From: Verrucomicrobiaceae bacterium
GTDB lineage: Bacteria > Verrucomicrobiota > Verrucomicrobiia > Chthoniobacterales > Chthoniobacteraceae
Assembly: GCA_005791535.1 (NCBI GenBank)
Contig: SXWH01000118.1
Span: 1-64,000 of the forward strand
Length of the DNA stretch: 64,000 bases
Direction of reading: 5' to 3'
The stretch's first letter is position 1. Every line of letters starts with the position of its first letter. The notes under the pieces were generated by a model. The model made no database searches. It was not told the origin of the DNA and was given only the letters and a program-made list of their open reading frames with translations. The translations under genes were made by a program, and so were the position numbers. Below are positions 1-64,000 of this stretch, piece by piece.

Positions 1-750
1 CGCGCCGACTCCGAAGCTTCCCGCATTCCCAATCGTCACGGTTCCGGAAATCGTTACCGCGCCGCCGCTCTTGGAGTTCAACACCGAGATATTGGTGAGA
101 GAGCCGCCGCTGGCCAAGTTCAGCGTTCCCGCCGACGAAACAACGCTCCCTGTCAGGCCATTTACGCCGCTCAATGTCATCGTGCCTGCACCGGCCTTTG
201 TAAATCCAGCGACCCCGCCGCCCGCCGCATTTTGCAGCGAAGCCGACACCGTCAGCGTCCCGCTCGATACGTCGAACGTGTTATTGTTTACATGCACGCC
301 GCTGAACGCCGCGCCGGTGGACGTAATGGCCGAAGTGCCGCTCGACGTCACCGTGCCCTTTAAATTGAACGCCTGAAAATTCGCGTTCGCCCCGCCATTT
401 GCATGGAGCGTCCCGCCCGTGAAATTCAGACCGATGATTGTCGTAAACCAGCCGTTGCTCGCCAGCGTGCCGGTGTTGTCGATCGTGATGAGTGGTGAAG
501 TCGTCGTAGCCGCCGCGCCAAACGTGTCGTGCTGCGTAAAGTTCACGAGTCCGCCGGTGACGATGGCCGAGTCCGCTGGATTCACCGTTCCCGCAACTGG
601 ACCGGGCAACCAGTTCACAGAATTCCAGTTCCCGGTCCCGCCGCCCCATGTGAAAGTTGCGGCGTGCGCCGAAGTCGCTGCGAGCGCGAGAGCCGCGAGA
701 CGCAGTGCGGGAGCGGAAATGAGAGATGAGCAGACGGGACGGAGTTTCAT
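1..750 (-). CDS. Autotransporter-associated beta-strand repeat protein, N-terminal part (cut by window edge)
   Basis: The frame is open from an ATG at 750 to the window edge, giving 250 residues of a longer protein. Residues 1-26 form a signal peptide ending in an AHA-A site. A short W-G-G-G-x-G-N-W-N-x-x-N-W motif follows, which is typical of the first strand of secreted beta-helix proteins in this phylum. The rest is Gly/Thr/Ser/Asn-rich, with strands such as GAGTMTLSGVNGLTGS that match the autotransporter-associated beta-strand (PATR) repeat. Such proteins are exported and surface-exposed; no enzyme function can be read from this part. I see no clear Shine-Dalgarno sequence. The next gene (metallophosphoesterase) lies upstream on the same strand 167 bp away, so co-transcription is uncertain. 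Confidence 0.75.
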   Translation of the reverse strand, partial: MKLRPVCSSLISAPALRLAALALAATSAHAATFTWGGGTGNWNSVNWLPGPVAGTVNPADSAIVTGGLVNFTQHDTFGAAATTTSPLITIDNTGTLASNGWFTTIIGLNFTGGTLHANGGANANFQAFNLKGTVTSSGTSAITSTGAAFSGVHVNNNTFDVSSGTLTVSASLQNAAGGGVAGFTKAGAGTMTLSGVNGLTGSVVSSAGTLNLASGGSLTNISVLNSKSGGAVTISGTVTIGNAGSFGVGA

Positions 751-917
751 ATTCGTGGGTGAGCGATGTGATGGTTTTATTCCAAATGTAACGGCGCATG
801 TAGGATCCGGAAGTTCCGCGATCGCACCATTTAGCGACGAAAATCCACATCCGATGGTGCGCATGCGGGAACTCTCTTCGCCGTGCGCCAAGTTTTCAAT
901 TGCCGGCTGTGTTCGCG

Positions 918-2402
918 CTACTTCGGCCGGACCTCGTAGGAATACGTCACCGAGCCGCTCTTTCGCTCCGCGCTTTCCGCCGCCGCGGGATAGGCGCGCA
1001 CGTAATCGACCACGGCCTTCTCCGGTGAGACGCTCACCCGCATGATGCCCGACGCGCCGAACTTCACGCCGCTCTTGTAGCCGTATTCATCGGCGTTGCG
1101 CGTGTTGTCGTTGCGCGAATGGCCGGGCTGCGGGACGAGCTGATACACCACGCCGTCGCGCTCGCCGCGGACGAAGATGTGGTCGTGTCCGTGAAAAACC
1201 ACGCAGCTTCCGCGCTTCGCCAGCAGGTCGTGAATCGGTGCCGCCCAGCCCGGACGCTTTTCTGTGAACGTGCTCGTGCCGTCGAGTTCCTTCCCACCCC
1301 ACTCGAAAAAGTGCGACGCCTCCACGCCGCCGCGACCTTCGGGAGTCGCGCCGCCGACGAGGTGATGCGTGAAGACGAACGTGTATTTCGCTTTGCTCGT
1401 CTCCAGAGTCTTTCGCAGCCACTCGTATTGCTCGCGACCGAGCGTGCGGCCCCAATTGTCGCCGCCGTCCTTTCGGATGCGCTGCGAATACCAAAATTGG
1501 TCGAGCGCGATGAAAAGCGCGTCGCCCCATTCCCACGCGTAGTAGTTTTCCAGCAGACCGGCCTTTGTGTGGGGCGTTGCGTTGCCCGTGTAGAAGCCGT
1601 CCGGCGACGGGTTCGGGAAATATTTTTTCCGCATTCCGTTCGACCACACCGCCATTCCGTCGCCGCCCTCCTTGCGTCCGCCGCCCATGCTTTCGCCATC
1701 GTGATTTCCCAGCACGAGAAACACCGGCGCGCTGTGCCCGACGAGGCCGAAGTAGTATCGCTGCGCGACGTATTGCGGCGCGGCGAGCGTGTAAGTCGGG
1801 CGCTTGTCCACCATGAAGGTATCGCCGAGGTCTATGTGGAAATCCGTCTTCGCCGCGAGCGCATTGGCGAGAGACTTTTCGTAAACCGCAGTGTCCACGC
1901 CGAAGTCGAGGTGCGGGTCGGCCTGCACGGTAAATGTGAACGCGCTGCCCGGCACGCGCTGCGTGCGAAAGGAACGCTCCGGCTGCAATTTCCACTCTCC
2001 GCCCGGCGCGCGCGTGCTGAGCTGGTAGAACACCTGCGAGTTCGCCCTCAGTCCTTTGAGCGGCACCTCGACTGGCTCGTCTTTCTTCAGCGGAAAAACA
2101 GATGTCTTCTCCGCGAGTTCGCCGGATTTTTCGCCGAACGCGATGACGCCTTCGCGTTCCTCGTAAGCGAGAACGCTGACCGTCACGGAATCCTTCGTCG
2201 GACGCCCGAGCACGACATCCAGCGGATGCGCGGGAACATCGGTGCGGAACAAAAACCGCACATCATCCGTGGGCGCATCCTGCGGACGCTGTCCGCCGCG
2301 TTTCCCTTCGCCGCCGCCACGCGGTTTCTCATCCGCGGCAAATGCGATGAGCGAGGCGAGCGCAGCGAATGCCGCCGGGGCGAGCAAGTGTTTGAGTTTC
2401 AT
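918..2402 (-). CDS. Secreted calcineurin-like metallophosphoesterase (purple acid phosphatase-like)
   Basis: A 494-aa protein with a signal peptide (residues 1-23) and a fibronectin-like N-terminal region (about 45-150), as in purple acid phosphatases. The catalytic domain carries all dinuclear-metal motifs: D162-x-H164, G193-D194, G232-N-H-D235, a THH motif near 345 and a GHDH motif near 406. Phosphomonoester or phosphodiester hydrolysis outside the cytoplasm is the expected activity; the substrate is not readable. Its catalytic domain is closely paralogous to the C-terminal third of the sulfatase fusion at 9124-13302, with the same ADPHLD, GGVE and W-GG-K segments. The promoter region has a copy (2424-2442) of the 19-bp box that also precedes the YHYH genes, so it is probably in the same regulon although 11 kb away. 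Confidence 0.9.
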   Translation of the reverse strand: MKLKHLLAPAAFAALASLIAFAADEKPRGGGEGKRGGQRPQDAPTDDVRFLFRTDVPAHPLDVVLGRPTKDSVTVSVLAYEEREGVIAFGEKSGELAEKTSVFPLKKDEPVEVPLKGLRANSQVFYQLSTRAPGGEWKLQPERSFRTQRVPGSAFTFTVQADPHLDFGVDTAVYEKSLANALAAKTDFHIDLGDTFMVDKRPTYTLAAPQYVAQRYYFGLVGHSAPVFLVLGNHDGESMGGGRKEGGDGMAVWSNGMRKKYFPNPSPDGFYTGNATPHTKAGLLENYYAWEWGDALFIALDQFWYSQRIRKDGGDNWGRTLGREQYEWLRKTLETSKAKYTFVFTHHLVGGATPEGRGGVEASHFFEWGGKELDGTSTFTEKRPGWAAPIHDLLAKRGSCVVFHGHDHIFVRGERDGVVYQLVPQPGHSRNDNTRNADEYGYKSGVKFGASGIMRVSVSPEKAVVDYVRAYPAAAESAERKSGSVTYSYEVRPK

Positions 2403-2423
2403 CGCGGGAACATCGCTGCACGA

Positions 2424-2442
2424 ACCTTAAGAGAACATGAAT
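2424..2442 (-). promoter_or_regulatory. Candidate response-regulator box upstream of the metallophosphoesterase
   Basis: Read in gene sense this is ATTCATGTTCTCTTAAGGT, ending 21 nt before the ATG. It matches 14 of 19 positions of the boxes at 17922, 25442 and 25500. The two hexamers ATTCAT and CTTAAG sit 11 bp apart, the usual pitch for OmpR-family direct repeats. It is the most divergent of the four copies, but spacing and orientation are conserved. Confidence 0.55.
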
Positions 2443-2678
2443 TCCGAAGTGGCCGCTCCGCAGCTCCAGCCGGGAGGCGGACCAGCAGCCACAAGGACAG
2501 GATGAAAAAGAAAAAGCGCATCGCAGGGAGTGAGCGCGGAGCGGCGGAGTGTGACGGGCGTTTTTCTAGTCATCATTCCGTCCCTGCGGGAAAGAGTTTA
2601 CTCGCGCGATGCACATATTGCGCCGCTTTCCCAAGCTCCCGCGCACTGCTATGAGGGGCACCTCAGTTGCACCAACCG

Positions 2679-3794
2679 ATGTCCATATTCTACCGCCTGC
2701 TTCTCGCCATCCTTGCTTTCGCACCGGCCCGCGCCACCGAGCCGCTGCTGCTCGCGCACTACATGCCGTGGTATGCGACGAAGGACGTGAGCGGGGCGTG
2801 GGGGTGGCATTGGACGATGAACCGCTTCGACCCGGAGCGTGTGCGGGAGGATGGCCGCCGCGAGATTGCTTCGCACGATTATCCGCTCATCGGGCCATAC
2901 GATTCGGGCGATGACCATGCGCTGGAGTGTCAGGTGTTGCTGATGAAGCTCGCGGGGCTCGATGGCGTCGTCATTGACTGGTATGGCACGAGCGACATCC
3001 ACGACCACGCCGCGAACCACCGCCACGCGCTGAAGCTCCTCCCGTGGCTCAAGAAGGCCGGTCTGCGCTTCGCCGTGTGCTACGAGGACAATGCGGTGAA
3101 GTCGCTCAAGAACGGTGACGATGTGCGGCAGGCGGAGAAAGACCTCGCCTGGGCGGCGGAGCATTTCTTCACCGCCGAAAACTACGTGCGCCACGACGGG
3201 AGGCCGGTGCTGCTGGTGTTTGGCCCGCAACATTTGCAGTGGAAATTTCAGCTCGCCTCGAAGCCGCTCGTCTTTGGACTGCCGCACCTCGCAAAGCAGC
3301 ACGGGCTGGACGGCGCGTTCGCATGGCCGCCGGTCACGGGCGGCAAGCGCATTGAGCCGGAGCAGTGGCGGCGCGAACTCGACAGCGTGTATGCGTCTAA
3401 GCAGCCGTTCATCGCCACGGCGTTCCCCGGCTTTCACGACATCTACAAAGAAGCGGGCGTCCACGACAGCTACGGCAGCATCGAAGCGCGCGACGGTCGG
3501 ACGTTCATCGAGTCGCTGGCGCAGGCGATGAAAAGCGGCGCGCCCATCGTGCAAATCGCCACATGGAACGACTACGGCGAAGGCACCGTCATCGAACCCA
3601 CACGCAACCACGGCTACCGCTATCTCGAAGCTCTTCCGCGCAGTGGCGACAAGGCGCATCTCCGCCTTCCCGTGCGACTTTACGAGCTGCGGAAACGCGG
3701 CGGAGACACTGCAAAACTCGACGAGGCCGCACGCCTGCTTTTCGAGTCAAAGGCTGCGGAGGCTGCGGTTATTCTCGAAGGCGCAGGCCGCTGA
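2679..3794 (+). CDS. Secreted GH71/GH99-like glycoside hydrolase
   Basis: A 371-aa protein starting at ATG 2679; an in-frame TTG 12 bp upstream is less likely because the signal peptide (MSIFYRLLLAILAFAPARA) begins cleanly at the ATG. The mature protein opens with LLLAHYMPWY, the signature start of GH99-like barrels, followed by GVVIDWYG (about residue 100) and TWNDYGEGTVIEPT near 295. The acidic residues in the last motif match the conserved SWNEWGEG motif of GH71/GH99-like enzymes, which cleave alpha-glucans or mannose-linked glycans. Length fits a single barrel. It is transcribed alone; the region downstream holds a fragment of another secreted protein. The family call is firm at fold level, while substrate is unknown. 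Confidence 0.82.
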   Translation: MSIFYRLLLAILAFAPARATEPLLLAHYMPWYATKDVSGAWGWHWTMNRFDPERVREDGRREIASHDYPLIGPYDSGDDHALECQVLLMKLAGLDGVVIDWYGTSDIHDHAANHRHALKLLPWLKKAGLRFAVCYEDNAVKSLKNGDDVRQAEKDLAWAAEHFFTAENYVRHDGRPVLLVFGPQHLQWKFQLASKPLVFGLPHLAKQHGLDGAFAWPPVTGGKRIEPEQWRRELDSVYASKQPFIATAFPGFHDIYKEAGVHDSYGSIEARDGRTFIESLAQAMKSGAPIVQIATWNDYGEGTVIEPTRNHGYRYLEALPRSGDKAHLRLPVRLYELRKRGGDTAKLDEAARLLFESKAAEAAVILEGAGR

Positions 3795-3827
3795 ACCGTT
3801 TGGCGCTCTGCTACCCGACTCGGGCAC

Positions 3828-3899
3828 ACGAACACATGGACCTACACCGGGACGTTCTCCACGTTCAACCCGAAGAAATTTTACCGCGAACCAAGTGAC
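3828..3899 (+). pseudogene. Remnant of a secreted protein C-terminus
   Basis: Reading frame 3828 gives TNTWTYTGTFSTFNPKKFYR, with no start, stop or upstream gene body. It closely matches the last residues of the sulfatase fusion ending at 9124 (TNTWTDSGAFSGLTPKRFYR). I read it as the tail of a deleted secreted-protein gene. The frame stays open past the motif instead of ending there, which also suggests decay. Confidence 0.5.
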
Positions 3900-4006
3900 C
3901 GTGCATGCTCCCGCGCTTCACGTTGGCTTGAGGTGCGAGTCGTGAATTGGCGGCGCGAATTCAAGGTGCAGCCGGTTTTCAACAGCCTTACGCCCTATGT
4001 CGCGTG

Positions 4007-5092
4007 TTATGCGGCGGAGGTTTCTCCCTGGACAAATTCCGGCATGATGACGGTGGAGCGGAATTTTCCGCCGGGTTGCGCCATGACTTGGAGCATCAGC
4101 CGGGTGGCGGCGCGGCCTAGGCGCGGGCCGTCGTAGGCGTAGCGCGTGACTTCCGGGTCCGACATTTGCAGGAACTGGTCGTCGCCGCGCGAAATCACCG
4201 CGGCATCCTCGGGCACACGCATTCCAGCACGCTTGAGACAGGCCAGCACGCACCACACCCACTGTGGTTGCGTGACCAGAAATGCGGTGGGCACTGGCTT
4301 GCTGGCGAGGAGCTGGTTCATCGCGCGCCGGATGGTCGGGCGGCTGTTGGTGCAGTGAGCGATTGCGATTTCCACGGAGTCGGGATGTGTGGCCGCCGCG
4401 TCCCTCAATCCGGCTTCGCACTCGGCTTCGCCGACCATTTCCAGCGAGAAGCGGAGGAGCGCCAGTCTGCGATGGCCGTGTTTCAGGAACTGGCCGCCCG
4501 CGTGCCGGGCCAGTGCGCGGCTCGCGAACTCGACATGCGGCAGCGTGATGCCAGGTGCCCGTGCCCCCAGCACCATGACTGGCAGGCCGCGGGAAGCGAA
4601 CCACGCCTGCACGGCGGGCGGGACGCCACAAAGCACCCAGCCGTCGCGTGCGTTCACGTCCACCAGCGATGCGAGGGCGCGGGCCACATCGCGCCGGGTC
4701 AAGTCCGCGCGGTGGAGGTAGTGGTATCCGGCTCCAGCCACCGCGAGGCCGCGCTGCAGTTCGGCGAGGGCGCGTTCCATGACGCCGACGATGTTCTCAG
4801 GCGGCGTCTGGCTGAGCACGCGGACTTTGCCGCCGCGCACATCGCGAGCGGAGCGGTCGCTCGGCATTGTCGCCACGATGCGATGCCGCCGCCCATAACC
4901 GCCCTTTTCCAACAGTCTCTCCCGCGCCAGTTGCTCAATGGCCGCGCGCAGCGTCATCCGGCTCACGCGCAGTTCGGCGCAAAGCTCGTGCTCGCCCGGA
5001 AGCTGGCCCGTCCAGCGACCGGACGACAGGCCTTCGCGGAGGACGCGCGCGGTTTCCGCCGCCAGCGGGAAGCGTTGTGGAATGTCGGACAC
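4007..5092 (-). CDS. GntR-type HTH regulator with LacI-like sugar-binding domain
   Basis: I choose the GTG at 5092 (361 aa); upstream ATGs in the same frame would run into the divergent gene. Residues 1-80 form a winged helix-turn-helix of GntR type, including LPGEHELCAELRVSRMTLRAAI. Residues about 95-361 form a periplasmic-binding-protein-like effector domain of LacI type (for example AFLVTQPQWVWCVL and PEDAAVISRGDD). This combination is common for carbohydrate-responsive cytoplasmic repressors in Verrucomicrobia and Planctomycetes. It is divergent from the secreted protein at 5193, its likeliest target. A perfect 12-bp palindrome lies just upstream of the GTG. Confidence 0.85.
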   Translation of the reverse strand: MSDIPQRFPLAAETARVLREGLSSGRWTGQLPGEHELCAELRVSRMTLRAAIEQLARERLLEKGGYGRRHRIVATMPSDRSARDVRGGKVRVLSQTPPENIVGVMERALAELQRGLAVAGAGYHYLHRADLTRRDVARALASLVDVNARDGWVLCGVPPAVQAWFASRGLPVMVLGARAPGITLPHVEFASRALARHAGGQFLKHGHRRLALLRFSLEMVGEAECEAGLRDAAATHPDSVEIAIAHCTNSRPTIRRAMNQLLASKPVPTAFLVTQPQWVWCVLACLKRAGMRVPEDAAVISRGDDQFLQMSDPEVTRYAYDGPRLGRAATRLMLQVMAQPGGKFRSTVIMPEFVQGETSAA

Positions 5093-5104
5093 AGTTGGAA
5101 TGAT

Positions 5105-5116
5105 TGGCCCGGGCCA
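5105..5116. promoter_or_regulatory. 12-bp palindrome in the divergent regulator promoter
   Basis: TGGCCCGGGCCA is a perfect palindrome 12 nt upstream of the regulator's GTG and 76 nt upstream of the divergent secreted-protein gene. LacI-type proteins bind such symmetric sites, so it may be an autoregulatory operator. A GC-rich 12-mer can occur by chance in this genome. Confidence 0.35.
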
Positions 5117-5192
5117 GCGTGAGTGTCTAAAAAAAAGATAATACGTCGCCACTAGTTGATTCGAGTCCGCCGGGGTCTGCTTTCGGAGAGTC

Positions 5193-7439
5193 ATGAAATC
5201 AACCACGCTTACACTCATCACCGCCCTGCTGCTCGCGCTTTGCGCCATACCCGCGGTCGCCGACATTCGCGTCACGCCTGCGGGGGTTGCGCCGCTGAGT
5301 TTTGATTCGGCTCCGTCTTCCGGCGACTGGACCACGCTTTCCGTGGGCACTTTGGCGACCACTTACACCAGTGCGACGGCGCTCGATGTTGCGGTCTCCA
5401 CGCTCAATGCCGCCAGCATCACTGCCGCGCTGGCTTCGACTGGTTCGTGGCCGCCGACGGTGAATACCCTCGCACGCTGGAACAACGGCACGGGCGTTGG
5501 TGCCCTGCGGTGCCTCCAGACCCGTGCCTCGGCCAATGATTACCTCGTGCTCATGGCGAAGCTCACCAATGCCACGGGGGCGAACATCACGTCGTTCACC
5601 GTCAGCTATGCGTGGGGGCAGTGGCACAATCGCCCGGTGAATGAAAGCGTCGCCGGGCACCGCACCTTTTACAGCCTCACGGGAGCGCCGGGCTCGTGGC
5701 AGCTCATCCCGGCGTTGTCCGTGTTCGACAACAACAGCCCCAACCAAACGCTCACCGCGACCGTCAATGTCGGCACTTGGTCGCCGGGCACGAGGCTCTA
5801 TCTGCTCTGGGCCGATGACAACGGCCCCGGCAGCGACACCGACCCGAAGGAAGGCGGCTACACGCTGGATGACTTCTCCATTTCCAACGTCCTGCCCGCC
5901 ATCAACCACAGCTTCCTCGACAACGGCATCATCAAAATCGGCGCGGACCTCGGCAAAGGCGGCGCCATCACCTACCTCTCGCCATCGGGCACGACGAACA
6001 ACATCATCAACAACTACGACCTCGGGCGGCAAATCCAGCAGTCGTATTACTCCGGGCCGCAGCCCTACGACCCCGCGGGCAACATGCACCCCGGCTGGCC
6101 GAACTGGCCGTGGAATCCCATCCAGACCGGCGATGTTAATTTCAACCCGTCGCCGCTCATCACGCACAGCAACGACGGCCAGACGCTCTATGTAAAATGC
6201 ACGCCCAAGCAGTGGGCGCTCAACAATGTGAATGGCGAATGCACGTTTGAATCGTGGATTACGCTCAGCGGCAAAGTCGCCACCGTCAAAAACCGGCTCG
6301 TCAATTTCCGCACGGACACCACGCAGCAATTCCCCGCACGCGACCAGGAACTGCCCGCCGTTTACACCAACGGCGACCTGTTCCGGCTCGTCAGCTACAA
6401 CGGCACCGCGCCATTCACCGGCGGCGCAGTCACCACCTTTCCCAACACCCCGCCGCCGTGGCTCTATTTCCGCGCCACGGAAAGCTGGGCCGCGCTGCTC
6501 AACACGAGCGACTGGGGACTCGGCGTTTACCATCCCGGCGCGGTGCAGTTCGTCGGCGGATTTGCCGGCACGCCCGGCAGCGGCGGCACGTATGATTCAC
6601 CCACCGGCTACCTCTCGCCGATTCATCAGGAAGTCCTCGATAGCACCTTCGAACACACCTACACCTACCAACTCATCCTCGGCACGCTGACGGAAATTCG
6701 GAACCACGTTTACGCGCAGCCCTACCGCCCCGCCTGCGACTTCGTTTTCGACACCGACCGCGAGCATTGGAAGTTCGAGCAAACCACCGATGCCGGCTGG
6801 CCGTTCGTGAACCAGCGCCTCCGGGTCAGCCTCAACAGCGGCGACCCGCAGATGTGGTCGCCCCGCACCGCATTCCGCGCCGTGGATGCGCCCAAACTCT
6901 ACATCCGCGCCGCCTTTCAAATCGCCAATCCCGCCGGACGCGCCAACGGACAAGTGTTCTGGGAAAAGGACAACAGCGGCGGACTTTCGCAGGCGCAGAG
7001 CCTCATCTTCCCCGTTACCGCCGATGGCCAGTATCACACCTACGAACTCGACCTCGCCGCCACCGGCACATGGACCGGCCTCATCACGCAGTTGCGATTC
7101 GACCCCGCCTTCAACGGCGAGCCCGGCGACTACGTGGACGTGAAAGCCATCTCCTCAAATCCCTTCGCCGGAAACGAACACATCGCCCCGACGCTCACCA
7201 TCGCACGAACCAACGGCGACATCGTCATCAGCTTCCCGACCATCACCGCCGCCACCGCTGGTTTCATCGGCGAAAACCTGCGCTACGATTTGGAAAGCAC
7301 CACCGACCTCACCCCCGCCAACTGGCAGCCCGTCGCCGGCGTCACCAACGTCCTCGGCGACGGCAGCCTCAAATCATTCACCGACCCGCCTTCATCCCCG
7401 CCGAGGAAGTTCTTTCGGCTGAAAGTGCGGCTGGAGTGA
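5193..7439 (+). CDS. Large secreted protein of unknown function, possibly carbohydrate-related
   Basis: A 748-aa protein with signal peptide MKSTTLTLITALLLALCAIPAVA. No catalytic motif is recognisable. Residues about 25-230 look like a jelly-roll carbohydrate-binding module (the segment GYTLDDFSISN is typical of such modules). Residues 240-520 form a second aromatic, Asn-rich beta-sandwich, and 525-660 a third. The C-terminus (YDLESTTDL then KFFRLKV) is the short terminal module shared by many secreted proteins in this window. Regulation by the divergent GntR/LacI-type protein is likely from gene order. A role in binding or processing a polysaccharide is an inference from architecture only. 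Confidence 0.7.
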   Translation: MKSTTLTLITALLLALCAIPAVADIRVTPAGVAPLSFDSAPSSGDWTTLSVGTLATTYTSATALDVAVSTLNAASITAALASTGSWPPTVNTLARWNNGTGVGALRCLQTRASANDYLVLMAKLTNATGANITSFTVSYAWGQWHNRPVNESVAGHRTFYSLTGAPGSWQLIPALSVFDNNSPNQTLTATVNVGTWSPGTRLYLLWADDNGPGSDTDPKEGGYTLDDFSISNVLPAINHSFLDNGIIKIGADLGKGGAITYLSPSGTTNNIINNYDLGRQIQQSYYSGPQPYDPAGNMHPGWPNWPWNPIQTGDVNFNPSPLITHSNDGQTLYVKCTPKQWALNNVNGECTFESWITLSGKVATVKNRLVNFRTDTTQQFPARDQELPAVYTNGDLFRLVSYNGTAPFTGGAVTTFPNTPPPWLYFRATESWAALLNTSDWGLGVYHPGAVQFVGGFAGTPGSGGTYDSPTGYLSPIHQEVLDSTFEHTYTYQLILGTLTEIRNHVYAQPYRPACDFVFDTDREHWKFEQTTDAGWPFVNQRLRVSLNSGDPQMWSPRTAFRAVDAPKLYIRAAFQIANPAGRANGQVFWEKDNSGGLSQAQSLIFPVTADGQYHTYELDLAATGTWTGLITQLRFDPAFNGEPGDYVDVKAISSNPFAGNEHIAPTLTIARTNGDIVISFPTITAATAGFIGENLRYDLESTTDLTPANWQPVAGVTNVLGDGSLKSFTDPPSSPPRKFFRLKVRLE

Positions 7440-7459
7440 ACCCGGCTCTGCAACCATAC

Positions 7460-7723
7460 ATGAAACTCACTCACCTATTTACTGTCGCCATTCTACTCAC
7501 GATTCGATCCCATGCGCTCGATTACCCGCACATCACCGGCGAGCCGCAAAAGACCGGCTGGCCGCTCACGGCGGAGGAGCGGGCCTATGTCGTCGAAAAG
7601 CCCGGAATGCCCGACGCATGGGAACGCGAGCGCGGCCTCAATCCAAGCAGCTCCGCCGATGGCAACGCCACACAGCCCGACGGCTACACGAACTTGGAGC
7701 ACTACCTGAACTCACTGTCCTGA
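7460..7723 (+). CDS. 87-aa secreted mini-protein with pectate-lyase-like tail, likely deletion remnant
   Basis: The ATG lies 20 bp after the preceding gene. Residues 1-19 are a good signal peptide. The segment EPQKTGWPLTAEERAYV and the tail GMPDAWERERGLNPSS...DGYTNLEHYLNSL resemble the linker and the Ca-binding C-terminal tail found in secreted pectate lyases and related hydrolases of PVC bacteria and Bacteroidota. No catalytic domain lies between them. I infer an internal deletion of a larger hydrolase gene, though a functional small exported protein cannot be excluded. Its last 12 bp overlap the end of the convergent sulfatase gene. Confidence 0.5.
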   Translation: MKLTHLFTVAILLTIRSHALDYPHITGEPQKTGWPLTAEERAYVVEKPGMPDAWERERGLNPSSSADGNATQPDGYTNLEHYLNSLS

Positions 7724-9127
7724 TGCCTTGGGATTTCTTCCCTTCCCGCCTTTGCCGCCTTTCTTCCGCACAGGCTCCTCGCCGGGTTTGTAATCGGGGT
7801 TGGGCTTCGGCATGGCCGCGTTCACCGCGGAGAGGTAGGTTTTGAGCCGCTTGCCGAGGTCGGCTGCGATTTCTGGATTCGTTTTTGCGATGTCGTTTCG
7901 CTCGGCGAGGTCGGTCTTGAGATTGAAAAGCACGCGCTCACCAGTCTCGTAAAACTCCAGCAGCTTGTAGTCGCCCAGCCGGATGGCCGAGTGCGGCGTG
8001 TCGCCCTGATAGTGCGGGAAGTGGAACACCAGTTCCTCGCGCGGACGCTTCACCGGCGTGGCGGCTCCGGTGAACAATGGCGATAGGTCGCCGCCCTCCA
8101 AATCCGCCGGAAGTTTCTCCTTCACTCCCGCGAGCCGGCAAAAAGTCGGGAACAAATCGTAACCCACGACCGGCTGATGACACCAAGAGTCCGCCTTGAT
8201 TCCCGGCCCGCGCACGATGAACGGAACGCGGATGCCTCCCTCCCAAACGCCGCCTTTTCCCGCCCGCAGCGGACGCGCATCGCCCTTGCCAGCTCCACCA
8301 CCGCCGCCGCCACCGCCGTTGTCGCCCATATAAACAACGTAGGTCCGCCCCGTGAGACCGAGCCGCTCGATGCCTGCGAGCAATTTCCCCACGCCCGTAT
8401 CGAGGTCCGTCGTGATGGCCGCGCGCGCCGGGTCGCGGTGCATTTTTCCGGGAGTCTGCTTGTCGTAAAACTCCCGCGTGGCCTTCAGTGCGTTCTCCGG
8501 AACGTGCAGCGCGTGATACGACATCTGCACATAGAACGGCTTCCCGGCTTTCGATTGCTTCTCCATGAAAATGCCCGCGCGCTCCGTCATGCCAAAAATG
8601 TCCACGGGATTCGGGTCCACGAAACGGTCTGCATCGCGATTTCCCGTATCACCATCGCTCTCATCGTATCCGTGCTGCGCCGGCCCGCCGCCGCCGAGGT
8701 GCCACTTCCCGTAATGCGCCGTCGCATACCCCGCGCGGTTTAGCACCTCCGCGATCGTTGTTTCATCGGGGCGGATGCTCTTTCGATTCTCCGCTTCGAT
8801 CAACTTGTGCCCATCCTCCGCCGGCGCAGCCTTCGTCCAGCGAAGCGCCGCAGGATTGCGCCCCGTTTGCAGGCTGATTCGCGTCGGCGAACACACCGGA
8901 GCCGGCGCATAGCCGGAACTGAACCGCATCGCCTGCGCCGCGAACTTTTCGAGATTCGGCGTGCGATAGAAGTCGCTCTTTGAATTCGGCATATCCGGAT
9001 GCATCTGCGCCGAAAGCCCGTTCCAGTCCTGATCATCGGACAGAATGAGCACAAAATTCGGCGGTGGCTCGGCAGCGCGAGCGACGAGTGATAGCCCCAG
9101 TATGCAAAGGGTGATGAGTTTGCTCAT
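7712..9127 (-). CDS. Secreted sulfatase
   Basis: A 471-aa arylsulfatase-family protein (alkaline phosphatase superfamily) with signal peptide 1-18. The metal-binding DD is at 31-32, and the formylglycine site is C79-S-P-T-R83 with the canonical proline, so Cys-to-formylglycine maturation is expected. GKWHLGG and GDNGG motifs follow. The C-terminal tail is Lys/Gly-rich. It should remove sulfate esters from an extracellular substrate, probably a polysaccharide. Its start overlaps the stop of the upstream fusion gene by 4 bp, so it is translationally coupled as the last gene of the YHYH operon. No formylglycine-generating enzyme is encoded in this window. Confidence 0.92.
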   Translation of the reverse strand: MSKLITLCILGLSLVARAAEPPPNFVLILSDDQDWNGLSAQMHPDMPNSKSDFYRTPNLEKFAAQAMRFSSGYAPAPVCSPTRISLQTGRNPAALRWTKAAPAEDGHKLIEAENRKSIRPDETTIAEVLNRAGYATAHYGKWHLGGGGPAQHGYDESDGDTGNRDADRFVDPNPVDIFGMTERAGIFMEKQSKAGKPFYVQMSYHALHVPENALKATREFYDKQTPGKMHRDPARAAITTDLDTGVGKLLAGIERLGLTGRTYVVYMGDNGGGGGGGGAGKGDARPLRAGKGGVWEGGIRVPFIVRGPGIKADSWCHQPVVGYDLFPTFCRLAGVKEKLPADLEGGDLSPLFTGAATPVKRPREELVFHFPHYQGDTPHSAIRLGDYKLLEFYETGERVLFNLKTDLAERNDIAKTNPEIAADLGKRLKTYLSAVNAAMPKPNPDYKPGEEPVRKKGGKGGKGRNPKASGQ

Positions 9128-12100
9128 TTGGTGACGCGGTAAAATCTCTTTGGTGTTAATCCTGAGAACGCCCCGGAGTCGGTCCAGGTATTTGTCTGCC
9201 CGACATCAATGTTCGTCCAGTTTACGAGGTCGGTGGACCATTGGAGCGTGTAGCTTTGGCCGCGAAGGGCGTCCCAAGTAATGACTGCGTTGCTGCCCAA
9301 TTTTACGACGGCGACTTCGACGAAGGGCGTCGGCTTCATCGTGTAGGTGTGGGCAATGTCGCGGTTGTGGAGCGATGCGGTTTCTTGCGAGGGAAGCGCG
9401 GCGCGGACGTATTCGACTTTTGTTTCTTCTCGGGCGACGGTGACTCGCAGGTGGCCGGAGTTTGGAAGGAGCGTGCCGGTGGTGTATTGGCCGTCCACGG
9501 CGCTGCCGAGGGAGAAGTTCGGTGTGCCGGGCTGCGGGCATTCTTGATACACGACGCCGTCGAGTTGCTGGTAGGCGTAAAAGTGGTCGTGGCCGTGGAA
9601 GACCGCGCTGACGTGGTTTGCGACGAGCAACTGATGAATGGGCATCGCCCAGCCGGGACGCTTTGCGGCAAAGCCTTCGGTGCCGTCTGCGTTTTTTCCG
9701 CCCCACTCGTATTTGTCCGCGACTTCCACTCCGCCGCGACCGGATGTGGTGCCGCCGACGAGGTTGTGCAGGAACACGAACTTGAATCGAGCGCTGCTCG
9801 TTTCGAGCGTGGTCTTGAGCCAGTTGTATTGCGAGAGTCCGAGCGACCAGCGCCAATTGTCGGCGGGCGCGGAGTTTGGGTTGCTGAGCGTATTCCAGTA
9901 TGGGTCTATAACCACGAAAAGTGCGTCGCCCCACTCCCATGCGTAGTAATTTCGCATGAGCTTCTGCTGGCCGAAAATGAGCTTTGTCGCGGTATTGCCG
10001 GTATAGAAATTATCCGGCGTGGGTGAAAGGTCGGGCGCGGGCGTCGGGTAATACAGGGTCCGTGCGCGATGGTTCCACGACGCAAAGTTGTTCGATTTAT
10101 CCGGTGTGGCGTCGGCGTTGTAGGTGTAGCCGTATTCGCTCTCGTGGTTACCGAGGACGTAGAAAAACGGCGAGCTGTGGCAGTAGCGCCCGAAGAATGT
10201 GCGAAGATTCGTCGCGCGCCCGATGATCGTCTGCGGCGTAACGACGATGCCGGGGATGAACTGCGTGAGCTTGTCCGTCATGAAGATGTCGCCGAGGTCC
10301 ATGTGAAAATCCGCGCCGTCGGCGTGCATGTTGTCCATTGCGAGCGCGAAAAGTTCGGGGTTTGTGATGTCGTCGAGATGCGGGTCGGCGGTGATGGTGA
10401 ATTTGAACTCCTGTCCGCGCGAACGTTGCGTGCGAAAGGTGCGGTCGCCGCGGCTCTTGAACACCGTTTCACCCGGCGCACGATATCGCACGCGGTAATG
10501 ATAAAGCGTGTACGGGGTGAGCGGCGTTCCCGTCGGCGATTGAATCACAATCTCGAACGGGGTGCCGACGGGATAGGTCGCGACGGGGGTCTGCATGGTG
10601 TAGTGCCCAGCGGCATCGCCGATTTCAACGAAGACCTCCTGGGTACTCGATGCCTCCATATTCAGCGTCACGCTCTTTCGTGTCGGAATTCCGAGAAACT
10701 CCGATGAAGTGAACGTCGCATCCTCCAGCGTGTAGCTCACGGGATAGCTCGCCGGAGCACTGCTGGTGTTCGCGCCGCTGCTGTCCGTCGCGGAAATGCT
10801 GTAGCTTACATTCACGCCACCGGCCTGCTTCGGAACCAGTGCTCCGAAGACACCATCGCCGGCCGCTCCGTCGCCGTGGAGCCCGTCGTCGAACATCGTT
10901 ACGGTCACCGGTCCGCCGGGTGATGTCGTGATGACTTTGATGTCGTCCACGCGGACCTTTGGCGGAGGCGTGGGGTTCACCGCGTTGTAGCCTGTCATTT
11001 GAAAACGGAGCTTCAGGTTGGTGGTGAAATCCGCGCCGCTGAGGTTGTATTGATACCGCTGATGCGCGTGATTCGCGCCGGTGAGCTCGCTCAATCTCGT
11101 CGTGTAGGTCGCTCCGCCGTCGGTGGACATTTGAAATGTCCAGCCATTCGGCGAAATGAGGTCCACGGTCTCGACGTAGAACTCCACATAGCCCGACGCC
11201 GCGCCCGCGGTGTTGATGATGTTCGTCGTCGTGGCCATCGTATCAGTGAGATTCGCGGTGCCCTTGTTGAACTCCAGTCCGCATGGATTTCCCGTTGCGG
11301 AATTGTTCGCTCCAGTCGTCTGCCGGACGTTGTTTGCGGTCGCGGCTGTAATTGTCCACGGGTTATCGCATCCGTCGCCAGTCCAGGGTGTGACGGCGGC
11401 CGTGCGCATCGTTTCCGAGAAGACCGTCGTGGTTTGCGCAGAGCCGTTGTTGTAAGTCAGTTGGACGCTTTGCAGCGATTGCCCTGAGCCCGGTTGGACG
11501 TTCGCGGTTACCCACACATTGTCGAAGTACGTCGGAACGCTCGGTCCCGTCGCGACCGAGGTAATCGAAGGCCCCGCCGCGCCAATGGTGAGCGTTCCGG
11601 ATGCGCTGGTCGTGGAGCCCGCGACGTTGCTCACAACGACATCATACGCCGCTGCGTCCGCAGCCGTCACATTGCTGAGCGTGAGCCGCGTCGTGTATGC
11701 ACCCGTGACGAGGTCGCCGAGTGTGTCGGTGACTTGCGCGAACGTCGTCGCACCGCTCACCGGCGCACCGTTCTTGCGCCACTGCACGCTCGGCGCTTTG
11801 TACGAGGTGAACGGCGCATAAAGCGTGACCGTTCCGCCCGCCGGGATGCTATTCGTGATGAGCGGTGGGCCGATGTAAGGCGGGTAGCTTTCCGGCGCTA
11901 CATTGGTGATCGCCGTCGTCAGCGAGGCCGCGATTCCGGAGTATGCCGCCGCATTTCCGCCGAGCAGCAGGTCGGTCGTCTCAAACTGGTCGTCCGTCAT
12001 GTTGAACAGCTCATTCACAAACGACGCGCCAACGCGGTTGCGGATGAGCTTGAAGACCTTGCTGCCGCCATTCACCGGGTCGGTGAATGTATTCAGGCTC

Positions 12101-13302
12101 ACCGGAATCGCGGTGCCCGTCACCAGCGGCACCGGACGCTGCACGGTCGTCGAGTTGTTCGCAGCAAGCAGCGCAGGCCAGAGATTGATGCCGTCGAACG
12201 GCTTTGTATTCTGCGGCGCGACTCCCGTAGCTGCGCAGAGCGTGGGAAAAAGATCGCCCACCCACACATGCTGCGTGCTCGTCACACCCGCGGGCAGCAC
12301 GCCGGGCCAGCGAATCCCCGCCGGTGTGCGAAGCGCGCCATCGTAGCCGTCGCCTTTGGTCCCGCGCAGTGGATCGTTCAGCGAGCCCTTCACTTCATCG
12401 CCGCCATTGTCTCCAAACCACACGACGATCGTATTGTTCGCAATCCCCGCCGTATTCAGCGCGGCGAGCACCCGTCCCATCGCGGCGTCCATCCCATCCA
12501 CCGCGGCGGCGATGAGCCTGCGGTTCGTGTCTGTGACTCCGAGGTTCTGATATTTCGTTATCAAAGCCGGCGGCGCCGACACCGGGCCGTGAATCGAGTT
12601 GAACGCGAGGTAAAGCAGCATCGGCTTTGACGTGTCGCGATTCTGAATATGAGCGATAGCCTTGTCTGCGAGCAGGTCCGGCGACCACCCGCCGTGCCCC
12701 TGTGAATCCGTGTGCTCGCTCGCCCCGTCCTGCTGCACGCCGTTCAGCCACCAGTCCGGCACATCGGGATTCTCGCCCTCCGCGCTCTGGTGCGTGAAAT
12801 AGTCGATCGCTCCCGAGTACTGCCCGTAATGCGAATCCCACCCGCGATTGTACGGCGCGTATTCCAGCCCTTCCTGGATGATGCGCACATTCTGCCCGTT
12901 CACCGTCGTGTAGCTGAGATTTTTGTCCGAGCCACCGAGATGCCACTTCCCGCAAACAAAAGTCTGATACCCCGCCGTCTTGAACGTCTGCGACATGAGA
13001 TGCTCGCTCAGCGGAAGCCCGCGCGTATTGTTCGTCCCCGTGCGAAGCGTATTCCGCCCCGTCAGTAGAGCCGACCGTGTAACGCTGCAGACCGCCGTAG
13101 CATAAAACCGCTCCAGCCGGATTCCCGATGTCGCGAAGCTGTCCATGTTCGGCGTCTGAATCGGCACCTGCCCCGCCGGAGTATGATAACCGACATCGCC
13201 CCAGCCCTGATCATCCGTCACGATGATCACCACATTCGGAGCCGTCGCAAAGCACTGCGCCGCGAAAAGGAACGCCAGCAGTCGTGTGATGTAATTCTTC
13301 AT
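9124..13302 (-). CDS. Sulfatase / Ig-like / metallophosphoesterase fusion, secreted
   Basis: A 1392-aa protein with signal peptide 1-19. Residues 22-470 form a sulfatase domain with DD30-31, GKWHLGG near 118 and GDNGGDE near 297. Its formylglycine motif reads C72-S-V-T-R76, so valine replaces the consensus proline. Residues 480-575 are Ig-like; 577-830 form a beta module (ending near MFDDGLHGDG) also present in the upstream 1525-aa protein. Residues 960-1300 are a complete metallophosphoesterase: D973-x-H975, G1004-D1005, G1051-N-H-E1054, H1179, G1237-H-D-H1240. The C-terminus (NTWTDSGAF...RFYRV) is the common export-associated tail. Two hydrolases on one chain suggest a substrate bearing sulfate and phosphate. 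The gap to the upstream gene is 19 bp, and it overlaps the downstream sulfatase by 4 bp. Confidence 0.9.
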   Translation of the reverse strand: MKNYITRLLAFLFAAQCFATAPNVVIIVTDDQGWGDVGYHTPAGQVPIQTPNMDSFATSGIRLERFYATAVCSVTRSALLTGRNTLRTGTNNTRGLPLSEHLMSQTFKTAGYQTFVCGKWHLGGSDKNLSYTTVNGQNVRIIQEGLEYAPYNRGWDSHYGQYSGAIDYFTHQSAEGENPDVPDWWLNGVQQDGASEHTDSQGHGGWSPDLLADKAIAHIQNRDTSKPMLLYLAFNSIHGPVSAPPALITKYQNLGVTDTNRRLIAAAVDGMDAAMGRVLAALNTAGIANNTIVVWFGDNGGDEVKGSLNDPLRGTKGDGYDGALRTPAGIRWPGVLPAGVTSTQHVWVGDLFPTLCAATGVAPQNTKPFDGINLWPALLAANNSTTVQRPVPLVTGTAIPVSLNTFTDPVNGGSKVFKLIRNRVGASFVNELFNMTDDQFETTDLLLGGNAAAYSGIAASLTTAITNVAPESYPPYIGPPLITNSIPAGGTVTLYAPFTSYKAPSVQWRKNGAPVSGATTFAQVTDTLGDLVTGAYTTRLTLSNVTAADAAAYDVVVSNVAGSTTSASGTLTIGAAGPSITSVATGPSVPTYFDNVWVTANVQPGSGQSLQSVQLTYNNGSAQTTTVFSETMRTAAVTPWTGDGCDNPWTITAATANNVRQTTGANNSATGNPCGLEFNKGTANLTDTMATTTNIINTAGAASGYVEFYVETVDLISPNGWTFQMSTDGGATYTTRLSELTGANHAHQRYQYNLSGADFTTNLKLRFQMTGYNAVNPTPPPKVRVDDIKVITTSPGGPVTVTMFDDGLHGDGAAGDGVFGALVPKQAGGVNVSYSISATDSSGANTSSAPASYPVSYTLEDATFTSSEFLGIPTRKSVTLNMEASSTQEVFVEIGDAAGHYTMQTPVATYPVGTPFEIVIQSPTGTPLTPYTLYHYRVRYRAPGETVFKSRGDRTFRTQRSRGQEFKFTITADPHLDDITNPELFALAMDNMHADGADFHMDLGDIFMTDKLTQFIPGIVVTPQTIIGRATNLRTFFGRYCHSSPFFYVLGNHESEYGYTYNADATPDKSNNFASWNHRARTLYYPTPAPDLSPTPDNFYTGNTATKLIFGQQKLMRNYYAWEWGDALFVVIDPYWNTLSNPNSAPADNWRWSLGLSQYNWLKTTLETSSARFKFVFLHNLVGGTTSGRGGVEVADKYEWGGKNADGTEGFAAKRPGWAMPIHQLLVANHVSAVFHGHDHFYAYQQLDGVVYQECPQPGTPNFSLGSAVDGQYTTGTLLPNSGHLRVTVAREETKVEYVRAALPSQETASLHNRDIAHTYTMKPTPFVEVAVVKLGSNAVITWDALRGQSYTLQWSTDLVNWTNIDVGQTNTWTDSGAFSGLTPKRFYRVTK

Positions 13303-13321
13303 AAAACTGATGCATTTCGCG

Positions 13322-16300
13322 CTATCGCATCACCCGGTAAAACCGCTTCGCCGCTGCGCCAATCGCGCCGCTGTCAGTCCACGTGCCGACCTGCCCGACG
13401 GGGATGTTCGTCCAATTGATGAGGTCCTCGGAGGTTTGCACGGAGTAGCTGATTCCCGCTTGTGTCGGCCACTGAATGGTAACGCTGTTTCCGGCGGGTG
13501 TCGCGGTCGCTGTAAAATTTGCGGGCGGTGTGATGGCGCTCACGGTGTAGCTCGCGGCGGCGGCGGATGTGGTAGTGCTGCCGTTGTTGTCGGTCACGCT
13601 GACGCTGTAGGTGATAGTCGTTCCCGCGGCGCGCACCGGGATTTGCGCGCCGTAGAGTCCGTCGCCTGCGAGGCCGTCGCCGTGCAGGCCGTCGTCGAAC
13701 ATGGTCAGCGCGACCGGCGGATTTCCGGATGTGGTGACGACGGTGATGTCATCAATGCTGACTTTGGGTGCGGGTGTCGGAGCGACTGCGTTGTAGCCTA
13801 CGAATTGGAACCGCATCTTCAGCGTGTTCACGCGCTCGGTGGCGAGCAGGTCGTAGTGGTAGAGCTGCATCGCGTGGTTGAGCCCGGTGAGTTCGCTCAG
13901 ACGTGTGGTCCACGTGGTACCGCCGTCCGTGGAAAGCTGGAAGGTCCATCCGTTTGGCGAGATCAATGAAGATGCGCCCAGCCAGAATTCCACGTAGCCA
14001 GCGGTGCCTGCTGCCGGAATATTGTTCGTCGTGGTGACGTAATTGTCGGTGATCGTCACCGTGCCTTTGTCGAACTGCAGTCCACACGGATTGCCTGTGC
14101 CGTGGTTTGCTGCGGTGACCTGTTTGATTGTGTTTGCTGTGCCGTTGACCGTCCACGGATTATTCGCATTCGCCCCGGTCCAGGGTGTGACGGCGGCGGC
14201 GGCCATCGTTTCCGTGAAAACCGGACCGGTCGTGAGCGTGCCGTCGCTGTAGGTGAGTTGAGCGCTGGTGATGCTTGCGCCATTGGCAGCCTGAAGGCGT
14301 GCTGTGACAAATACATTGTCCACGTAGGTCGGCGTGTTTGGCGAGGTGAGGGTATTCGTGATGGTCGGTGGCGGGATGGCACCCGTGCCGGTGAGACTGA
14401 TGTCGAAGGCGGTGCCCACGCTGCTGTCGCTGCTGGCGATGTGCAGCGCCGCGGTTTTGGCGCCGGCGGTGCTCGCATTGAACTGCACGACCATCGTCGT
14501 GCTGCCGCTGGCCGCGATGCTCGATGCGGGTGGCGTGGCGACGGTGAAATTCGACGCGTTCGTGCCGTCGATCGTCACGCCGGTGATGCTGAGGGCTGAG
14601 GTGCTGCTCGTATTGCGTATCGTGAACGTCTTCGACAGCGTGCTGCCCACATTCACGCTGCCGTAGGCCACGGTGCTGCTGCCATCGGTCAAAGCGGAGC
14701 CCGTCGGCTGCTCGACCGCGATCTGCGTCGTGGTCGCGGCCGGGCCGGTGTAGCGGACGATGACTTCATTATCCAGCGTGAGGCTCGACGACCAGATGAA
14801 CTGCGCACCGCTGCCGGTGAACTGCGGCTGGAAGTTCATGTAAGCCGGGAAATTCACGCCCACTGTTGCCTCGGTGTAGGTCGTCGCATTCGGCCAGCCA
14901 GCGGTTGAGTAGGCGGACGACTGCCAGCCCACGGGCAACGGGTAATGCATCGCGTAGGCCGTCTCGGTGAGAGAGTGCGTCGCGCTGGCAGAACTGCGCG
15001 TGCCATCGGCCAGCTCGACCACTTGATTCGGATTGTCCAAGGGAGCGATGTAGAAAGTCTGCGCCTTCCATTGATTGTTCGTCACCGTGCCGTCACTGAA
15101 GCTCGCGATGAAGCCGCCGTCGCCGATGTGATACGGATCGCCGCCGTTCAATTCGGTGCCGAGGCCGAGATTCTCCTCCCAATCAACGAGCCGCACGGCG
15201 TAAGTGATCGGGCGCTTCGCCTTGAACTTCACCACGCATGAATTGAACGACGTGTAAGGCACCGGATCGACGCCCACGAGCACGCCGTTCACATACAGCT
15301 CGAAGTAATTATCGCTGAAGATGTAGCCGGTCACGACTTCGCCATCGGCATCGACCACCGTGGTCGGCAGCGCATCGATCGCGGCCTGTCGCGCAGCGAG
15401 ATTCGCGGGCGTGACGGCGGTGTATTCGTTGTACAGATCGGGAGCTTTTGGCGCGGTGGCGAATAGCGTCGCGGCAGGCACGGTCCACGTCGAGTTGTCC
15501 GTTGCGGTGATGGTGCCCACGGCGGTCACGCGCTGGCCTGGCGGAAAAAGATTCGTCGTCGTGGTCGTACCACGACCTTGCGTGATCGAGCCCGATGGCA
15601 CCGAGCGCACTGCGAAGACCGGATAGCTCGATGCAAACGGCTCGTAGCTCACGATGCCCTGCGAATTGCGGGGCGGAGTCGAACTCGTGTTCACGCCAAA
15701 CTCGACCAGCCACGCCTGCGTCGGCGAGCCGCCGCCACCACGGAGCGGCGTGGACGACCAGTAGGCGGTTGCGGTCGCTGCGGGGAAGAGCTTTCGCTGA
15801 ATGCAAGGCTGCGCGCCCGCTGCGGAAGTCGCGGTGGCGAGCGTGATGTCCACGAGGGTCTGGAGTTCCTTCACATTCGGAAGACGCCAGTCGGTGAAAC
15901 CGGCTGTCGTGAGCCCTTCGGCATACGCGAGTGCGGCGTTCCAGTTCATCGCGCTCGAAGGCACCTGCGTCCACATCAGCCCGGTATCGAGGTCCGTGAT
16001 CGTTCCGTCGTTGTTGTTCAGATAATTGTGCCCATTGGTCGGCTTCGGGCCGCGCACATACCGGGCGTGGAAGCGGAGCGTGCCGCCCGCGCTGAGCGTC
16101 TCTGTTTTTGGATGCGCTCCGAGCCCGCCGCCGGAATTCGTGCACCACACGCGCGTCGCGTCCGTTCCGAAAATATCGCTCGTCCACCAGTAGCCGGCGG
16201 CACCTGCGGGATGATTCGGAAAATACGTCAGATTCACCGCCGGATTGTTCGCGTGATTCAGAATGCTGAATGCCTCGGTTGGCGTGGGAAGCCGCCAGTC

Positions 16301-17899
16301 GCTGTATCCGCCGGTCGCCACGGCGGCCGCATTCGCGACAGCGGAATCCCAGGTCGATTCACCGTTGTCCGTTTTCTGCCACATCAGCCCGGTGACGTTG
16401 TCGGTGATGGTTCCGTCGTTGTTGTCCGTGAAGGATTGCGGATTGATCGTGTAATCGGCGTCCTCGCCGAATGTCGCACTTCCGTCCTGCGTGGCACTCG
16501 TGTCCGGCAACTTCACCATGCTCCACGCTGCCATCGGATACGTCTTTAAGCGGTTGTTTGTGCCGTTTGTGTACGTGGTCGTCGTCGTGCCTGTGGTGGG
16601 GTGCCGGTATGTGATCGTGAGCGTCTTCGGATTTACGCTGCGATTGATGCGCCAGCAGATGTCGTAGGTCGTCGCGCCCACCGTGTAGCGCATCAAATAC
16701 TGGTCTGGCGAAGGTGTGCCCGCAGGGTTATGGACGAAGTGCCCCGACCCATCCACGCTGAATGCGACGGGATTTAGGAACGCCGTGATGACCGCTCCCG
16801 AAACCGCCTGCGCAGTATAGCCGCCGGTCCCCGAGGCACGCATGGATTGCACCTCCGGTTGCGGGTCCACCTGACCGCCGAAATTCACCACCGTTCCGTG
16901 CATTGCATCCATGATGTATGGCGCGACATGCCCGCCCGCGGTGCTCCCGCGCGCGTGATAGTGGTAACCCCACGCGCCGTGCTGATGCCCGCCGTCGGCA
17001 TCCAGCGCAAGCTGCGGCGACCCGTCCGGCTCCGTGAATCCGTAAATCGGATATCCATCCAGCGCCCACGCGACCGGCTTGTCCACGCCGAGCACACTTT
17101 GCAAATGCACAGGCGCGATGTGGTAGTGGTAATCGTCCGCCAGACCGCAATGCCCGCCGTATTGGTCGAGCTCGCCGATGGCATACGAGAACTCACCGCG
17201 ATTGTTTCGCGGGTTGAAAATCGCGATGCCATTTGCAGCCACGGCTACCGCGCCGCGGAGGAAGTTTCCGTTCAGCGAGATTGGAGATGCTGCGGGCGAG
17301 GGCACCAGCGGAAGCCGCCACACATTCGGCTGCCCGTAGCCGAGCGACCCCGTGTTGTTCTCGGGATTCGTCGTCGCGAAAAAGTAGGATGTCGGCAGCG
17401 GAATCTGCTGCTGCCACGCCGTGATGCCGACCATCGGCGAAGGCATGATGGCGGGGTCCGGCACATTGTCGCCTTCGACATAGAAATACGTGCCGTCATT
17501 GTAGCTCCGGACCCGTGGTCGGAACGGCGCGAACGACGCAGTCATGAGCAATCCATTCCCAGCCGGTGCCGCGAAGAGAGCAATCTGGCCGCCGCCATTG
17601 TCGCCCACGGCACCCACCGCACCCATGCTTCCCATCGCGACAAGTTGGGAGAGCGAAGCCGCTGGGATCGCCATGGCCGCGCGCCTGCGGACCGGCTGCT
17701 TTGTGAAATAGACACGCTCAACATTGGTCGCGACGTCCGGTTTGGATTTCGCCTCATATCGTGCCGCGATGCGCGCCCTGGCCTCTTCGGAAAAGTCCGA
17801 TGCATGGTCGCCTGGGAGGTGTCCGCCGTCATGCGCCCTCGCGCTCGCTCCAAGGAGCAGACCGGCTGCAAACACGGAATATGACAATGTCGCTTTCAT
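13322..17899 (-). CDS. 1525-aa secreted YHYH / DUF1566 / beta-sandwich multidomain protein
   Basis: Signal peptide 1-22, followed by a His-rich mature start (AHDGGHLPGDH). The YHYH domain (about 125-370) carries the name motif twice, at 257-260 and 312-315. Two DUF1566/Lcl-type repeats follow (about 490-620 and 625-770), each with NDGTITD...GLMW. Residues 857-1050 form a beta-sandwich homologous to the C-terminus of the YHYH/PEBP protein at 22888. A choice-of-anchor D domain lies at 1060-1173, then a module (1177-1430) shared with the sulfatase fusion downstream, and a terminal W...RFYRV tail. The biochemical role of YHYH domains is not established; the clustered His residues suggest metal binding. 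It is the first gene of a three-gene operon, with a regulatory box 22 nt before its ATG. Confidence 0.88.
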   Translation of the reverse strand: MKATLSYSVFAAGLLLGASARAHDGGHLPGDHASDFSEEARARIAARYEAKSKPDVATNVERVYFTKQPVRRRAAMAIPAASLSQLVAMGSMGAVGAVGDNGGGQIALFAAPAGNGLLMTASFAPFRPRVRSYNDGTYFYVEGDNVPDPAIMPSPMVGITAWQQQIPLPTSYFFATTNPENNTGSLGYGQPNVWRLPLVPSPAASPISLNGNFLRGAVAVAANGIAIFNPRNNRGEFSYAIGELDQYGGHCGLADDYHYHIAPVHLQSVLGVDKPVAWALDGYPIYGFTEPDGSPQLALDADGGHQHGAWGYHYHARGSTAGGHVAPYIMDAMHGTVVNFGGQVDPQPEVQSMRASGTGGYTAQAVSGAVITAFLNPVAFSVDGSGHFVHNPAGTPSPDQYLMRYTVGATTYDICWRINRSVNPKTLTITYRHPTTGTTTTTYTNGTNNRLKTYPMAAWSMVKLPDTSATQDGSATFGEDADYTINPQSFTDNNDGTITDNVTGLMWQKTDNGESTWDSAVANAAAVATGGYSDWRLPTPTEAFSILNHANNPAVNLTYFPNHPAGAAGYWWTSDIFGTDATRVWCTNSGGGLGAHPKTETLSAGGTLRFHARYVRGPKPTNGHNYLNNNDGTITDLDTGLMWTQVPSSAMNWNAALAYAEGLTTAGFTDWRLPNVKELQTLVDITLATATSAAGAQPCIQRKLFPAATATAYWSSTPLRGGGGSPTQAWLVEFGVNTSSTPPRNSQGIVSYEPFASSYPVFAVRSVPSGSITQGRGTTTTTNLFPPGQRVTAVGTITATDNSTWTVPAATLFATAPKAPDLYNEYTAVTPANLAARQAAIDALPTTVVDADGEVVTGYIFSDNYFELYVNGVLVGVDPVPYTSFNSCVVKFKAKRPITYAVRLVDWEENLGLGTELNGGDPYHIGDGGFIASFSDGTVTNNQWKAQTFYIAPLDNPNQVVELADGTRSSASATHSLTETAYAMHYPLPVGWQSSAYSTAGWPNATTYTEATVGVNFPAYMNFQPQFTGSGAQFIWSSSLTLDNEVIVRYTGPAATTTQIAVEQPTGSALTDGSSTVAYGSVNVGSTLSKTFTIRNTSSTSALSITGVTIDGTNASNFTVATPPASSIAASGSTTMVVQFNASTAGAKTAALHIASSDSSVGTAFDISLTGTGAIPPPTITNTLTSPNTPTYVDNVFVTARLQAANGASITSAQLTYSDGTLTTGPVFTETMAAAAVTPWTGANANNPWTVNGTANTIKQVTAANHGTGNPCGLQFDKGTVTITDNYVTTTNNIPAAGTAGYVEFWLGASSLISPNGWTFQLSTDGGTTWTTRLSELTGLNHAMQLYHYDLLATERVNTLKMRFQFVGYNAVAPTPAPKVSIDDITVVTTSGNPPVALTMFDDGLHGDGLAGDGLYGAQIPVRAAGTTITYSVSVTDNNGSTTTSAAAASYTVSAITPPANFTATATPAGNSVTIQWPTQAGISYSVQTSEDLINWTNIPVGQVGTWTDSGAIGAAAKRFYRVMR

Positions 17900-17921
17900 A
17901 TTCCGGAAAATGCATCGTGTG

Positions 17922-17940
17922 ACCTTTAGGAAAGATGAAG
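17922..17940 (-). promoter_or_regulatory. Candidate response-regulator box upstream of the YHYH operon
   Basis: In gene sense this is CTTCATCTTTCCTAAAGGT, ending 22 nt before the ATG at 17899. It differs from the box of the YHYH/PEBP gene at only two positions and lies at exactly the same distance from the start. The hexamers CTTCAT and CTAAAG are 11 bp apart, as expected for an OmpR/PhoB-type dimer site. Confidence 0.65.
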
Positions 17941-17988
17941 TGCGGTGCGAAATTTCAGATGCCGCCGCGGGCGCTCCGGAGCCTTTCG

Positions 17989-18006
17989 TGTAAAGTTATT
18001 GTAAAG
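17989..18006 (+). promoter_or_regulatory. 11-bp-spaced TGTAAAG direct repeat before the PQQ propeller gene
   Basis: TGTAAAGTTATTGTAAAG contains two exact TGTAAAG copies 11 bp apart, ending 53 nt before the ATG at 18060. The pitch is that of OmpR-family binding sites, and the half-site resembles CTAAAG of the 19-bp boxes. It could serve the divergent YHYH operon, the propeller gene, or both. Confidence 0.4.
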
Positions 18007-18059
18007 CATTGCGCGAAATCGGCGGCGGCGGCGTTAGAGAGCTACGAAACGCTCTCTCG

Positions 18060-19346
18060 ATGAAACACGCAGCCGCTCTTCTTTTCCTCGCCACTATCGC
18101 CGCGCACGCCGCGGATTGGCCGCGCTTTCGTGGTGTCGATGGAAGTGGAAACGCGGGCGATGCGAAGGCGCCTGCGACGTGGAATGACTCGGAGAATTTG
18201 AAATGGAAAACCGCGCTGCCGGGTCCCGGTTCGTCGAGCCCGATTGTTTGGAAGGACCGCGTGTTTGTGACGTGCTACTCCGGTTATGGCGACGGCAGCG
18301 ATGGCGCGATGGAGAAGTTGCAGCGGCATCTGGTGTCGCTTGAGCGTGCGACGGGAAAGGTGGTTTGGAGCAAGAGCGTCGCGGCGGAAATGCCCGAGGA
18401 TTCGTACGGCGGATTCCTCACCGAGCATGGTTACGCGAGCAATACGCCGGTGACCGATGGAGAGCGCGTTTACGCGTTTTTTGGAAAGACGGGCGTCGTG
18501 GCTTTTGACTTCGATGGTTGCGAGGTTTGGCGTGTGAATGTCGGGAAGGAATCGGGCAACCGGCGCTGGGGTTCCGGTGCGAGTCTCATGCTCGTTGGCG
18601 ACAAGGTGATTGTGAATGCGAGCGAGGAGAGCCAGAGCATCCGCGCGCTGGACAAGGCCACCGGCCGCGAAGTGTGGAAGGCTCCATCGGCTTCGCTGGA
18701 ACTGTGCTACAGCACGCCCGTCGCGATGAACGTTGGCGACCGGACCGACATCGTGCTCGCGGTGCCCGGGGAGCTGTGGGGGATGAATCCCGATACGGGA
18801 AAGTTGCGCTGGTTCGCGGAGACGCGCCTCAGCGGGAATGTGTCGCCGAGCGTGTTAATCGCGGGCGGAATGATCTACGTGAACGGCGGTTTCCCGCGCC
18901 TCGGCGCCGCAGCCGTAAAGGCCGGCGGCAAGGGCGATGTCACGGAATCCGCCGTCGTGTGGAGCAGCCAGAATGCGTCCTACGTTCCCTCGCCGGTGAT
19001 TTCCGATGGACATCTTTACGTGGCAAACGACCAAGGCTTCGCGCTTTGCCTCAATGCGAAAGACGGCTCGCTCGTTTACAAAGAGCGGCTTCCCGGCGCA
19101 TCGGCCACGGGTCGTGGCGGCAAGCCGTTCTATGCTTCGGCGGTGATCGCAAACGGACTCGTCTATGCGGTAAGCCGGCAGAACGGCACGTTTGTCTTCG
19201 ACGCGAAACCCACATTCAAACTTGTTGCGCACAACAAGCTCGCGGCGGACTCCTCGCAATTCAACGGCACGCCCGCGATTGTGGACGGCCAGATTTTCCT
19301 CCGCTCGGATCGCGCCATTTACTGCATCGAAGCTGCCGCAAAATGA
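18060..19346 (+). CDS. Secreted PQQ-like beta-propeller protein
   Basis: I choose ATG 18060 (428 aa), where a signal peptide (MKHAAALLFLATIAAHA) begins; a TTG 51 bp upstream adds only Gly/Arg-rich residues. The mature protein starts ADWPRFRGVDGSG, the standard opening of planctomycete and verrucomicrobial PQQ-like propellers. It then has repeated blades of the form V-x-A-L-D-K-A-T-G-x-E-V-W-K. Family members are exported and often act as scaffolds; few are true dehydrogenases, and no quinoprotein active-site Cys pair is visible. It diverges from the YHYH operon and precedes an EF-hand gene by 34 bp, so these two probably share a transcript. Confidence 0.88.
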   Translation: MKHAAALLFLATIAAHAADWPRFRGVDGSGNAGDAKAPATWNDSENLKWKTALPGPGSSSPIVWKDRVFVTCYSGYGDGSDGAMEKLQRHLVSLERATGKVVWSKSVAAEMPEDSYGGFLTEHGYASNTPVTDGERVYAFFGKTGVVAFDFDGCEVWRVNVGKESGNRRWGSGASLMLVGDKVIVNASEESQSIRALDKATGREVWKAPSASLELCYSTPVAMNVGDRTDIVLAVPGELWGMNPDTGKLRWFAETRLSGNVSPSVLIAGGMIYVNGGFPRLGAAAVKAGGKGDVTESAVVWSSQNASYVPSPVISDGHLYVANDQGFALCLNAKDGSLVYKERLPGASATGRGGKPFYASAVIANGLVYAVSRQNGTFVFDAKPTFKLVAHNKLAADSSQFNGTPAIVDGQIFLRSDRAIYCIEAAAK

Positions 19347-19380
19347 GGCAGCACTGATTTTCCTCAAACACACAAACAAC

Positions 19381-20079
19381 ATGAAAACAACAAACGCCAT
19401 CATCCTCGCGCTGGCCATCGGCGCATCAAGCAACCTCACCATCGCACAGGACGCGCCGCCGCGTCCGCCGGGCGGAGATCGTCCCGCAGGCGAGCGCCCG
19501 CAGGGAGACCAGCCGCGCGGTGACCGTCCTCGTGGAGATCAACCTCGCGGAGATCAACCGCGTGGCGAACGTCCTCCGGGCGAGGGCCAACCAAGGGGCG
19601 AGGGTCGTCCCGGCGGCGAAGGGCAGCCACGTGGAGAAGGCCGCCCCGGACAGGGCTTCCCCGGTGGCCCCGGCGGCCAGGGATTTCGTCCGATGAGCCC
19701 GATCATCGAAGCTCTCGACGCAAACAAGGACGGAACCATCGACGCGGACGAACTCGCGAAAGCTTCCGAAGCCCTCAAGAAACTCGATAAGAACGGCGAC
19801 GGCAAAATCACCGAAGACGAATTTCGTCCCGCCCGCCCGCAGGGCCAGGGTTTCCCTGGCGGTGGCCAGAGCGGACCCGGAGCTGGTCCGGAAGGTCGGG
19901 GGCAGGGACGTCCGCAGGGCGGTCCCGACGCCGGCCCGCAAGGTGGTCGCGGAGAAGGCCGCCCGCAAGGTGGCCCCGACGCCGCTCCACGCGGACCTCG
20001 TGGCGAAGGCCGCCCGCAAGCTCCCGGCGGCGAGCCCCGCGGCGAACAACGCCCGCAGCGCCCAGAGCTCGAGCAATAA
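19381..20079 (+). CDS. Secreted EF-hand protein with Gly/Pro/Arg-rich repeats
   Basis: A 232-aa protein with signal peptide 1-22. Residues 25-100 are built of PRGDQ/RGEG-type repeats. Two canonical EF-hand loops follow (DANKDGTIDADE and DKNGDGKITEDE), then another Gly/Pro/Gln/Arg-rich stretch to the end. The two loops should bind calcium; the low-complexity arms are basic and probably disordered. The same EF-hand pair is embedded in the YHYH/sulfatase, YHYH/PEBP and 34178 sulfatase proteins. It follows the propeller gene closely and is itself followed by a strong terminator, which separates it from the next gene. Confidence 0.85.
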   Translation: MKTTNAIILALAIGASSNLTIAQDAPPRPPGGDRPAGERPQGDQPRGDRPRGDQPRGDQPRGERPPGEGQPRGEGRPGGEGQPRGEGRPGQGFPGGPGGQGFRPMSPIIEALDANKDGTIDADELAKASEALKKLDKNGDGKITEDEFRPARPQGQGFPGGGQSGPGAGPEGRGQGRPQGGPDAGPQGGRGEGRPQGGPDAAPRGPRGEGRPQAPGGEPRGEQRPQRPELEQ

Positions 20080-20098
20080 CAGACAGACCTGACTTGAA

Positions 20099-20135
20099 GC
20101 AGGGCCGCACCAGACCGGTGCGGCTCTGCGCTTTT
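20099..20135 (+). terminator. Rho-independent terminator
   Basis: A 13-bp stem (one G-U pair) with a 5-nt loop spans 20099-20129 and is followed by GCTTTTG. It lies 20 bp after the EF-hand gene and should end the propeller/EF-hand transcript. Confidence 0.8.
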
Positions 20136-20204
20136 GTTCATGCGCAACCCCGGAACAAGAACAACCACGCGCCCGTTTAATTCTTCCCGTCAAATCAACA
20201 GATC

Positions 20205-22877
20205 ATGAGAACCATACATCCAGCCATCATCTGCTTCGTGGGGCTCCTTTTGCTCATCGCACAGGTGTGCGCACACCCCGGGCATGAAGAAGCTGCGGAG
20301 CCATCGATTCCGCCATCATTCCTATTGGCGCAGGCAACTCCGCAAGCGGCGGGATCTCCGGGTTCTTCGGGGATACGCAATGCGGGCGGTCCTCCTATCT
20401 CATTGGCGGTGAACGCGCTGGACCGGAACAAGGATGGCGTCATCGACGCCGATGAAATTGCGAAGGCCGCCGAGTCGTTGATAACGCTGGACAAGAATGG
20501 CGACGGCAAACTGAGTGCCGATGAGTATCGTGCCGGACCGGGCGGAGGTGGCGGCCGTCCGCAGCAAGCTGCTGCGACACCTGCGCCCGCACTGACTTCC
20601 GCTCCTGTGGCGGTGGCGTCGGCGGAGCATCCGGAGTCTTCCGTGCCGAAGCTCTTCAATCCAAAGGCGCTCGTAAAACCGATCACCGAAATTGAGGGAA
20701 CGCTGAGCGACGGATCCAAGGCCACGGTTTACAAAATCGTCGTGCGCTCGCTTCCCGTGGACCACGAGACGGGGCCGTGGGCTCCCGCCACGATCAACGA
20801 CAAGGGCGGGTATTGGGAGGACACGGTGGACAAGAAGCTCTATCGCGTGGATGGCGACTACCTCACAATGCTGAATAGGCGCGGATGGAGCATGTTCGAG
20901 TCCGATGGAACCGTGCATCGAACGAAAAACCGCACGGAGTTCGACAAGGTCGCGCGGCAGGAGCTCGCGGGCTGGACCATTGAGCAGGCAAAGAAGGACG
21001 GCGTGACGAACTCGGTCATCGAACTTCAGCCGCAGGAGCAAATCGTCACGATTTTTCTGCCGAAAAACCCGAAGGCTTCCGCGCAGCCGACGATGCTGCG
21101 GCAGGCGCGATTCTCACCACGCTCCGGTGTTGGAATCAGTGTCAACGGCGTCCGCTTCTTCCCGCCGGAGCCGGTGAACCGAATCACCGCATTTCAAAAT
21201 ATTGCACCGCTCGATCCGTTCGGCGGACACACGGGTTTTGGGCACGAATATCACTACCACCGTGCGCCCGCTTCGATGCAGGATGACAAATCCGGCAAGG
21301 TCGTGGGTTGGGCGCTCGACGGATTTCCCATTCGCGGGCCGTACGAGCCCGACGGCAGCAAGCCGAGGAGCCTCGATGCGATCAATGGACACGACCACGA
21401 CGGACTCGGCTATCACTACCACGCGGGCGATCAATGGCCTTACATCGTCGGCGGGTTCCATGGCCCACTCGGCACGGCCGCACTCGGTGAGGTGGATACT
21501 TGTGATGCTACGCAGCAAGGCGGCGGCGGGCCTCCGGGACGCGGTGGGAACGGACCGGGCGGCGGACGTCCCGCTGGTGGTCCTCCCGGCGCTGCGGCAA
21601 TTCCACCGGCAATCCCTGCCTCAACCGACGCACGGATCGCAAAACCGAATGTTCTAGTCCTGATTGCCGACGACCTCGGCTGGGGCGACGTGGGTTTTCA
21701 CAAAGGCAACGTCCCAACGCCGAATCTCGACCGCCTCGCGAAGGAAGGCTTGGAGCTTCAGCGGTTCTACGTTCACCCCGTGTGCAGCCCGACCCGTGCT
21801 GCGCTGCTCTCCGGACAAATGCCGCGTCGCTTTGGAATCAACGACGTGATGGGCCCAGGACAGACGCTGCCCGCCGGTTTGACGACGATGCCGGGCACGT
21901 TCCGCAGCGCAGGCTACACGACTTCGCTCATCGGCAAATGGCACCTTGGTAAGGGCAGTAGCGTCCCTCAGCAATTCGGCTTCGACCATTTCTACGGATT
22001 CCTAGGGCCGGAAATCGACTACTTCAAACACACCGGCCAGCGTGGCGATGTGGACTGGCAGCGCGACGGCACGGCGCTCAGTGAGGATGGATACTCCACG
22101 TTTCTCTTCGCCGACGAAGCCATCCGGCAGATCGAGAAGCGGGATACGAAGAAGCCGTTTTTCATGCAGGTTGCGTTCAACGCTGTGCACGTCCCGCTCA
22201 GCGCTCCCGACGATTTGCTGGCGAAATACAAGAACCTCGGGGGCCAGGCGACTAGCGCTGCTGTGCTCGATGCGATGGACACATCCGTCGGAAAAATCCT
22301 AGCCGCTCTGGATAAGGAAAAGCTGCGCGAAAACACCATCGTCGTCTTTTTTTCCGATAACGGCGCATCGCGACGAAATGGAAGCAATGGTCCATTCCGC
22401 GCGGGAAAAGGTACGCTCTGCGAAGGCGGAATACACGCGCCATGCATCATCCGTTGGCCTGGTAAACTCGCGGCCGGCACCAGCTGGCAGCCTCTAGCCG
22501 TGTTCGACCTTTTCCCCACGCTTGCCGCGGCCGCAGGAGTCAGGAATGACGCAAAGCTCGACGGCATCAATGTCTGGCCCGCACTTCAGAACGGGCGCTT
22601 GGAAAAGCGCCCCGCATTTGCAATCGCGAACGCCGATATCGCTCTCATCGACGGAGATTGGAAGCTCGTCGAATCCAGCACAGGCGAACGCGTGCTCTAC
22701 AATCTCGCGACCGACATCTCCGAATCAAAAGACGAAATCTCCGCGCAACCGGAAACCGCCGCACGACTCATCGCGCAAGTCGAGTCGATGAAAAAGGATC
22801 TCCCCGCAGCCAGCGCCCGCCGAGGCGGGCCCGGCGGAAGACCCGGTCCACGGCCGCAAGGTGGTCCGGCGAGGTAG
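20205..22877 (+). CDS. EF-hand / YHYH / sulfatase fusion, secreted
   Basis: An 890-aa protein with signal peptide 1-23 and a mature start AHPGHEE. Two EF-hand loops sit at 73-84 and 96-107. A YHYH domain spans about 160-430, with the motif at 349-352 and again at 403-406. After a Gly/Pro linker (440-475), a full sulfatase domain begins (KPNVLVLIADDLGWGD): formylglycine site C527-S-P-T-R531, GKWHLG near 577, SDNGA near 717. The sulfatase half looks active; the YHYH half retains the DG(F/Y)PI and YHYH motifs. It stands between a terminator and a convergent gene, so it is monocistronic. No copy of the 19-bp box was found upstream. I know of no characterised protein with this order of domains. 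Confidence 0.9.
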   Translation: MRTIHPAIICFVGLLLLIAQVCAHPGHEEAAEPSIPPSFLLAQATPQAAGSPGSSGIRNAGGPPISLAVNALDRNKDGVIDADEIAKAAESLITLDKNGDGKLSADEYRAGPGGGGGRPQQAAATPAPALTSAPVAVASAEHPESSVPKLFNPKALVKPITEIEGTLSDGSKATVYKIVVRSLPVDHETGPWAPATINDKGGYWEDTVDKKLYRVDGDYLTMLNRRGWSMFESDGTVHRTKNRTEFDKVARQELAGWTIEQAKKDGVTNSVIELQPQEQIVTIFLPKNPKASAQPTMLRQARFSPRSGVGISVNGVRFFPPEPVNRITAFQNIAPLDPFGGHTGFGHEYHYHRAPASMQDDKSGKVVGWALDGFPIRGPYEPDGSKPRSLDAINGHDHDGLGYHYHAGDQWPYIVGGFHGPLGTAALGEVDTCDATQQGGGGPPGRGGNGPGGGRPAGGPPGAAAIPPAIPASTDARIAKPNVLVLIADDLGWGDVGFHKGNVPTPNLDRLAKEGLELQRFYVHPVCSPTRAALLSGQMPRRFGINDVMGPGQTLPAGLTTMPGTFRSAGYTTSLIGKWHLGKGSSVPQQFGFDHFYGFLGPEIDYFKHTGQRGDVDWQRDGTALSEDGYSTFLFADEAIRQIEKRDTKKPFFMQVAFNAVHVPLSAPDDLLAKYKNLGGQATSAAVLDAMDTSVGKILAALDKEKLRENTIVVFFSDNGASRRNGSNGPFRAGKGTLCEGGIHAPCIIRWPGKLAAGTSWQPLAVFDLFPTLAAAAGVRNDAKLDGINVWPALQNGRLEKRPAFAIANADIALIDGDWKLVESSTGERVLYNLATDISESKDEISAQPETAARLIAQVESMKKDLPAASARRGGPGGRPGPRPQGGPAR

Positions 22878-22887
22878 AGTGTCCGAA

Positions 22888-25419
22888 TCACCTGAGCGGT
22901 GCTCCGCTGACGTCCAGATCCGGCTTGGTGTTCCAGCGTTGCTTCCAGTCGGGGCGCTCGATTTTCGTGCGGAAGATTACCGTGTTGTCGAGGTCGATGT
23001 CCTCGGTCCAGATGAACTTCGCACCTTTGAAGTCGGCTTCGAAATACGGCTGTTTGGGATTCACCTGCTCCTCGGTGTATTCCTTCGCGTTAGCCCACTT
23101 GCTGTCGTCGAAATCAACCGCCCACCACTTCTCGGGAATCGGTGTGTGCTCGACCTTTGGGTTTGCAGTGTCGTGATTCAGCGGGCCTTTGAAGAAGCTC
23201 TTCGCCTTCCACGATGCGTTCGTTACCGTGCCGTCGCCGAACTTCAAAATGAAGCCACCGTCGCCGATGTTCGTGCCGTATTCCATCCCGGTTTTCGGGT
23301 CGGCGTTGTCCTTGGCCATTACGGCGATGGTCATCGGATATTCCGGCAGAAAATCGACGCTCACGACGTTGTGCGGCGTGAATTGAATCGGGTCCACTGC
23401 GACAAGCCGCCCGTTCACGTAAAGGATGAACCAGTTGTCGGCATACACGTTCAGTTTCATCGTGTCTGCGATGCTCGGTTTGATGAGTCCCTTGTTGTCC
23501 GCGCCACCTTTGCCGCCGCCCTGCGGGCGCCGTTCTCCGCGCGATTGCTCGGCAGGCGTTGACGGTGCTGTTGCGGGTTGTTGCGGTGGTGCTCCGTCGC
23601 GACGCTGCGGGCGCAGCTCTTCTTCGGAAAGTTTCCCGTCTCCGTTTGAGTCGAGTTTGCGAAGCGACTGCGTGGCATTGGCGAGTTCTGCTGCATCGAT
23701 TGTGCCGTCGCTGTTCGAGTCGAGGGCTGCGACCTCCGGACGCGGCGGCCTTGCTCCCTGCTGGCCGTCGCGCTGGGCCGGGGCGGTGTCGCGTGGTTGC
23801 GGTGGTTCGGTCGTGGTTTCACCGCCGCGGGCGTAGGCAACATTCAGTTCCGCGGTCGCGAGGGTGATGTCTTTGATCGCAGCGAGCAGCGTCTCGCGAT
23901 TCACTTGTGTCGGCGGGACAGCGAGTTTTGGTGAATCCGACAACGCGTAAAGTGTGAGCGTGTAAGTCTTGCGACCCGGTCCCTTGGAATGCGGCGGTTC
24001 GTATCCAATCTGGCCTTTGAAACCGGTGCCCAGTTTTCCGCCGCCAGTGCCGCCTTTCGCGAGACTGGTTGTCGTCGCGGGGATGTCATAGAGCGTCCAA
24101 TACCACTTCACTTCACCGGGGCCGGGAATGTGACTCATGATGAGCGCGAAGCTTTTCGTTCCCGCCGGAGCGCCGGTCCACTCCAGCGGTGGAGTTACGC
24201 CCTCGCCGTCGCCGGTGAACTCCTTCGGCAAATCGCCGCCTTCCTGAACAACCGGGCTGCGTAGAGTGAAGCCGCCAGTGCTCTGCGCTGCGGATGCCGG
24301 TGTCTGTCGCGGTTGTTCTTCGCGGTTGGGGCGCCGCCTTTCAGCGCCTCCGCCGCCGCGTCCTGCGCCATCGTTGCGCGCTGTGTAAACTTCCTTCACT
24401 ACGCCCTGGCGGCCGTTCTGAAACTCGAACGGATAAGTCCCGTCGGAATTCACCGAGAAAACCACCGCGCGTTTGTCGCCATTCACTTCGTAGGTGAGTT
24501 TCCCGCCGTTTGCCGGCATCCGTTCAAAGCCCGTGATTCTCGCACCGCGCAGCGCCTGCAGTGCCGGTCGCACGGGATTTGCACGCGGCTGGGGATCCAC
24601 CTGGCCGCCGACCTCGACGACCTCACCGTGAAATCCGCCGTTCACAAAAGGATACTTCTTCGACGCGTGGTAGTGGTAGCCGAGTGCGGGTGTTGAATGA
24701 CCATTGAAGGCGTCGAGTCCCGCCGGCGCACTCCCATCCGGCTCGGTGAGTCCGAAAATCGGATACCCGTCGAGCGCGTATGCAATCGGCAACTTTGGCC
24801 CGAGCACCGTTTGCAAATGCAGCGGCGCTGCGTGGTAGTGGTAATCGTCCGCGCGTCCGCAGTGGCCGCCCCATTCATCGAGCTCGCCGATGTCCGCTGA
24901 GATCTCGCCGCGATTGTTCTGCGGATTGAAAATCGGGATGCCGTTCGCCGCGATGGCGATCGCGCCGCGCAGAAAACGATCGCGGATGCTTGCCGGTGTT
25001 TTTGCGGGCATGGGCGAAAGGGGAATCTGCCACGCATTGGCGCCGGTGTAATTCTGCGGAAGCGGCACCTGCTGCTGCCATGCGGTGATGCCGACCATCA
25101 TATTGTGCGACGGGATTCCATTGCTCTCGATGAACAGAAACTTCCCATCCCAGCGCACAGCGACCTTGGGTGCAAAAGCCGAGAAGGCATCCGCCTGCGC
25201 CGGGCGCTTCTGTGCCGGCGCGGAAGCTCGAGGTTCGGCAGTCGCGCGCGGAGCGGTGGCCTGGGCCAGCAGGAGCCCGCCGCCACCGGCCGAGGTGTAT
25301 CGCGCCATTATTCCGGCGCGTTCCGACTCGGAGAATGGCGCGTCGTGTGGGCCGTCGTGGGCGAGCGCCGTTTTGCAGAGCGCGACGAGCGCCGCCGCGA
25401 GCAATGGATTCGTTTTCAT
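22888..25419 (-). CDS. YHYH / PEBP / EF-hand multidomain secreted protein
   Basis: I start at ATG 25419 (843 aa), where a signal peptide (1-20) and a His-rich mature start (HDGPHD) begin, as in the other YHYH proteins. YHYH domain about 85-345 (motifs at 193-196 and 248-251, with ALDGYPIFGL between). A PEBP/YbhB-like domain spans about 383-530 (PPLEWTGAP, then WTLYDIP). Two EF-hand loops lie at 567-578 and 590-601. A beta-sandwich (650-822) is homologous to residues 857-1050 of the 1525-aa YHYH protein. PEBP folds bind anionic ligands such as phospholipid headgroups, so ligand capture is plausible. The gene is divergent from the two-component genes, with a regulatory box 22 nt before its start. 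Confidence 0.88.
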   Translation of the reverse strand: MKTNPLLAAALVALCKTALAHDGPHDAPFSESERAGIMARYTSAGGGGLLLAQATAPRATAEPRASAPAQKRPAQADAFSAFAPKVAVRWDGKFLFIESNGIPSHNMMVGITAWQQQVPLPQNYTGANAWQIPLSPMPAKTPASIRDRFLRGAIAIAANGIPIFNPQNNRGEISADIGELDEWGGHCGRADDYHYHAAPLHLQTVLGPKLPIAYALDGYPIFGLTEPDGSAPAGLDAFNGHSTPALGYHYHASKKYPFVNGGFHGEVVEVGGQVDPQPRANPVRPALQALRGARITGFERMPANGGKLTYEVNGDKRAVVFSVNSDGTYPFEFQNGRQGVVKEVYTARNDGAGRGGGGAERRRPNREEQPRQTPASAAQSTGGFTLRSPVVQEGGDLPKEFTGDGEGVTPPLEWTGAPAGTKSFALIMSHIPGPGEVKWYWTLYDIPATTTSLAKGGTGGGKLGTGFKGQIGYEPPHSKGPGRKTYTLTLYALSDSPKLAVPPTQVNRETLLAAIKDITLATAELNVAYARGGETTTEPPQPRDTAPAQRDGQQGARPPRPEVAALDSNSDGTIDAAELANATQSLRKLDSNGDGKLSEEELRPQRRDGAPPQQPATAPSTPAEQSRGERRPQGGGKGGADNKGLIKPSIADTMKLNVYADNWFILYVNGRLVAVDPIQFTPHNVVSVDFLPEYPMTIAVMAKDNADPKTGMEYGTNIGDGGFILKFGDGTVTNASWKAKSFFKGPLNHDTANPKVEHTPIPEKWWAVDFDDSKWANAKEYTEEQVNPKQPYFEADFKGAKFIWTEDIDLDNTVIFRTKIERPDWKQRWNTKPDLDVSGAPLR

Positions 25420-25441
25420 GACTGCGAGGATGGCGGCAGCA

Positions 25442-25460
25442 ACCTTTAGGAAGCATGAAG
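25442..25460 (-). promoter_or_regulatory. Candidate response-regulator box upstream of the YHYH/PEBP gene
   Basis: In gene sense this is CTTCATGCTTCCTAAAGGT, ending 22 nt before the ATG at 25419. It faces a second, inverted copy at 25500-25518 that belongs to the response-regulator gene, so the divergent region contains two sites. Confidence 0.65.
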
Positions 25461-25499
25461 CGCGATGGAAAACCGCGCTGAGACAGAGCGCGGAGGGAA

Positions 25500-25518
25500 C
25501 TTCATCATTTCTAAAGGT
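25500..25518 (+). promoter_or_regulatory. Candidate autoregulatory box upstream of the response regulator
   Basis: CTTCATCATTTCTAAAGGT ends 25 nt before ATG 25544. It is the plus-strand copy of the 19-bp box and suggests that the two-component genes regulate themselves together with the YHYH genes. Confidence 0.6.
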
Positions 25519-25543
25519 CCCCGGCGCGAGCATGATTGGCGTT

Positions 25544-26197
25544 ATGCGAATCCTTGTTGTCGAAGATGAACCGGACCTTCTGCGCGGCCTCACTCGGGCG
25601 TTGCGGGATGAGGGTTACGCCGTGGACACGGCTGCGAACGGCGACGATGGGCTCTACAAGGCAACCGAAGTGAATTACGATGCCATCGTGCTCGATGTAA
25701 TGCTCCCCAAGCTCGATGGATGGACTGTGCTGGAGCGGCTCCGGGAGTCGAAGAAGACGCCGGTTCTGATGCTCACCGCGCGCGATCGCTCGGCGGATCG
25801 AGTCCGCGGGCTGGATCTCGGTGCCGATGACTATCTCGTGAAGCCGTTCGATTTGCCCGAACTTCTCGCGAGAATCCGTGCGCTGATCCGCCGCAGCGCC
25901 AGTGAGGTGCGAACGGTGATTTCGATTGGCGATGTTACGATCAACACGGCTTCGCGGACGGTCGCGCGGAGCGGCGATGTGGTGGCGCTGACCGCGCGTG
26001 AGTATTCGCTCGTGGAGTATCTCGCGCTTCACCGCGGCGAGGTCGTTACGCGCACGACGCTCTACGAGCATCTTTTCGACGAGAACGACGACACGCTTTC
26101 CAACCTGCTCGACGTCCACGTCTCAAACGTACGCAAAAAGCTGGGGCACGACTTCATCGCCACGCGTCGTGGCCACGGCTATTGCATCGAAGCATGA
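25544..26197 (+). CDS. OmpR-family response regulator
   Basis: A 217-aa protein. The receiver domain has the acidic pair at 8-9, the phospho-acceptor D51 and the conserved K100 in YLVKPF. The winged-helix effector domain occupies about 125-217, with the recognition helix region NLLDVHVSNVRKKLG. It should be phosphorylated by the overlapping histidine kinase and bind tandem hexamers 11 bp apart, which matches the boxes found here. Start ATG 25544 fits the family (MRILVVEDE); another in-frame ATG lies 12 bp upstream. It is divergent from the YHYH/PEBP gene, and two boxes lie between them. Confidence 0.95.
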   Translation: MRILVVEDEPDLLRGLTRALRDEGYAVDTAANGDDGLYKATEVNYDAIVLDVMLPKLDGWTVLERLRESKKTPVLMLTARDRSADRVRGLDLGADDYLVKPFDLPELLARIRALIRRSASEVRTVISIGDVTINTASRTVARSGDVVALTAREYSLVEYLALHRGEVVTRTTLYEHLFDENDDTLSNLLDVHVSNVRKKLGHDFIATRRGHGYCIEA

Positions 26198-27555
26198 TCC
26201 GGCTCCCGCGATCCATCCGCTGGCGTTTGCAGCTCTACTACGGGTTGCTGCTCGTCGCCGTACTCTGCGGACTCGGCGCGACGGCGTTTCACTTTGAACG
26301 CGGCCGGCAATTGGGGCGGACCGATGCGGAGCTGCAAACGCGTGTCGCCGCCCTCGTCGATGCGCTGCGTGCCGTTCCGGGCGGAGGGCCGGAAAAGCGG
26401 GATGTTCCTTCGCCGAAGTTTACCGCTGAACAGGCTGCGCTTTTTGGCGGACGCGACGGTTATTACTTCGTCATCTGGATGCGTGGCGAGAAGCCGCTTC
26501 TCGCTTCGCCAAACGCGCCAGACGAAGTGCCCCGTCCGGCGAAAGGCGCGAGCATTCCGCGGATGCGCGGCGAGTTCCGCGAGTCGTTCCTGTTTGCGGC
26601 ACCCGTGGATTGCCTGCTTGTGGGCCGTTCCGTTGCCGGGGAACAGGCCGAGATTCGCCGGTTTGCGCTTGTGTTGCTTGGAGCAGGAGCGGTGGTGCTC
26701 GGCGCGGGATTGCTCGGAGGTTGGTGGTTTACTACGCGGGCGATCCGGCCGGTGGAGGACATCATCGCGACTGCGGAGCAGATTTCCGCGACCGACCTGT
26801 CGCGCCGCATCCGGATGGATGATACAACGAGCGAACTCGGGCGGCTTGCGTCGGTTTTGAATTCCACATTCTCGCGACTCGATGCCGCCTTTTCACAGCA
26901 GGCGCAGTTTACGGCGGATGCCGCGCACGAGCTCCGCACGCCGGTCTCGGTGATCCTCACGCAAACGCAGTCCACGCTCGCCCGCGAACGGTCCGCCGAC
27001 GACTACCGGGAGACGCTTGAGGCGTGCCAGCGTGCCGCGCAGCGCATGCGCCGACTCGTGGATTCCCTGCTTGAGCTGGCGCGGCTCGATGCGGGGCAGG
27101 AGCCGTTGCGTCGCGCGGAATGCGACCTCGCCACCATTGCGGCGGATGGAATTGCTCATGTTCGGCCGCTCGCGGAGGCACGCGGTCTCGCCATTTCCGC
27201 AGAGCTTTCGAGCGCGCCGGTCCACGCGGACCAAGAGCGCATCGCACAAGTGGTGACCAATCTCCTCGGGAACGCGATCGAGTACAATCACGACGGCGGG
27301 AATATTCGTGTCACCACTCGGCTCGACGGGAACTTTGCGGTAATTACGGTTTCGAATACCGGCGCGGGAATTCCCGCAGCAGAAATCCCGCACATCTTTG
27401 ATCGATTTCGCCGAGTGGACGGCAGCCGGACCAGTGGTCATGCCGGCCTTGGTCTGGCGATTTGCAAAGCCATCGTTGCGGCGCACGATGGTTCAATCGA
27501 TGTGCAGAGCGCCGCGGACGGAGAAACCACATTCCGCGTCTGTTTTCCTGTGTAG
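26194..27555 (+). CDS. Sensor histidine kinase
   Basis: A 453-aa inner-membrane kinase that overlaps the response regulator by 4 bp (ATGA). Transmembrane segments lie at about 12-33 and 156-178 and enclose a periplasmic sensor loop of about 120 residues without a recognisable fold. A HAMP domain follows (about 178-230), then HisKA with H245 in AAHELRTP, and HATPase with N (NLLGNAIEYNHDG), G1 (NTGAGIP) and G2 (GHAGLGLAICK) boxes. Architecture is that of CusS/QseC-type sensors. The signal is unknown; metal or envelope-related stimuli are typical for this subclass, but nothing in the loop proves it. Confidence 0.93.
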   Translation: MIRLPRSIRWRLQLYYGLLLVAVLCGLGATAFHFERGRQLGRTDAELQTRVAALVDALRAVPGGGPEKRDVPSPKFTAEQAALFGGRDGYYFVIWMRGEKPLLASPNAPDEVPRPAKGASIPRMRGEFRESFLFAAPVDCLLVGRSVAGEQAEIRRFALVLLGAGAVVLGAGLLGGWWFTTRAIRPVEDIIATAEQISATDLSRRIRMDDTTSELGRLASVLNSTFSRLDAAFSQQAQFTADAAHELRTPVSVILTQTQSTLARERSADDYRETLEACQRAAQRMRRLVDSLLELARLDAGQEPLRRAECDLATIAADGIAHVRPLAEARGLAISAELSSAPVHADQERIAQVVTNLLGNAIEYNHDGGNIRVTTRLDGNFAVITVSNTGAGIPAAEIPHIFDRFRRVDGSRTSGHAGLGLAICKAIVAAHDGSIDVQSAADGETTFRVCFPV

Positions 27556-27579
27556 GAAAGTGATGGCGCAGCCGGCTGG

Positions 27580-28080
27580 TTACCGGATCTCCACCGGGCG
27601 GCCGATTGCCTTCTCGAACATCTGATGAAGCAGGAACGTCTGTTGTGCGCCGAGCTTTTGCCCGAATTGCGCGAAGACATAGAGGCCCGCGGCGGCGACG
27701 AGCGCGAAAGCGAAAATCCAGAGCGCCCACGGATGATAGCCGAGCTTCCATTGGCAGAAGCCCAGAATGCCGGAGAACAATCCGGCGGACCCCGTGAGCA
27801 GGTAACCATAGACGAAAATCGCCCACACATTTGTGTCGGGTCCATACGTGCCTTGCAGAAGCGCCCCGCCATCCTCGCGTGAATCGATGCTCACGCTCAA
27901 TCGCGGCGACCAGAAATGCGCCTCCGCCTCCGGAATGTAGAGCGAGACGATTCCCGGGAACGTCTTCACATCGCACCGCGCGCCGTCGCTCTTCAACTGC
28001 GCGACAATTTGCTCCCGCACGTCCTCCGCGGGCGAATCGATAACCAGAGAGAAACATGGACGCAGTCGAAAGCTGCTCAT
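27580..28080 (-). CDS. Hypothetical membrane protein, 166 aa
   Basis: I choose ATG 28080; the longer frame upstream has no support. The first 95 residues form a soluble region (SFRLRPCFSLVIDSP...) with alternating strands. Two transmembrane helices follow at about 96-118 and 124-146, and a short cytoplasmic tail ends in FEKAIGRPVEIR. I do not recognise the family beyond its presence as a small conserved-looking membrane protein. It is convergent with the histidine kinase (24 bp between stops) and divergent from the ECF sigma gene. No function is proposed. Confidence 0.65.
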   Translation of the reverse strand: MSSFRLRPCFSLVIDSPAEDVREQIVAQLKSDGARCDVKTFPGIVSLYIPEAEAHFWSPRLSVSIDSREDGGALLQGTYGPDTNVWAIFVYGYLLTGSAGLFSGILGFCQWKLGYHPWALWIFAFALVAAAGLYVFAQFGQKLGAQQTFLLHQMFEKAIGRPVEIR

Positions 28081-28282
28081 GCGTGGGAGAGTGAGCTTGG
28101 TGAAAGCCTGTGTCAAACCGCGTGAGAACGAAGGAAACGGGCATTCTTGATCATGCTCAACAACGGATGCTTGCGCCGGTGCCGGTTGCCACGTAACTGC
28201 TGGCGGCTGTGATGAGAGACTCGAATTGTGGCCATCAATCCGGTGAGTTGGAGAAGCCTGCGGGGAACGCGAGCCTGCGAAC

Positions 28283-28855
28283 ATGAGCACTCCTGAGTCG
28301 GGTCCCAGCATCGTTCCGGCCGTGGATGCGCAGACTTCCGCGGAACTGCTTCCGGTCGTCTATGACGAATTGCGGCGTCTGGCGCGGGGGATGATGGCGT
28401 CCGAATCCGGTCCCATGACGCTGACGGCGACGGCACTCGTGCATGAGGCGTGGCTGCGCGTTTCGAAGGACGATTTGGCGAAGTGGGAAAACCGGCGGCA
28501 TTTCTTCGGTGCGGCGGCGCAGGCGATGCGGCGGATTTTGATGAATCGCGTGCGGGACCGTCAGCGTCTGAAGCGCGGCGGCGTGCAGGAGCGCGTGGAA
28601 CTGGAAGACGACATGATCGTGATGCCCGCGCCGGACGACGAAATGCTGGCGGTGGATGAGGCGCTGGAGCGGCTGGCTGCGGCGGACCCGCTCGGTGCGG
28701 AGATTGTCAGTCTGCGCTTTTTTGCCGGGATGGCGTGGGCGGAGATTTCGACGGTGACCGGTCTTTCCGAGCGCGAACTGAACCGGCAGTGGGCGTTTGC
28801 GAGGGCGTGGCTGAAGGCGGAAATTTCGCCGGAATCGAGACCGGACGGGGCATAA
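28283..28855 (+). CDS. ECF-type RNA polymerase sigma factor
   Basis: A 190-aa sigma-70-family protein of the type found in Planctomycetes, Verrucomicrobia and Acidobacteria (TIGR02999-like). Region 2 includes LLPVVYDELRRLARGMM and LTATALVHEAWLRV; region 4 includes IVSLRFFAGMAWAEIS and a helix-turn-helix. It begins at an ATG preceded by no strong Shine-Dalgarno sequence. The stop is 6 bp before the kinase ATG, so the pair is one operon. Such ECF factors are commonly encoded next to Ser/Thr kinases and thought to be controlled by phosphorylation rather than by a classic anti-sigma factor; that applies here by context only. Confidence 0.92.
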   Translation: MSTPESGPSIVPAVDAQTSAELLPVVYDELRRLARGMMASESGPMTLTATALVHEAWLRVSKDDLAKWENRRHFFGAAAQAMRRILMNRVRDRQRLKRGGVQERVELEDDMIVMPAPDDEMLAVDEALERLAAADPLGAEIVSLRFFAGMAWAEISTVTGLSERELNRQWAFARAWLKAEISPESRPDGA

Positions 28856-28861
28856 GTGGGG

Positions 28862-30808
28862 ATGAATCACGAGCCATCGACTCTCCGACAAAAGGAACTG
28901 TTTATCGCCGCGCTGGAGATTTCCGATGCTTCGGAGCGCGCGCGATTTCTCGAAGAGGCGTGCGGTGGCGACGCGGTATTGAAGCGGCGCGTGGAGTCGC
29001 TTTTGAGGGCGGATGCCGATGCCGGAGCGTTCCTGGAGCCGGCTGCTGATGCGGGAAGTTCTATCGGTTACTTCGGTGACTATGTGCTGCTGGATGAAAT
29101 CGCCCGCGGCGCTTCCGGCGTTGTGTTTCGCGCCCGGCAGACTTCGCTGAACCGGATCGTCGCGCTGAAAATGCTGCGTGACCGTCCGCTGCTGACAACC
29201 GACGAGGACTTGCGGCGGTTTCGCGCGGAGGCGCAGGCGGCTGCGGGGCTGGACCATCCGGGCATCGTGCCGATTTATGAAGTCGGGCAGCACGAGGGGC
29301 AGGGGTATTTTTCGATGAAGTTCATCGAGGGTGGTACGCTGCATCTTCGCGCGGGCGAGTTTCGGGAGCCGAGAAAGGCGGTGACGTTGATTGCCAGGGT
29401 CGCACGGGCTGTGCACCACGCACACGAGCGCGGCATTTTGCACCGCGATTTGAAGCCGGGGAATATTCTCATCGATCGCGACGGGTCGCCGCTGGTGGTG
29501 GATTTTGGAATTGCACGACGCATGGGTGTGGACAGCTCGCTCACGCACACGGGGCAGATAATCGGCACGCCGCACTACATGGCTCCCGAGCAGGCGCGGG
29601 GCGTGCAGCGCGACCTCACCGCTGCGGCGGATACCTACAGCCTCGGCGCGATTCTCTACGAGCTTCTCGCGGGGAAGAAACTCTTCGACGGCGGGACGAT
29701 GCTGACGCTGCTGCGGCAGGTCACCGAGCAAGCGCCCGCGCCGCTGCGAATCGGCGACGGCGATTTGGAATCCATCGTCATGCGTTGTCTTGAAAAAGCG
29801 CCCGCCGCCCGGCACGCGAGCGCTGCGGCGCTGGCAGATGAATTGGAGCGCTGGCTGCGCGGCGAGCGCCCGGTAAACACCGGCAGTTGGTCGCGCCGAA
29901 GGTTCGCATACGCGGCGCTGGGTTTGGTCGGCGCGGGCGGTGTGGCGGCATGGCTCGTAAAGGACAAACAGCCCTCACCCGCACGGGCAGCCGCTTCGGC
30001 AAAAACGCCGCTGCCCGAGCGCGGCACTCCGGCGGCTTCGCGCGCGGTTGCGGAGTGGTTTCGCCGTTTGCCGAAGCATGCCGGTGAGAGTCATATCGCC
30101 ATTTCGACCGGAGGGAACGCTACCTTGTTTGAAGCGGATTCCCTGCCGCCGGGCGACTGGCACATTGTCAGGATGTGGCTCGACCGAATCAACACCAGCG
30201 GGCTTCCGCCGGTGGATGCCGATGTGTTTCTCGAACACATGGGGCTGCTGACCACGCTGGATGAATTCTTCCTCCGGTTCATTCCGCTGCCGGACAAGGC
30301 CTACGCATTTGCCGCGCAGAACCCCGGGCTGCGAAAGTTCATTATCGAGGGCGGGAAGTCCGGCGACGAACTCACGACCCACCTCCGGGGATTAGAAAAT
30401 CTCCAGGTCCTCAAAGTTGGCAATATGCCGGAAAACAAGGGCGGCTTCACCGGAGCCGGGTTTGAGAACGTGGCCTTCCTGCCGGTTTTGGAGCAGGTCA
30501 TCTTCGCGAACAGCGTTGTTACGGATTCGATTTTTCCCGTCCTGCTGAAGTGCCCGAAACTCCGCGCCGTGGATGTCTCGAATACCCTGGTCACCGACAA
30601 AGGACTGGTCACGCTTGCAGCCGCCCCGAGTCTTGTCTCCATCACGATTGATGAGAACCCCGCGATCACCGACGCCATCCTCCCGGTCTTTGCCGGTATG
30701 CCGCGGCTGAAGTTGGTCTCCGCCCGGAGCATCCGGTTCACCAAGGCCGCGGTGGATGCATTCGTCACGGCGCGTCCGGAGTGCGAGTTCCTCCACGACG
30801 TAAAGTAG
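28862..30808 (+). CDS. Membrane Ser/Thr protein kinase with extracytoplasmic repeat domain
   Basis: About 648 aa; a GTG 6 bp upstream is an alternative start. An N-terminal helical region (1-65) precedes a Hanks-type kinase domain (about 74-335): Gly-rich loop (EIARGASGVVF), ATP-binding Lys in ALKML near 103, catalytic HRDLKPGN near 194-201, DFG near 214, APE near 242. All catalytic residues are present. One transmembrane helix (about 349-366) leads to an external domain of 280 residues with leucine-rich-repeat-like strands (LRAVDVSNTLVTDKGLVTL). The kinase probably senses an external cue and signals to the adjacent ECF sigma factor. Confidence 0.92.
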   Translation: MNHEPSTLRQKELFIAALEISDASERARFLEEACGGDAVLKRRVESLLRADADAGAFLEPAADAGSSIGYFGDYVLLDEIARGASGVVFRARQTSLNRIVALKMLRDRPLLTTDEDLRRFRAEAQAAAGLDHPGIVPIYEVGQHEGQGYFSMKFIEGGTLHLRAGEFREPRKAVTLIARVARAVHHAHERGILHRDLKPGNILIDRDGSPLVVDFGIARRMGVDSSLTHTGQIIGTPHYMAPEQARGVQRDLTAAADTYSLGAILYELLAGKKLFDGGTMLTLLRQVTEQAPAPLRIGDGDLESIVMRCLEKAPAARHASAAALADELERWLRGERPVNTGSWSRRRFAYAALGLVGAGGVAAWLVKDKQPSPARAAASAKTPLPERGTPAASRAVAEWFRRLPKHAGESHIAISTGGNATLFEADSLPPGDWHIVRMWLDRINTSGLPPVDADVFLEHMGLLTTLDEFFLRFIPLPDKAYAFAAQNPGLRKFIIEGGKSGDELTTHLRGLENLQVLKVGNMPENKGGFTGAGFENVAFLPVLEQVIFANSVVTDSIFPVLLKCPKLRAVDVSNTLVTDKGLVTLAAAPSLVSITIDENPAITDAILPVFAGMPRLKLVSARSIRFTKAAVDAFVTARPECEFLHDVK

Positions 30809-30832
30809 TCAGCTCCTGTCTGGGCGCTGGTG

Positions 30833-30846
30833 TCCGACATGTCGGA
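30833..30846. promoter_or_regulatory. 14-bp palindrome between the kinase and the S74 surface-protein gene
   Basis: TCCGACATGTCGGA is a perfect palindrome 24 bp after the kinase stop and 85 nt before the next ATG. A second imperfect inverted repeat centred on CATG lies at 30886-30898 (GGGGCATGTCCCC). Two T-runs separate them. The palindrome may be an operator; its loop is too short for a good terminator. Confidence 0.35.
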
Positions 30847-30931
30847 AACTTTTTTCCGTCTTTTTTGCCGGTTTCGCCGCCGGGTGGGGCATGTCCCCGA
30901 TGAACAGTCATTCAATCAACTCATTCATCGT

Positions 30932-32569
30932 ATGAACATCATCTCAAAATCCATCGCCGCACTCCTGGCCGCCGTCGCAGTCTCCAGCACCGCGTTTGGT
31001 GAGACATTCCCAATCCTCGCCGACACGGCTGGCTCCACGATCAACAACAAGATTTCCAAGGTCAGCAATTCAGCGAAGACGCTCACGGTCTCGGGAAAGA
31101 GCAGTATCTTTGTGGATTTCGGCATTCGCAACGTCGCCGGCGAGATTTCCCCCAATCAGGTCACGAGTGCGCGACTCGTCCTCTACCTGGCCCGAGTTTC
31201 AAAACCCGGATCCATCCGCTTCAGCACCCTTACGAGCGGAATCGACGAGACTTTCGCCGCAGCCACCGCGCCGAACCCGACACTCGGTGCGCAGTTTGCA
31301 GACTTCCCGATTGATGCCTCGCTCAATCGCCAGTTCATCATCGTGGACGTTACCGCGCAGGTGAAAGCATGGCTTTCCGGCACGCCGCAAACATCCAGTG
31401 AACGGGGTGTCGCAATCACTAGCGACGGAACGGCGTCGGTGACGCTGGCGAGCAAGGAAGGCGCGGGGAGTGGCCATCCTGCATACATCGAAGTGGATGT
31501 GAACTCTCCCGGCGGAACGCTGGCGGGTACTGGTGCGACTATTTCCGGAGGTGGATTTGGGTTCGGTGAATTGGAACTCACTCCGAGCACGATTTACCGT
31601 TCGCACCCGAGCGGCGGGAACTCTCTGGATGCCTCCACTCTTTACCTGACAACCGAGCGCGGAGACATCTCACTTTTTGCCGGATCCAATGGCTTCGTCG
31701 GGGGTAATATCAGTCTCTTCGGGAATGTCGGCATCGGCACCCCCGCGCCTAGTGCGAAGCTCGATGTTCTTGGCATCGGCATGATGCATGCCCTCGAACT
31801 TCGCGGGGTTGCCAATGCCTATCTGGATTTCAGCGCCGACGACAGCGGTGCCGATTTTGGCGCCCGGATCATCTACCCCGGTCTATCCGACAATCGCCTC
31901 CTTTTCCAAGGCGCGCCCGTCACCTTCGAATCCCGCGTGACCGTCAGCCGCAACTCCGGGGCAGCATTCCAAGTGACGAACGGCAATGTCTCCCTGGAGG
32001 TTATACCCGGTTCGCTCTTTGGCGTCGCGAATTCAAATGCTGTGACGCTGGACATGCCGGGCGTAAACGGGAGCGTCGGCGTCTGGGACGATCTCGTGGT
32101 GAGCAGCCAGGCATTCAAGCCCGGCGGCGGTTCGTGGGCGGCGTTGTCCGACATCCGGTTGAAGAAAAACGTGAACGACCTCCATGGCGCGCTGGACCGT
32201 CTGCTCCGCCTGCGCAGCGTCACTTTTGAATACAACGAGCCCGAGAAAATCGGCGAGCCCGCAGGCGTGCGCACCGGCTTCATCGCGCATGAAGTCGAGA
32301 CGGTGTTCCCGGATTGGGTCGGCACCAAGACCGACGGCTTCAAATACGTATCCCCGACCGGCTTTGAATCGCTCACCGTCCAGGCCATCCGCGAACTGCG
32401 CGCAGAGAAGGACGCCGAAATCGCCGCGCTCAAAGCCGCGAACGCCGCGCTCGAAGCCAAGCTTGCCGCCTTCGGCGAAAAACTCACGGCTCTCGAAAAT
32501 GGGACGCCGGTCCGCACTGCACGCAGCGAAGCCCCCGCGCCGCAGCCTGCGACGGTCGAGGTGAAGTAA
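30932..32569 (+). CDS. Secreted DNRLRE / S74-type intramolecular-chaperone surface protein
   Basis: I start at ATG 30932 (545 aa), where the signal peptide begins. Residues about 25-195 match the DNRLRE domain of bacterial surface fibres. A beta-rich middle (210-390) with LTTERGDISLFAG-type repeats resembles trimeric fibre shafts. The C-terminus is an S74/endosialidase-type chaperone: LSDIRLKKN with the Ser406-Asp407 cleavage dyad and conserved Lys residues, then GFIAHEVE, and a Glu/Ala-rich coiled coil. By analogy with phage tail fibres, it should trimerise and then cut itself before Ser406. No phage genes are nearby, so it is more likely a cell-surface fibre. It follows the ECF/kinase operon and is a candidate target. 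Confidence 0.85.
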   Translation: MNIISKSIAALLAAVAVSSTAFGETFPILADTAGSTINNKISKVSNSAKTLTVSGKSSIFVDFGIRNVAGEISPNQVTSARLVLYLARVSKPGSIRFSTLTSGIDETFAAATAPNPTLGAQFADFPIDASLNRQFIIVDVTAQVKAWLSGTPQTSSERGVAITSDGTASVTLASKEGAGSGHPAYIEVDVNSPGGTLAGTGATISGGGFGFGELELTPSTIYRSHPSGGNSLDASTLYLTTERGDISLFAGSNGFVGGNISLFGNVGIGTPAPSAKLDVLGIGMMHALELRGVANAYLDFSADDSGADFGARIIYPGLSDNRLLFQGAPVTFESRVTVSRNSGAAFQVTNGNVSLEVIPGSLFGVANSNAVTLDMPGVNGSVGVWDDLVVSSQAFKPGGGSWAALSDIRLKKNVNDLHGALDRLLRLRSVTFEYNEPEKIGEPAGVRTGFIAHEVETVFPDWVGTKTDGFKYVSPTGFESLTVQAIRELRAEKDAEIAALKAANAALEAKLAAFGEKLTALENGTPVRTARSEAPAPQPATVEVK

Positions 32570-32613
32570 TCACAAAGCATGACTCCCTGAGAGAAGCGCC
32601 ACAAACACGGGAA

Positions 32614-32655
32614 CGCCGCAGGCATGAGCAATCTTGCCTGCGGCGATTTCGTTTT
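32614..32655 (+). terminator. Stem-loop terminator after the S74 gene
   Basis: CGCCGCAGGC (32614-32623) pairs perfectly with GCCTGCGGCG (32636-32645) around a 12-nt loop, followed by ATTTCGTTTTC. The T-run is interrupted, so strength is moderate. It lies 45 bp after the stop codon. Confidence 0.6.
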
Positions 32656-32699
32656 CAGGCGCAAAGCTCTGTGGATTTGGTGGTTGTGGGATGGAGCCG

Positions 32700-32993
32700 T
32701 GTTCATGGACTCCCATTCTGTGAACACGACGCGGCATTCCATGTTCATAGACTCCCATTCCGTGAACACGACGCGGCATTCCATGTCCATAGACTGCCAT
32801 TCCGTGAACATGGCGCGGCATCCTATGTTCATAGACTGCCGTTCCGTGAACATGACGCGGCATCCTGTGTTCATAGACTGCCATTCCATGAACATGACGC
32901 GGCATTCCATGTTCATAGACTGCCGTTCCGTGAACATGACGCGGCATCCTATGTTCATAGACTGCCATCCGGTGAACGCGTTTTTGCACATTT
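32700..32993. repeat. 42-bp tandem array, seven units, each with an inverted repeat
   Basis: Seven head-to-tail units start at 32700, 32742, 32784, 32826, 32868, 32910 and 32952 (the last is degenerate). Each holds TGTTCA and TGAACA arms 16-17 nt apart, and the unit itself is two 21-bp halves that both begin CATTCC. In several units the arms extend to CATGTTCA/TGAACATG, so any arm can pair with its left or right neighbour. Two plus and two minus frames are open across it only because 42 is a multiple of 3. I treat it as non-coding. The remainder of the gap (32570-33193) contains the terminator and a 7-bp stem-loop at 33041-33060, with no gene I can support. Confidence 0.85.
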
Positions 32994-33193
32994 ACGGGGA
33001 GGATGACGGTTCCACGGGTGCGATGGCGGGTTGCTTGGAAGAGTCGGGTCACGCCGACTCCACCGGCGACGGCGGCTTGAACAATGACCGGTGAGCGACG
33101 TCGGACGGTTGGCTGTGCCTGCCCGAGGCTGCGCAGAAGGGCATTGCATGGGCCGCGAAGTTCCCGCAGCGTCGCGGCTTTCTTATACTCCAC

Positions 33194-34090
33194 ATGAACC
33201 GCATCTTCCTCTTGCCGCTTGCTTTGCTCTTCACTGGTTCCGTCGCCTCGGCGGGCGATATCCGTGTGCTCGTCTGGGATGAGCAGCAGCCGCAGCAGAA
33301 GACGGCCTACGGCGAGAAGTTCCTCGGCGAGACCATCGCCGCGCATCTCGCGAAGCAGCCGGGCATCGTCGTGAAGACGACGAGCCTCGAAGCGCCGGAG
33401 CAGGGCGTGGAGGAGACCGTGCTGGATGCGACGGACGTGATCATCTGGTGGGGGCACGTGAAGCATGCGCAGCTCACAAACGCGAATGCCGAGCGCGTGG
33501 CAAAGCGGGTCCGCGAAGGAAAGCTGTCGCTCGTCGCGCTGCACTCTGCGCATTGGGCGAAGCCATTCGTGCGGCTCATGCAGGACCGTGCGAAGTCCGA
33601 TGCGCTGCTGCAATTACCCGAAGCAGAGCGCGCGACGGCGAAGTGGGAATTTGTCAACGAAGCGCCGTTTGGGAAGGGCGTGAAGGCGGACGCAAAGCTG
33701 ACGCCTTATGTGGAGAAAACCGACGCCGGCTACCGTCTCACGCTGCCTGCGTGTGTGTTCCCCGCATGGCGGGCGGACGGCGCGCCGAGCCACGTGACGA
33801 CGCTGCTTCCCGCGCACCCGATTGCCGCGGGGCTGCCTGCAAAATGGGACATCGCGCAGACGGAGATGTATTCCGAGCCATTCCACGTGCCGCCGCCGGA
33901 TGAGGTGGTGTTTGAGGAGCGCTGGGACAAGGGCGAACACTTCCGCAGCGGCTGCGTGTGGAAGGTCGGCGCGGGCCGCGTGTTTTACTTCCGCCCGGGG
34001 CACGAGACGTATGGCGTGTTCAAGGCGGAGGAGCCGCTGCGGGTGCTGACAAATGCCGTCCGCTGGCTCGGCGCGCCCGCCGCAAAGTAG
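33194..34090 (+). CDS. Secreted ThuA-domain protein
   Basis: A 298-aa protein with signal peptide 1-20 and a ThuA-like class I glutamine-amidotransferase fold (trehalose-utilisation family). Visible landmarks are IRVLVWDE, VIIWWGHVKH, GKLSLVALHSAHW and GRVFYFRPGHETY near the end. ThuA-like proteins in PVC bacteria are usually exported and belong to carbohydrate-utilisation loci; they may act on sugar derivatives, but no reaction is proven for this subgroup. The ATG follows a 200-bp stretch after the repeat array. A sulfatase gene follows 87 bp downstream on the same strand, so the two may be co-transcribed. Confidence 0.87.
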   Translation: MNRIFLLPLALLFTGSVASAGDIRVLVWDEQQPQQKTAYGEKFLGETIAAHLAKQPGIVVKTTSLEAPEQGVEETVLDATDVIIWWGHVKHAQLTNANAERVAKRVREGKLSLVALHSAHWAKPFVRLMQDRAKSDALLQLPEAERATAKWEFVNEAPFGKGVKADAKLTPYVEKTDAGYRLTLPACVFPAWRADGAPSHVTTLLPAHPIAAGLPAKWDIAQTEMYSEPFHVPPPDEVVFEERWDKGEHFRSGCVWKVGAGRVFYFRPGHETYGVFKAEEPLRVLTNAVRWLGAPAAK

Positions 34091-34177
34091 GGCGGGGGCG
34101 GGCCGCGCGTGAACGCGACGCGCGGTGCGGATTGATTTTCTGGTCCAATGTCGGGCGCGATGGCTATTTCTCCGCAC

Positions 34178-35809
34178 ATGAAGATTCTCTCGCTCCTTCT
34201 CAGCATCATTTTTGTATCCGCCCTTCACGGGCATGCTGCCGATTCAAAGCCCAATGTGCTTTTGATCTGCGTCGATGACTTGAAGCCGCTGCTCGGCTGC
34301 TACGGAGACAAGGTGGTGAAGAGCCCGAACATCGACCGGCTCGCGGCGCGGGGAATTTTGTTCGAGCGCGCGTTTTGCAACCAGGCTGTGTGCGCGCCGT
34401 CGCGCAATGCTTTGATGACGGGGCTGCGGCCGGGGACGATCGGCATTTATGATTTGCCGACGAATTTCCGGAAGGCCGTGCCGGATGCGGTGACGGTGGC
34501 GCAGCATTTCATGAAGAACGGCTATCGCACCGAGGCGATGGGGAAGATCATGCACGTGGGCCACGGCAATGATGAGGATGCGGCGTCGTGGAGCATTCCG
34601 CACTGGAAGCCGAAGGTGGGGCAGTATCTCCGCCCGGAAAACGCCGGCAAAGGCGGCGACGCGAAAGGCACGGCGACGGAAAGCGCGGATGTCGCGGACA
34701 GCGCTTATGGCGATGGAATGATCGCCGACGAGGCGATTGCCCGGTTGCGTGCGGCGGCGGCCGATTCGAAGCAGCCGTTTTTCATCGGCGTCGGTTTCAT
34801 CAGGCCGCACCTGCCGTTTGTCGCGCCGAAGAAATACTGGGATTTGTACGATCCGTCCGCGTTTGCGCTGCCCGCGCTGAAAGAGCCGCCGAAGGGCGCG
34901 CCGGCGTTCGCGCCGACCAATGGCGGCGAGCTGCGGAACTATTCCGATGTCCCGAAAATGGGCGCGCTTTCGGACGCGCAGACGCGGCATTTGATCCACG
35001 GCTATCATGCAGCGCTGAGTTACATGGATGCGCAGCTCGGCCGCGTGCTCGACGCGCTGGATGCGACGGGGCTGGCGAAGAATACGATCATCGTTTTGTG
35101 GGGGGACCACGGCTGGCACCTCGGCGACCACGGCATGTGGTGCAAGCACACGAATTACGAGCAGGCCGCGCGCATCCCGCTGGTCATCAGCGCGCCGGGT
35201 GTCACGCGTGCGGCGTCGAGGACCGCTGCGCTCGCGGAGACCGTGGACCTTTATCCCACGCTGTGCGAGCTCGCGGGATTGCCGGTGCCGTCGGGGCTCG
35301 ATGGCCGCAGTCTCGTGCCGGTCTTGAAGGATCCCGCGGCCGACACGAAGGAGGCGGTGTTCCATTTTTATCCGCGCAATGCGCTCATGGGTCGCGCGGT
35401 CCGGACTGCGGACCACCGCCTCGTGGAGTGGAAGAAGCCCGGCGCGCCGTCCTCCGAGGCCGTGCTGGAGCTGTATGATTACAAGGCCGACCCGGCCGAG
35501 ACGCAGAACCTCGCGGCCACGCAGCCGGAAACCGTGGCCCGGTTGCGCGCAATCCTCGCACGCCAGCCGGAGGCGAAGCCGCAATTTTCGGCCAAGGCTC
35601 CCGCCGCCGGCAAAAAGCCCGCCGCACCCGCGAAGGACCGCGGCGCGATGTTCGACAAACGCGATGCGAACAAGGACGGCAAACTGACGCGCGAGGAATT
35701 CCTCAAAGGCCAGCCGGACCCGGAGGAGGCGCCAAAACGCTTCCCGCTGTTCGACAAGGATGGCGACGGCACGTTGAGCCGCGACGAGTTTATCGCGGGC
35801 GGTCGCTGA
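34178..35809 (+). CDS. Secreted iduronate-2-sulfatase-like sulfatase with C-terminal EF-hands
   Basis: Start ATG 34178 (543 aa) opens a signal peptide. The sulfatase domain has C72-A-P-S-R76, the canonical formylglycine motif. CVDDLKPLLGCYGD and the GKIMHVGH, GFIRPHLPF and GDHGWHLGDHGMWCKHTNYE segments place it close to the iduronate-2-sulfatase subgroup (S1_7-like). After residue about 485 a Pro/Ala linker leads to two EF-hand loops (DANKDGKLTREE and DKDGDGTLSRDE) at the very C-terminus. Calcium could anchor or stabilise the enzyme. The EF pair resembles the cassette in the YHYH cluster 9-15 kb away. It converges on the universal stress protein gene. Confidence 0.92.
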   Translation: MKILSLLLSIIFVSALHGHAADSKPNVLLICVDDLKPLLGCYGDKVVKSPNIDRLAARGILFERAFCNQAVCAPSRNALMTGLRPGTIGIYDLPTNFRKAVPDAVTVAQHFMKNGYRTEAMGKIMHVGHGNDEDAASWSIPHWKPKVGQYLRPENAGKGGDAKGTATESADVADSAYGDGMIADEAIARLRAAAADSKQPFFIGVGFIRPHLPFVAPKKYWDLYDPSAFALPALKEPPKGAPAFAPTNGGELRNYSDVPKMGALSDAQTRHLIHGYHAALSYMDAQLGRVLDALDATGLAKNTIIVLWGDHGWHLGDHGMWCKHTNYEQAARIPLVISAPGVTRAASRTAALAETVDLYPTLCELAGLPVPSGLDGRSLVPVLKDPAADTKEAVFHFYPRNALMGRAVRTADHRLVEWKKPGAPSSEAVLELYDYKADPAETQNLAATQPETVARLRAILARQPEAKPQFSAKAPAAGKKPAAPAKDRGAMFDKRDANKDGKLTREEFLKGQPDPEEAPKRFPLFDKDGDGTLSRDEFIAGGR

Positions 35810-35824
35810 GTCGCCGCGGTCGCT

Positions 35825-36256
35825 TTACCGCACGACCATCACCGCGCACGGCGCATGGCGCACGACGCGTTCGGCGACGCTTCCGATGAGTGCGCGTTTG
35901 AGGCCGGAGCGTCCGTGTGTGCCGAGGACGATGAGTGAGGCGTTGCACTTCGCAGCGTACTTCACGATGGCGTCGTGCGGATTGCCGGTCATGAAATGCG
36001 AGCGCGGCGCGGACTTGGGGAACTCTTCCTTGATGAATGCGACGAGTTTCTGCCGCGCTGCTTCATGTGCCTCTTTTTGAAGGCGGTTCAAATCGATGTG
36101 CCAGTGTGCCGACACAGGCTCGCTGACGTGGAGCACGACAAGCCGCGCGAGGTCGTCGCCCGCGAGAAGATGGGCCTGATGCAGTGCGGCCCGTGAAGGC
36201 TCGGAGAAGTCCACGGGAACGAGAATGGTTTCGTAGGCGGATGGATTGGGTTTCAT
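35825..36256 (-). CDS. Universal stress protein (UspA family)
   Basis: A 143-aa single-domain protein. The N-terminus (ETILVPVDFSEPS) and the ATP-binding motif G-T-H-G-R-S-G-L-K-R-A-L-I-G-S-V-A near 113-130 are complete, matching the G-2x-G-9x-G(S/T) pattern of nucleotide-binding members. The protein is cytoplasmic. The specific stress role is not inferable. It stands alone between a convergent sulfatase gene and an AraC regulator on the same strand. Confidence 0.93.
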   Translation of the reverse strand: MKPNPSAYETILVPVDFSEPSRAALHQAHLLAGDDLARLVVLHVSEPVSAHWHIDLNRLQKEAHEAARQKLVAFIKEEFPKSAPRSHFMTGNPHDAIVKYAAKCNASLIVLGTHGRSGLKRALIGSVAERVVRHAPCAVMVVR

Positions 36257-36351
36257 GTTGCCGTGGACATTAGCAGGACATTTCGGAATGGCTCACCTGC
36301 ATATTGTCGAAAGATGGACGGAACTTGCGCCGTGCCGCAGGCCGCGCAGGG

Positions 36352-37188
36352 TTAGCGCCGCGCCCGGTATTCCGTCGGGTTCACGCCGATCCAGCGTTTG
36401 AAGGCCCGCGAGAAGACGAGCGCGCTCTCGTAGCCGACGAGCGGCGCGAGGACTTCGAGCTTGTCGTCCGTTGTTTCCAAAAGCCGCTGTGCGTGTTGCA
36501 TTCGCAGATACGTCACGTGGTGCATTGGCGAACGGCCGAGTTCCTTCATGCACAGCCGGCGGAGATGCTCCGCGCTGAGGTGCGCGTGCTTTGCGAGCAA
36601 AGTGAGCGACCATGGTGCCGCCGGGTCTCGGGCGACTTCCTCCCACAAGCTCCAGAGCCGTTCGCCGCGCTGCCACGGGCTCGCGAGGCGGGACGCGAAG
36701 GCGTGCACAAGGCTCACCCAGTGATGGATGACCTTCGGGTCGCGCGCGTTTTCCCATTCGTCCCGCAGGCCGGCGATGGCGCGGACCAGTTCGCCGCCAC
36801 CGGAAGTGCGAACGGGAGATGCAGCGCCGATGAGCGGCTTCAGCCACGCGGGTTCTTCGTAGCGGACCCATGCGAACGTAAACCGTTTGCCGGCGAGCGA
36901 GTGGAACGCATTCAACACACGTGGCGGCGCCATGCACACCGTGCCTGCCGTGACGCGCTGCCAGCGGCCATCGAGCAGGATGCGACCTTCGCCTTCGATA
37001 CATGCGAGGATGAAGCTGCCCGTCGGCTGGAGGCGCACGCGATCATACCGCGGCCCGGCGTCGTCCCACCCGAGCCGGCCGATGCGGTGGGACGAAAGCT
37101 CCGGGCACTCGTGCGCGTGGAGCTTCCACAGCCGCGTGCGCGGACCGTCGATGGTGGATTCCTTCAGAGTGGAGTTGCTCGCTAGCAC
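36352..37188 (-). CDS. AraC-family transcriptional regulator
   Basis: A 278-aa protein with an N-terminal cupin-like sensor domain (about 20-150, including GEGRILLDGRWQRV) and a C-terminal AraC DNA-binding domain with two helix-turn-helix units (about 180-278). The landmarks are LAKHAHLSAEHLRRLCMKELGRSP and VGYESALVFSRAFKRWIGVNPTEYR. Ligands of this type are usually sugars. It is divergent from the giant CotH gene (145 bp between starts). Two TGTGGATTC copies 21 bp apart lie in that gap and are candidate binding half-sites. Confidence 0.9.
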   Translation of the reverse strand: MLASNSTLKESTIDGPRTRLWKLHAHECPELSSHRIGRLGWDDAGPRYDRVRLQPTGSFILACIEGEGRILLDGRWQRVTAGTVCMAPPRVLNAFHSLAGKRFTFAWVRYEEPAWLKPLIGAASPVRTSGGGELVRAIAGLRDEWENARDPKVIHHWVSLVHAFASRLASPWQRGERLWSLWEEVARDPAAPWSLTLLAKHAHLSAEHLRRLCMKELGRSPMHHVTYLRMQHAQRLLETTDDKLEVLAPLVGYESALVFSRAFKRWIGVNPTEYRARR

Positions 37189-37246
37189 AGCCCGACCTAG
37201 CAGCGAAGGGGGCGAACGGTCGAGTCCCTTTCATCGAAAGCGGGCG

Positions 37247-37276
37247 TGTGGATTCCGGATATCGGGATGTGGATTC
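37247..37276 (+). promoter_or_regulatory. TGTGGATTC direct repeat, candidate AraC-type site
   Basis: TGTGGATTC occurs at 37247-37255 and 37268-37276, 21 bp apart, in the gap between the divergent AraC-family and CotH genes. AraC-type proteins bind direct repeats on one face of the helix with about this spacing. Chance occurrence of an exact 9-mer twice within 30 bp is small. Confidence 0.45.
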
Positions 37277-37333
37277 GTGGGGATTGCGCGCCTCCGGCTT
37301 GGGCTTATCGTCGCCTGGTCAACCTCACCATTT

Positions 37334-40300
37334 ATGCGTCGCCTCAGACTCTTTCCGTCGTTCGTTGTCCTTTGCGCCCTTGCATTTGCTGTGTTGCTTC
37401 CAGTTCCCGGCCGAGCGGGTCTGGTGGCTTACTGGCCCTTTAACAGCGCGGGCACGCTCGGTACCGACGCGGCCGGAGGAACGGTGCTCACCGCGACCGG
37501 CGCGACGTTTACTGCGAGCGGCAAATCCGGCGGCGGTCTGGCGCTCAGCGGCGGCGGGCAGTTTCTCTCGGGGACGGTGAACAATCTGCCGATCGGGAAC
37601 AGCGCGTACACCCAGGCCGCGTGGATTAAGCCGAACGTGCTCGGTCCGCAGGGAATCGTGGGTTGGGGAAACTACGGTGCGACCCGGCAGGTGAACGCGT
37701 TCCGGCTCTTCGACACCGGCAACGGCTTCCGCCATTACTGGTGGGGCGCGGACCTTGATGCCACGGGGCTTGCGACGACGCTCAACAACGGGAGCTGGCA
37801 CCACGTCGCGACGACCTACGACGGCACGACGCGACGGATTTACCTGAATGGCGTGCAGGTGGCGCAGGACACGCCGGGAGCAAACAGCGCAACTGCTGCA
37901 AACTTCCGCATCGGCAGCACGAACAACGGGGAGTTCTTTAACGGCACGATCGACGACGTCGCGATTTACAACAACGCGCTCAGCGCTGCCGAGGTGCAGT
38001 CGCTTGCGTCCGGCGGCTCGCCGCTGGCGGGGCCGATCATCAATTCATTTGCCGCCGCACCGGCGACGGCGTTCGAGGGCGGAGCGGTGGCTCTGAACTG
38101 GAACGTGAACACGGCCAGCGTCACGGGGACCTATAGCTACGAAATCCGGTACGGCGCGACTGTGGTGAACAGCGGCACGGCGGCGACGGGCACTTTCAAC
38201 ACAGTCGTCCCGGACCTGGCGGGCACGGCGCAGACTGTCACGTGGACGTTCCGCGCGATCGAGACGGGCGGCAACAACGTGACCACCACAGCGAATGCGA
38301 GCGTTTCGGCAGACCCGGGCATCCCGTCCGCGACCAGCCAGGCCGGGCTGACAACTCCCGACGGCGTGCCGCTGAACATCACGCTCACCGGCAGCGATCC
38401 GAATGGCGGAACGCTCAGCTATGTCATCGTCACTCCGCCGGCCAAGGGAACGCTCAGCGCGGGCTCCGGCGCATCGCGAACCTTCACGCCCGCGGGCGGG
38501 ATTTACGGCGCGGATCAATTCACGTTCAAAGTGAATGACGGCAAATACGATTCGCCCACCGCGACCGTGCGGTTCACGATTCTCACACCGCCGCTTCCGC
38601 CGACATCCGTCATCGTCAACGACCTCACCATCCGCCCCGAAAATGTCGCGGGCGACTTTCTCTCAACGATCTCGAGCCCCGATCCAAACACCGGCGAGGC
38701 GCACACATTCACGCTCGTGAGCGGCGCGGGCAGCGAGGAAAACGCGAACTTCACCATCGTCGGCCACCAGCTCCGCGCGGCGGTGTCGTTTGCCGGGCTG
38801 ACGGGTATCCCGCAGCGCATTCGCATCCGCTCGACGGATGCCTCGGGGCTCACGGTGGAGGGTGCCTTCGTGCTCACCGTCGTGCCGAAGTCGCGCGGAA
38901 TCGTCATCAACGAGCTGCACTACAACAGCGCCTTCAACAACATCCGCAACTCGTTCGTTGAGCTGTACAACGATGGCGCAACCACGGTGAATCTCACGGG
39001 CTGGCGGCTTTCCGGCGAAGTGAACTACGCGTTTCCTGCGGGAACAACGATTGCCGCGGGTGCCTATCTCGTCGTTGCCGAGGATCCCGCGACCATCCTC
39101 AGCACGTGGGGAAGAACGGCGCTTGGTCCCTGGGACAACGCGACCGTCGTTTTTCCCGACGGCTCGAAGGAGGCCAATAATCTCTCGAACGACGGAGGCA
39201 CGGTGCGTCTTCGCAATGCGGCGGATTCCGTGGTCTCCGCGGTGGATTATGAAAACCACTCTCCATGGCCGTGGGCGGGGAACGGCGAAGGATCGTCCAT
39301 CGAACTCATCAACCCCGCGCTCGACAATTCGCACGGCAGCAACTGGGCCGCGGCGAAAGGCAATGGCACGGCGCCGGATGTGACCTACGTGGCTGCGGCG
39401 ACGAGCGGGTGGAAGTATTTCAAAGGCACGACTGCTCCGTCTGCAACGTGGAAGGACCGCACCGGCGCAGACATCACGGGATGGCTCGACGGCACGACCA
39501 CCGTGGGCAACGCAACATCGCCTTACTTTGGCTTCGGGTACGCCGATGCCGATGATGCCGTGATCCTCAGCGACATGCAGCAGGCCGGGGCGCAGGTCGG
39601 GTATCAGGCGGTCTATTTCCGAAAGGAGTTCACGATACCAGCCGGACAGATTCCGCCGGCGCTGGCGCTCCGTGTGTACGTGGACGACGGCTGCATCGTT
39701 TACATCAACGGTGTGGAAATCCCGACGCGCTTCTTCTGCAGCGCGGGCACTCCGACCCACGCCGTGGGCGCGAGCACGATTGGCGGCGTCACGTTTACCA
39801 ACCACGAGGCTGCGCCGAACAACTGGTCGAGTTATACGATCACCAATCTCGCTCCGTACAATCTGGTCGAGGGCACCAACGTCATTGCAATTCTCGCGGC
39901 GAATGACGTGAAGACGTCGTCGGATTTCTCGTTCAATCTTGAGTTAAAGCGTTCCGCCGGTGCGGGCGAGATTGCATCGCCGGGCGCGCAGAATCTCCAG
40001 TTTGCAGCGACGGCGGCACCTGCCATTCGCGGCGTGAATCATTCGCCCCAGTCGCCGACGAGTGCCGACCCGATTGTGGTCACGGCCCGCATCACCGACC
40101 CGCAGGGCGTTGCGTCCGCCTCGCTCGCATACCAGATCGTCACGCCCGGGAACTTCATCCCGGCGACATTGCCGAAGGCTGTTTCAAGCGGGAACTTTGT
40201 CAATGTGGCTGCGCCCCTAGACCCGAATCCCGCATTTGAACTGCCGGCGAACTGGACGACCGTCGCGATGAACGATGACGGCGTGGGCGACGATTTGCTC

Positions 40301-43105
40301 GGCGGCGACGGAATCTGGACGGCCTCCATCCCGCCGCAGGCGAACCGCACGCTCGTGCGTTACCGCATCACGACGGCGGACAATTCCGGCGCATCGGCCC
40401 GCGTGCCGTATATCGGCGATCCATCGCTCAACTTCGCGTGCTTTGTTTACAACGGCGTGCCGGCCTACGAGGGTACGAGTTCGACGGATTTGCAGAAGCT
40501 GCCGGTGTATCACTTCCTCACGCGGAAGGCGGACTACGATCAATGCGTCGCATACGACGCGAACTCGTCGCAGCGCCTCGTGGCGGGCACGAGCTGGAAC
40601 TTTGAAAACTGGGAGGCGTGCTTTGTCTGCAACGGCGTTGTTTACGATCACATCCCGTATCGATTGAAGGGAGCGAACGGGCGCTACACGGCCTCAGGCA
40701 CAGGCGGCGCTGGAAACGCGAAGCGCGCGTTCAAGTTTTACTTCCACAAGGGCTACGAGTTCGACGCCGTGGATAATCTCGGGAATGATTACCCGGAGAA
40801 GTGGTCCACGATGATCACCGAAAACCTGTGGGAGAACCGTGCGAGTTACACGTTTTCGCTGAACGAAATGGTGAACATGCACCTGTTCAATCAACTCGGC
40901 GTGCCTGCTCCGCGCGGCCACTGGTCGCACTTCCGGACCATTATGCAGACGGCCGAGCAGCCCGACCGCTGGAACGGGGATTTTTGGGGCCTGATGTGGG
41001 TTCATGAGGACTACGACCGCCGGTTTTTGAAGGCGCATGATTTGAAAAAGGGCAACCTGTACAAGCTCACGCGCGACGGCACAGCCGGGGTGCTGCAGTT
41101 CCGCTATCAGTCCACTTTCGGTCCGACCGATGGCTCGGATCACGATGACCTGTACAACAATTTGAAGGGTTCGAGTACGCCCGCCTACATCACCGGTCGG
41201 GTGAATCTCGACCTCTGGAGCCGCTACCACGCGTTCTGCGAGGCGATTCGGCACTACGACTACTGGCCGAGCGGCGACAACAACGGTGGCTGGTATTTCT
41301 ATCCGAACTACAATGCCGCCAATGGCAACAAGGGCGTGCTTTGGTACCTGCCGAACGACGTGGATGCGACTTGGGGGCCGACTTGGAACAACGGTCACGA
41401 CATCGTTCACAACGCGCTGTTCAATGACAGCATCAGCGCCGGAGGTGACACATTCACGAACCCGACGCTATGGCCGACGTACTTTAACCAAGTCCGCGAA
41501 GTCCGCCGGTTGCTGTGGCAGCCGGATCAAATCAATCCGTTGATCGACGAGTTCGCGGCAATCATCCGGCCGATCGTCAACGCCGAGTTCCTGCGGTGGC
41601 ATCCGTCGAACGGCGCGCCCGCCGCATCGGGGAACTTTGGCGGACTCAACGGGCCGAACAACTCCGCGCTCAACGCCGTTGGGCAGACTGCGCTCGACCT
41701 CTACGTCGCGAGCATGAAGGACTTCGCATTCGATGCCGACAACAACGGCAGCGTGTGGCCCGGTGGAAACATCGCTGCGGGCGGGACTGCGGCTGTCCTC
41801 GACAACCTCGGCAGCAGTCTTGGCGAGAACAGTTCGGTGTATCCGGCGACTCCCACCATCACCTACTCCGGCGCGGTTGGGAACCCTGTGAACGACCTCC
41901 GCTTTACAACGTCCGCATTCAGCGACCCGCAGGGCGCCGGCACGTTCGCGGGCATCCAGTGGCGCATGGCCGAGGTGAACACATCCGCAACCTGGACCGC
42001 GGGTGTGAAGCGGCTGCTCGAAATAAACGCCCGCCACGACAGCGGCACGCTCACGGCATTTGCGAGCGAGTATCGCTTTCCCGCCGCATCGTGCGAGCCG
42101 GGGAAACGCTACCGCGCCCGCGTGCGGATGCAGGACAATACGGGGCGCTGGAGCTTGTGGAGCAATCCTGTCGAGTTCACTGCAGGAGCCGTCGATACCA
42201 CGGCGCTCGCGAACAACCTTGTGATCAGCGAACTCATGTATCATGCGGCGAATCCGACTCCCGCCGAGCAATCCGTCGCGTCGGGTCTTGGTCAGGTGTG
42301 GGACGACGACTCTTTTGATTACATCGAACTCCGCAATATCGGCGTCAGTCCGCTTGATATCGGCGAAGTGCGGTTCAGTCAGGGTGTGAACTTCACGTTC
42401 CCCGTGGGCACCACGCTCGCGCCCGGCGCGACGACTCTCATCGTGCACAACACCGCCGCGTTCAGCACACGTTACGGTTCCGGAAAGCCGGTTGCCGGCG
42501 CGTGGATGGCGGGCAACAAGCTCAGCAACGGCGGCGACCAGATCAACATCAAGTATGGCGATGCGCTGACTCCGTTTTACACGATGACGTACGACGATGT
42601 CGCGCCGTGGCCCGTATCGCCGGATGGCACCGGGCCGTCGCTCGTTCTGCTGGCACCGGAGACTCGTCCGAATCCCAGCGTGGGAACAAACTGGCGCGCA
42701 AGCTTCGCTGCGGGCGGAAGCCCGGGCGGCGATGATCGTGCGAACTACGCTGCGTGGGCTGCGGCGAACGGTGCGGGCATTTTGACCGCCGACGACGACG
42801 GCGACGGGCTCACCAATCTGCTTGAATACGCACTGAACGGCATTCCGGGAGCGAGCAGCCAGACTCCGTTGCCGATTAGCGCGAGCCCGGGTGGTGTTCT
42901 TACGCTGACATTCACGCGGCTGTACGATCCGTCGGATATCAGCTACGTCGTGGAGTTCACGGACAACCTTGCCGCCACGCCGTTTGCGGCAACCGGCTCG
43001 CTTGTTTCCAGCATCAACAACGGCAACGGCACGCTTACCCAAACCTGGCAGGCTCCCGCTGCCGGTCCGCAATTCTTCGGGCGGGTGCGGGTGGTGAAGC
43101 CGTAG
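37334..43105 (+). CDS. Giant secreted CotH-kinase / lamin-tail / LamG protein
   Basis: I start at ATG 37334 (1923 aa), where the signal peptide begins; the frame is open further upstream without a leader. Approximate layout: LamG lectin-like domain 27-220; Ig/cadherin-like modules 230-510; first lamin-tail domain 520-655 (IVINELHYNS); beta-sandwich 690-875 (ALRVYVDDGCIVYINGVEIP); CotH kinase-like domain about 1050-1365 (PYRLKGANGRY, WGLMWVHEDYD, LPNDVDATWG); second lamin-tail domain 1628-1795; and a tail with a DDDGDGLTNLLEY calcium-type motif. CotH proteins phosphorylate secreted partners; the LamG and lamin-tail modules suggest carbohydrate binding. The divergent AraC gene is the likely regulator. 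Confidence 0.88.
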   Translation: MRRLRLFPSFVVLCALAFAVLLPVPGRAGLVAYWPFNSAGTLGTDAAGGTVLTATGATFTASGKSGGGLALSGGGQFLSGTVNNLPIGNSAYTQAAWIKPNVLGPQGIVGWGNYGATRQVNAFRLFDTGNGFRHYWWGADLDATGLATTLNNGSWHHVATTYDGTTRRIYLNGVQVAQDTPGANSATAANFRIGSTNNGEFFNGTIDDVAIYNNALSAAEVQSLASGGSPLAGPIINSFAAAPATAFEGGAVALNWNVNTASVTGTYSYEIRYGATVVNSGTAATGTFNTVVPDLAGTAQTVTWTFRAIETGGNNVTTTANASVSADPGIPSATSQAGLTTPDGVPLNITLTGSDPNGGTLSYVIVTPPAKGTLSAGSGASRTFTPAGGIYGADQFTFKVNDGKYDSPTATVRFTILTPPLPPTSVIVNDLTIRPENVAGDFLSTISSPDPNTGEAHTFTLVSGAGSEENANFTIVGHQLRAAVSFAGLTGIPQRIRIRSTDASGLTVEGAFVLTVVPKSRGIVINELHYNSAFNNIRNSFVELYNDGATTVNLTGWRLSGEVNYAFPAGTTIAAGAYLVVAEDPATILSTWGRTALGPWDNATVVFPDGSKEANNLSNDGGTVRLRNAADSVVSAVDYENHSPWPWAGNGEGSSIELINPALDNSHGSNWAAAKGNGTAPDVTYVAAATSGWKYFKGTTAPSATWKDRTGADITGWLDGTTTVGNATSPYFGFGYADADDAVILSDMQQAGAQVGYQAVYFRKEFTIPAGQIPPALALRVYVDDGCIVYINGVEIPTRFFCSAGTPTHAVGASTIGGVTFTNHEAAPNNWSSYTITNLAPYNLVEGTNVIAILAANDVKTSSDFSFNLELKRSAGAGEIASPGAQNLQFAATAAPAIRGVNHSPQSPTSADPIVVTARITDPQGVASASLAYQIVTPGNFIPATLPKAVSSGNFVNVAAPLDPNPAFELPANWTTVAMNDDGVGDDLLGGDGIWTASIPPQANRTLVRYRITTADNSGASARVPYIGDPSLNFACFVYNGVPAYEGTSSTDLQKLPVYHFLTRKADYDQCVAYDANSSQRLVAGTSWNFENWEACFVCNGVVYDHIPYRLKGANGRYTASGTGGAGNAKRAFKFYFHKGYEFDAVDNLGNDYPEKWSTMITENLWENRASYTFSLNEMVNMHLFNQLGVPAPRGHWSHFRTIMQTAEQPDRWNGDFWGLMWVHEDYDRRFLKAHDLKKGNLYKLTRDGTAGVLQFRYQSTFGPTDGSDHDDLYNNLKGSSTPAYITGRVNLDLWSRYHAFCEAIRHYDYWPSGDNNGGWYFYPNYNAANGNKGVLWYLPNDVDATWGPTWNNGHDIVHNALFNDSISAGGDTFTNPTLWPTYFNQVREVRRLLWQPDQINPLIDEFAAIIRPIVNAEFLRWHPSNGAPAASGNFGGLNGPNNSALNAVGQTALDLYVASMKDFAFDADNNGSVWPGGNIAAGGTAAVLDNLGSSLGENSSVYPATPTITYSGAVGNPVNDLRFTTSAFSDPQGAGTFAGIQWRMAEVNTSATWTAGVKRLLEINARHDSGTLTAFASEYRFPAASCEPGKRYRARVRMQDNTGRWSLWSNPVEFTAGAVDTTALANNLVISELMYHAANPTPAEQSVASGLGQVWDDDSFDYIELRNIGVSPLDIGEVRFSQGVNFTFPVGTTLAPGATTLIVHNTAAFSTRYGSGKPVAGAWMAGNKLSNGGDQINIKYGDALTPFYTMTYDDVAPWPVSPDGTGPSLVLLAPETRPNPSVGTNWRASFAAGGSPGGDDRANYAAWAAANGAGILTADDDGDGLTNLLEYALNGIPGASSQTPLPISASPGGVLTLTFTRLYDPSDISYVVEFTDNLAATPFAATGSLVSSINNGNGTLTQTWQAPAAGPQFFGRVRVVKP

Positions 43106-43174
43106 GCGGAGGGCCTCTTTTACGAAAACACAACCCGCTTCCCATCGGGACGGTTGCTGCTACGTTGCGCGGCG

Positions 43175-44452
43175 ATGAAACCTCGTTCAGTCGCCTCGCT
43201 GCTCGCCGCTTTTGCCGTCACGCTCTGTCCGTCCTTCGCCCAGGAGGACGCAACGGGCAAGGCAGACCCGGATTCGCCGTACGACCACATCAAGGTGCTC
43301 GCGCGTGCGATGCAGTTGATTCGGAAGGACTACGTCGACGAACGGAAAGTGAGTTATCGCGCGCTGATGAGCGCTGCCTTGCGCGGGATGCTCCAGAGTC
43401 TCGATCCGCACTCGCAATACATGGAGCCGGAGAACTTCAACAACATGAAGGAGGTCACCGACAGCCGTTTTGGCGGCCTTGGCATCCATGTCACGGAGCG
43501 CAACGGCGACCTCATCGTTGTTTCACCGATGGAGGATTCCCCGGCTTTCAAGGCGGGTGTGATGCCGGGCGACCAGATTGTAAAAATCGACGGGAAAAGT
43601 GCGGAGAAAATGGATCTCAATGAGGCCTCGGAGAAGTTGCGGGGCGCGGTCGGAACGCGGGTGACGCTCACGATTCTTCGGCCGGCGACGAAGGAGATCA
43701 AGGAGTTCGAGCTCATTCGCGAAGCAATCAAGGTGTGGAGCGTGAAGGACGCAAAAATCCTGCCGGCCGACCCCGGCGCACCTGAATCGAAAATCGGCTA
43801 CGTCCGGATCACGCAGTTTAACGCGCCGACGTCCGAGGAACTCGCGAAGAAGCTCGATGAGCTTGAGAAACAGGGCATGCAGGCGCTGGTTATTGACCTT
43901 CGCTTCAATCCCGGCGGCCTCATCCAGACCGCAGTGGATACCGCAGGAATGTTTCTTCCGCCGGGCACGATTGTCTGCACGACCGAGGGCCGCGCTGGCT
44001 CGCAGAAGGGCGAATACAAAGCAAATCCCGGCCTCCGCCGCCGGCAGGCATATCCCGTCGCCGTCTTGATCAATTTCGGCAGCGCGAGTGGCAGCGAGCT
44101 CGCCGCGGGAGCGCTGAAGGATACGAATCGCGCCATCATCGTGGGTGAGACGAGCTTTGGAAAAGGCAGCGTCCAGAGCGTGGTTCCAATGCCTGACGGT
44201 TCGGCCATCCGCCTCACGACGGCCAAATACTACACGCCGAGTCACAACGTTATTCACGAGGTGGGAATCACCCCGACGATTCGCGCCACGATGACGCCGG
44301 AGCAGGAGCGCCAGCTCATGCTTTCGCGCCGGGAGGACCTCACCGAGGAGCAGAAGAAAAAGGAACTTGCCGGATTTCGCGACACGCAGCTCGACCGCGC
44401 CGTGGACGCGCTGAAAGGCGTTCTCGTTTTCCAATCGCGCAAGCCGCAGTAA
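43175..44452 (+). CDS. S41-family C-terminal processing protease
   Basis: ATG 43175 gives 425 aa with a signal peptide (1-22); a TTG 21 bp upstream is less likely. A PDZ domain spans about 95-170 (GGLGIHVTERNGDLIVVSP...AGVMPGDQIVKIDG). The S41 catalytic domain has the nucleophile S305 in S-A-S-G-S-E and the general base K330 in SFGKGSVQ, exactly 25 residues apart as in characterised CTPs. Expected location is the periplasm, trimming C-termini of envelope or exported proteins. A 6-bp gap separates it from tsaD, so the two are probably co-transcribed. Confidence 0.94.
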   Translation: MKPRSVASLLAAFAVTLCPSFAQEDATGKADPDSPYDHIKVLARAMQLIRKDYVDERKVSYRALMSAALRGMLQSLDPHSQYMEPENFNNMKEVTDSRFGGLGIHVTERNGDLIVVSPMEDSPAFKAGVMPGDQIVKIDGKSAEKMDLNEASEKLRGAVGTRVTLTILRPATKEIKEFELIREAIKVWSVKDAKILPADPGAPESKIGYVRITQFNAPTSEELAKKLDELEKQGMQALVIDLRFNPGGLIQTAVDTAGMFLPPGTIVCTTEGRAGSQKGEYKANPGLRRRQAYPVAVLINFGSASGSELAAGALKDTNRAIIVGETSFGKGSVQSVVPMPDGSAIRLTTAKYYTPSHNVIHEVGITPTIRATMTPEQERQLMLSRREDLTEEQKKKELAGFRDTQLDRAVDALKGVLVFQSRKPQ

Positions 44453-44457
44453 CTCGC

Positions 44458-45447
44458 GTGACCGTTCTCGCAATCGAAAGCTCCTGCGACGAGACGGCCG
44501 TCGCGATTCTCCGCGACGACGTTTTGCTCGCGAGCGAAGTCGCGTCGCAAATCGCACTGCACGCGGCGACCGGAGGTGTTGTTCCCGAGGTCGCATCGCG
44601 CAGCCATCTGCGAATGCTCCGCCCGACGCTGAACGAGGCGCTTGCAACGGCTGGTATCGGGCTCGGGGAAGTGGATGCCTTTGCGGCGACTCGAGGTCCG
44701 GGGCTTGCGACATCGTTGATGATTGGAATGGCTGTGGCAAAGGGGCTCGCTGTCGGTTTTGGAAAACCCTTTCTCGGCGTGAACCACATGGAAGGTCACC
44801 TGCTTTCGCCGTTTTTTGGTAAGGGCGGACCGCGTCCGGCCATCGGCCTCATCGTCAGCGGCGGGCACACGATGCTCGTGGATATTGCGGACATCGCGGA
44901 CTATCGATTGCTCGGGCAGACCGTGGACGACGCAGCAGGGGAGGCGTTTGACAAGGTCGGGAAGCTTCTCGGCCTGCCGTATCCCGGCGGTCCAAACGTC
45001 AACAAGCTCGCCCGCGACGGGAATCCGAAAGCCGTCGATTTCCCGCGCTCGATGATGCATTCGGATGATTTCGCCTTCAGTTTCAGCGGGCTCAAAACCA
45101 GCGTCCGCTATCTCCTGCCGAAGCTCGCGGATTTCGCTGTCGCCGATATCTGCGCATCGTTTCAGGAAGCAGTGGTCGATGTCCTCGTCGCGAAATCAAT
45201 CCGCGCCGCGAAGAGCACGAGCCGCGATACGATAGCCGTGAGCGGCGGCGTGAGTTGCAATACGCGCCTGCGGGAAAAACTCGCGGAAGCCTGTAAAAAA
45301 GCGGGGCTCCAGCTCCTGCTTGCCGAACCATCGCTCTGCACGGACAACGCTGCAATGATCGGATACGTCGCAAGCTTGCGCCTCGCCGCCGGTGAATCGA
45401 GCCCGCTCTCGACGGACATCGATCCCAATTTACGCCTCGTCGCGTAA
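44458..45447 (+). CDS. tsaD: tRNA N6-threonylcarbamoyladenosine transferase
   Basis: A 329-aa Kae1/YgjD-family protein starting at GTG 44458. It has the IESSCDET start, the metal-binding H110-M-E-G-H114 motif, IVSGGHT, the nucleotide-binding GGP segment and SGGVSCNTRLR near the end. It transfers the threonylcarbamoyl group to A37 of ANN-decoding tRNAs in the cytoplasm, together with TsaB, TsaE and TsaC, which are not in this window. Full length and all motifs are intact. It is one of the few core housekeeping genes here. Confidence 0.97.
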   Translation: MTVLAIESSCDETAVAILRDDVLLASEVASQIALHAATGGVVPEVASRSHLRMLRPTLNEALATAGIGLGEVDAFAATRGPGLATSLMIGMAVAKGLAVGFGKPFLGVNHMEGHLLSPFFGKGGPRPAIGLIVSGGHTMLVDIADIADYRLLGQTVDDAAGEAFDKVGKLLGLPYPGGPNVNKLARDGNPKAVDFPRSMMHSDDFAFSFSGLKTSVRYLLPKLADFAVADICASFQEAVVDVLVAKSIRAAKSTSRDTIAVSGGVSCNTRLREKLAEACKKAGLQLLLAEPSLCTDNAAMIGYVASLRLAAGESSPLSTDIDPNLRLVA

Positions 45448-45495
45448 CCGCGGTCACGGGAGTCACGTCTGCGCATGTGAAACAAATTCACTCAC

Positions 45496-46011
45496 ATGCC
45501 ATACACCGGAATCGTCCTCACCATTCTCTCCATTGTCTTCGGAGCCTTTCTCATTCTGCTCGCGCACTGGCTCGTCGCCATCGGCCTGTTTTCGAAAACC
45601 ACGCAGCTCTGCGAGGCGGAATTTCGCAGGCGTCCTGTGCGTTGCCTGCTCGTCGGGATACTCACCTTCGGGATTCTCATGGCCTTTCTACTCGCGCTCG
45701 CGGGGAAGGCCGGCGGAGGTGCGCTGATCATCGCCTCCATCCCGCTTCTCATGTCATTCGTCGGCTCAGCCGGCATCGCTCTGCGAATCGGGAGTGATCT
45801 GTCGCGCACCCGCGAGCCATGGCGGAGGGGAATCCGCGGGGCGACGATGCTCGGCTTCTGCTGCATCACTCCGGGCCTCGGATGGTTTATCATCCTCCCG
45901 CTCGCACTCGCCGCAGGTTTTGGTGCGCTTCTGCTCGCGAAGCCATGGAAATCCGGAGCTGCTCCGGAAACGGCGTCAGCGATTGATTCCAGCGTTCCCG
46001 CACTGTCATGA
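45496..46011 (+). CDS. Hypothetical four-helix membrane protein
   Basis: A 171-aa protein with transmembrane segments at about 5-30, 49-69, 75-95 and 118-148, and a short Ala/Ser-rich tail. Cytoplasmic loops are Arg-rich (FRRRPVRC, SRTREPWRRG). I do not recognise the family. Its stop overlaps the start of the DUF1800 gene by 4 bp, so it is translationally coupled to that gene. It could assist export or membrane placement of the DUF1800/DUF1501 pair, which is only an inference from gene order. Confidence 0.75.
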   Translation: MPYTGIVLTILSIVFGAFLILLAHWLVAIGLFSKTTQLCEAEFRRRPVRCLLVGILTFGILMAFLLALAGKAGGGALIIASIPLLMSFVGSAGIALRIGSDLSRTREPWRRGIRGATMLGFCCITPGLGWFIILPLALAAGFGALLLAKPWKSGAAPETASAIDSSVPALS

Positions 46012-47552
46012 AAAAGACCAGTCGTCGCGAATTCATTATTACCGGCGCGGCTGCGATCGCATTCAGTGCGACAATTTTCCGGGCTGCGCAGGGGCTTCTC
46101 ACGCAGGGCGGGCAGTATCTCGGTCTGAACCTCACTCGTCCGATCGAACGTGCGCCGCTTCCTCCCGCATCGACGAGCATCGACCCCGTGGCGCATGCCC
46201 TGAACCGTCTGACATTCGGGCCGGTTGCAGGAGACTATGAGCGCGTGTCGAAAATGGGCGTCGCGGCGTTCATCGAGGAGCAGCTCGACCCCGGGAAGAT
46301 GGATGACGGATTATGCGACCGGGTGACCGCTAGGTTTTGCGATCTCTGGGGTGAGCCGCTCGGGGAGCATTACGAAGAGGATGATGATTCCCTTCCGCCG
46401 ATTCTGCGCCGCGTGACGACGCTGCGGGCGATTTACAGCCGGCGGCAACTCTTCGAGGTGATGTGCGAGTTCTGGAGCGATCACTTTAACATCGATCCCG
46501 GCAAGGGCGATTGTCGGTGGAGCAAACCCAGCGATGATCGCGACGTGATCCGCAAGAACGCGCTCGGGAACTTTCGCGATATGCTCCGCGCCAGCGCGCT
46601 CAGTCCGGCGATGCTTTGGTATCTCGATGGCCAGGCCAACTCGCTCCGCAAGACGGACGACAAACCGAACGAGAACTATGCCCGCGAGTTGATGGAGCTG
46701 CACACGCTTGGCGTTCACGGTGGCTACACGCAGCAGGACGTGATGGAAGTCGCGCGGTGTCTCACGGGATGGAGCCTTTTTTCCAAACGCGAGGCAAAGC
46801 TCGGCAAGGTGATCAAGCCGCGCGTCTTTCTCAGTGGTGCTGCGAAAGGAATGCCATTCACAGATCGTGGCGGCGTGTTCTTCGATGGCGAGCATCATGA
46901 CAACGGCCCGAAGCGCGTTCTCGGACACGATATCCCGGCAGGACTCGGCAAGGATGACATCGATCGCGTCATCGACATCGTCGCATTCCACCCGAACACG
47001 GCCCGCTTCCTCGCCACGAAACTCTGCAAACGCTTCATCGCAGACGAGCCCTCTGCGGCCTCGGTCGAGGCTGTCGCGAAGTCATTCAGCGATTCCAAGG
47101 GCGACATCAAAACGGTGCTGCGCACGATTTTCTCGACGCCGGAATACGCGGCGTCGGCCGGGGTGAAAATCAAGCGGCCGTTTCATTTCGTCGTTTCTGC
47201 AATCCGGGCGGTGAATGCGAGCACCGATGCCGACAAGCCGGTGATGCAGTTTCTGGAGAAAATGGGGCAGGCTCCGTTCCGTTATCCCACGCCGGACGGT
47301 TATCCGCTCGAAGCGGAGCACTGGCATACCACGCTGCTCTGGCGATGGAAGTTCGCGCTCGCGCTGGCAAACAACCGCATTGCGGGCACGCGCATCGAAC
47401 GTGCGAAGCTGCTGCGGCAGCTCGGCGGCGACTCGGCGCTCATGGCTACTGTGCTGAATCGGAAGCCGACCGCAGACGAGAGCGACGCATTTTTGAAATC
47501 GGGCGATGGCCTCGCGCTGCTGCTCGCTTCACCGGGATTCCAACGCTGCTAA
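46008..47552 (+). CDS. DUF1800 protein with Tat-type signal
   Basis: A 514-aa DUF1800-family protein. The N-terminus (KKTSRREFIITGAAAIAF) contains a twin-arginine motif followed by a hydrophobic stretch, so folded export is likely. Family landmarks are ALNRLTFGP near 64, MCEFWSDHFNID near 150, NENYARELMELHTLG and the WSLF segment. The biochemical activity of the family is not established. It overlaps the upstream membrane protein by 4 bp and is followed 4 bp later by a DUF1501 gene. DUF1800 and DUF1501 genes are paired like this in many bacteria, which points to a joint complex. Confidence 0.92.
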   Translation: MKKTSRREFIITGAAAIAFSATIFRAAQGLLTQGGQYLGLNLTRPIERAPLPPASTSIDPVAHALNRLTFGPVAGDYERVSKMGVAAFIEEQLDPGKMDDGLCDRVTARFCDLWGEPLGEHYEEDDDSLPPILRRVTTLRAIYSRRQLFEVMCEFWSDHFNIDPGKGDCRWSKPSDDRDVIRKNALGNFRDMLRASALSPAMLWYLDGQANSLRKTDDKPNENYARELMELHTLGVHGGYTQQDVMEVARCLTGWSLFSKREAKLGKVIKPRVFLSGAAKGMPFTDRGGVFFDGEHHDNGPKRVLGHDIPAGLGKDDIDRVIDIVAFHPNTARFLATKLCKRFIADEPSAASVEAVAKSFSDSKGDIKTVLRTIFSTPEYAASAGVKIKRPFHFVVSAIRAVNASTDADKPVMQFLEKMGQAPFRYPTPDGYPLEAEHWHTTLLWRWKFALALANNRIAGTRIERAKLLRQLGGDSALMATVLNRKPTADESDAFLKSGDGLALLLASPGFQRC

Positions 47553-47556
47553 CACC

Positions 47557-48681
47557 ATGTCCGCACTCGTCAACCTTACCACCAATCGTGACGACAAACG
47601 CACACTCGTCGTCGTGTTCCTGCGCGGCGGCGCGGATGGGCTTTCGCTCGTCGTGCCGACAGCCGATGACAATTACTACCGCGCGCGGCCGCGGCTCGCT
47701 TTGAAGAAAAGCGAGACCCTGAGCCTTGATGGAAACTTTGCGCTGCACCCGCTGCTGGCTCCGTTGGAGGTTGCGTGGAAGGAAGGTGACCTCGCGATCG
47801 CCCATGCTGCGGGCTGCGAAGACACCACGCGCTCGCACTTTGAAGCGCAGGACCTCATGGAGCGCGGCGGCTTCGTTGCTGGTGGCTGGCTTGCGCGATT
47901 CCTGCGCGCCCGCGGTCCGGCGCGCTCGCCTCTCAGTGCGATTGCACTTTCGCCAACGATGCCGGACGTCCTCAGCGGAGCGCCGAGTGCCGCGGCGTTT
48001 CAGAAGATCGAGGAGTTTTCGTTCGGGAAGAAGATGTCTCCGGATTTTCCGCGCGAACTGCGGCGGCTCTACGAAAAGGAGTCGGGCGATTTTCGTACGG
48101 CTGCGGAAAGCACGTTCGAAGCAATGGCGAAAATCGAATCCATCGACACGAAGGCGGCTCCGGAGAACGGCGCTGTTTATGAGGAGAAGGACAGTTTTCA
48201 TCAGGGCCTCCGCCAGACTGCGCAACTCATCAGAGCGGATGTCGGACTCGATGCCGCGAGCGTGGACCTCAACGGGTGGGACACACACTTCACGCAGGAC
48301 ATTGCCATTCCGGGGAACATCAAGAGCCTCGGTGCGGGGCTTGCCGCATTCCGCAAAGACCTCGGTGCGCGCATGGCTACGACTACGGTGGTCGTCATGA
48401 CGGAGTTCGGACGTCGCCTCGGCGAGAACACGAGCCTCGGCACCGACCACGGCCGTGGAAGCGTGATGTTTGCAATGGGCGGCGGCGTCCAAGGCGGTCG
48501 GATGCTCGGCACGTGGAGTGGACTGACGCGTGAGATGCTAGACGATCCCGGCGACCTCCCGGTTTGGAACAACTACCGCGACATCCTCGCACCCATCCTT
48601 GCAAAACACGGCGCACCTGCGGACTCATTCGGTAAAATATTTCCCGACTTCGCTCTGAAGCCGCTACCGGTTTACGGGTAG
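47557..48681 (+). CDS. DUF1501 protein without its own signal peptide
   Basis: ATG 47557 gives 374 aa; an upstream in-frame codon would overlap the DUF1800 gene and adds no leader. Characteristic DUF1501 (alkaline-phosphatase-superfamily) motifs are VVFLRGGADGLSLVVP, DLNGWDTH, TEFGRRLGENTSLGTDHG and a final FGKIFPDF. Unlike the second DUF1501 protein in this window (61925), it has neither a Tat motif nor a hydrophobic start. Export bound to its Tat-signal-bearing DUF1800 partner is a reasonable explanation. Activity is unproven; sulfatase-like hydrolysis has been suggested from fold alone. Confidence 0.92.
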   Translation: MSALVNLTTNRDDKRTLVVVFLRGGADGLSLVVPTADDNYYRARPRLALKKSETLSLDGNFALHPLLAPLEVAWKEGDLAIAHAAGCEDTTRSHFEAQDLMERGGFVAGGWLARFLRARGPARSPLSAIALSPTMPDVLSGAPSAAAFQKIEEFSFGKKMSPDFPRELRRLYEKESGDFRTAAESTFEAMAKIESIDTKAAPENGAVYEEKDSFHQGLRQTAQLIRADVGLDAASVDLNGWDTHFTQDIAIPGNIKSLGAGLAAFRKDLGARMATTTVVVMTEFGRRLGENTSLGTDHGRGSVMFAMGGGVQGGRMLGTWSGLTREMLDDPGDLPVWNNYRDILAPILAKHGAPADSFGKIFPDFALKPLPVYG

Positions 48682-48685
48682 TCGA

Positions 48686-50005
48686 TTACGGCAGCGTCGC
48701 GCGAAGGCGGAAGAAGACGGCTTGTGCGCCGTTCAGTGACGGAGCAGCGGAAGCGTCCACCCACTGACTGTCTGCGTCGCGTGTCGTCGTGCCTTGCTCG
48801 ACGGTCCACACGGCTCCCGGCGTATCGTCATTCCAATGCCACGTCGCGAGGTCGGTCGAGACTTCCACGCGAACCGCGGCGTCGCTCGCATTGTGCCGCG
48901 CGTACCGGATTCCGGTTCCCGTCGCGGCGATGATGTCCGAGGGAGCATCCCGGCGTTCCGGGTTTGTGAAAAAAGCGTACTCGGCGGCGTTGGTTGCGCC
49001 GTCGCCATCGGGATCATCCGCCGGACCCGTATTGAGGGCGTTTGTGGAAAAGAAGCGTGTTTTCCAGTCCGCGTAGGATGATGTCGTGGGGTCGATTGCA
49101 ATGTCGAAAGGCTCCGCGACTGTGCTGGCTGGGCTGAGAAACTCCAGTCCTCCGGAGCCGTCCATTTTGAAGCGCACTGCGCGGTGTGCGCTTGGCTGGG
49201 AGCCGCTCCCGCGCTTGCCGGTGTCCGCCACGTAGGCACGGCCGGCGGCGATATCGAGGGCGAGTCCGTGCGGCGCGTTGAGCCCGGTGATGATTGTTTG
49301 CACCGCGCCTCCTGCGACCGCTCTGGCGTAAATCGCCCCATTCTGCCGGTCGCACCAATAGATGCGGCCGCCGGGAACCGTCGGATCGATCGCTACATCG
49401 CGCGTGCGACTCGGCGTGACGAGGGACCAAGTGGAATCGACGACGCCGGTCACAATCGAGCCGCGCGAGTAGGCGGTGTTTGTGTCGCCGGGATTCGTCG
49501 TCACAGCCCAGTAGGCCAAGCCGGAAGCGGCATCGACTGTGAAAAAATACGGTCCCTGACCGGCTGCGGTGTGCGTGAGAATGGTTTCGAGGAACGACCC
49601 GTCCGGCCGGGTACGGCGGAGTTGCAGGGAACTCGTTTCGGCGACGTAGATCCAGTTTGATGCCGGTTCCCATTCCACATCGGAGATGAAAGTGCCGTCG
49701 GGAAATGAAGTCACCACCGAAGCAGCTCCGCCCGACATCGGCAGCGAGCGAACTGTGACCTCGGTTAGCGCGAGTGTTGTCGGGTTTTGCGCCGCGTGTG
49801 CGAAAAAGATTCGCGCGCCCGCCGGATCCACGGCGATTCCACGCAGGTCCGTGACTTGCGGGCTTTGCCACAAGGTTGTGTGCGCGGTGCCATCGGGCTT
49901 CACCGCGTTGATCTGACCGGCCTGAAGCTCGGGCTGGTTGACGTAGTAAACGCGGGCGGCCTGGGAAGACGCGGCGAGTAGTGCGAGGGCGAGAATTGCG
50001 CGCAT
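48686..50005 (-). CDS. Secreted YWTD/NHL-like beta-propeller protein
   Basis: ATG 50005 gives 439 aa with signal peptide 1-16. Residues about 18-320 form an LDL-receptor-class-B-like propeller (GIAVDPAGARIFFAH, RIYWCDRQNGAIYARAV, HGLALDIAAGRAYVAD). Residues 325-360 contain DDPDGDGATNAAEYAFF, a calcium-binding motif also seen in the CotH protein. The tail (VEVSTDLATW...FFRL) is the common terminal module of exported proteins here. A binding or scaffold role is likely; no catalytic residues are visible. It is convergent with the DUF1501 gene, with only 4 bp between stops, and divergent from the radical SAM gene. Confidence 0.85.
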   Translation of the reverse strand: MRAILALALLAASSQAARVYYVNQPELQAGQINAVKPDGTAHTTLWQSPQVTDLRGIAVDPAGARIFFAHAAQNPTTLALTEVTVRSLPMSGGAASVVTSFPDGTFISDVEWEPASNWIYVAETSSLQLRRTRPDGSFLETILTHTAAGQGPYFFTVDAASGLAYWAVTTNPGDTNTAYSRGSIVTGVVDSTWSLVTPSRTRDVAIDPTVPGGRIYWCDRQNGAIYARAVAGGAVQTIITGLNAPHGLALDIAAGRAYVADTGKRGSGSQPSAHRAVRFKMDGSGGLEFLSPASTVAEPFDIAIDPTTSSYADWKTRFFSTNALNTGPADDPDGDGATNAAEYAFFTNPERRDAPSDIIAATGTGIRYARHNASDAAVRVEVSTDLATWHWNDDTPGAVWTVEQGTTTRDADSQWVDASAAPSLNGAQAVFFRLRATLP

Positions 50006-50086
50006 GTGTTGCGCAATGTGCCGGCTTTCCCTGCGAATGCAACCACCCGACGCGACTTGCAACCGCGCGGGCGCGCTGTAAACGGG

Positions 50087-51343
50087 ATGCGCATGTTTCC
50101 ATCACTAGCGCTTCGAATTCTGCGGACCACCGACCCGCGCTGCCTCGGCAAGTTCCTTTGGAACTTCGGCTACAAGGGCGTCCGCTCGATCCAGTTGTTC
50201 AAGAAGCGCATCAAACGCGGGGAGTTCTTCCCGCCGTTTCTTTACCTCTCGATTCTGAATTCCTGCAACCTGCGCTGCCAGGGTTGCTGGGTGGATGTTG
50301 CGGAGGATCGCGTGGCCATCGACCTCGAAACGCTCAACCGCACCATCAACGACGCAAAGGCGCACGGAAACGCGTTTTTTGGAATCCTCGGCGGTGAGCC
50401 GTTCATGCATCCCGAACTGCTCGATCTGCTCGCGGCGCATCCCGACTGCTACTTTCAGGTTTTCACAAACGGGCAGTTCATCACGGAGAAAGTCGCGAAG
50501 AAGCTACGCGAGCTTGGCAACGTCACGCCGCTCATCAGCATCGAAGGGCGCGAAGTCGTGAGCGACGAACGGCGTGGCAACAAGCACGTCTACGAGCGCA
50601 CGCTGCGCGGGCTCAAAGCGTGCTTGAAGGAGCGCGTGCTGACCGGCGTGGCTACGAGCGTGTGCCAGACGAATATCAACGACCTCTGCACCGAGCAATG
50701 GCTGCAGGAGTTGATCGATTTCGGTGCGCACTACGTTTGGTTCCACACCTTCCGTCCGGTGGGGCCAAAGATGAACGCGCAGCTTGCACTCACGCCGCAG
50801 CAACTTGTGCAGGTGCGCCGTTTCATTGTGGAAATGCGCGCAAAGATGCCAATCGGCATCGTAGATGCCTACTACGACGGCGGTGGCAACGCGCTCTGCC
50901 CGATGAGCACGGGAATCTCGCATCACGTGAATCCAAAGGGCGACATCGAGCCATGTCCGATCATCCAGTTCGCCACCGAAAATATCCGCGATTCGCGCGG
51001 CGTTTTCGCCACGATGCGCGACTCGGCATTTCTGAAAGATTTCCGCGAACTGAGCGCCGAGCACACGCGGGGCTGCGTCGTGCTGGAGCGTCCCGATTTG
51101 GTGAAGGACCTCGTCATCAAGCACGGTGCGCGCGACACCACCATTCGCGGCACCGCGATGGCCGAACTCGATGCGATGACGCCGCGCTTTTCCCAATGGC
51201 TACCGGGCGAGGAAATCCCCGAACAGCACTGGATGTATCGCTGGGCGAAGAAGTGGTTCTTCAACGACTTCGGCGCCTACAAAAAGGCCGACCACGACGA
51301 AGCGGCAAAGGCCAAGGTGAAGGAACTCGCGGGAGCGGCTTGA
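50087..51343 (+). CDS. Radical SAM protein
   Basis: A 418-aa protein from ATG 50087; ATG 50093 is equally possible. The radical-SAM cluster motif is C60-NLR-C64-QG-C67, followed by GGEPF near 103 and an SPASM-like C-terminal region with a further conserved Cys (ALCPMSTG, IEPCPIIQF). Substrate is not identifiable; the general layout resembles HpnH-like and peptide-modifying enzymes, but no diagnostic residues separate these. The cytoplasmic enzyme needs reduced [4Fe-4S] and SAM. It sits 4 bp before a HAD phosphatase gene, suggesting one pathway. Confidence 0.87.
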   Translation: MRMFPSLALRILRTTDPRCLGKFLWNFGYKGVRSIQLFKKRIKRGEFFPPFLYLSILNSCNLRCQGCWVDVAEDRVAIDLETLNRTINDAKAHGNAFFGILGGEPFMHPELLDLLAAHPDCYFQVFTNGQFITEKVAKKLRELGNVTPLISIEGREVVSDERRGNKHVYERTLRGLKACLKERVLTGVATSVCQTNINDLCTEQWLQELIDFGAHYVWFHTFRPVGPKMNAQLALTPQQLVQVRRFIVEMRAKMPIGIVDAYYDGGGNALCPMSTGISHHVNPKGDIEPCPIIQFATENIRDSRGVFATMRDSAFLKDFRELSAEHTRGCVVLERPDLVKDLVIKHGARDTTIRGTAMAELDAMTPRFSQWLPGEEIPEQHWMYRWAKKWFFNDFGAYKKADHDEAAKAKVKELAGAA

Positions 51344-51347
51344 GATT

Positions 51348-52034
51348 ATGCCGAAACTGCTGCTTTGGGACATCGACGGGACCATCATTTCCAGCGGAGG
51401 CTGCGGGGAGGCCTCGCTAAGGCTGGCGGTGCGGGATTTTTTCGGGTGCGACGATGATTTTAAAGACATCGAGATCGCCGGGCGGACCGATACGCGCATC
51501 GCGCGGCAGTTGCTGCGGAAATGCGGGCGTGAGGAAACTGTGGAAGCCATTGACGCGTTGCTCGGGCGCTACTTGCACCATTTGCCGCAGTTGCTTCCGC
51601 AACGAAAAGGCGTGCTGCTCCCGGGAGTGGCAGATGTTCTGGATGTGCTCGCGCGGCGGGATGATGTGGTGCTCGCGTTGCTGACCGGCAATCTCGCGGC
51701 GGGCGCGGAGCTTAAATTGTCACACTACGGCGTGTGGCACTACTTCCGGTTCGGCGCTTATGCGGATGATCATTTTGACCGGAATGAACTGGGGCCCGTG
51801 GCGATGAAGCGTGCACGGGAAAAGGGGTACGAATTTGCACCGCGTGATGTGTGGGTGCTCGGTGACACGCCGCATGACATCGCGTGTGCACGGGCTTTCG
51901 GAGCGAAGGCGCTTGCCGTTGCCACAGGGGCTTTTCCGTCGGCGCAGCTTGCGCAGCACAAACCAGATGCGCTTTTTGAAAACATGGTCGATACCGCGGG
52001 CGTGGTGAGTGTGCTCGCAGGCGAGGTGGATTGA
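51348..52034 (+). CDS. HAD-superfamily phosphatase
   Basis: A 228-aa HAD subfamily IA hydrolase resembling phosphoglycolate phosphatase. Motif I is WDIDGTI (nucleophile D8, general acid D10), motif II is LLTGN near 110, and motif III/IV includes K150-x-x and VLGDTPHDIACARA. A helical cap lies at about 15-85. It should dephosphorylate a small molecule in the cytoplasm. It follows the radical SAM gene by 4 bp and ends 38 bp before the GH127 gene, which is also on this strand. The substrate is unknown. Confidence 0.88.
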   Translation: MPKLLLWDIDGTIISSGGCGEASLRLAVRDFFGCDDDFKDIEIAGRTDTRIARQLLRKCGREETVEAIDALLGRYLHHLPQLLPQRKGVLLPGVADVLDVLARRDDVVLALLTGNLAAGAELKLSHYGVWHYFRFGAYADDHFDRNELGPVAMKRAREKGYEFAPRDVWVLGDTPHDIACARAFGAKALAVATGAFPSAQLAQHKPDALFENMVDTAGVVSVLAGEVD

Positions 52035-52072
52035 GGATCGCCACGGCCGACGACGGGCCGTAGGATTCCGGC

Positions 52073-54415
52073 ATGCGCCTCATCGCACTTTTCTTCCTCG
52101 GAACCGCTGTTGCTTTCGCCGATTCGCTCGAACCGCTGCCCACGGCGCGATTTGAGTTCAACGGGATCATTGGCGAGCGAGTTGAGGCCAATATCGATGC
52201 CTGGCTGCTCCGCGCGCCTGCGGCGAATCCCGGAATGCTCGAAATGTTCCGCAGCCGGGACCGCCAGCCCGCGCCTTCGCTGGTTCCATGGGCGGGCGAG
52301 TTCGCCGGGAAGTATCTGCTCTCGTGCGTGCAGGCATTGCGCATGAGCGCGCGACCGGAGTTGCGGCGTCACGTCGGGGAATTCGTGGCACAGCTGATCG
52401 CGACCCAGGCGGAGGATGGTTACCTTGGGCCGTTTCCGAAAGGCAGACGGCTTCTGGGGGAGTGGGACCTGTGGGGGCATTATCACGTAATGCAGGGTTT
52501 GCTGGCATGGCGTGATTTATCGGGTGAGGAAACAGCGCTTTTGGCGGCGCGGAAGGCTGCTGACCTTATTTGCAAAACGTATCTCGATGGGACGCGCCGC
52601 GTGATCGATGCCGGGTCCAACGAGATGAACATGGCGGTTTCGCATGTTCTCACGGACTTGCATCGAAGGACTGGTGATGCGCGTTATCTCGGCATGGTTC
52701 GGGAAATCGAGAAGGACTGGCAAAGGGCGGGCGATTACGCGCGGACGGGCGAGAAAGGAGTGCCGTTTTACAAGACGCCATCGCCGCGATGGGAAAGTCT
52801 GCACGATTTGCAGACGCTGGCCGAGCTGTGGCGTGTGACCGGGGAACCGCGCTATCGCGAGGCTTTCACGAGTCACTGGCGATCCATCCGCGAGTTCGAT
52901 GTCCGGAACTCGGGAGCGTTCAGCGGGGGCGAGCAGGCTACCGGAAATGCGTTCGCGCCGACGGCTATCGAGACCTGCTGCACGGTCGCATGGATGGCGC
53001 TTTCGGTGGATATGTTGCGAATCAGCGGCGACTCGCGCGTGGCCGACGAACTGGAGCTTTCCATGCTCAACGGGGCTCTCGGAGCGATGCATCCATCGGG
53101 CCGCTGGTGGACGTACAGCACTCCGATGGATGGCGACCGCAAGGCGAGTGCGCACGAGATCGTTTTTCAGGCGCGGGCCGGCACACCGGAACTCAATTGT
53201 TGTTCGGTAAACGGGCCTCGCGCGCTCGGAATGCTGGCCGACTGGGCCGTGATGCAGGAGGAAGGTGGTCTGGTTGTGAACTGGCACGGACCGGCAAAGA
53301 TCGATGGAGGCCGATGGAAGCTGTTTTGCGATTCGCGGTATCCGCTCGATGGTGCGGTCAATTGGCGCCTGGAAGCTAGCGAAGCGATGCGGATCAAGTT
53401 CCGCATTCCGGCGTGGGCCGCGGGCGCGGCTGTGAATGATGCTGTTGCGAAATCGGGGGATTACTTCTCCAAAACAGTGAATCCGGGCGAGATTGTCCGC
53501 CTGAAATTGCCGTTGACCGTTCGCACCATTGAAGGACGGAACGAGCAGGCGGGAAAGATGGGTATTCTTCGCGGTCCAGTGCTGCTCGCGTATGACCAAA
53601 GAGACAATGGCTTCGACGAATTCGCCATTCCACGTGTCGATCCATCGAAGCCTGGTGATGGAGTGCTCGTAAATGTGGACGCAGGCAACGGAATCGCGCC
53701 GTGGTTGCTTGTCGAAGTGCCCACGGCTCGCGGGCCCTTGAAGCTGCGGGACTTTGCGACTGCGGGAATGAATGGTACGCGCTACCGTTCGTGGCTGCGG
53801 ACGGTTTCATCGTCGTCCGGAGCAAAAACGGGTGCTGGGCCGGTGTTTCGTGCAGGACTTCGCGGCGATGTGGCGGCAGAAAGCGGGAGGTTGCTCCGCT
53901 CAACGGGATTCACGGCTGCGGAGGATGCGGTGTCTTTGAACGGGCGCGATCAGATGCTCATCTACGCCCTGCCTGAGCGATTCGGGCTCGGTGATTTTTC
54001 GGTATCAGTGAGAGTCCGGATTCAATCGCTGCCGGAAAAGCGAATCGGGCAGATTTTCAGTGCATGGTGTGAGGCGAACGATGATCCGCTTCGAATCGTG
54101 GTGCAGGATGCGTTCATTTCGGCTCGGATCGAGGGAAGTGGAGGCGCGTCTACCGTCGGTGTTCCCGTGGCAAAGGGGGAGTGGCAGCGAATTGCCGTGG
54201 TAAAGGAGGACGATGTGCTCACCCTGTACGTGAATGGGGCTGTAGCTGCGAGCGCCGCGGCGCCGGCCAGGGTTGCTACAAAATCCCGGAGTTTTGGGAT
54301 TGGCGGGAATCCGCTGTTCAGCGGTCCGGAGTTTCTCGCCGCGGAGTTCAGTGGCTTGGTCATCTACGATCGTGCGTTATCTCAGGAGGAAGTATCGGCG
54401 GTCTGCAAGGATTGA
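52073..54415 (+). CDS. Secreted GH127-family enzyme (beta-L-arabinofuranosidase-like) with LamG tail
   Basis: A 780-aa protein with signal peptide 1-16. The alpha/alpha barrel and beta domains of GH127 (DUF1680) cover about 25-620. The zinc and nucleophile residues are conserved in pattern: E300-T-C302 and the C376-C377 pair (LNCCSVN), matching Glu338, Cys340, Cys417 and Cys418 of Bifidobacterium HypBA1. Retaining hydrolysis by a cysteine nucleophile is therefore expected, on beta-L-arabinofuranosides or related sugars. A LamG-like domain (about 640-775) is fused at the C-terminus and may bind the substrate. A small lipoprotein gene follows 33 bp downstream. Confidence 0.9.
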   Translation: MRLIALFFLGTAVAFADSLEPLPTARFEFNGIIGERVEANIDAWLLRAPAANPGMLEMFRSRDRQPAPSLVPWAGEFAGKYLLSCVQALRMSARPELRRHVGEFVAQLIATQAEDGYLGPFPKGRRLLGEWDLWGHYHVMQGLLAWRDLSGEETALLAARKAADLICKTYLDGTRRVIDAGSNEMNMAVSHVLTDLHRRTGDARYLGMVREIEKDWQRAGDYARTGEKGVPFYKTPSPRWESLHDLQTLAELWRVTGEPRYREAFTSHWRSIREFDVRNSGAFSGGEQATGNAFAPTAIETCCTVAWMALSVDMLRISGDSRVADELELSMLNGALGAMHPSGRWWTYSTPMDGDRKASAHEIVFQARAGTPELNCCSVNGPRALGMLADWAVMQEEGGLVVNWHGPAKIDGGRWKLFCDSRYPLDGAVNWRLEASEAMRIKFRIPAWAAGAAVNDAVAKSGDYFSKTVNPGEIVRLKLPLTVRTIEGRNEQAGKMGILRGPVLLAYDQRDNGFDEFAIPRVDPSKPGDGVLVNVDAGNGIAPWLLVEVPTARGPLKLRDFATAGMNGTRYRSWLRTVSSSSGAKTGAGPVFRAGLRGDVAAESGRLLRSTGFTAAEDAVSLNGRDQMLIYALPERFGLGDFSVSVRVRIQSLPEKRIGQIFSAWCEANDDPLRIVVQDAFISARIEGSGGASTVGVPVAKGEWQRIAVVKEDDVLTLYVNGAVAASAAAPARVATKSRSFGIGGNPLFSGPEFLAAEFSGLVIYDRALSQEEVSAVCKD

Positions 54416-54448
54416 TGCCCTGTTTCCGTGACTGTAGGGCAGACGCCG

Positions 54449-54802
54449 ATGATCCGCATTTTCTTCGCTGGTTTTTGCACCTCGCTTGCTGCTTGCAGCG
54501 CGCTTCCGAAGCAGGCCGACCCGTTTGTGGGTACGTGGTGTAATGTCCGAAATGGATACTACCTTCGCGTGTATCCCGATGGCCGTGTTGCGCAGTGGCC
54601 GTCGCCGCCTGAGGGAGCGGTATCTTGGAGCAGTCACAAGAACGGTGAACTTCAGTGGAGATATATGCCGCCGTTGAAGAATCCGGTTATCAGGATGCGC
54701 GGGCGTGATCTGGTCATCGACATGACTCAAAAGGAAATGCCGATGGAGCGTCTGCGGCCCGATCTTGAGCCCGGGCAGATATTGAACTCCGCGCAGCCGT
54801 AG
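54449..54802 (+). CDS. Small lipoprotein of unknown function
   Basis: ATG 54449 gives 117 aa; GTG 54428 would place seven unhelpful residues before the leader. The N-terminus ends in a lipobox, SLAAC16, so lipid attachment at Cys16 is likely. The mature part is a single compact domain: DPFVGTWCNVRNGYYLRVYPDGRV resembles lipocalin- or META-like beta-barrel starts with a GTW motif. I do not recognise the exact family. It probably belongs to the GH127 transcript. Its end is 4 bp from the end of the convergent PhyH gene. Confidence 0.75.
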   Translation: MIRIFFAGFCTSLAACSALPKQADPFVGTWCNVRNGYYLRVYPDGRVAQWPSPPEGAVSWSSHKNGELQWRYMPPLKNPVIRMRGRDLVIDMTQKEMPMERLRPDLEPGQILNSAQP

Positions 54803-54806
54803 CGGC

Positions 54807-55688
54807 TCAGCCGCGAAAGACCCGCCGCATCCGGCGGACGGCATCGCCTGCAAATTTACCAACGACCCGCGCCGCGCGGCCGATCGTGCCACCGCGATTC
54901 TTCCAAGCTTCGGCGCGCTCGGTCGCGGCGGTCCGCTTGCCCGCGATCCACGGGAACTGTTTCCCATCCGGCCGTGGCCGGACCGGGCCGCGGAAGGCGA
55001 GGATATATGCCCGGCGAGTCTCCGTGGTGGTGTTTTGTCCTGCGCCGTGGAGTGTCCGGCCGTGGTGAATCGCTGCTCCGCCGGCTGGGAGCGGGCAGGG
55101 CTCTGCGGCTGCGGCATCAAATTCCCCGATGCATTCCAGCGCGGGTTTTTTCGGATCACCGTTGAGCGAGCGATGCTCAAGGATCGGACCTTTGTGCGAC
55201 CCTGAGATGTATTTCATGCAGCCGTTTTCCACTGTGGCAGGCTGAAGCGGCATCCAGATGCTTAATTGCTCATACTCGACGTGCGCGTCCGAACGGTGGG
55301 CCTCGTCCTGGTGCCACGGAGTTGCCGCGCCGTGTTCGGCGGGCTTGTAAATCGCGTGCTCAAACCACGGTTCCGCATCCGGTCCGAGCAGGCGTTTTGC
55401 GACGGCGAGCGCATTCCGCCGGAACTGAATATCTGCGAGTTCCGGCGCGTAGTCTACCGGGCGCAGTATTTGCGAAAGCCGGGGTGTTCCATCCTTCCGG
55501 TCGCCGTCGGCACCCACGAGGTCGAACGCGCGTCCGCGTTCCCATCCGGCGCGCTCGGAAAAAAGCCGGTCGAAAATCCCGCGGAGGCGCCCGACTTCCT
55601 CTGCGTTCGTGATAGCGTCGAGACGCAGCCATCCGTGCTCGCGGAAAAAGGCGACGTCCTCGTCGGAAATCTCGATTGCTGATTTCAT
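54807..55688 (-). CDS. Phytanoyl-CoA dioxygenase (PhyH) family oxygenase
   Basis: A 293-aa Fe(II)/2-oxoglutarate-dependent dioxygenase. The metal triad is H126-x-D128 (PWHQDEAH) and H214 (HHGRTLHGAG); an Arg about 12 residues later (TRRAY) fits the 2-oxoglutarate carboxylate contact. A likely ribosome site (GAGG) lies 7 nt before the ATG. The C-terminal 45 residues are basic. Such proteins hydroxylate diverse small molecules, and the substrate cannot be assigned. It is cytoplasmic and convergent with the lipoprotein gene. Confidence 0.9.
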   Translation of the reverse strand: MKSAIEISDEDVAFFREHGWLRLDAITNAEEVGRLRGIFDRLFSERAGWERGRAFDLVGADGDRKDGTPRLSQILRPVDYAPELADIQFRRNALAVAKRLLGPDAEPWFEHAIYKPAEHGAATPWHQDEAHRSDAHVEYEQLSIWMPLQPATVENGCMKYISGSHKGPILEHRSLNGDPKKPALECIGEFDAAAAEPCPLPAGGAAIHHGRTLHGAGQNTTTETRRAYILAFRGPVRPRPDGKQFPWIAGKRTAATERAEAWKNRGGTIGRAARVVGKFAGDAVRRMRRVFRG

Positions 55689-55829
55689 GGGTACCTCGAT
55701 TTAGCACACGGTGCGCCGTTGCAGAACATAAAACAAAGGAAGCGGTGTGGATCTTTGTCTGGAGGATGTGGGGTGGCGGACTTCCCTCCGAGCGCGGGAA
55801 CTGTAATGGTCGCGGTCTGACACTCCTTC

Positions 55830-58685
55830 ATGAAATCCAGAGCAATACCTCGCACACCCGCACGAAACTCATCGCTTTTCTCCCGAGTCACCTTCGCTCT
55901 GATCGTTTCCGGCGCGTCGTGCGTTGCTGAAACCGCGCAGGTTTTTGAAGGCGAGAAACTGAAGGTGCTGGAGCGTTCCGGAAGCGCACGGCCGCAGGAT
56001 TTGAAGCCATATGGAGTCGGTGCGTGGAGCGGTGACTCGCATCTGTGGTGGACGGGGGGAAAGCCCGGCGATGTCCTCGCTCTCGAATTTTCGGTGAATT
56101 CGGACGGCGTGTTCCGGATTGGCGCGGGATTTACCAAGGCGATTGATTACGGGGCTTTCGAGTTTTCGATCGATGGGCGCAAACTCGCGGGGCCGATCGA
56201 CTTTTACAACAACGGCGTCGTCCACACAGGAACCGTGGCTTTGGGCAGCGCGGTGAGCCTTTCGGCGGGGACTCACAAGTTTGAAGTAAAATGCACCGGC
56301 TCAAACGCAGCGGCGATCAAAAGCTACATGCTTGGTCTGGATTATGTGGTTCTTGCTCCGGGCGAAAATTCCGATCCGGTCGCGCTTGGGCCGAAACTCG
56401 TGGCTGCCAGACCGCCGCGTCCGGTGCAGCCGGCCGGCTTGAAGGAGGGGAACGCCGATGGTGCCGAGCCGAAGTCAGCGTCCGACCAGCGTGCGTTGTT
56501 CAAAGTCCCGGATGGCTTTGAAATCGAACTCGTCGCGGGTGAGGAACAGGGGCTGCCAAAGCCGGCGATGACTGCATTTGATTCGGCCGGTCGATTGTGG
56601 TCGGTCACCGCAACTGCCTACCCGTGCGATAATGATCCGAACATTTGGAAACAGCCCGGCAAGGATCGTGTCGTGGTTATTGATCATCCGACAGCGAGCG
56701 GTCCGCAGACAGCGCGCACGTTTGCCGATGGAATGGTGATGCCGCTTTCCGTGCTGCCGTCCGGCAAAGGGGCGTACGTGGCGCAAGGGCCGGAAATTCT
56801 TTATATCGAGGACACGGACGGCGACGGACGTGCCGATTCGCGGAAGGTTTTGCTGAGTGGCTACGGCGTGCAGGATACGCACACGCTTCCGCATCAACTC
56901 ACCCGGATGCCGGGCGGACGCATCGTGTATTCGCAGGGCGTGTTGAATAAAGGGCGCGTGACCGATGCCGGCGGGAAGACGTTCGACTTTAATAAAACGC
57001 TGGTTGCAACGTTCCGGCCGGATGGAACCGGGCACGAGATCATCAGCGCCGGATTAAACAACATCTGGTGTTGGAGCGTTTCGAGGGAAGGGCGAGTTTT
57101 CATCCATGAGGCAAACGATCTCGGCTACAGCTTGATACCATTTGAGGAGGATTCGACGTATCCGAGCTTTATCAAAACGATGCTGCATCCGGAGGCGCCG
57201 ATGCATCCGCCGACTGCGGAAGGGCTGAATCTCGGCGGCACGGGCTTTAGCGGACTGGCCTTGTGTGACGACCGCGCAGGCTCGTTTCCTGCGCCGTGGC
57301 ACGGCCTCATGTTCGTTGCGAATCCTATCACGGGCCGGATCAATTCGGTCGCGATGGAGCAGGGGGCGAACGGCGTTTTCAAATTCACGAAAAAGGACGA
57401 TCTCGTGTCGTGCGGAGATCCAATGTTCCGGCCAGTGGCTATCACGTTTGGCCCGGATGGGTGCCTCTACATCACCGATTGGTACAATCGCATTATCTCG
57501 CACAACGAAGTCGCCCGCGATCATCCCGCACGGGATCGCAGCCGCGGCCGGATTTGGCGGGTTCGGCATAAGTCCCAAACTGCGCGCGTCATTCCCGACA
57601 TGACGAAGGTTCCCGCTGCGCAACTGCCTGCGCATCTTGCGGCCGACAACACGTGGGAAATGCGCGCTGCGTGGCAGGAAATCGCGGCGCGTGGCGGCAA
57701 AGCGTTGGCGCCGGCGATCACGGCGATGATTCGGAAACCGGGCGTGGGTGACGATGTGCGCATCCACGCGCTGTGGGCGCTCGAAGATATCGGCCACTTC
57801 GACGCGGTGCTGTGGAAAGAATTGCTGGCGAGTGGAAATCCGAACGTTCGTCGTGAGGCGGTTCGCGCGCTCTCTTCACTAAAGGTGCCCGCGTCGGAGG
57901 TATTCGTGCTCCTTCAGCCGCTTGCAAATGAGTCTGCGTGGACGGTTCGCTATGAGATTCTGCGCTTCTTTCGCCGTGCTTCCGGAGTCACGGATCCGGC
58001 GCATCTCGCGTGGCTATCGCGATGGAGTGAAGGGCCTGCAGATGCGACTAAAGTGAATGGATGGAACGGCACGTATTTCGCGCTGGGAGGTGCATACGAG
58101 CGTGCGTTTCAGGACTTCTTGCTTCGGCTCGTTCGGGAAAAAAACTCCCGGCCTGCGGTTGCGGAGGACTCCAAGTTCGACGGCGTCATCGCTACCGAGC
58201 CGGCGCGTTCCGATTCGGAAAAGGCGGCAGTTGCGGCCCGCGTTGCCGCCGTTAAGAAACTCATCGCCGGCGCGGGAGCACGCACGACCGATGAAGGGCG
58301 TAAGGTCGTGGAATCGCTGTGCCTGGCGTGCCATCGGATAGCGGACAAAGGCGTGTCGCTTGCGCCGCCGCTCGACGGCTCTGCGTCACGCGACGTTGAT
58401 GCGCTGATTTCGGCAATCCTCGAACCGGATGCGGCGGTGGAGACGGTCTTCCGGCTGTATCGCGTGGAGACCAAAGATGGAGGAAGGTTTGATGCATTCA
58501 GGAAAAGCGCCGACTCGAAAGAAATCACGCTGATGTTCATGGGTGGCACTACTCAGGTTGTTCCGGTGGCGAATGTAAAAAATGCCGGTTACGTGCAGGG
58601 AAAGTCTGCGATGCCGCCCTTGGGTGCCGGTTTGAGCGACCAGCAGGTCGCGGACGTTGTCCGGTATCTGCGGACGGTGAAATAG
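55830..58685 (+). CDS. PVC-type propeller / HEAT / cytochrome c fusion, exported
   Basis: A 951-aa protein with an N-terminal leader (about 1-33) preceded by basic residues. Residues about 35-175 look like a PA14- or carbohydrate-binding-like sandwich; 205-590 form a soluble-glucose-dehydrogenase-like propeller (FEIELVAGEEQGLPKP, GPDGCLYITDWYNRI); 610-720 are HEAT-like repeats. A cytochrome c domain follows with C831-L-A-C834-H835, and SAMPPLGAGLSDQQVADVV at the end supplies the axial Met. This is the PVC-specific membrane-bound dehydrogenase type with a CxxCH haem motif. It probably oxidises a sugar or similar substrate and passes electrons to the haem; the substrate is unknown. Confidence 0.9.
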   Translation: MKSRAIPRTPARNSSLFSRVTFALIVSGASCVAETAQVFEGEKLKVLERSGSARPQDLKPYGVGAWSGDSHLWWTGGKPGDVLALEFSVNSDGVFRIGAGFTKAIDYGAFEFSIDGRKLAGPIDFYNNGVVHTGTVALGSAVSLSAGTHKFEVKCTGSNAAAIKSYMLGLDYVVLAPGENSDPVALGPKLVAARPPRPVQPAGLKEGNADGAEPKSASDQRALFKVPDGFEIELVAGEEQGLPKPAMTAFDSAGRLWSVTATAYPCDNDPNIWKQPGKDRVVVIDHPTASGPQTARTFADGMVMPLSVLPSGKGAYVAQGPEILYIEDTDGDGRADSRKVLLSGYGVQDTHTLPHQLTRMPGGRIVYSQGVLNKGRVTDAGGKTFDFNKTLVATFRPDGTGHEIISAGLNNIWCWSVSREGRVFIHEANDLGYSLIPFEEDSTYPSFIKTMLHPEAPMHPPTAEGLNLGGTGFSGLALCDDRAGSFPAPWHGLMFVANPITGRINSVAMEQGANGVFKFTKKDDLVSCGDPMFRPVAITFGPDGCLYITDWYNRIISHNEVARDHPARDRSRGRIWRVRHKSQTARVIPDMTKVPAAQLPAHLAADNTWEMRAAWQEIAARGGKALAPAITAMIRKPGVGDDVRIHALWALEDIGHFDAVLWKELLASGNPNVRREAVRALSSLKVPASEVFVLLQPLANESAWTVRYEILRFFRRASGVTDPAHLAWLSRWSEGPADATKVNGWNGTYFALGGAYERAFQDFLLRLVREKNSRPAVAEDSKFDGVIATEPARSDSEKAAVAARVAAVKKLIAGAGARTTDEGRKVVESLCLACHRIADKGVSLAPPLDGSASRDVDALISAILEPDAAVETVFRLYRVETKDGGRFDAFRKSADSKEITLMFMGGTTQVVPVANVKNAGYVQGKSAMPPLGAGLSDQQVADVVRYLRTVK

Positions 58686-58703
58686 TGCGCGCGTGGAGGC
58701 CGG

Positions 58704-60527
58704 TTACTTTCCCTCGCGCCAGCGAGCGGCCCATTTCCCGATAAGATCAGCCGGCTTGGTGACGAGGTAATCGTAGCCGCCGGGATTTTTCTCCCGCATC
58801 GCTTCGTAGGTTGCGTAAGTTCGCCCGTCGGTTTTTCCGGTGAATATCGGTTGTTGCGATTTCAGGTCGTAAAAGCGGCCCCAGCGCGTCGACTCGCCGT
58901 CTTTCCCCGGCGGGAAGGTCTTCGCTTTTGCGAACCACGCGAGGGCGGATTCGATCGCCTTTTCACGCTCCGGCGTTTTTGGAAGGCCCATGAGGTGCCG
59001 GACGACTTCGACGCTTTCGCCACCGCTCAACGATGCGGGTTCAAAGAGCCGCGCATGCGCCGGCGCGAGCGAGATTGGATCGTATTGCGCGCTCCAGACA
59101 GTTGACTTGATTTGAAGCCGCAGCAGGCAGTCGTTCCCGCGCTCAAATGCGATGCGCGCGCGCTCGCGACGTCCGTTGTCCACGAGCGAGAAACCACCGC
59201 GACCGGTCGCGATTTCGTCGAGAAGCGAGATGACCCGGAGCATCGCGGAATCATTCAACGTGATGAAATCGTGATAGCCGCCTTCGAGCGGATAATTCTG
59301 CGGCCATCCGCCATTCGGGTACTGGGCATCGAGGACGTAATCCACGCCACGCAGCACGGATTCCTTGACGCGTTCGGACGGCGAAGCGGAGTGGGCTGCG
59401 GCGAGGAAGCGCAGTTCGTCGATGGTCGCGCGGTTGTCGAAAGTTCCGGCGTAATGCCATGGGTCATCGCCGGATGTCCATTGCATGCCGGGTTTGCGCG
59501 GGCCCTTTCGGTAGTCGATCGATTTCGACCATCCGCCGGACGGAAGCTGGAAGCTGATGATTGCAGCGAGTAGTTCCTCCGTCGCGTCTCCGGGTTTCAT
59601 CTTCCCGGAAGGCGCTTGCTGCGGTGAATTGATACCGGCTGCTTTTACCTCTGCATCGAGCGAGGCACGCTGTTGCGCGCTCAATTCATCGGATCTTTTA
59701 AAATACGAGCGCCACGCCTCCGAGTCGGCCATCTTTTCAATGCGTGAAGCGTATCGTTCGGTCGCAGTCGGGCCGGTTCTCGGGGCTGGACGCGCGTATT
59801 TTGCGAGGTCGCGCATGGCGATGACGTTGTATTTTTCGTCTGCAAGAAACTGGAGGTAACGTTCAAACAACTCGGGCGAGGTGGTCACCTGCGGATGTGC
59901 ATTGTCCGGCACACCGTGGATCGTGAGGACGACAATTTTGCCGTCGCGGGCCTGCCGGAGTGCTGCAAACACGCGTTGCGCGGCATTTTCGTTTGTTCCG
60001 GTGGTGGAGAAGCTCGGAATGAGCAGCGGGTCATCGGTCGCGGGGTCGTAAGGGCGGGAATCGCCGATGCGTGCGAAGCGGTAGCCGCGCTCGCGGAGAA
60101 TGCGGAGCGAGTCCGGCGTGTTCACGTATGCGGGATACGCGAACGTGTATGGACGCGGCATTTCGAGCACTGTGCATTTTCGCTCCACGTAGCCGAGTTC
60201 CTGTTCGAATTCGCCGGGCGCCATTTGATTTACATGCTTGTGCGAGCGCGTGTGGCTTGCGACTTCGAAGCCGTCGCGATGGAGCTGCGTGATTTGCTCC
60301 CAGCTTATGTATTTCGATTTGTCGTCGAAATCCGGCTGGAACTCGCAAACGAAGAACGTCGCAGGAAAACCGTGCTTTTTTAGCAATGGAGCGACGACTG
60401 TTGAATGTGAAAGCACGCCGTCATCGAATGTCAGGACGACGGTTTTGTCCGGAACCGGCTCCAGTGGCTTCTGCGCGATGAGCGCGACTGGAAGGGCAAT
60501 GATGCAGGCGAGAAGAGCGCGAAACAT
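58704..60527 (-). CDS. Polysaccharide deacetylase / PL10 pectate lyase fusion, secreted
   Basis: ATG 60527 gives 607 aa with signal peptide 1-19. The N-terminal half (about 25-245) is a NodB/CE4-type deacetylase: TFDDG metal-binding motif, SHTRSHKHVN with two His, and AYPAY. The C-terminal half (about 290-605) is a family 10 polysaccharide lyase: GGWSKSIDYRKG, DNRATIDELRFLA, GGWPQNYP and RFYDLKSQQPIF. Together they could remove acetyl groups from pectate and then cleave it by beta-elimination, since acetylation blocks lyases. The gene is divergent from a PQQ propeller gene. A perfect 11-bp inverted repeat lies in the shared promoter gap. Confidence 0.9.
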   Translation of the reverse strand: MFRALLACIIALPVALIAQKPLEPVPDKTVVLTFDDGVLSHSTVVAPLLKKHGFPATFFVCEFQPDFDDKSKYISWEQITQLHRDGFEVASHTRSHKHVNQMAPGEFEQELGYVERKCTVLEMPRPYTFAYPAYVNTPDSLRILRERGYRFARIGDSRPYDPATDDPLLIPSFSTTGTNENAAQRVFAALRQARDGKIVVLTIHGVPDNAHPQVTTSPELFERYLQFLADEKYNVIAMRDLAKYARPAPRTGPTATERYASRIEKMADSEAWRSYFKRSDELSAQQRASLDAEVKAAGINSPQQAPSGKMKPGDATEELLAAIISFQLPSGGWSKSIDYRKGPRKPGMQWTSGDDPWHYAGTFDNRATIDELRFLAAAHSASPSERVKESVLRGVDYVLDAQYPNGGWPQNYPLEGGYHDFITLNDSAMLRVISLLDEIATGRGGFSLVDNGRRERARIAFERGNDCLLRLQIKSTVWSAQYDPISLAPAHARLFEPASLSGGESVEVVRHLMGLPKTPEREKAIESALAWFAKAKTFPPGKDGESTRWGRFYDLKSQQPIFTGKTDGRTYATYEAMREKNPGGYDYLVTKPADLIGKWAARWREGK

Positions 60528-60557
60528 GCGCGTATTTCCGCGAAACGGCTGCGACGG

Positions 60558-60619
60558 GCGAGCGAAATGAGTTTGGCTGGGGGAGTTGTCGAGATGCGGA
60601 TTATCGATATTTCGCTCGC
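60558..60619. promoter_or_regulatory. 11-bp inverted repeat in the lyase/propeller divergent promoter
   Basis: GCGAGCGAAAT (60558-60568) and its exact complement ATTTCGCTCGC (60609-60619) are separated by 40 nt within the 125-bp divergent gap. It may hold paired operator half-sites or an mRNA stem. The arm-to-arm distance of 51 bp is close to five helical turns. Confidence 0.4.
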
Positions 60620-60652
60620 GTCCGGCGGCCGGGAGGAATCGTATCAATTCCG

Positions 60653-61864
60653 ATGCGCTCTTCCATTGCTCTCCTTCTCAGTTCCGTTCTCGTTTCCCAG
60701 GCCGCCGACTGGCCTCAATGGCGCGGCCCATCCCGTGATGGTGTGGTGAAAGGGGAATGGCCGGGCGATTTGGAAAAGCTGGAGCGTGTCTGGAGAGTGG
60801 AATTGCAACCAAGCTACTCATCGCCGGTGGTTGTGGGAGACCGCGTTTTCACGACGGAGACTGTGTCGAAGAAGCTGGAGCGCGTGCGAGCGCTGGACCG
60901 CAAGACGGGAAAGGTGCTTTGGGAGAAAACATGGGAAGGTGCGATGTCGGTTCCATTTTTTGCGAAGCGGAACGGCGACTGGATTCGTGCAACCCCGGCA
61001 TGCGATGGCGAGACGCTGTTTGTCGCCGGAATTCGCGATGTGCTCGTGGCGTTGGATGCAGCGACTGGTGACGAGAAGTGGCGCATCGACTTTTCTGCGA
61101 AGTTCAACAAACCGCTGCCGGCATTCGGGGCGGTCGCGTCGCCATTGCTCGATGGAGATGCGCTCTACACCCAAGCCGGCGGCGCGGCGTGCCGCCTCGA
61201 CAAAAAGACCGGTGAGGTAAAATGGCGGGCACTCGAGGATGGCGGCGGAATGATGGGTGGTGCATTCGCGTCGCCGTCGTTTGCCGTGCTGGGAGGGAAG
61301 CGCCAGTTGCTCGTCCAGACGCGCGAAAAGCTCGCTGGTTTGGACCCGGAAACCGGAAAGGTACTTTGGTCGCAGGAGATCGCGGCATTTCGCGGGATGA
61401 ATATTTTGACCCCGATCGCCGTGGACGACGTCCTCTATACCAGCACTTACGGCGGGAAGACGCAGGGATGGAAAGCGGCCGAGGCGGATGGAAAGTGGAC
61501 GGTTTCGCCCACGTGGGAGCACAAGTCACAGGGCTATATGACGACGCCAGTGGTGGTGAAGGGCGTAGCGTTCACGAGCCTGCGCAGCGGGCGAATGATG
61601 GCGATCGATGTAAAGTCCGGGAAGGAAGGGTGGACGAGCAGCGAGAGCTTTGGAGACTACGTCAGCATGGCGACGAATGGCCGCCGTCTGCTTGGCTTGG
61701 ACACGAAAGGAAACCTCACGCTTTTTGCTGCGGACGCGGACAAGTTCACTCGGCTCGGCACGAAGAAGATCGCCGATGGCGAGACGTGGGCGCATGTGGC
61801 CGTATGCGGCGACGAAATCTTCATTCGCGAACTTGAAGGGCTGGCGCTCTGGCGGTGGAAATAG
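60653..61864 (+). CDS. Secreted PQQ-like beta-propeller protein
   Basis: A 403-aa protein with signal peptide 1-17 and the mature opening ADWPQWRGPSRDG. The PQQ-type blades repeat as V-x-A-L-D-x-x-T-G-x-x-x-W (for example RALDRKTGKVLWEKTW and VALDAATGDEKWRIDF). It is homologous to the propeller at 18060 but shorter. No redox Cys pair or catalytic Asp is apparent, so a binding or scaffold function is likelier than dehydrogenation. It is followed 60 bp later by a DUF1501 gene on the same strand, a common pairing in Verrucomicrobia. Confidence 0.88.
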   Translation: MRSSIALLLSSVLVSQAADWPQWRGPSRDGVVKGEWPGDLEKLERVWRVELQPSYSSPVVVGDRVFTTETVSKKLERVRALDRKTGKVLWEKTWEGAMSVPFFAKRNGDWIRATPACDGETLFVAGIRDVLVALDAATGDEKWRIDFSAKFNKPLPAFGAVASPLLDGDALYTQAGGAACRLDKKTGEVKWRALEDGGGMMGGAFASPSFAVLGGKRQLLVQTREKLAGLDPETGKVLWSQEIAAFRGMNILTPIAVDDVLYTSTYGGKTQGWKAAEADGKWTVSPTWEHKSQGYMTTPVVVKGVAFTSLRSGRMMAIDVKSGKEGWTSSESFGDYVSMATNGRRLLGLDTKGNLTLFAADADKFTRLGTKKIADGETWAHVAVCGDEIFIRELEGLALWRWK

Positions 61865-61924
61865 CGTCTGCAGGCGGCGCATTTTTTCAAAGCCGGACGA
61901 GCGCTCCCGGCTTATGCTGGGACC

Positions 61925-63349
61925 ATGATGAATCCCTTTGAACTAAAGCAGCAGCTCACACGACGCGCATTTCTCGGGAATTCCACGCGGGGGCTCGGTG
62001 CTCTGGCGCTGGGATCTCTCCTCGGAGGGCAGGGGTTTGCAGCCGCAGAGCGGTGGAAGGGCGTGGTGGAGCCGCGGCATTTCGCGCCGAAGGCCAAGCG
62101 CGTGATATGGCTCACCATGGCGGGCGGGCCATCACATCTGGAGACCTTCGATTGGAAACCGGAGCTCGCAAAGATGGACGGAAAGCCAATGCCGGAATCG
62201 CTGACTAAAGGACAGCAGCTCGCACAATTGCAGGGCGCGCAGTTGAAGTGTTTCGGTCCGCAGTGGGGTTTCAAGCAATTCGGCAAATGTGGCGCGTGGA
62301 TGAACGAGCTTTTTACCAACATCGGTTCGGTCGCCGATGAGATCTGCATCATCCGGTCCATGCACACCGAGGCGATCAACCATGACCCCGCGCATTGCTT
62401 CATCAACACGGGAAGCAGCATTCCCGGCCGCCCGAGCATGGGCGCATGGGCTACCTACGGTCTTGGCAGCGAAGCGGAGGAACTGCCCGGATTTGTCGTT
62501 CTCACATCCCTTGGTCGTGGCGGCCAGAATCAACCAATCGCTGCGCGCCAGTGGTCTGCGGGTTTTCTGCCGGCAAAGTTTCAGGGCGTGCACTTGCGTG
62601 GAAAAGGAGACCCGGTTCTCTATTTGAACAACCCGCCCGGCGTCTCACGGGAGATGCAGGATGACATTGTACGAGCAGTTGGCGCGCTTGATTCAAAGCT
62701 GAACACCGCAATCGAAGACCCTGAGATTGCGACGCGCATTGCACAGTACGAAATGGCCTTCAAATTGCAGGCGAGCGTACCCGAACTCATGGATATGGCG
62801 GCTGAGCCGGTGAAAACGTTCGAGCTCTACGGTTGCAAGCCAGGCGACGGTTCGTTCGCCGCCAACTGTCTGCTCGCCCGGCGTCTTGCTGAGCGCGGGG
62901 TTCGCTTTATTCAACTCTACCACAAGGACTGGGACCATCACGGCGGCGTCAAAGACGGGGTCAAACAAAAGGCGGAGGAAATCGACCGGGCCTGCATGGC
63001 GCTGATAACCGACCTTAAACAGCGCGGGATGCTCGACGAAACGCTCATTGTGTGGGCTGGTGAATTCGGCCGTACGCCGATGAGCCAGGGCGGAAGCGGG
63101 CGCGACCATCACATGCTCGGCTATTCTGTCTGGATGGCAGGTGGCGGAATCAAGGGAGGCGTTCAATGGGGGGCGACAGACGAATTTGGATACAAGGCCG
63201 TGACCGACGTGGTGAGCGTGCACGATATGCACGCCACAATGATGAGGCTACTCGGAGTTGAGCACACGAAGTTAACCTACCGCTTTCAAGGTCGAGACTA
63301 CCGCCTGACGGACGTATTCGGAAAAACAATCAGCGGAATTCTGGCCTAA
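61925..63349 (+). CDS. DUF1501 protein with Tat-type signal
   Basis: A 474-aa DUF1501 protein; ATG 61925 and the adjacent ATG 61928 both fit. The leader has LTRRAFLGNSTRGLGALALGS, a twin-arginine signal. Landmarks are WLTMAGGPSHLETFDWKP, SMHTEAINHDPAHCFINTG, the Asp/His segment KDWDHHGG, and VWAGEFGRTPMSQG...GRDHH near 390. This is the sulfatase-like DUF1501 type that usually follows a PSD1 (DUF1549/DUF1553) cytochrome gene; here the partner is replaced by a PQQ propeller gene. Activity is unproven. Its end marks the last gene before the presumed rRNA operon. Confidence 0.92.
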   Translation: MMNPFELKQQLTRRAFLGNSTRGLGALALGSLLGGQGFAAAERWKGVVEPRHFAPKAKRVIWLTMAGGPSHLETFDWKPELAKMDGKPMPESLTKGQQLAQLQGAQLKCFGPQWGFKQFGKCGAWMNELFTNIGSVADEICIIRSMHTEAINHDPAHCFINTGSSIPGRPSMGAWATYGLGSEAEELPGFVVLTSLGRGGQNQPIAARQWSAGFLPAKFQGVHLRGKGDPVLYLNNPPGVSREMQDDIVRAVGALDSKLNTAIEDPEIATRIAQYEMAFKLQASVPELMDMAAEPVKTFELYGCKPGDGSFAANCLLARRLAERGVRFIQLYHKDWDHHGGVKDGVKQKAEEIDRACMALITDLKQRGMLDETLIVWAGEFGRTPMSQGGSGRDHHMLGYSVWMAGGGIKGGVQWGATDEFGYKAVTDVVSVHDMHATMMRLLGVEHTKLTYRFQGRDYRLTDVFGKTISGILA

Positions 63350-63473
63350 ACACATCGGGGAACTCGGGGACGTATGGGTGTACTAGTGCGGGTAACAAAA
63401 AACTTTTCCGTCGCAAAGCCGCATAAATACAAGCGCGTGCGGCATTCTCAACTGCGTGCGGTAAAAAACACCA

Positions 63474-63503
63474 TTGACGAAAACGCCAGAGGTCTGCTTT
63501 TCT
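63474..63503 (+). promoter_or_regulatory. Tandem promoter P1 (weaker copy)
   Basis: TTGACG at 63474-63479 and an extended-type TGCTTTTCT at 63495-63503, with an A-rich stretch upstream. A CCGCT/AGCGG hairpin follows shortly after, as a comparable hairpin does at P2 and P3. Confidence 0.5.
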
Positions 63504-63584
63504 AGTCGTCCGCTTGAGAGCGGGGAGGAAGTCAGCAGTGACTGCCGGCAGCGAAAAAAAAGCGCAAAAAATTGCGAAAAGTAG

Positions 63585-63612
63585 TTGACGGATAAGAAAC
63601 GGCTGCTAAAAC
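63585..63612 (+). promoter_or_regulatory. Tandem promoter P2
   Basis: TTGACG (63585-63590), 16-bp spacer, TAAAAC (63607-63612) with an extended TG two bases before it. A long A-tract region (63553-63580) resembles an UP element. A CCCG/CGGG hairpin follows. Confidence 0.7.
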
Positions 63613-63692
63613 GACCGACCCGCTAGCAAACGGGCGAGTTGCAAAGCCGCAGCTTCCGAAAGCATCAGATGCGAAAAAATCGCAAAAAGATG

Positions 63693-63720
63693 TTGACGAA
63701 AGAAAGCGAGCTGCTAAAAC
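63693..63720 (+). promoter_or_regulatory. Tandem promoter P3
   Basis: TTGACG (63693-63698), 16-bp spacer, TAAAAC (63715-63720) with extended TG; A-tracts lie just upstream. It is 108 bp after P2 and nearly identical in layout, which is typical of stacked rRNA promoters. Confidence 0.7.
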
Positions 63721-64000
63721 GACTCTCCCGCAAGAAACGGCGGTTCCGGTGAAAAGCCGGTAAGTTCTGAGTGTGGTGCCGTGAGGTACGGTTTCCTGAG
63801 GATGAGAAATCCGCAGGCAAATCTTCGTCTCTAGGTATCACGCTCTGACAAGTTGTTTGAAATTTTGGTTTTAGAGTATCCGCTTGATGCGCAGTCTCAC
63901 GACTGATGCGTCGAACAGAGGCGGACTCAAAACGGTCTAAATAAGAAGCAAAGATTGAATTGTGCGTTATACGTCAAGCAATTGAGTAATAAACTTTAAT
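63721..64000 (+). other. Probable rRNA operon leader (16S gene beyond the window)
   Basis: No reading frame is supported in the last 650 bp, and base composition turns AT-richer. After the three promoters comes GTTGTTTGAAAT (63852-63863), close to the boxA antitermination element (GTTCTTTGAAAA), then hairpin-forming sequence at about 63876-63930. The window ends in AT-rich sequence of the kind that precedes mature 16S rRNA, but no rRNA sequence is present. I infer an rrn leader; another abundant stable RNA is the main alternative. Confidence 0.6.

Follow-up and report, generated by a model that had tools for sequence, protein, structure and literature searches.

A sulfatase-metallophosphoesterase fusion in Verrucomicrobiota with valine or methionine at the proline position of the sulfatase activation motif

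The fused gene and its relatives

The window analysed here, that is, the whole stretch of 64,000 nucleotides at the start of contig SXWH01000118.1 from a Verrucomicrobiaceae bacterium (GCA_005791535.1), contains an open reading frame at 9124-13302 on the minus strand that encodes one chain of 1392 residues, with an ATG start and an N-terminal hydrophobic, signal-like segment; the product is predicted to be exported. Pfam profiles place a Sulfatase domain at residues 22-361 (PF00884; E 3e-47; 161.8 bits against a curated cut-off of 25, covering profile positions 1-301 of 301), an I-set/Ig_3 domain at 479-566 and a Metallophos domain at 966-1241 (PF00149; E 2e-5; 25.5 bits against a cut-off of 21.5), and an NCBIfam choice-of-anchor-X match lies at 801-829. 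These domains, together with a full set of metallophosphoesterase (MPE) ligands, agree with the preliminary description of this DNA, in which a sulfatase and a complete MPE had been recognized in a single chain. The features discussed below are as follows:

9124..13302, minus strand: sulfatase-Ig-anchor-metallophosphoesterase fusion, 1392 aa, predicted exported
12220..13239, minus strand: S1 sulfatase domain, residues 22-361 (Pfam)
13075..13089, minus strand: activation motif C72-S-V-T-R76, Val for Pro
11605..11868, minus strand: Ig-like domain, residues 479-566 (Pfam)
10708..11592, minus strand: choice-of-anchor-X-type region, residues 571-865, which recurs in the YHYH protein upstream
9310..10722, minus strand: fibronectin-like domain and MPE, residues 861-1331 (Pfam Metallophos match 966-1241)
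13322..17899, minus strand: upstream partner, a YHYH and Lcl_C protein of 1525 aa, fused into the same chain in relatives L036 and L037
7712..9127, minus strand: stand-alone sulfatase with canonical CSPTR, whose start overlaps the stop of the fusion (ATGA)
918..2402, minus strand: stand-alone MPE from this family, with 40% identity to the MPE of the fusion
20205..22877, plus strand: EF-hand, YHYH and sulfatase (CSPTR) protein; among relatives of the fused sulfatase domain that have Pro, it scores best (41% identity)

A similar C-terminal tail (..NWTNI.VGQ..TWTDSGA...RFYRV; window 9124-9300 and 13322-13500) closes both the fusion and the YHYH protein upstream of it, and a looser version ends the region 5193-7439; this tail is possibly a sorting or surface module that the two share. 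Further along, positions 46008-58685 of the window contain DUF1800 and DUF1501 genes and genes for a radical SAM protein, a GH127 beta-L-arabinofuranosidase-like protein and a DUF7133/HEAT/cytochrome c protein.

By scanning genome contigs of Verrucomicrobiota, the same fusion was found in three relatives:

L035: Verrucomicrobia bacterium IMCC26134, complete genome; motif CSVTR
L036: Spartobacteria assembly; motif CSMTR
L037: Verrucomicrobia assembly; motif CSVTR

In addition, an MPE 63% identical to that of the fusion (G161:C248; L084:1-1698) is preceded by an anchor-X region and cut at the contig start, and this locus could be a fifth fusion.

Estimates of dN/dS among pairs with computable dS (Nei-Gojobori) range from 0.06 to 0.24 for the sulfatase domain and from 0.09 to 0.18 for the MPE domain, rough values given the high dS in most pairs, and both domains are under purifying selection. 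An origin by recent decay or artefact, with a damaged sulfatase joined to a phosphatase by chance or by assembly error, has to be considered in view of the draft state of the window's assembly (294 contigs). However, IMCC26134, whose genome is complete, has the same architecture (73% in the best segment), as do two other assemblies, and the fusion has no stops and a low dN/dS, all of which makes such an origin highly improbable.

Activation motif and active site of the fused sulfatase

The absence of Pro from the sulfatase motif, C72-S-V-T-R76, had been pointed out in the preliminary description and can be read directly from the codons (TGC AGC GTT ACA CGG). The same description had asked whether Val is conserved in the fusion elsewhere; the three other Verrucomicrobiota carry Val, Val and Met. 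It had also envisaged homologues with CxPxR together with a sequencing error at codon 74, a combination that does not apply, as the fusion homologues lack CxPxR. An error at Val74 was ruled out, given that Pro to Val takes two base changes and that the window's GTT corresponds to GTG and GTG (Val) and ATG (Met) in the relatives. The updated PS00523 signature, C/S-x-P/A-x-R, does not describe the fusion, which has CSVTR (CSMTR in L036). In a SulfAtlas alignment of 4058 S1 sequences, Pro occupies this position in 87%, Ala in 369 sequences and each other residue in <1%, so that Pro is a usual rather than a universal mark of S1 sulfatases (PMC5066984).

The remaining active-site residues of the fused sulfatase (D30-D31, K119, H121, H238, D298-N299 and K316) are kept, and the S1 metal and catalytic set of D, D, C, R, K, H, H, D, N and K is complete in all four members. 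The earlier view that the domain is not simply decayed is thus upheld by intact residues and purifying selection, which argue for a working sulfatase domain but do not separate turnover from binding. Compared with S1 sulfatases in general (PF00884; human arylsulfatase B, 1fsu; carrageenan S1_19 enzymes, 6prm and 9hh3), the fusion has the same fold, position of the Cys nucleophile, Arg, metal ligands and Lys/His set; it differs in having Val/Met at +2 in place of Pro/Ala and an attached phosphatase. Human 4-sulfatase (1fsu) and the S1_19 carrageenan sulfatases are the nearest solved structures, and an AlphaFold model of the domain (mean pLDDT near 59) supports the fold class only. PDB queries with two other Val lineages yielded no solved Val sulfatase among the alignments listed.

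Of the domains whose alignment covers the motif, the closest sulfatases outside the fusion (~34-41% identical) all carry CSPTR or CTPTR. A quick-search tree of 76 S1 domains unites the four fusion members in a single branch (SH-aLRT 100) within a group of 14 rows, the other rows of which all have Pro. Parsimony on this tree gives three changes to Val/Met: one in the fusion clade, one to Val in a CSVSR clade (L120, L121, L124 and L125) and one to Val in a CGVSR/CWVSR clade (L013 and L126), the latter two clades having intact active sites. A degenerate DNA motif pattern, which is restricted and undercounts Val and Pro alike, detected Val at 7 places in 6/289 genomes, and Pro in 121 genomes, in a survey confined to Verrucomicrobiota. 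The 7 places correspond to two fusion members, four sulfatases of the CSVSR clade and one CWVSR sulfatase, to which a CGVSR gene in the window's genome is related, and the translated CSVSR and CWVSR sulfatases retain the metal and catalytic motifs.

These data bear on an alternative in which Cys72 would stay unconverted and the domain would merely hold sulfated polysaccharide, so that the phosphatase, and with it the canonical sulfatase next door, would be brought to that polysaccharide. Pro is absent in every fusion member and kept in stand-alone sulfatases up to 41% identical, as such a role might lead one to expect, and the CSPTR sulfatase coupled by the ATGA overlap could perform the hydrolysis. 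On the other hand, every catalytic residue, K119, H121 and H238 among them, is kept in 4/4 members under purifying selection, two other Val-bearing S1 clades also have complete sites, and suspected dead sulfatases lose the Arg, as in the CCPSL genes of the window's genome. A domain restricted to binding is regarded as unlikely. The CCPSL sulfatases without the motif Arg are found at L029:1195-2544, L020:1402-2787 and L008:3324-4040, and nine Arg-less sequences from Lentisphaerae and Planctomycetes have been described as possibly inactive (PMC5066984).

The metallophosphoesterase and the gene neighbourhood

In the MPE half, D973, H975, D1005, N1052, H1053, H1179, H1238 and H1240 make up the full DxH/GD/GNH/H/GHxH ligand set. 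The same ligands are found in purple acid phosphatases and phytases (6git, 4dhl) and in PhoD (2yeq), which also have a fibronectin-like domain followed by a two-metal phosphoesterase, as in the fusion. However, the Tyr ligand of purple acid phosphatases (GDxxY) is missing, the window having LGDIFMTDK and most relatives LGD[IT]FM, and the PhoD profile (PF09423) reaches 18.5 bits against a cut-off of 27. Because of the absent Tyr and the PhoD score below cut-off, the MPE is assigned, as judged from sequence, to the calcineurin-like phosphoesterases but to neither of these two families. No solved relative emerged from a PDB search with the single MPE sequence, and a profile of 22 family members matched purple acid phosphatases weakly (E 1.6e-8). 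The AlphaFold model, of low confidence (mean pLDDT 58) and supporting the fold class only, aligned over most of its length with kidney bean purple acid phosphatase (Z 17.5) and PhoD (Z 14.9). The family to which this half belongs consists of stand-alone proteins of ~500 aa, often encoded by two tandem genes.

In the window, the YHYH-Lcl_C gene (13322-17899) is followed by the fusion 19 bp downstream and then by the CSPTR sulfatase (7712-9127); neither the YHYH partner nor the downstream sulfatase had been mentioned in the preliminary description. A single chain joins YHYH, Lcl_C, sulfatase and MPE in this sequence in L036 (3413 aa) and in L037 (at least 5174 aa, the frame being still open where the examined DNA stops). 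Within the stretches examined at 21 MPE-family loci, a sulfatase gene occurs in 8/21, a YHYH gene in 6/21 and a PBP domain in 7/21. Two of the loci (L092 and L102) have YHYH, sulfatase and MPE in this order on one strand, and a third (L117, from the same genome as L035) has YHYH-PBP, MPE and sulfatase. The three loci contain the same kinds of protein as the fusion, in the same order in L092 and L102, but as separate genes, and their sulfatases are CxPxR proteins from other S1 clades. Modules split into separate genes elsewhere had been proposed as evidence against the fusion; such genes do exist, but they reveal a conserved neighbourhood and leave the fusion unrefuted. From gene content and order, the fusion is the joined form of a Verrucomicrobiota neighbourhood of YHYH(-PBP), sulfatase and MPE.

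The fusion is not simply two joined neighbours, since its sulfatase lies outside the clade of MPE-adjacent sulfatases and belongs to another S1 clade. The 7712-9127 sulfatase groups with the stand-alone sulfatases next to MPE genes (L100-L103, L064 and L065; support 100), and the fused domain falls elsewhere on the tree. The data directly support the fusion, the conservation of Val/Met, the intact sites in both enzyme domains, their purifying selection and the gene neighbourhood.

Maturation and possible role

The minimum consensus of formylglycine-generating enzyme (FGE) substrates has been described as CXPXR, and the copper site of FGE as two cysteines (PMC4505483, PMC12123546). IMCC26134, which carries a CSVTR fusion, encodes an FGE whose two-Cys signature reads LCHASYC (L158); that of the FGE in G269, a carrier of a CSVSR sulfatase, reads LCHVDYC (L159). 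Neither genome gave a match to the anaerobic sulfatase maturase. The window's genome gave 16 FGE-domain matches and, for the anaerobic maturase, nothing better than a 42-bit match, the cut-off being 349. Both copper cysteines occur in none of the FGE-domain matches that the signature pattern could read, some loci having no match to the pattern. The best candidate (L031:1474-2484) has C-x4-S, with Ser at the second copper cysteine, and an FGE-like sequence (L032:1-972) has neither cysteine. This genome is ~87% complete in 294 contigs, and the absence of a two-Cys FGE from it proves little. Given this incompleteness and the two-Cys FGE of IMCC26134, an odd maturase as the cause is unsupported.

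The reading considered most likely, and held to be somewhat more probable than its denial, is that the sulfatase is active and that an ordinary aerobic FGE, tolerant of a hydrophobic residue (Val, Met) at +2, would convert C72 to formylglycine. It is favoured because the active site is conserved under purifying selection, three S1 lineages have Val independently of one another and a two-Cys FGE is encoded by the complete genome of IMCC26134. On the same grounds, one of the two possibilities in the preliminary description, a maturase that accepts Val, seems to fit the comparative data better than the other, a domain that only binds. Points against FGE-matured activity are the CXPXR minimum described for FGE, the rarity of residues beyond Pro/Ala (each <1% of 4058 S1 sequences), the Ser at the second copper cysteine in L031, the origin of the fused sulfatase outside the clade that usually adjoins MPE genes, and the neighbouring CSPTR sulfatase, which could supply sulfatase activity alone.

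The domain might also be active by another route, i.e., with an unmodified Cys, through an unknown maturase, or by acting on phosphate or phosphonate esters rather than sulfate esters. Such esters are hydrolysed elsewhere in the alkaline phosphatase superfamily, the motif falls outside the described FGE consensus, and in the window's genome the second copper Cys is missing from the clearest FGE candidate and the anaerobic maturase match is below cut-off. However, two-Cys FGEs and Val sulfatases occur together in IMCC26134 and G269, and the S1-type active site is closest to those of GalNAc-4- and carrageenan sulfatases; this route is judged quite unlikely.

If ordinary FGE matures C-x-V/M-x-R in Verrucomicrobiota, the accepted CXPXR rule would be too narrow. 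We give about even chances to this proposition, together with at least three origins of Val, one of them in the YHYH-sulfatase-phosphatase fusion. The conserved Val-bearing motif suggests that the rule of sulfatase activation is looser than textbooks have it. A literature search on the maturation of Pro-less sulfatases found no direct test. If Val/Met at +2 is matured, the rule behind motif-based annotation and aldehyde tag design is too narrow, and natural substrates without Pro are available as a panel for testing, along with a named FGE (IMCC26134, L158).

As for the role of the fusion, we infer export, anchoring, maturation, hydrolysis of both esters and a shared substrate. The gene would encode a secreted two-enzyme protein in which Ig and anchor-type domains connect an S1 sulfatase with a purple-acid-phosphatase/PhoD-like MPE. 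Associated with the surface or matrix, it may take sulfate and phosphate groups off one extracellular polymer, a sulfated and phosphorylated material that is probably an exopolysaccharide or glycan. One chain would keep both reactions together, and the anchor-type domains common to the fusion and its YHYH partner would place both proteins in the same structure.

The fused YHYH-sulfatase-phosphatase gene system is apparently undescribed, the enzymes themselves being of known kinds. No functional study of YHYH proteins was found in the literature search, and the YHYH/sulfatase/MPE neighbourhood supplies a functional context for them. A second YHYH/sulfatase neighbourhood was observed at G000:C60:538-8219 (L044 for part), where a long frame with a YHYH match adjoins a CSPAR sulfatase of 1201 aa that includes an anchor-X-type region.
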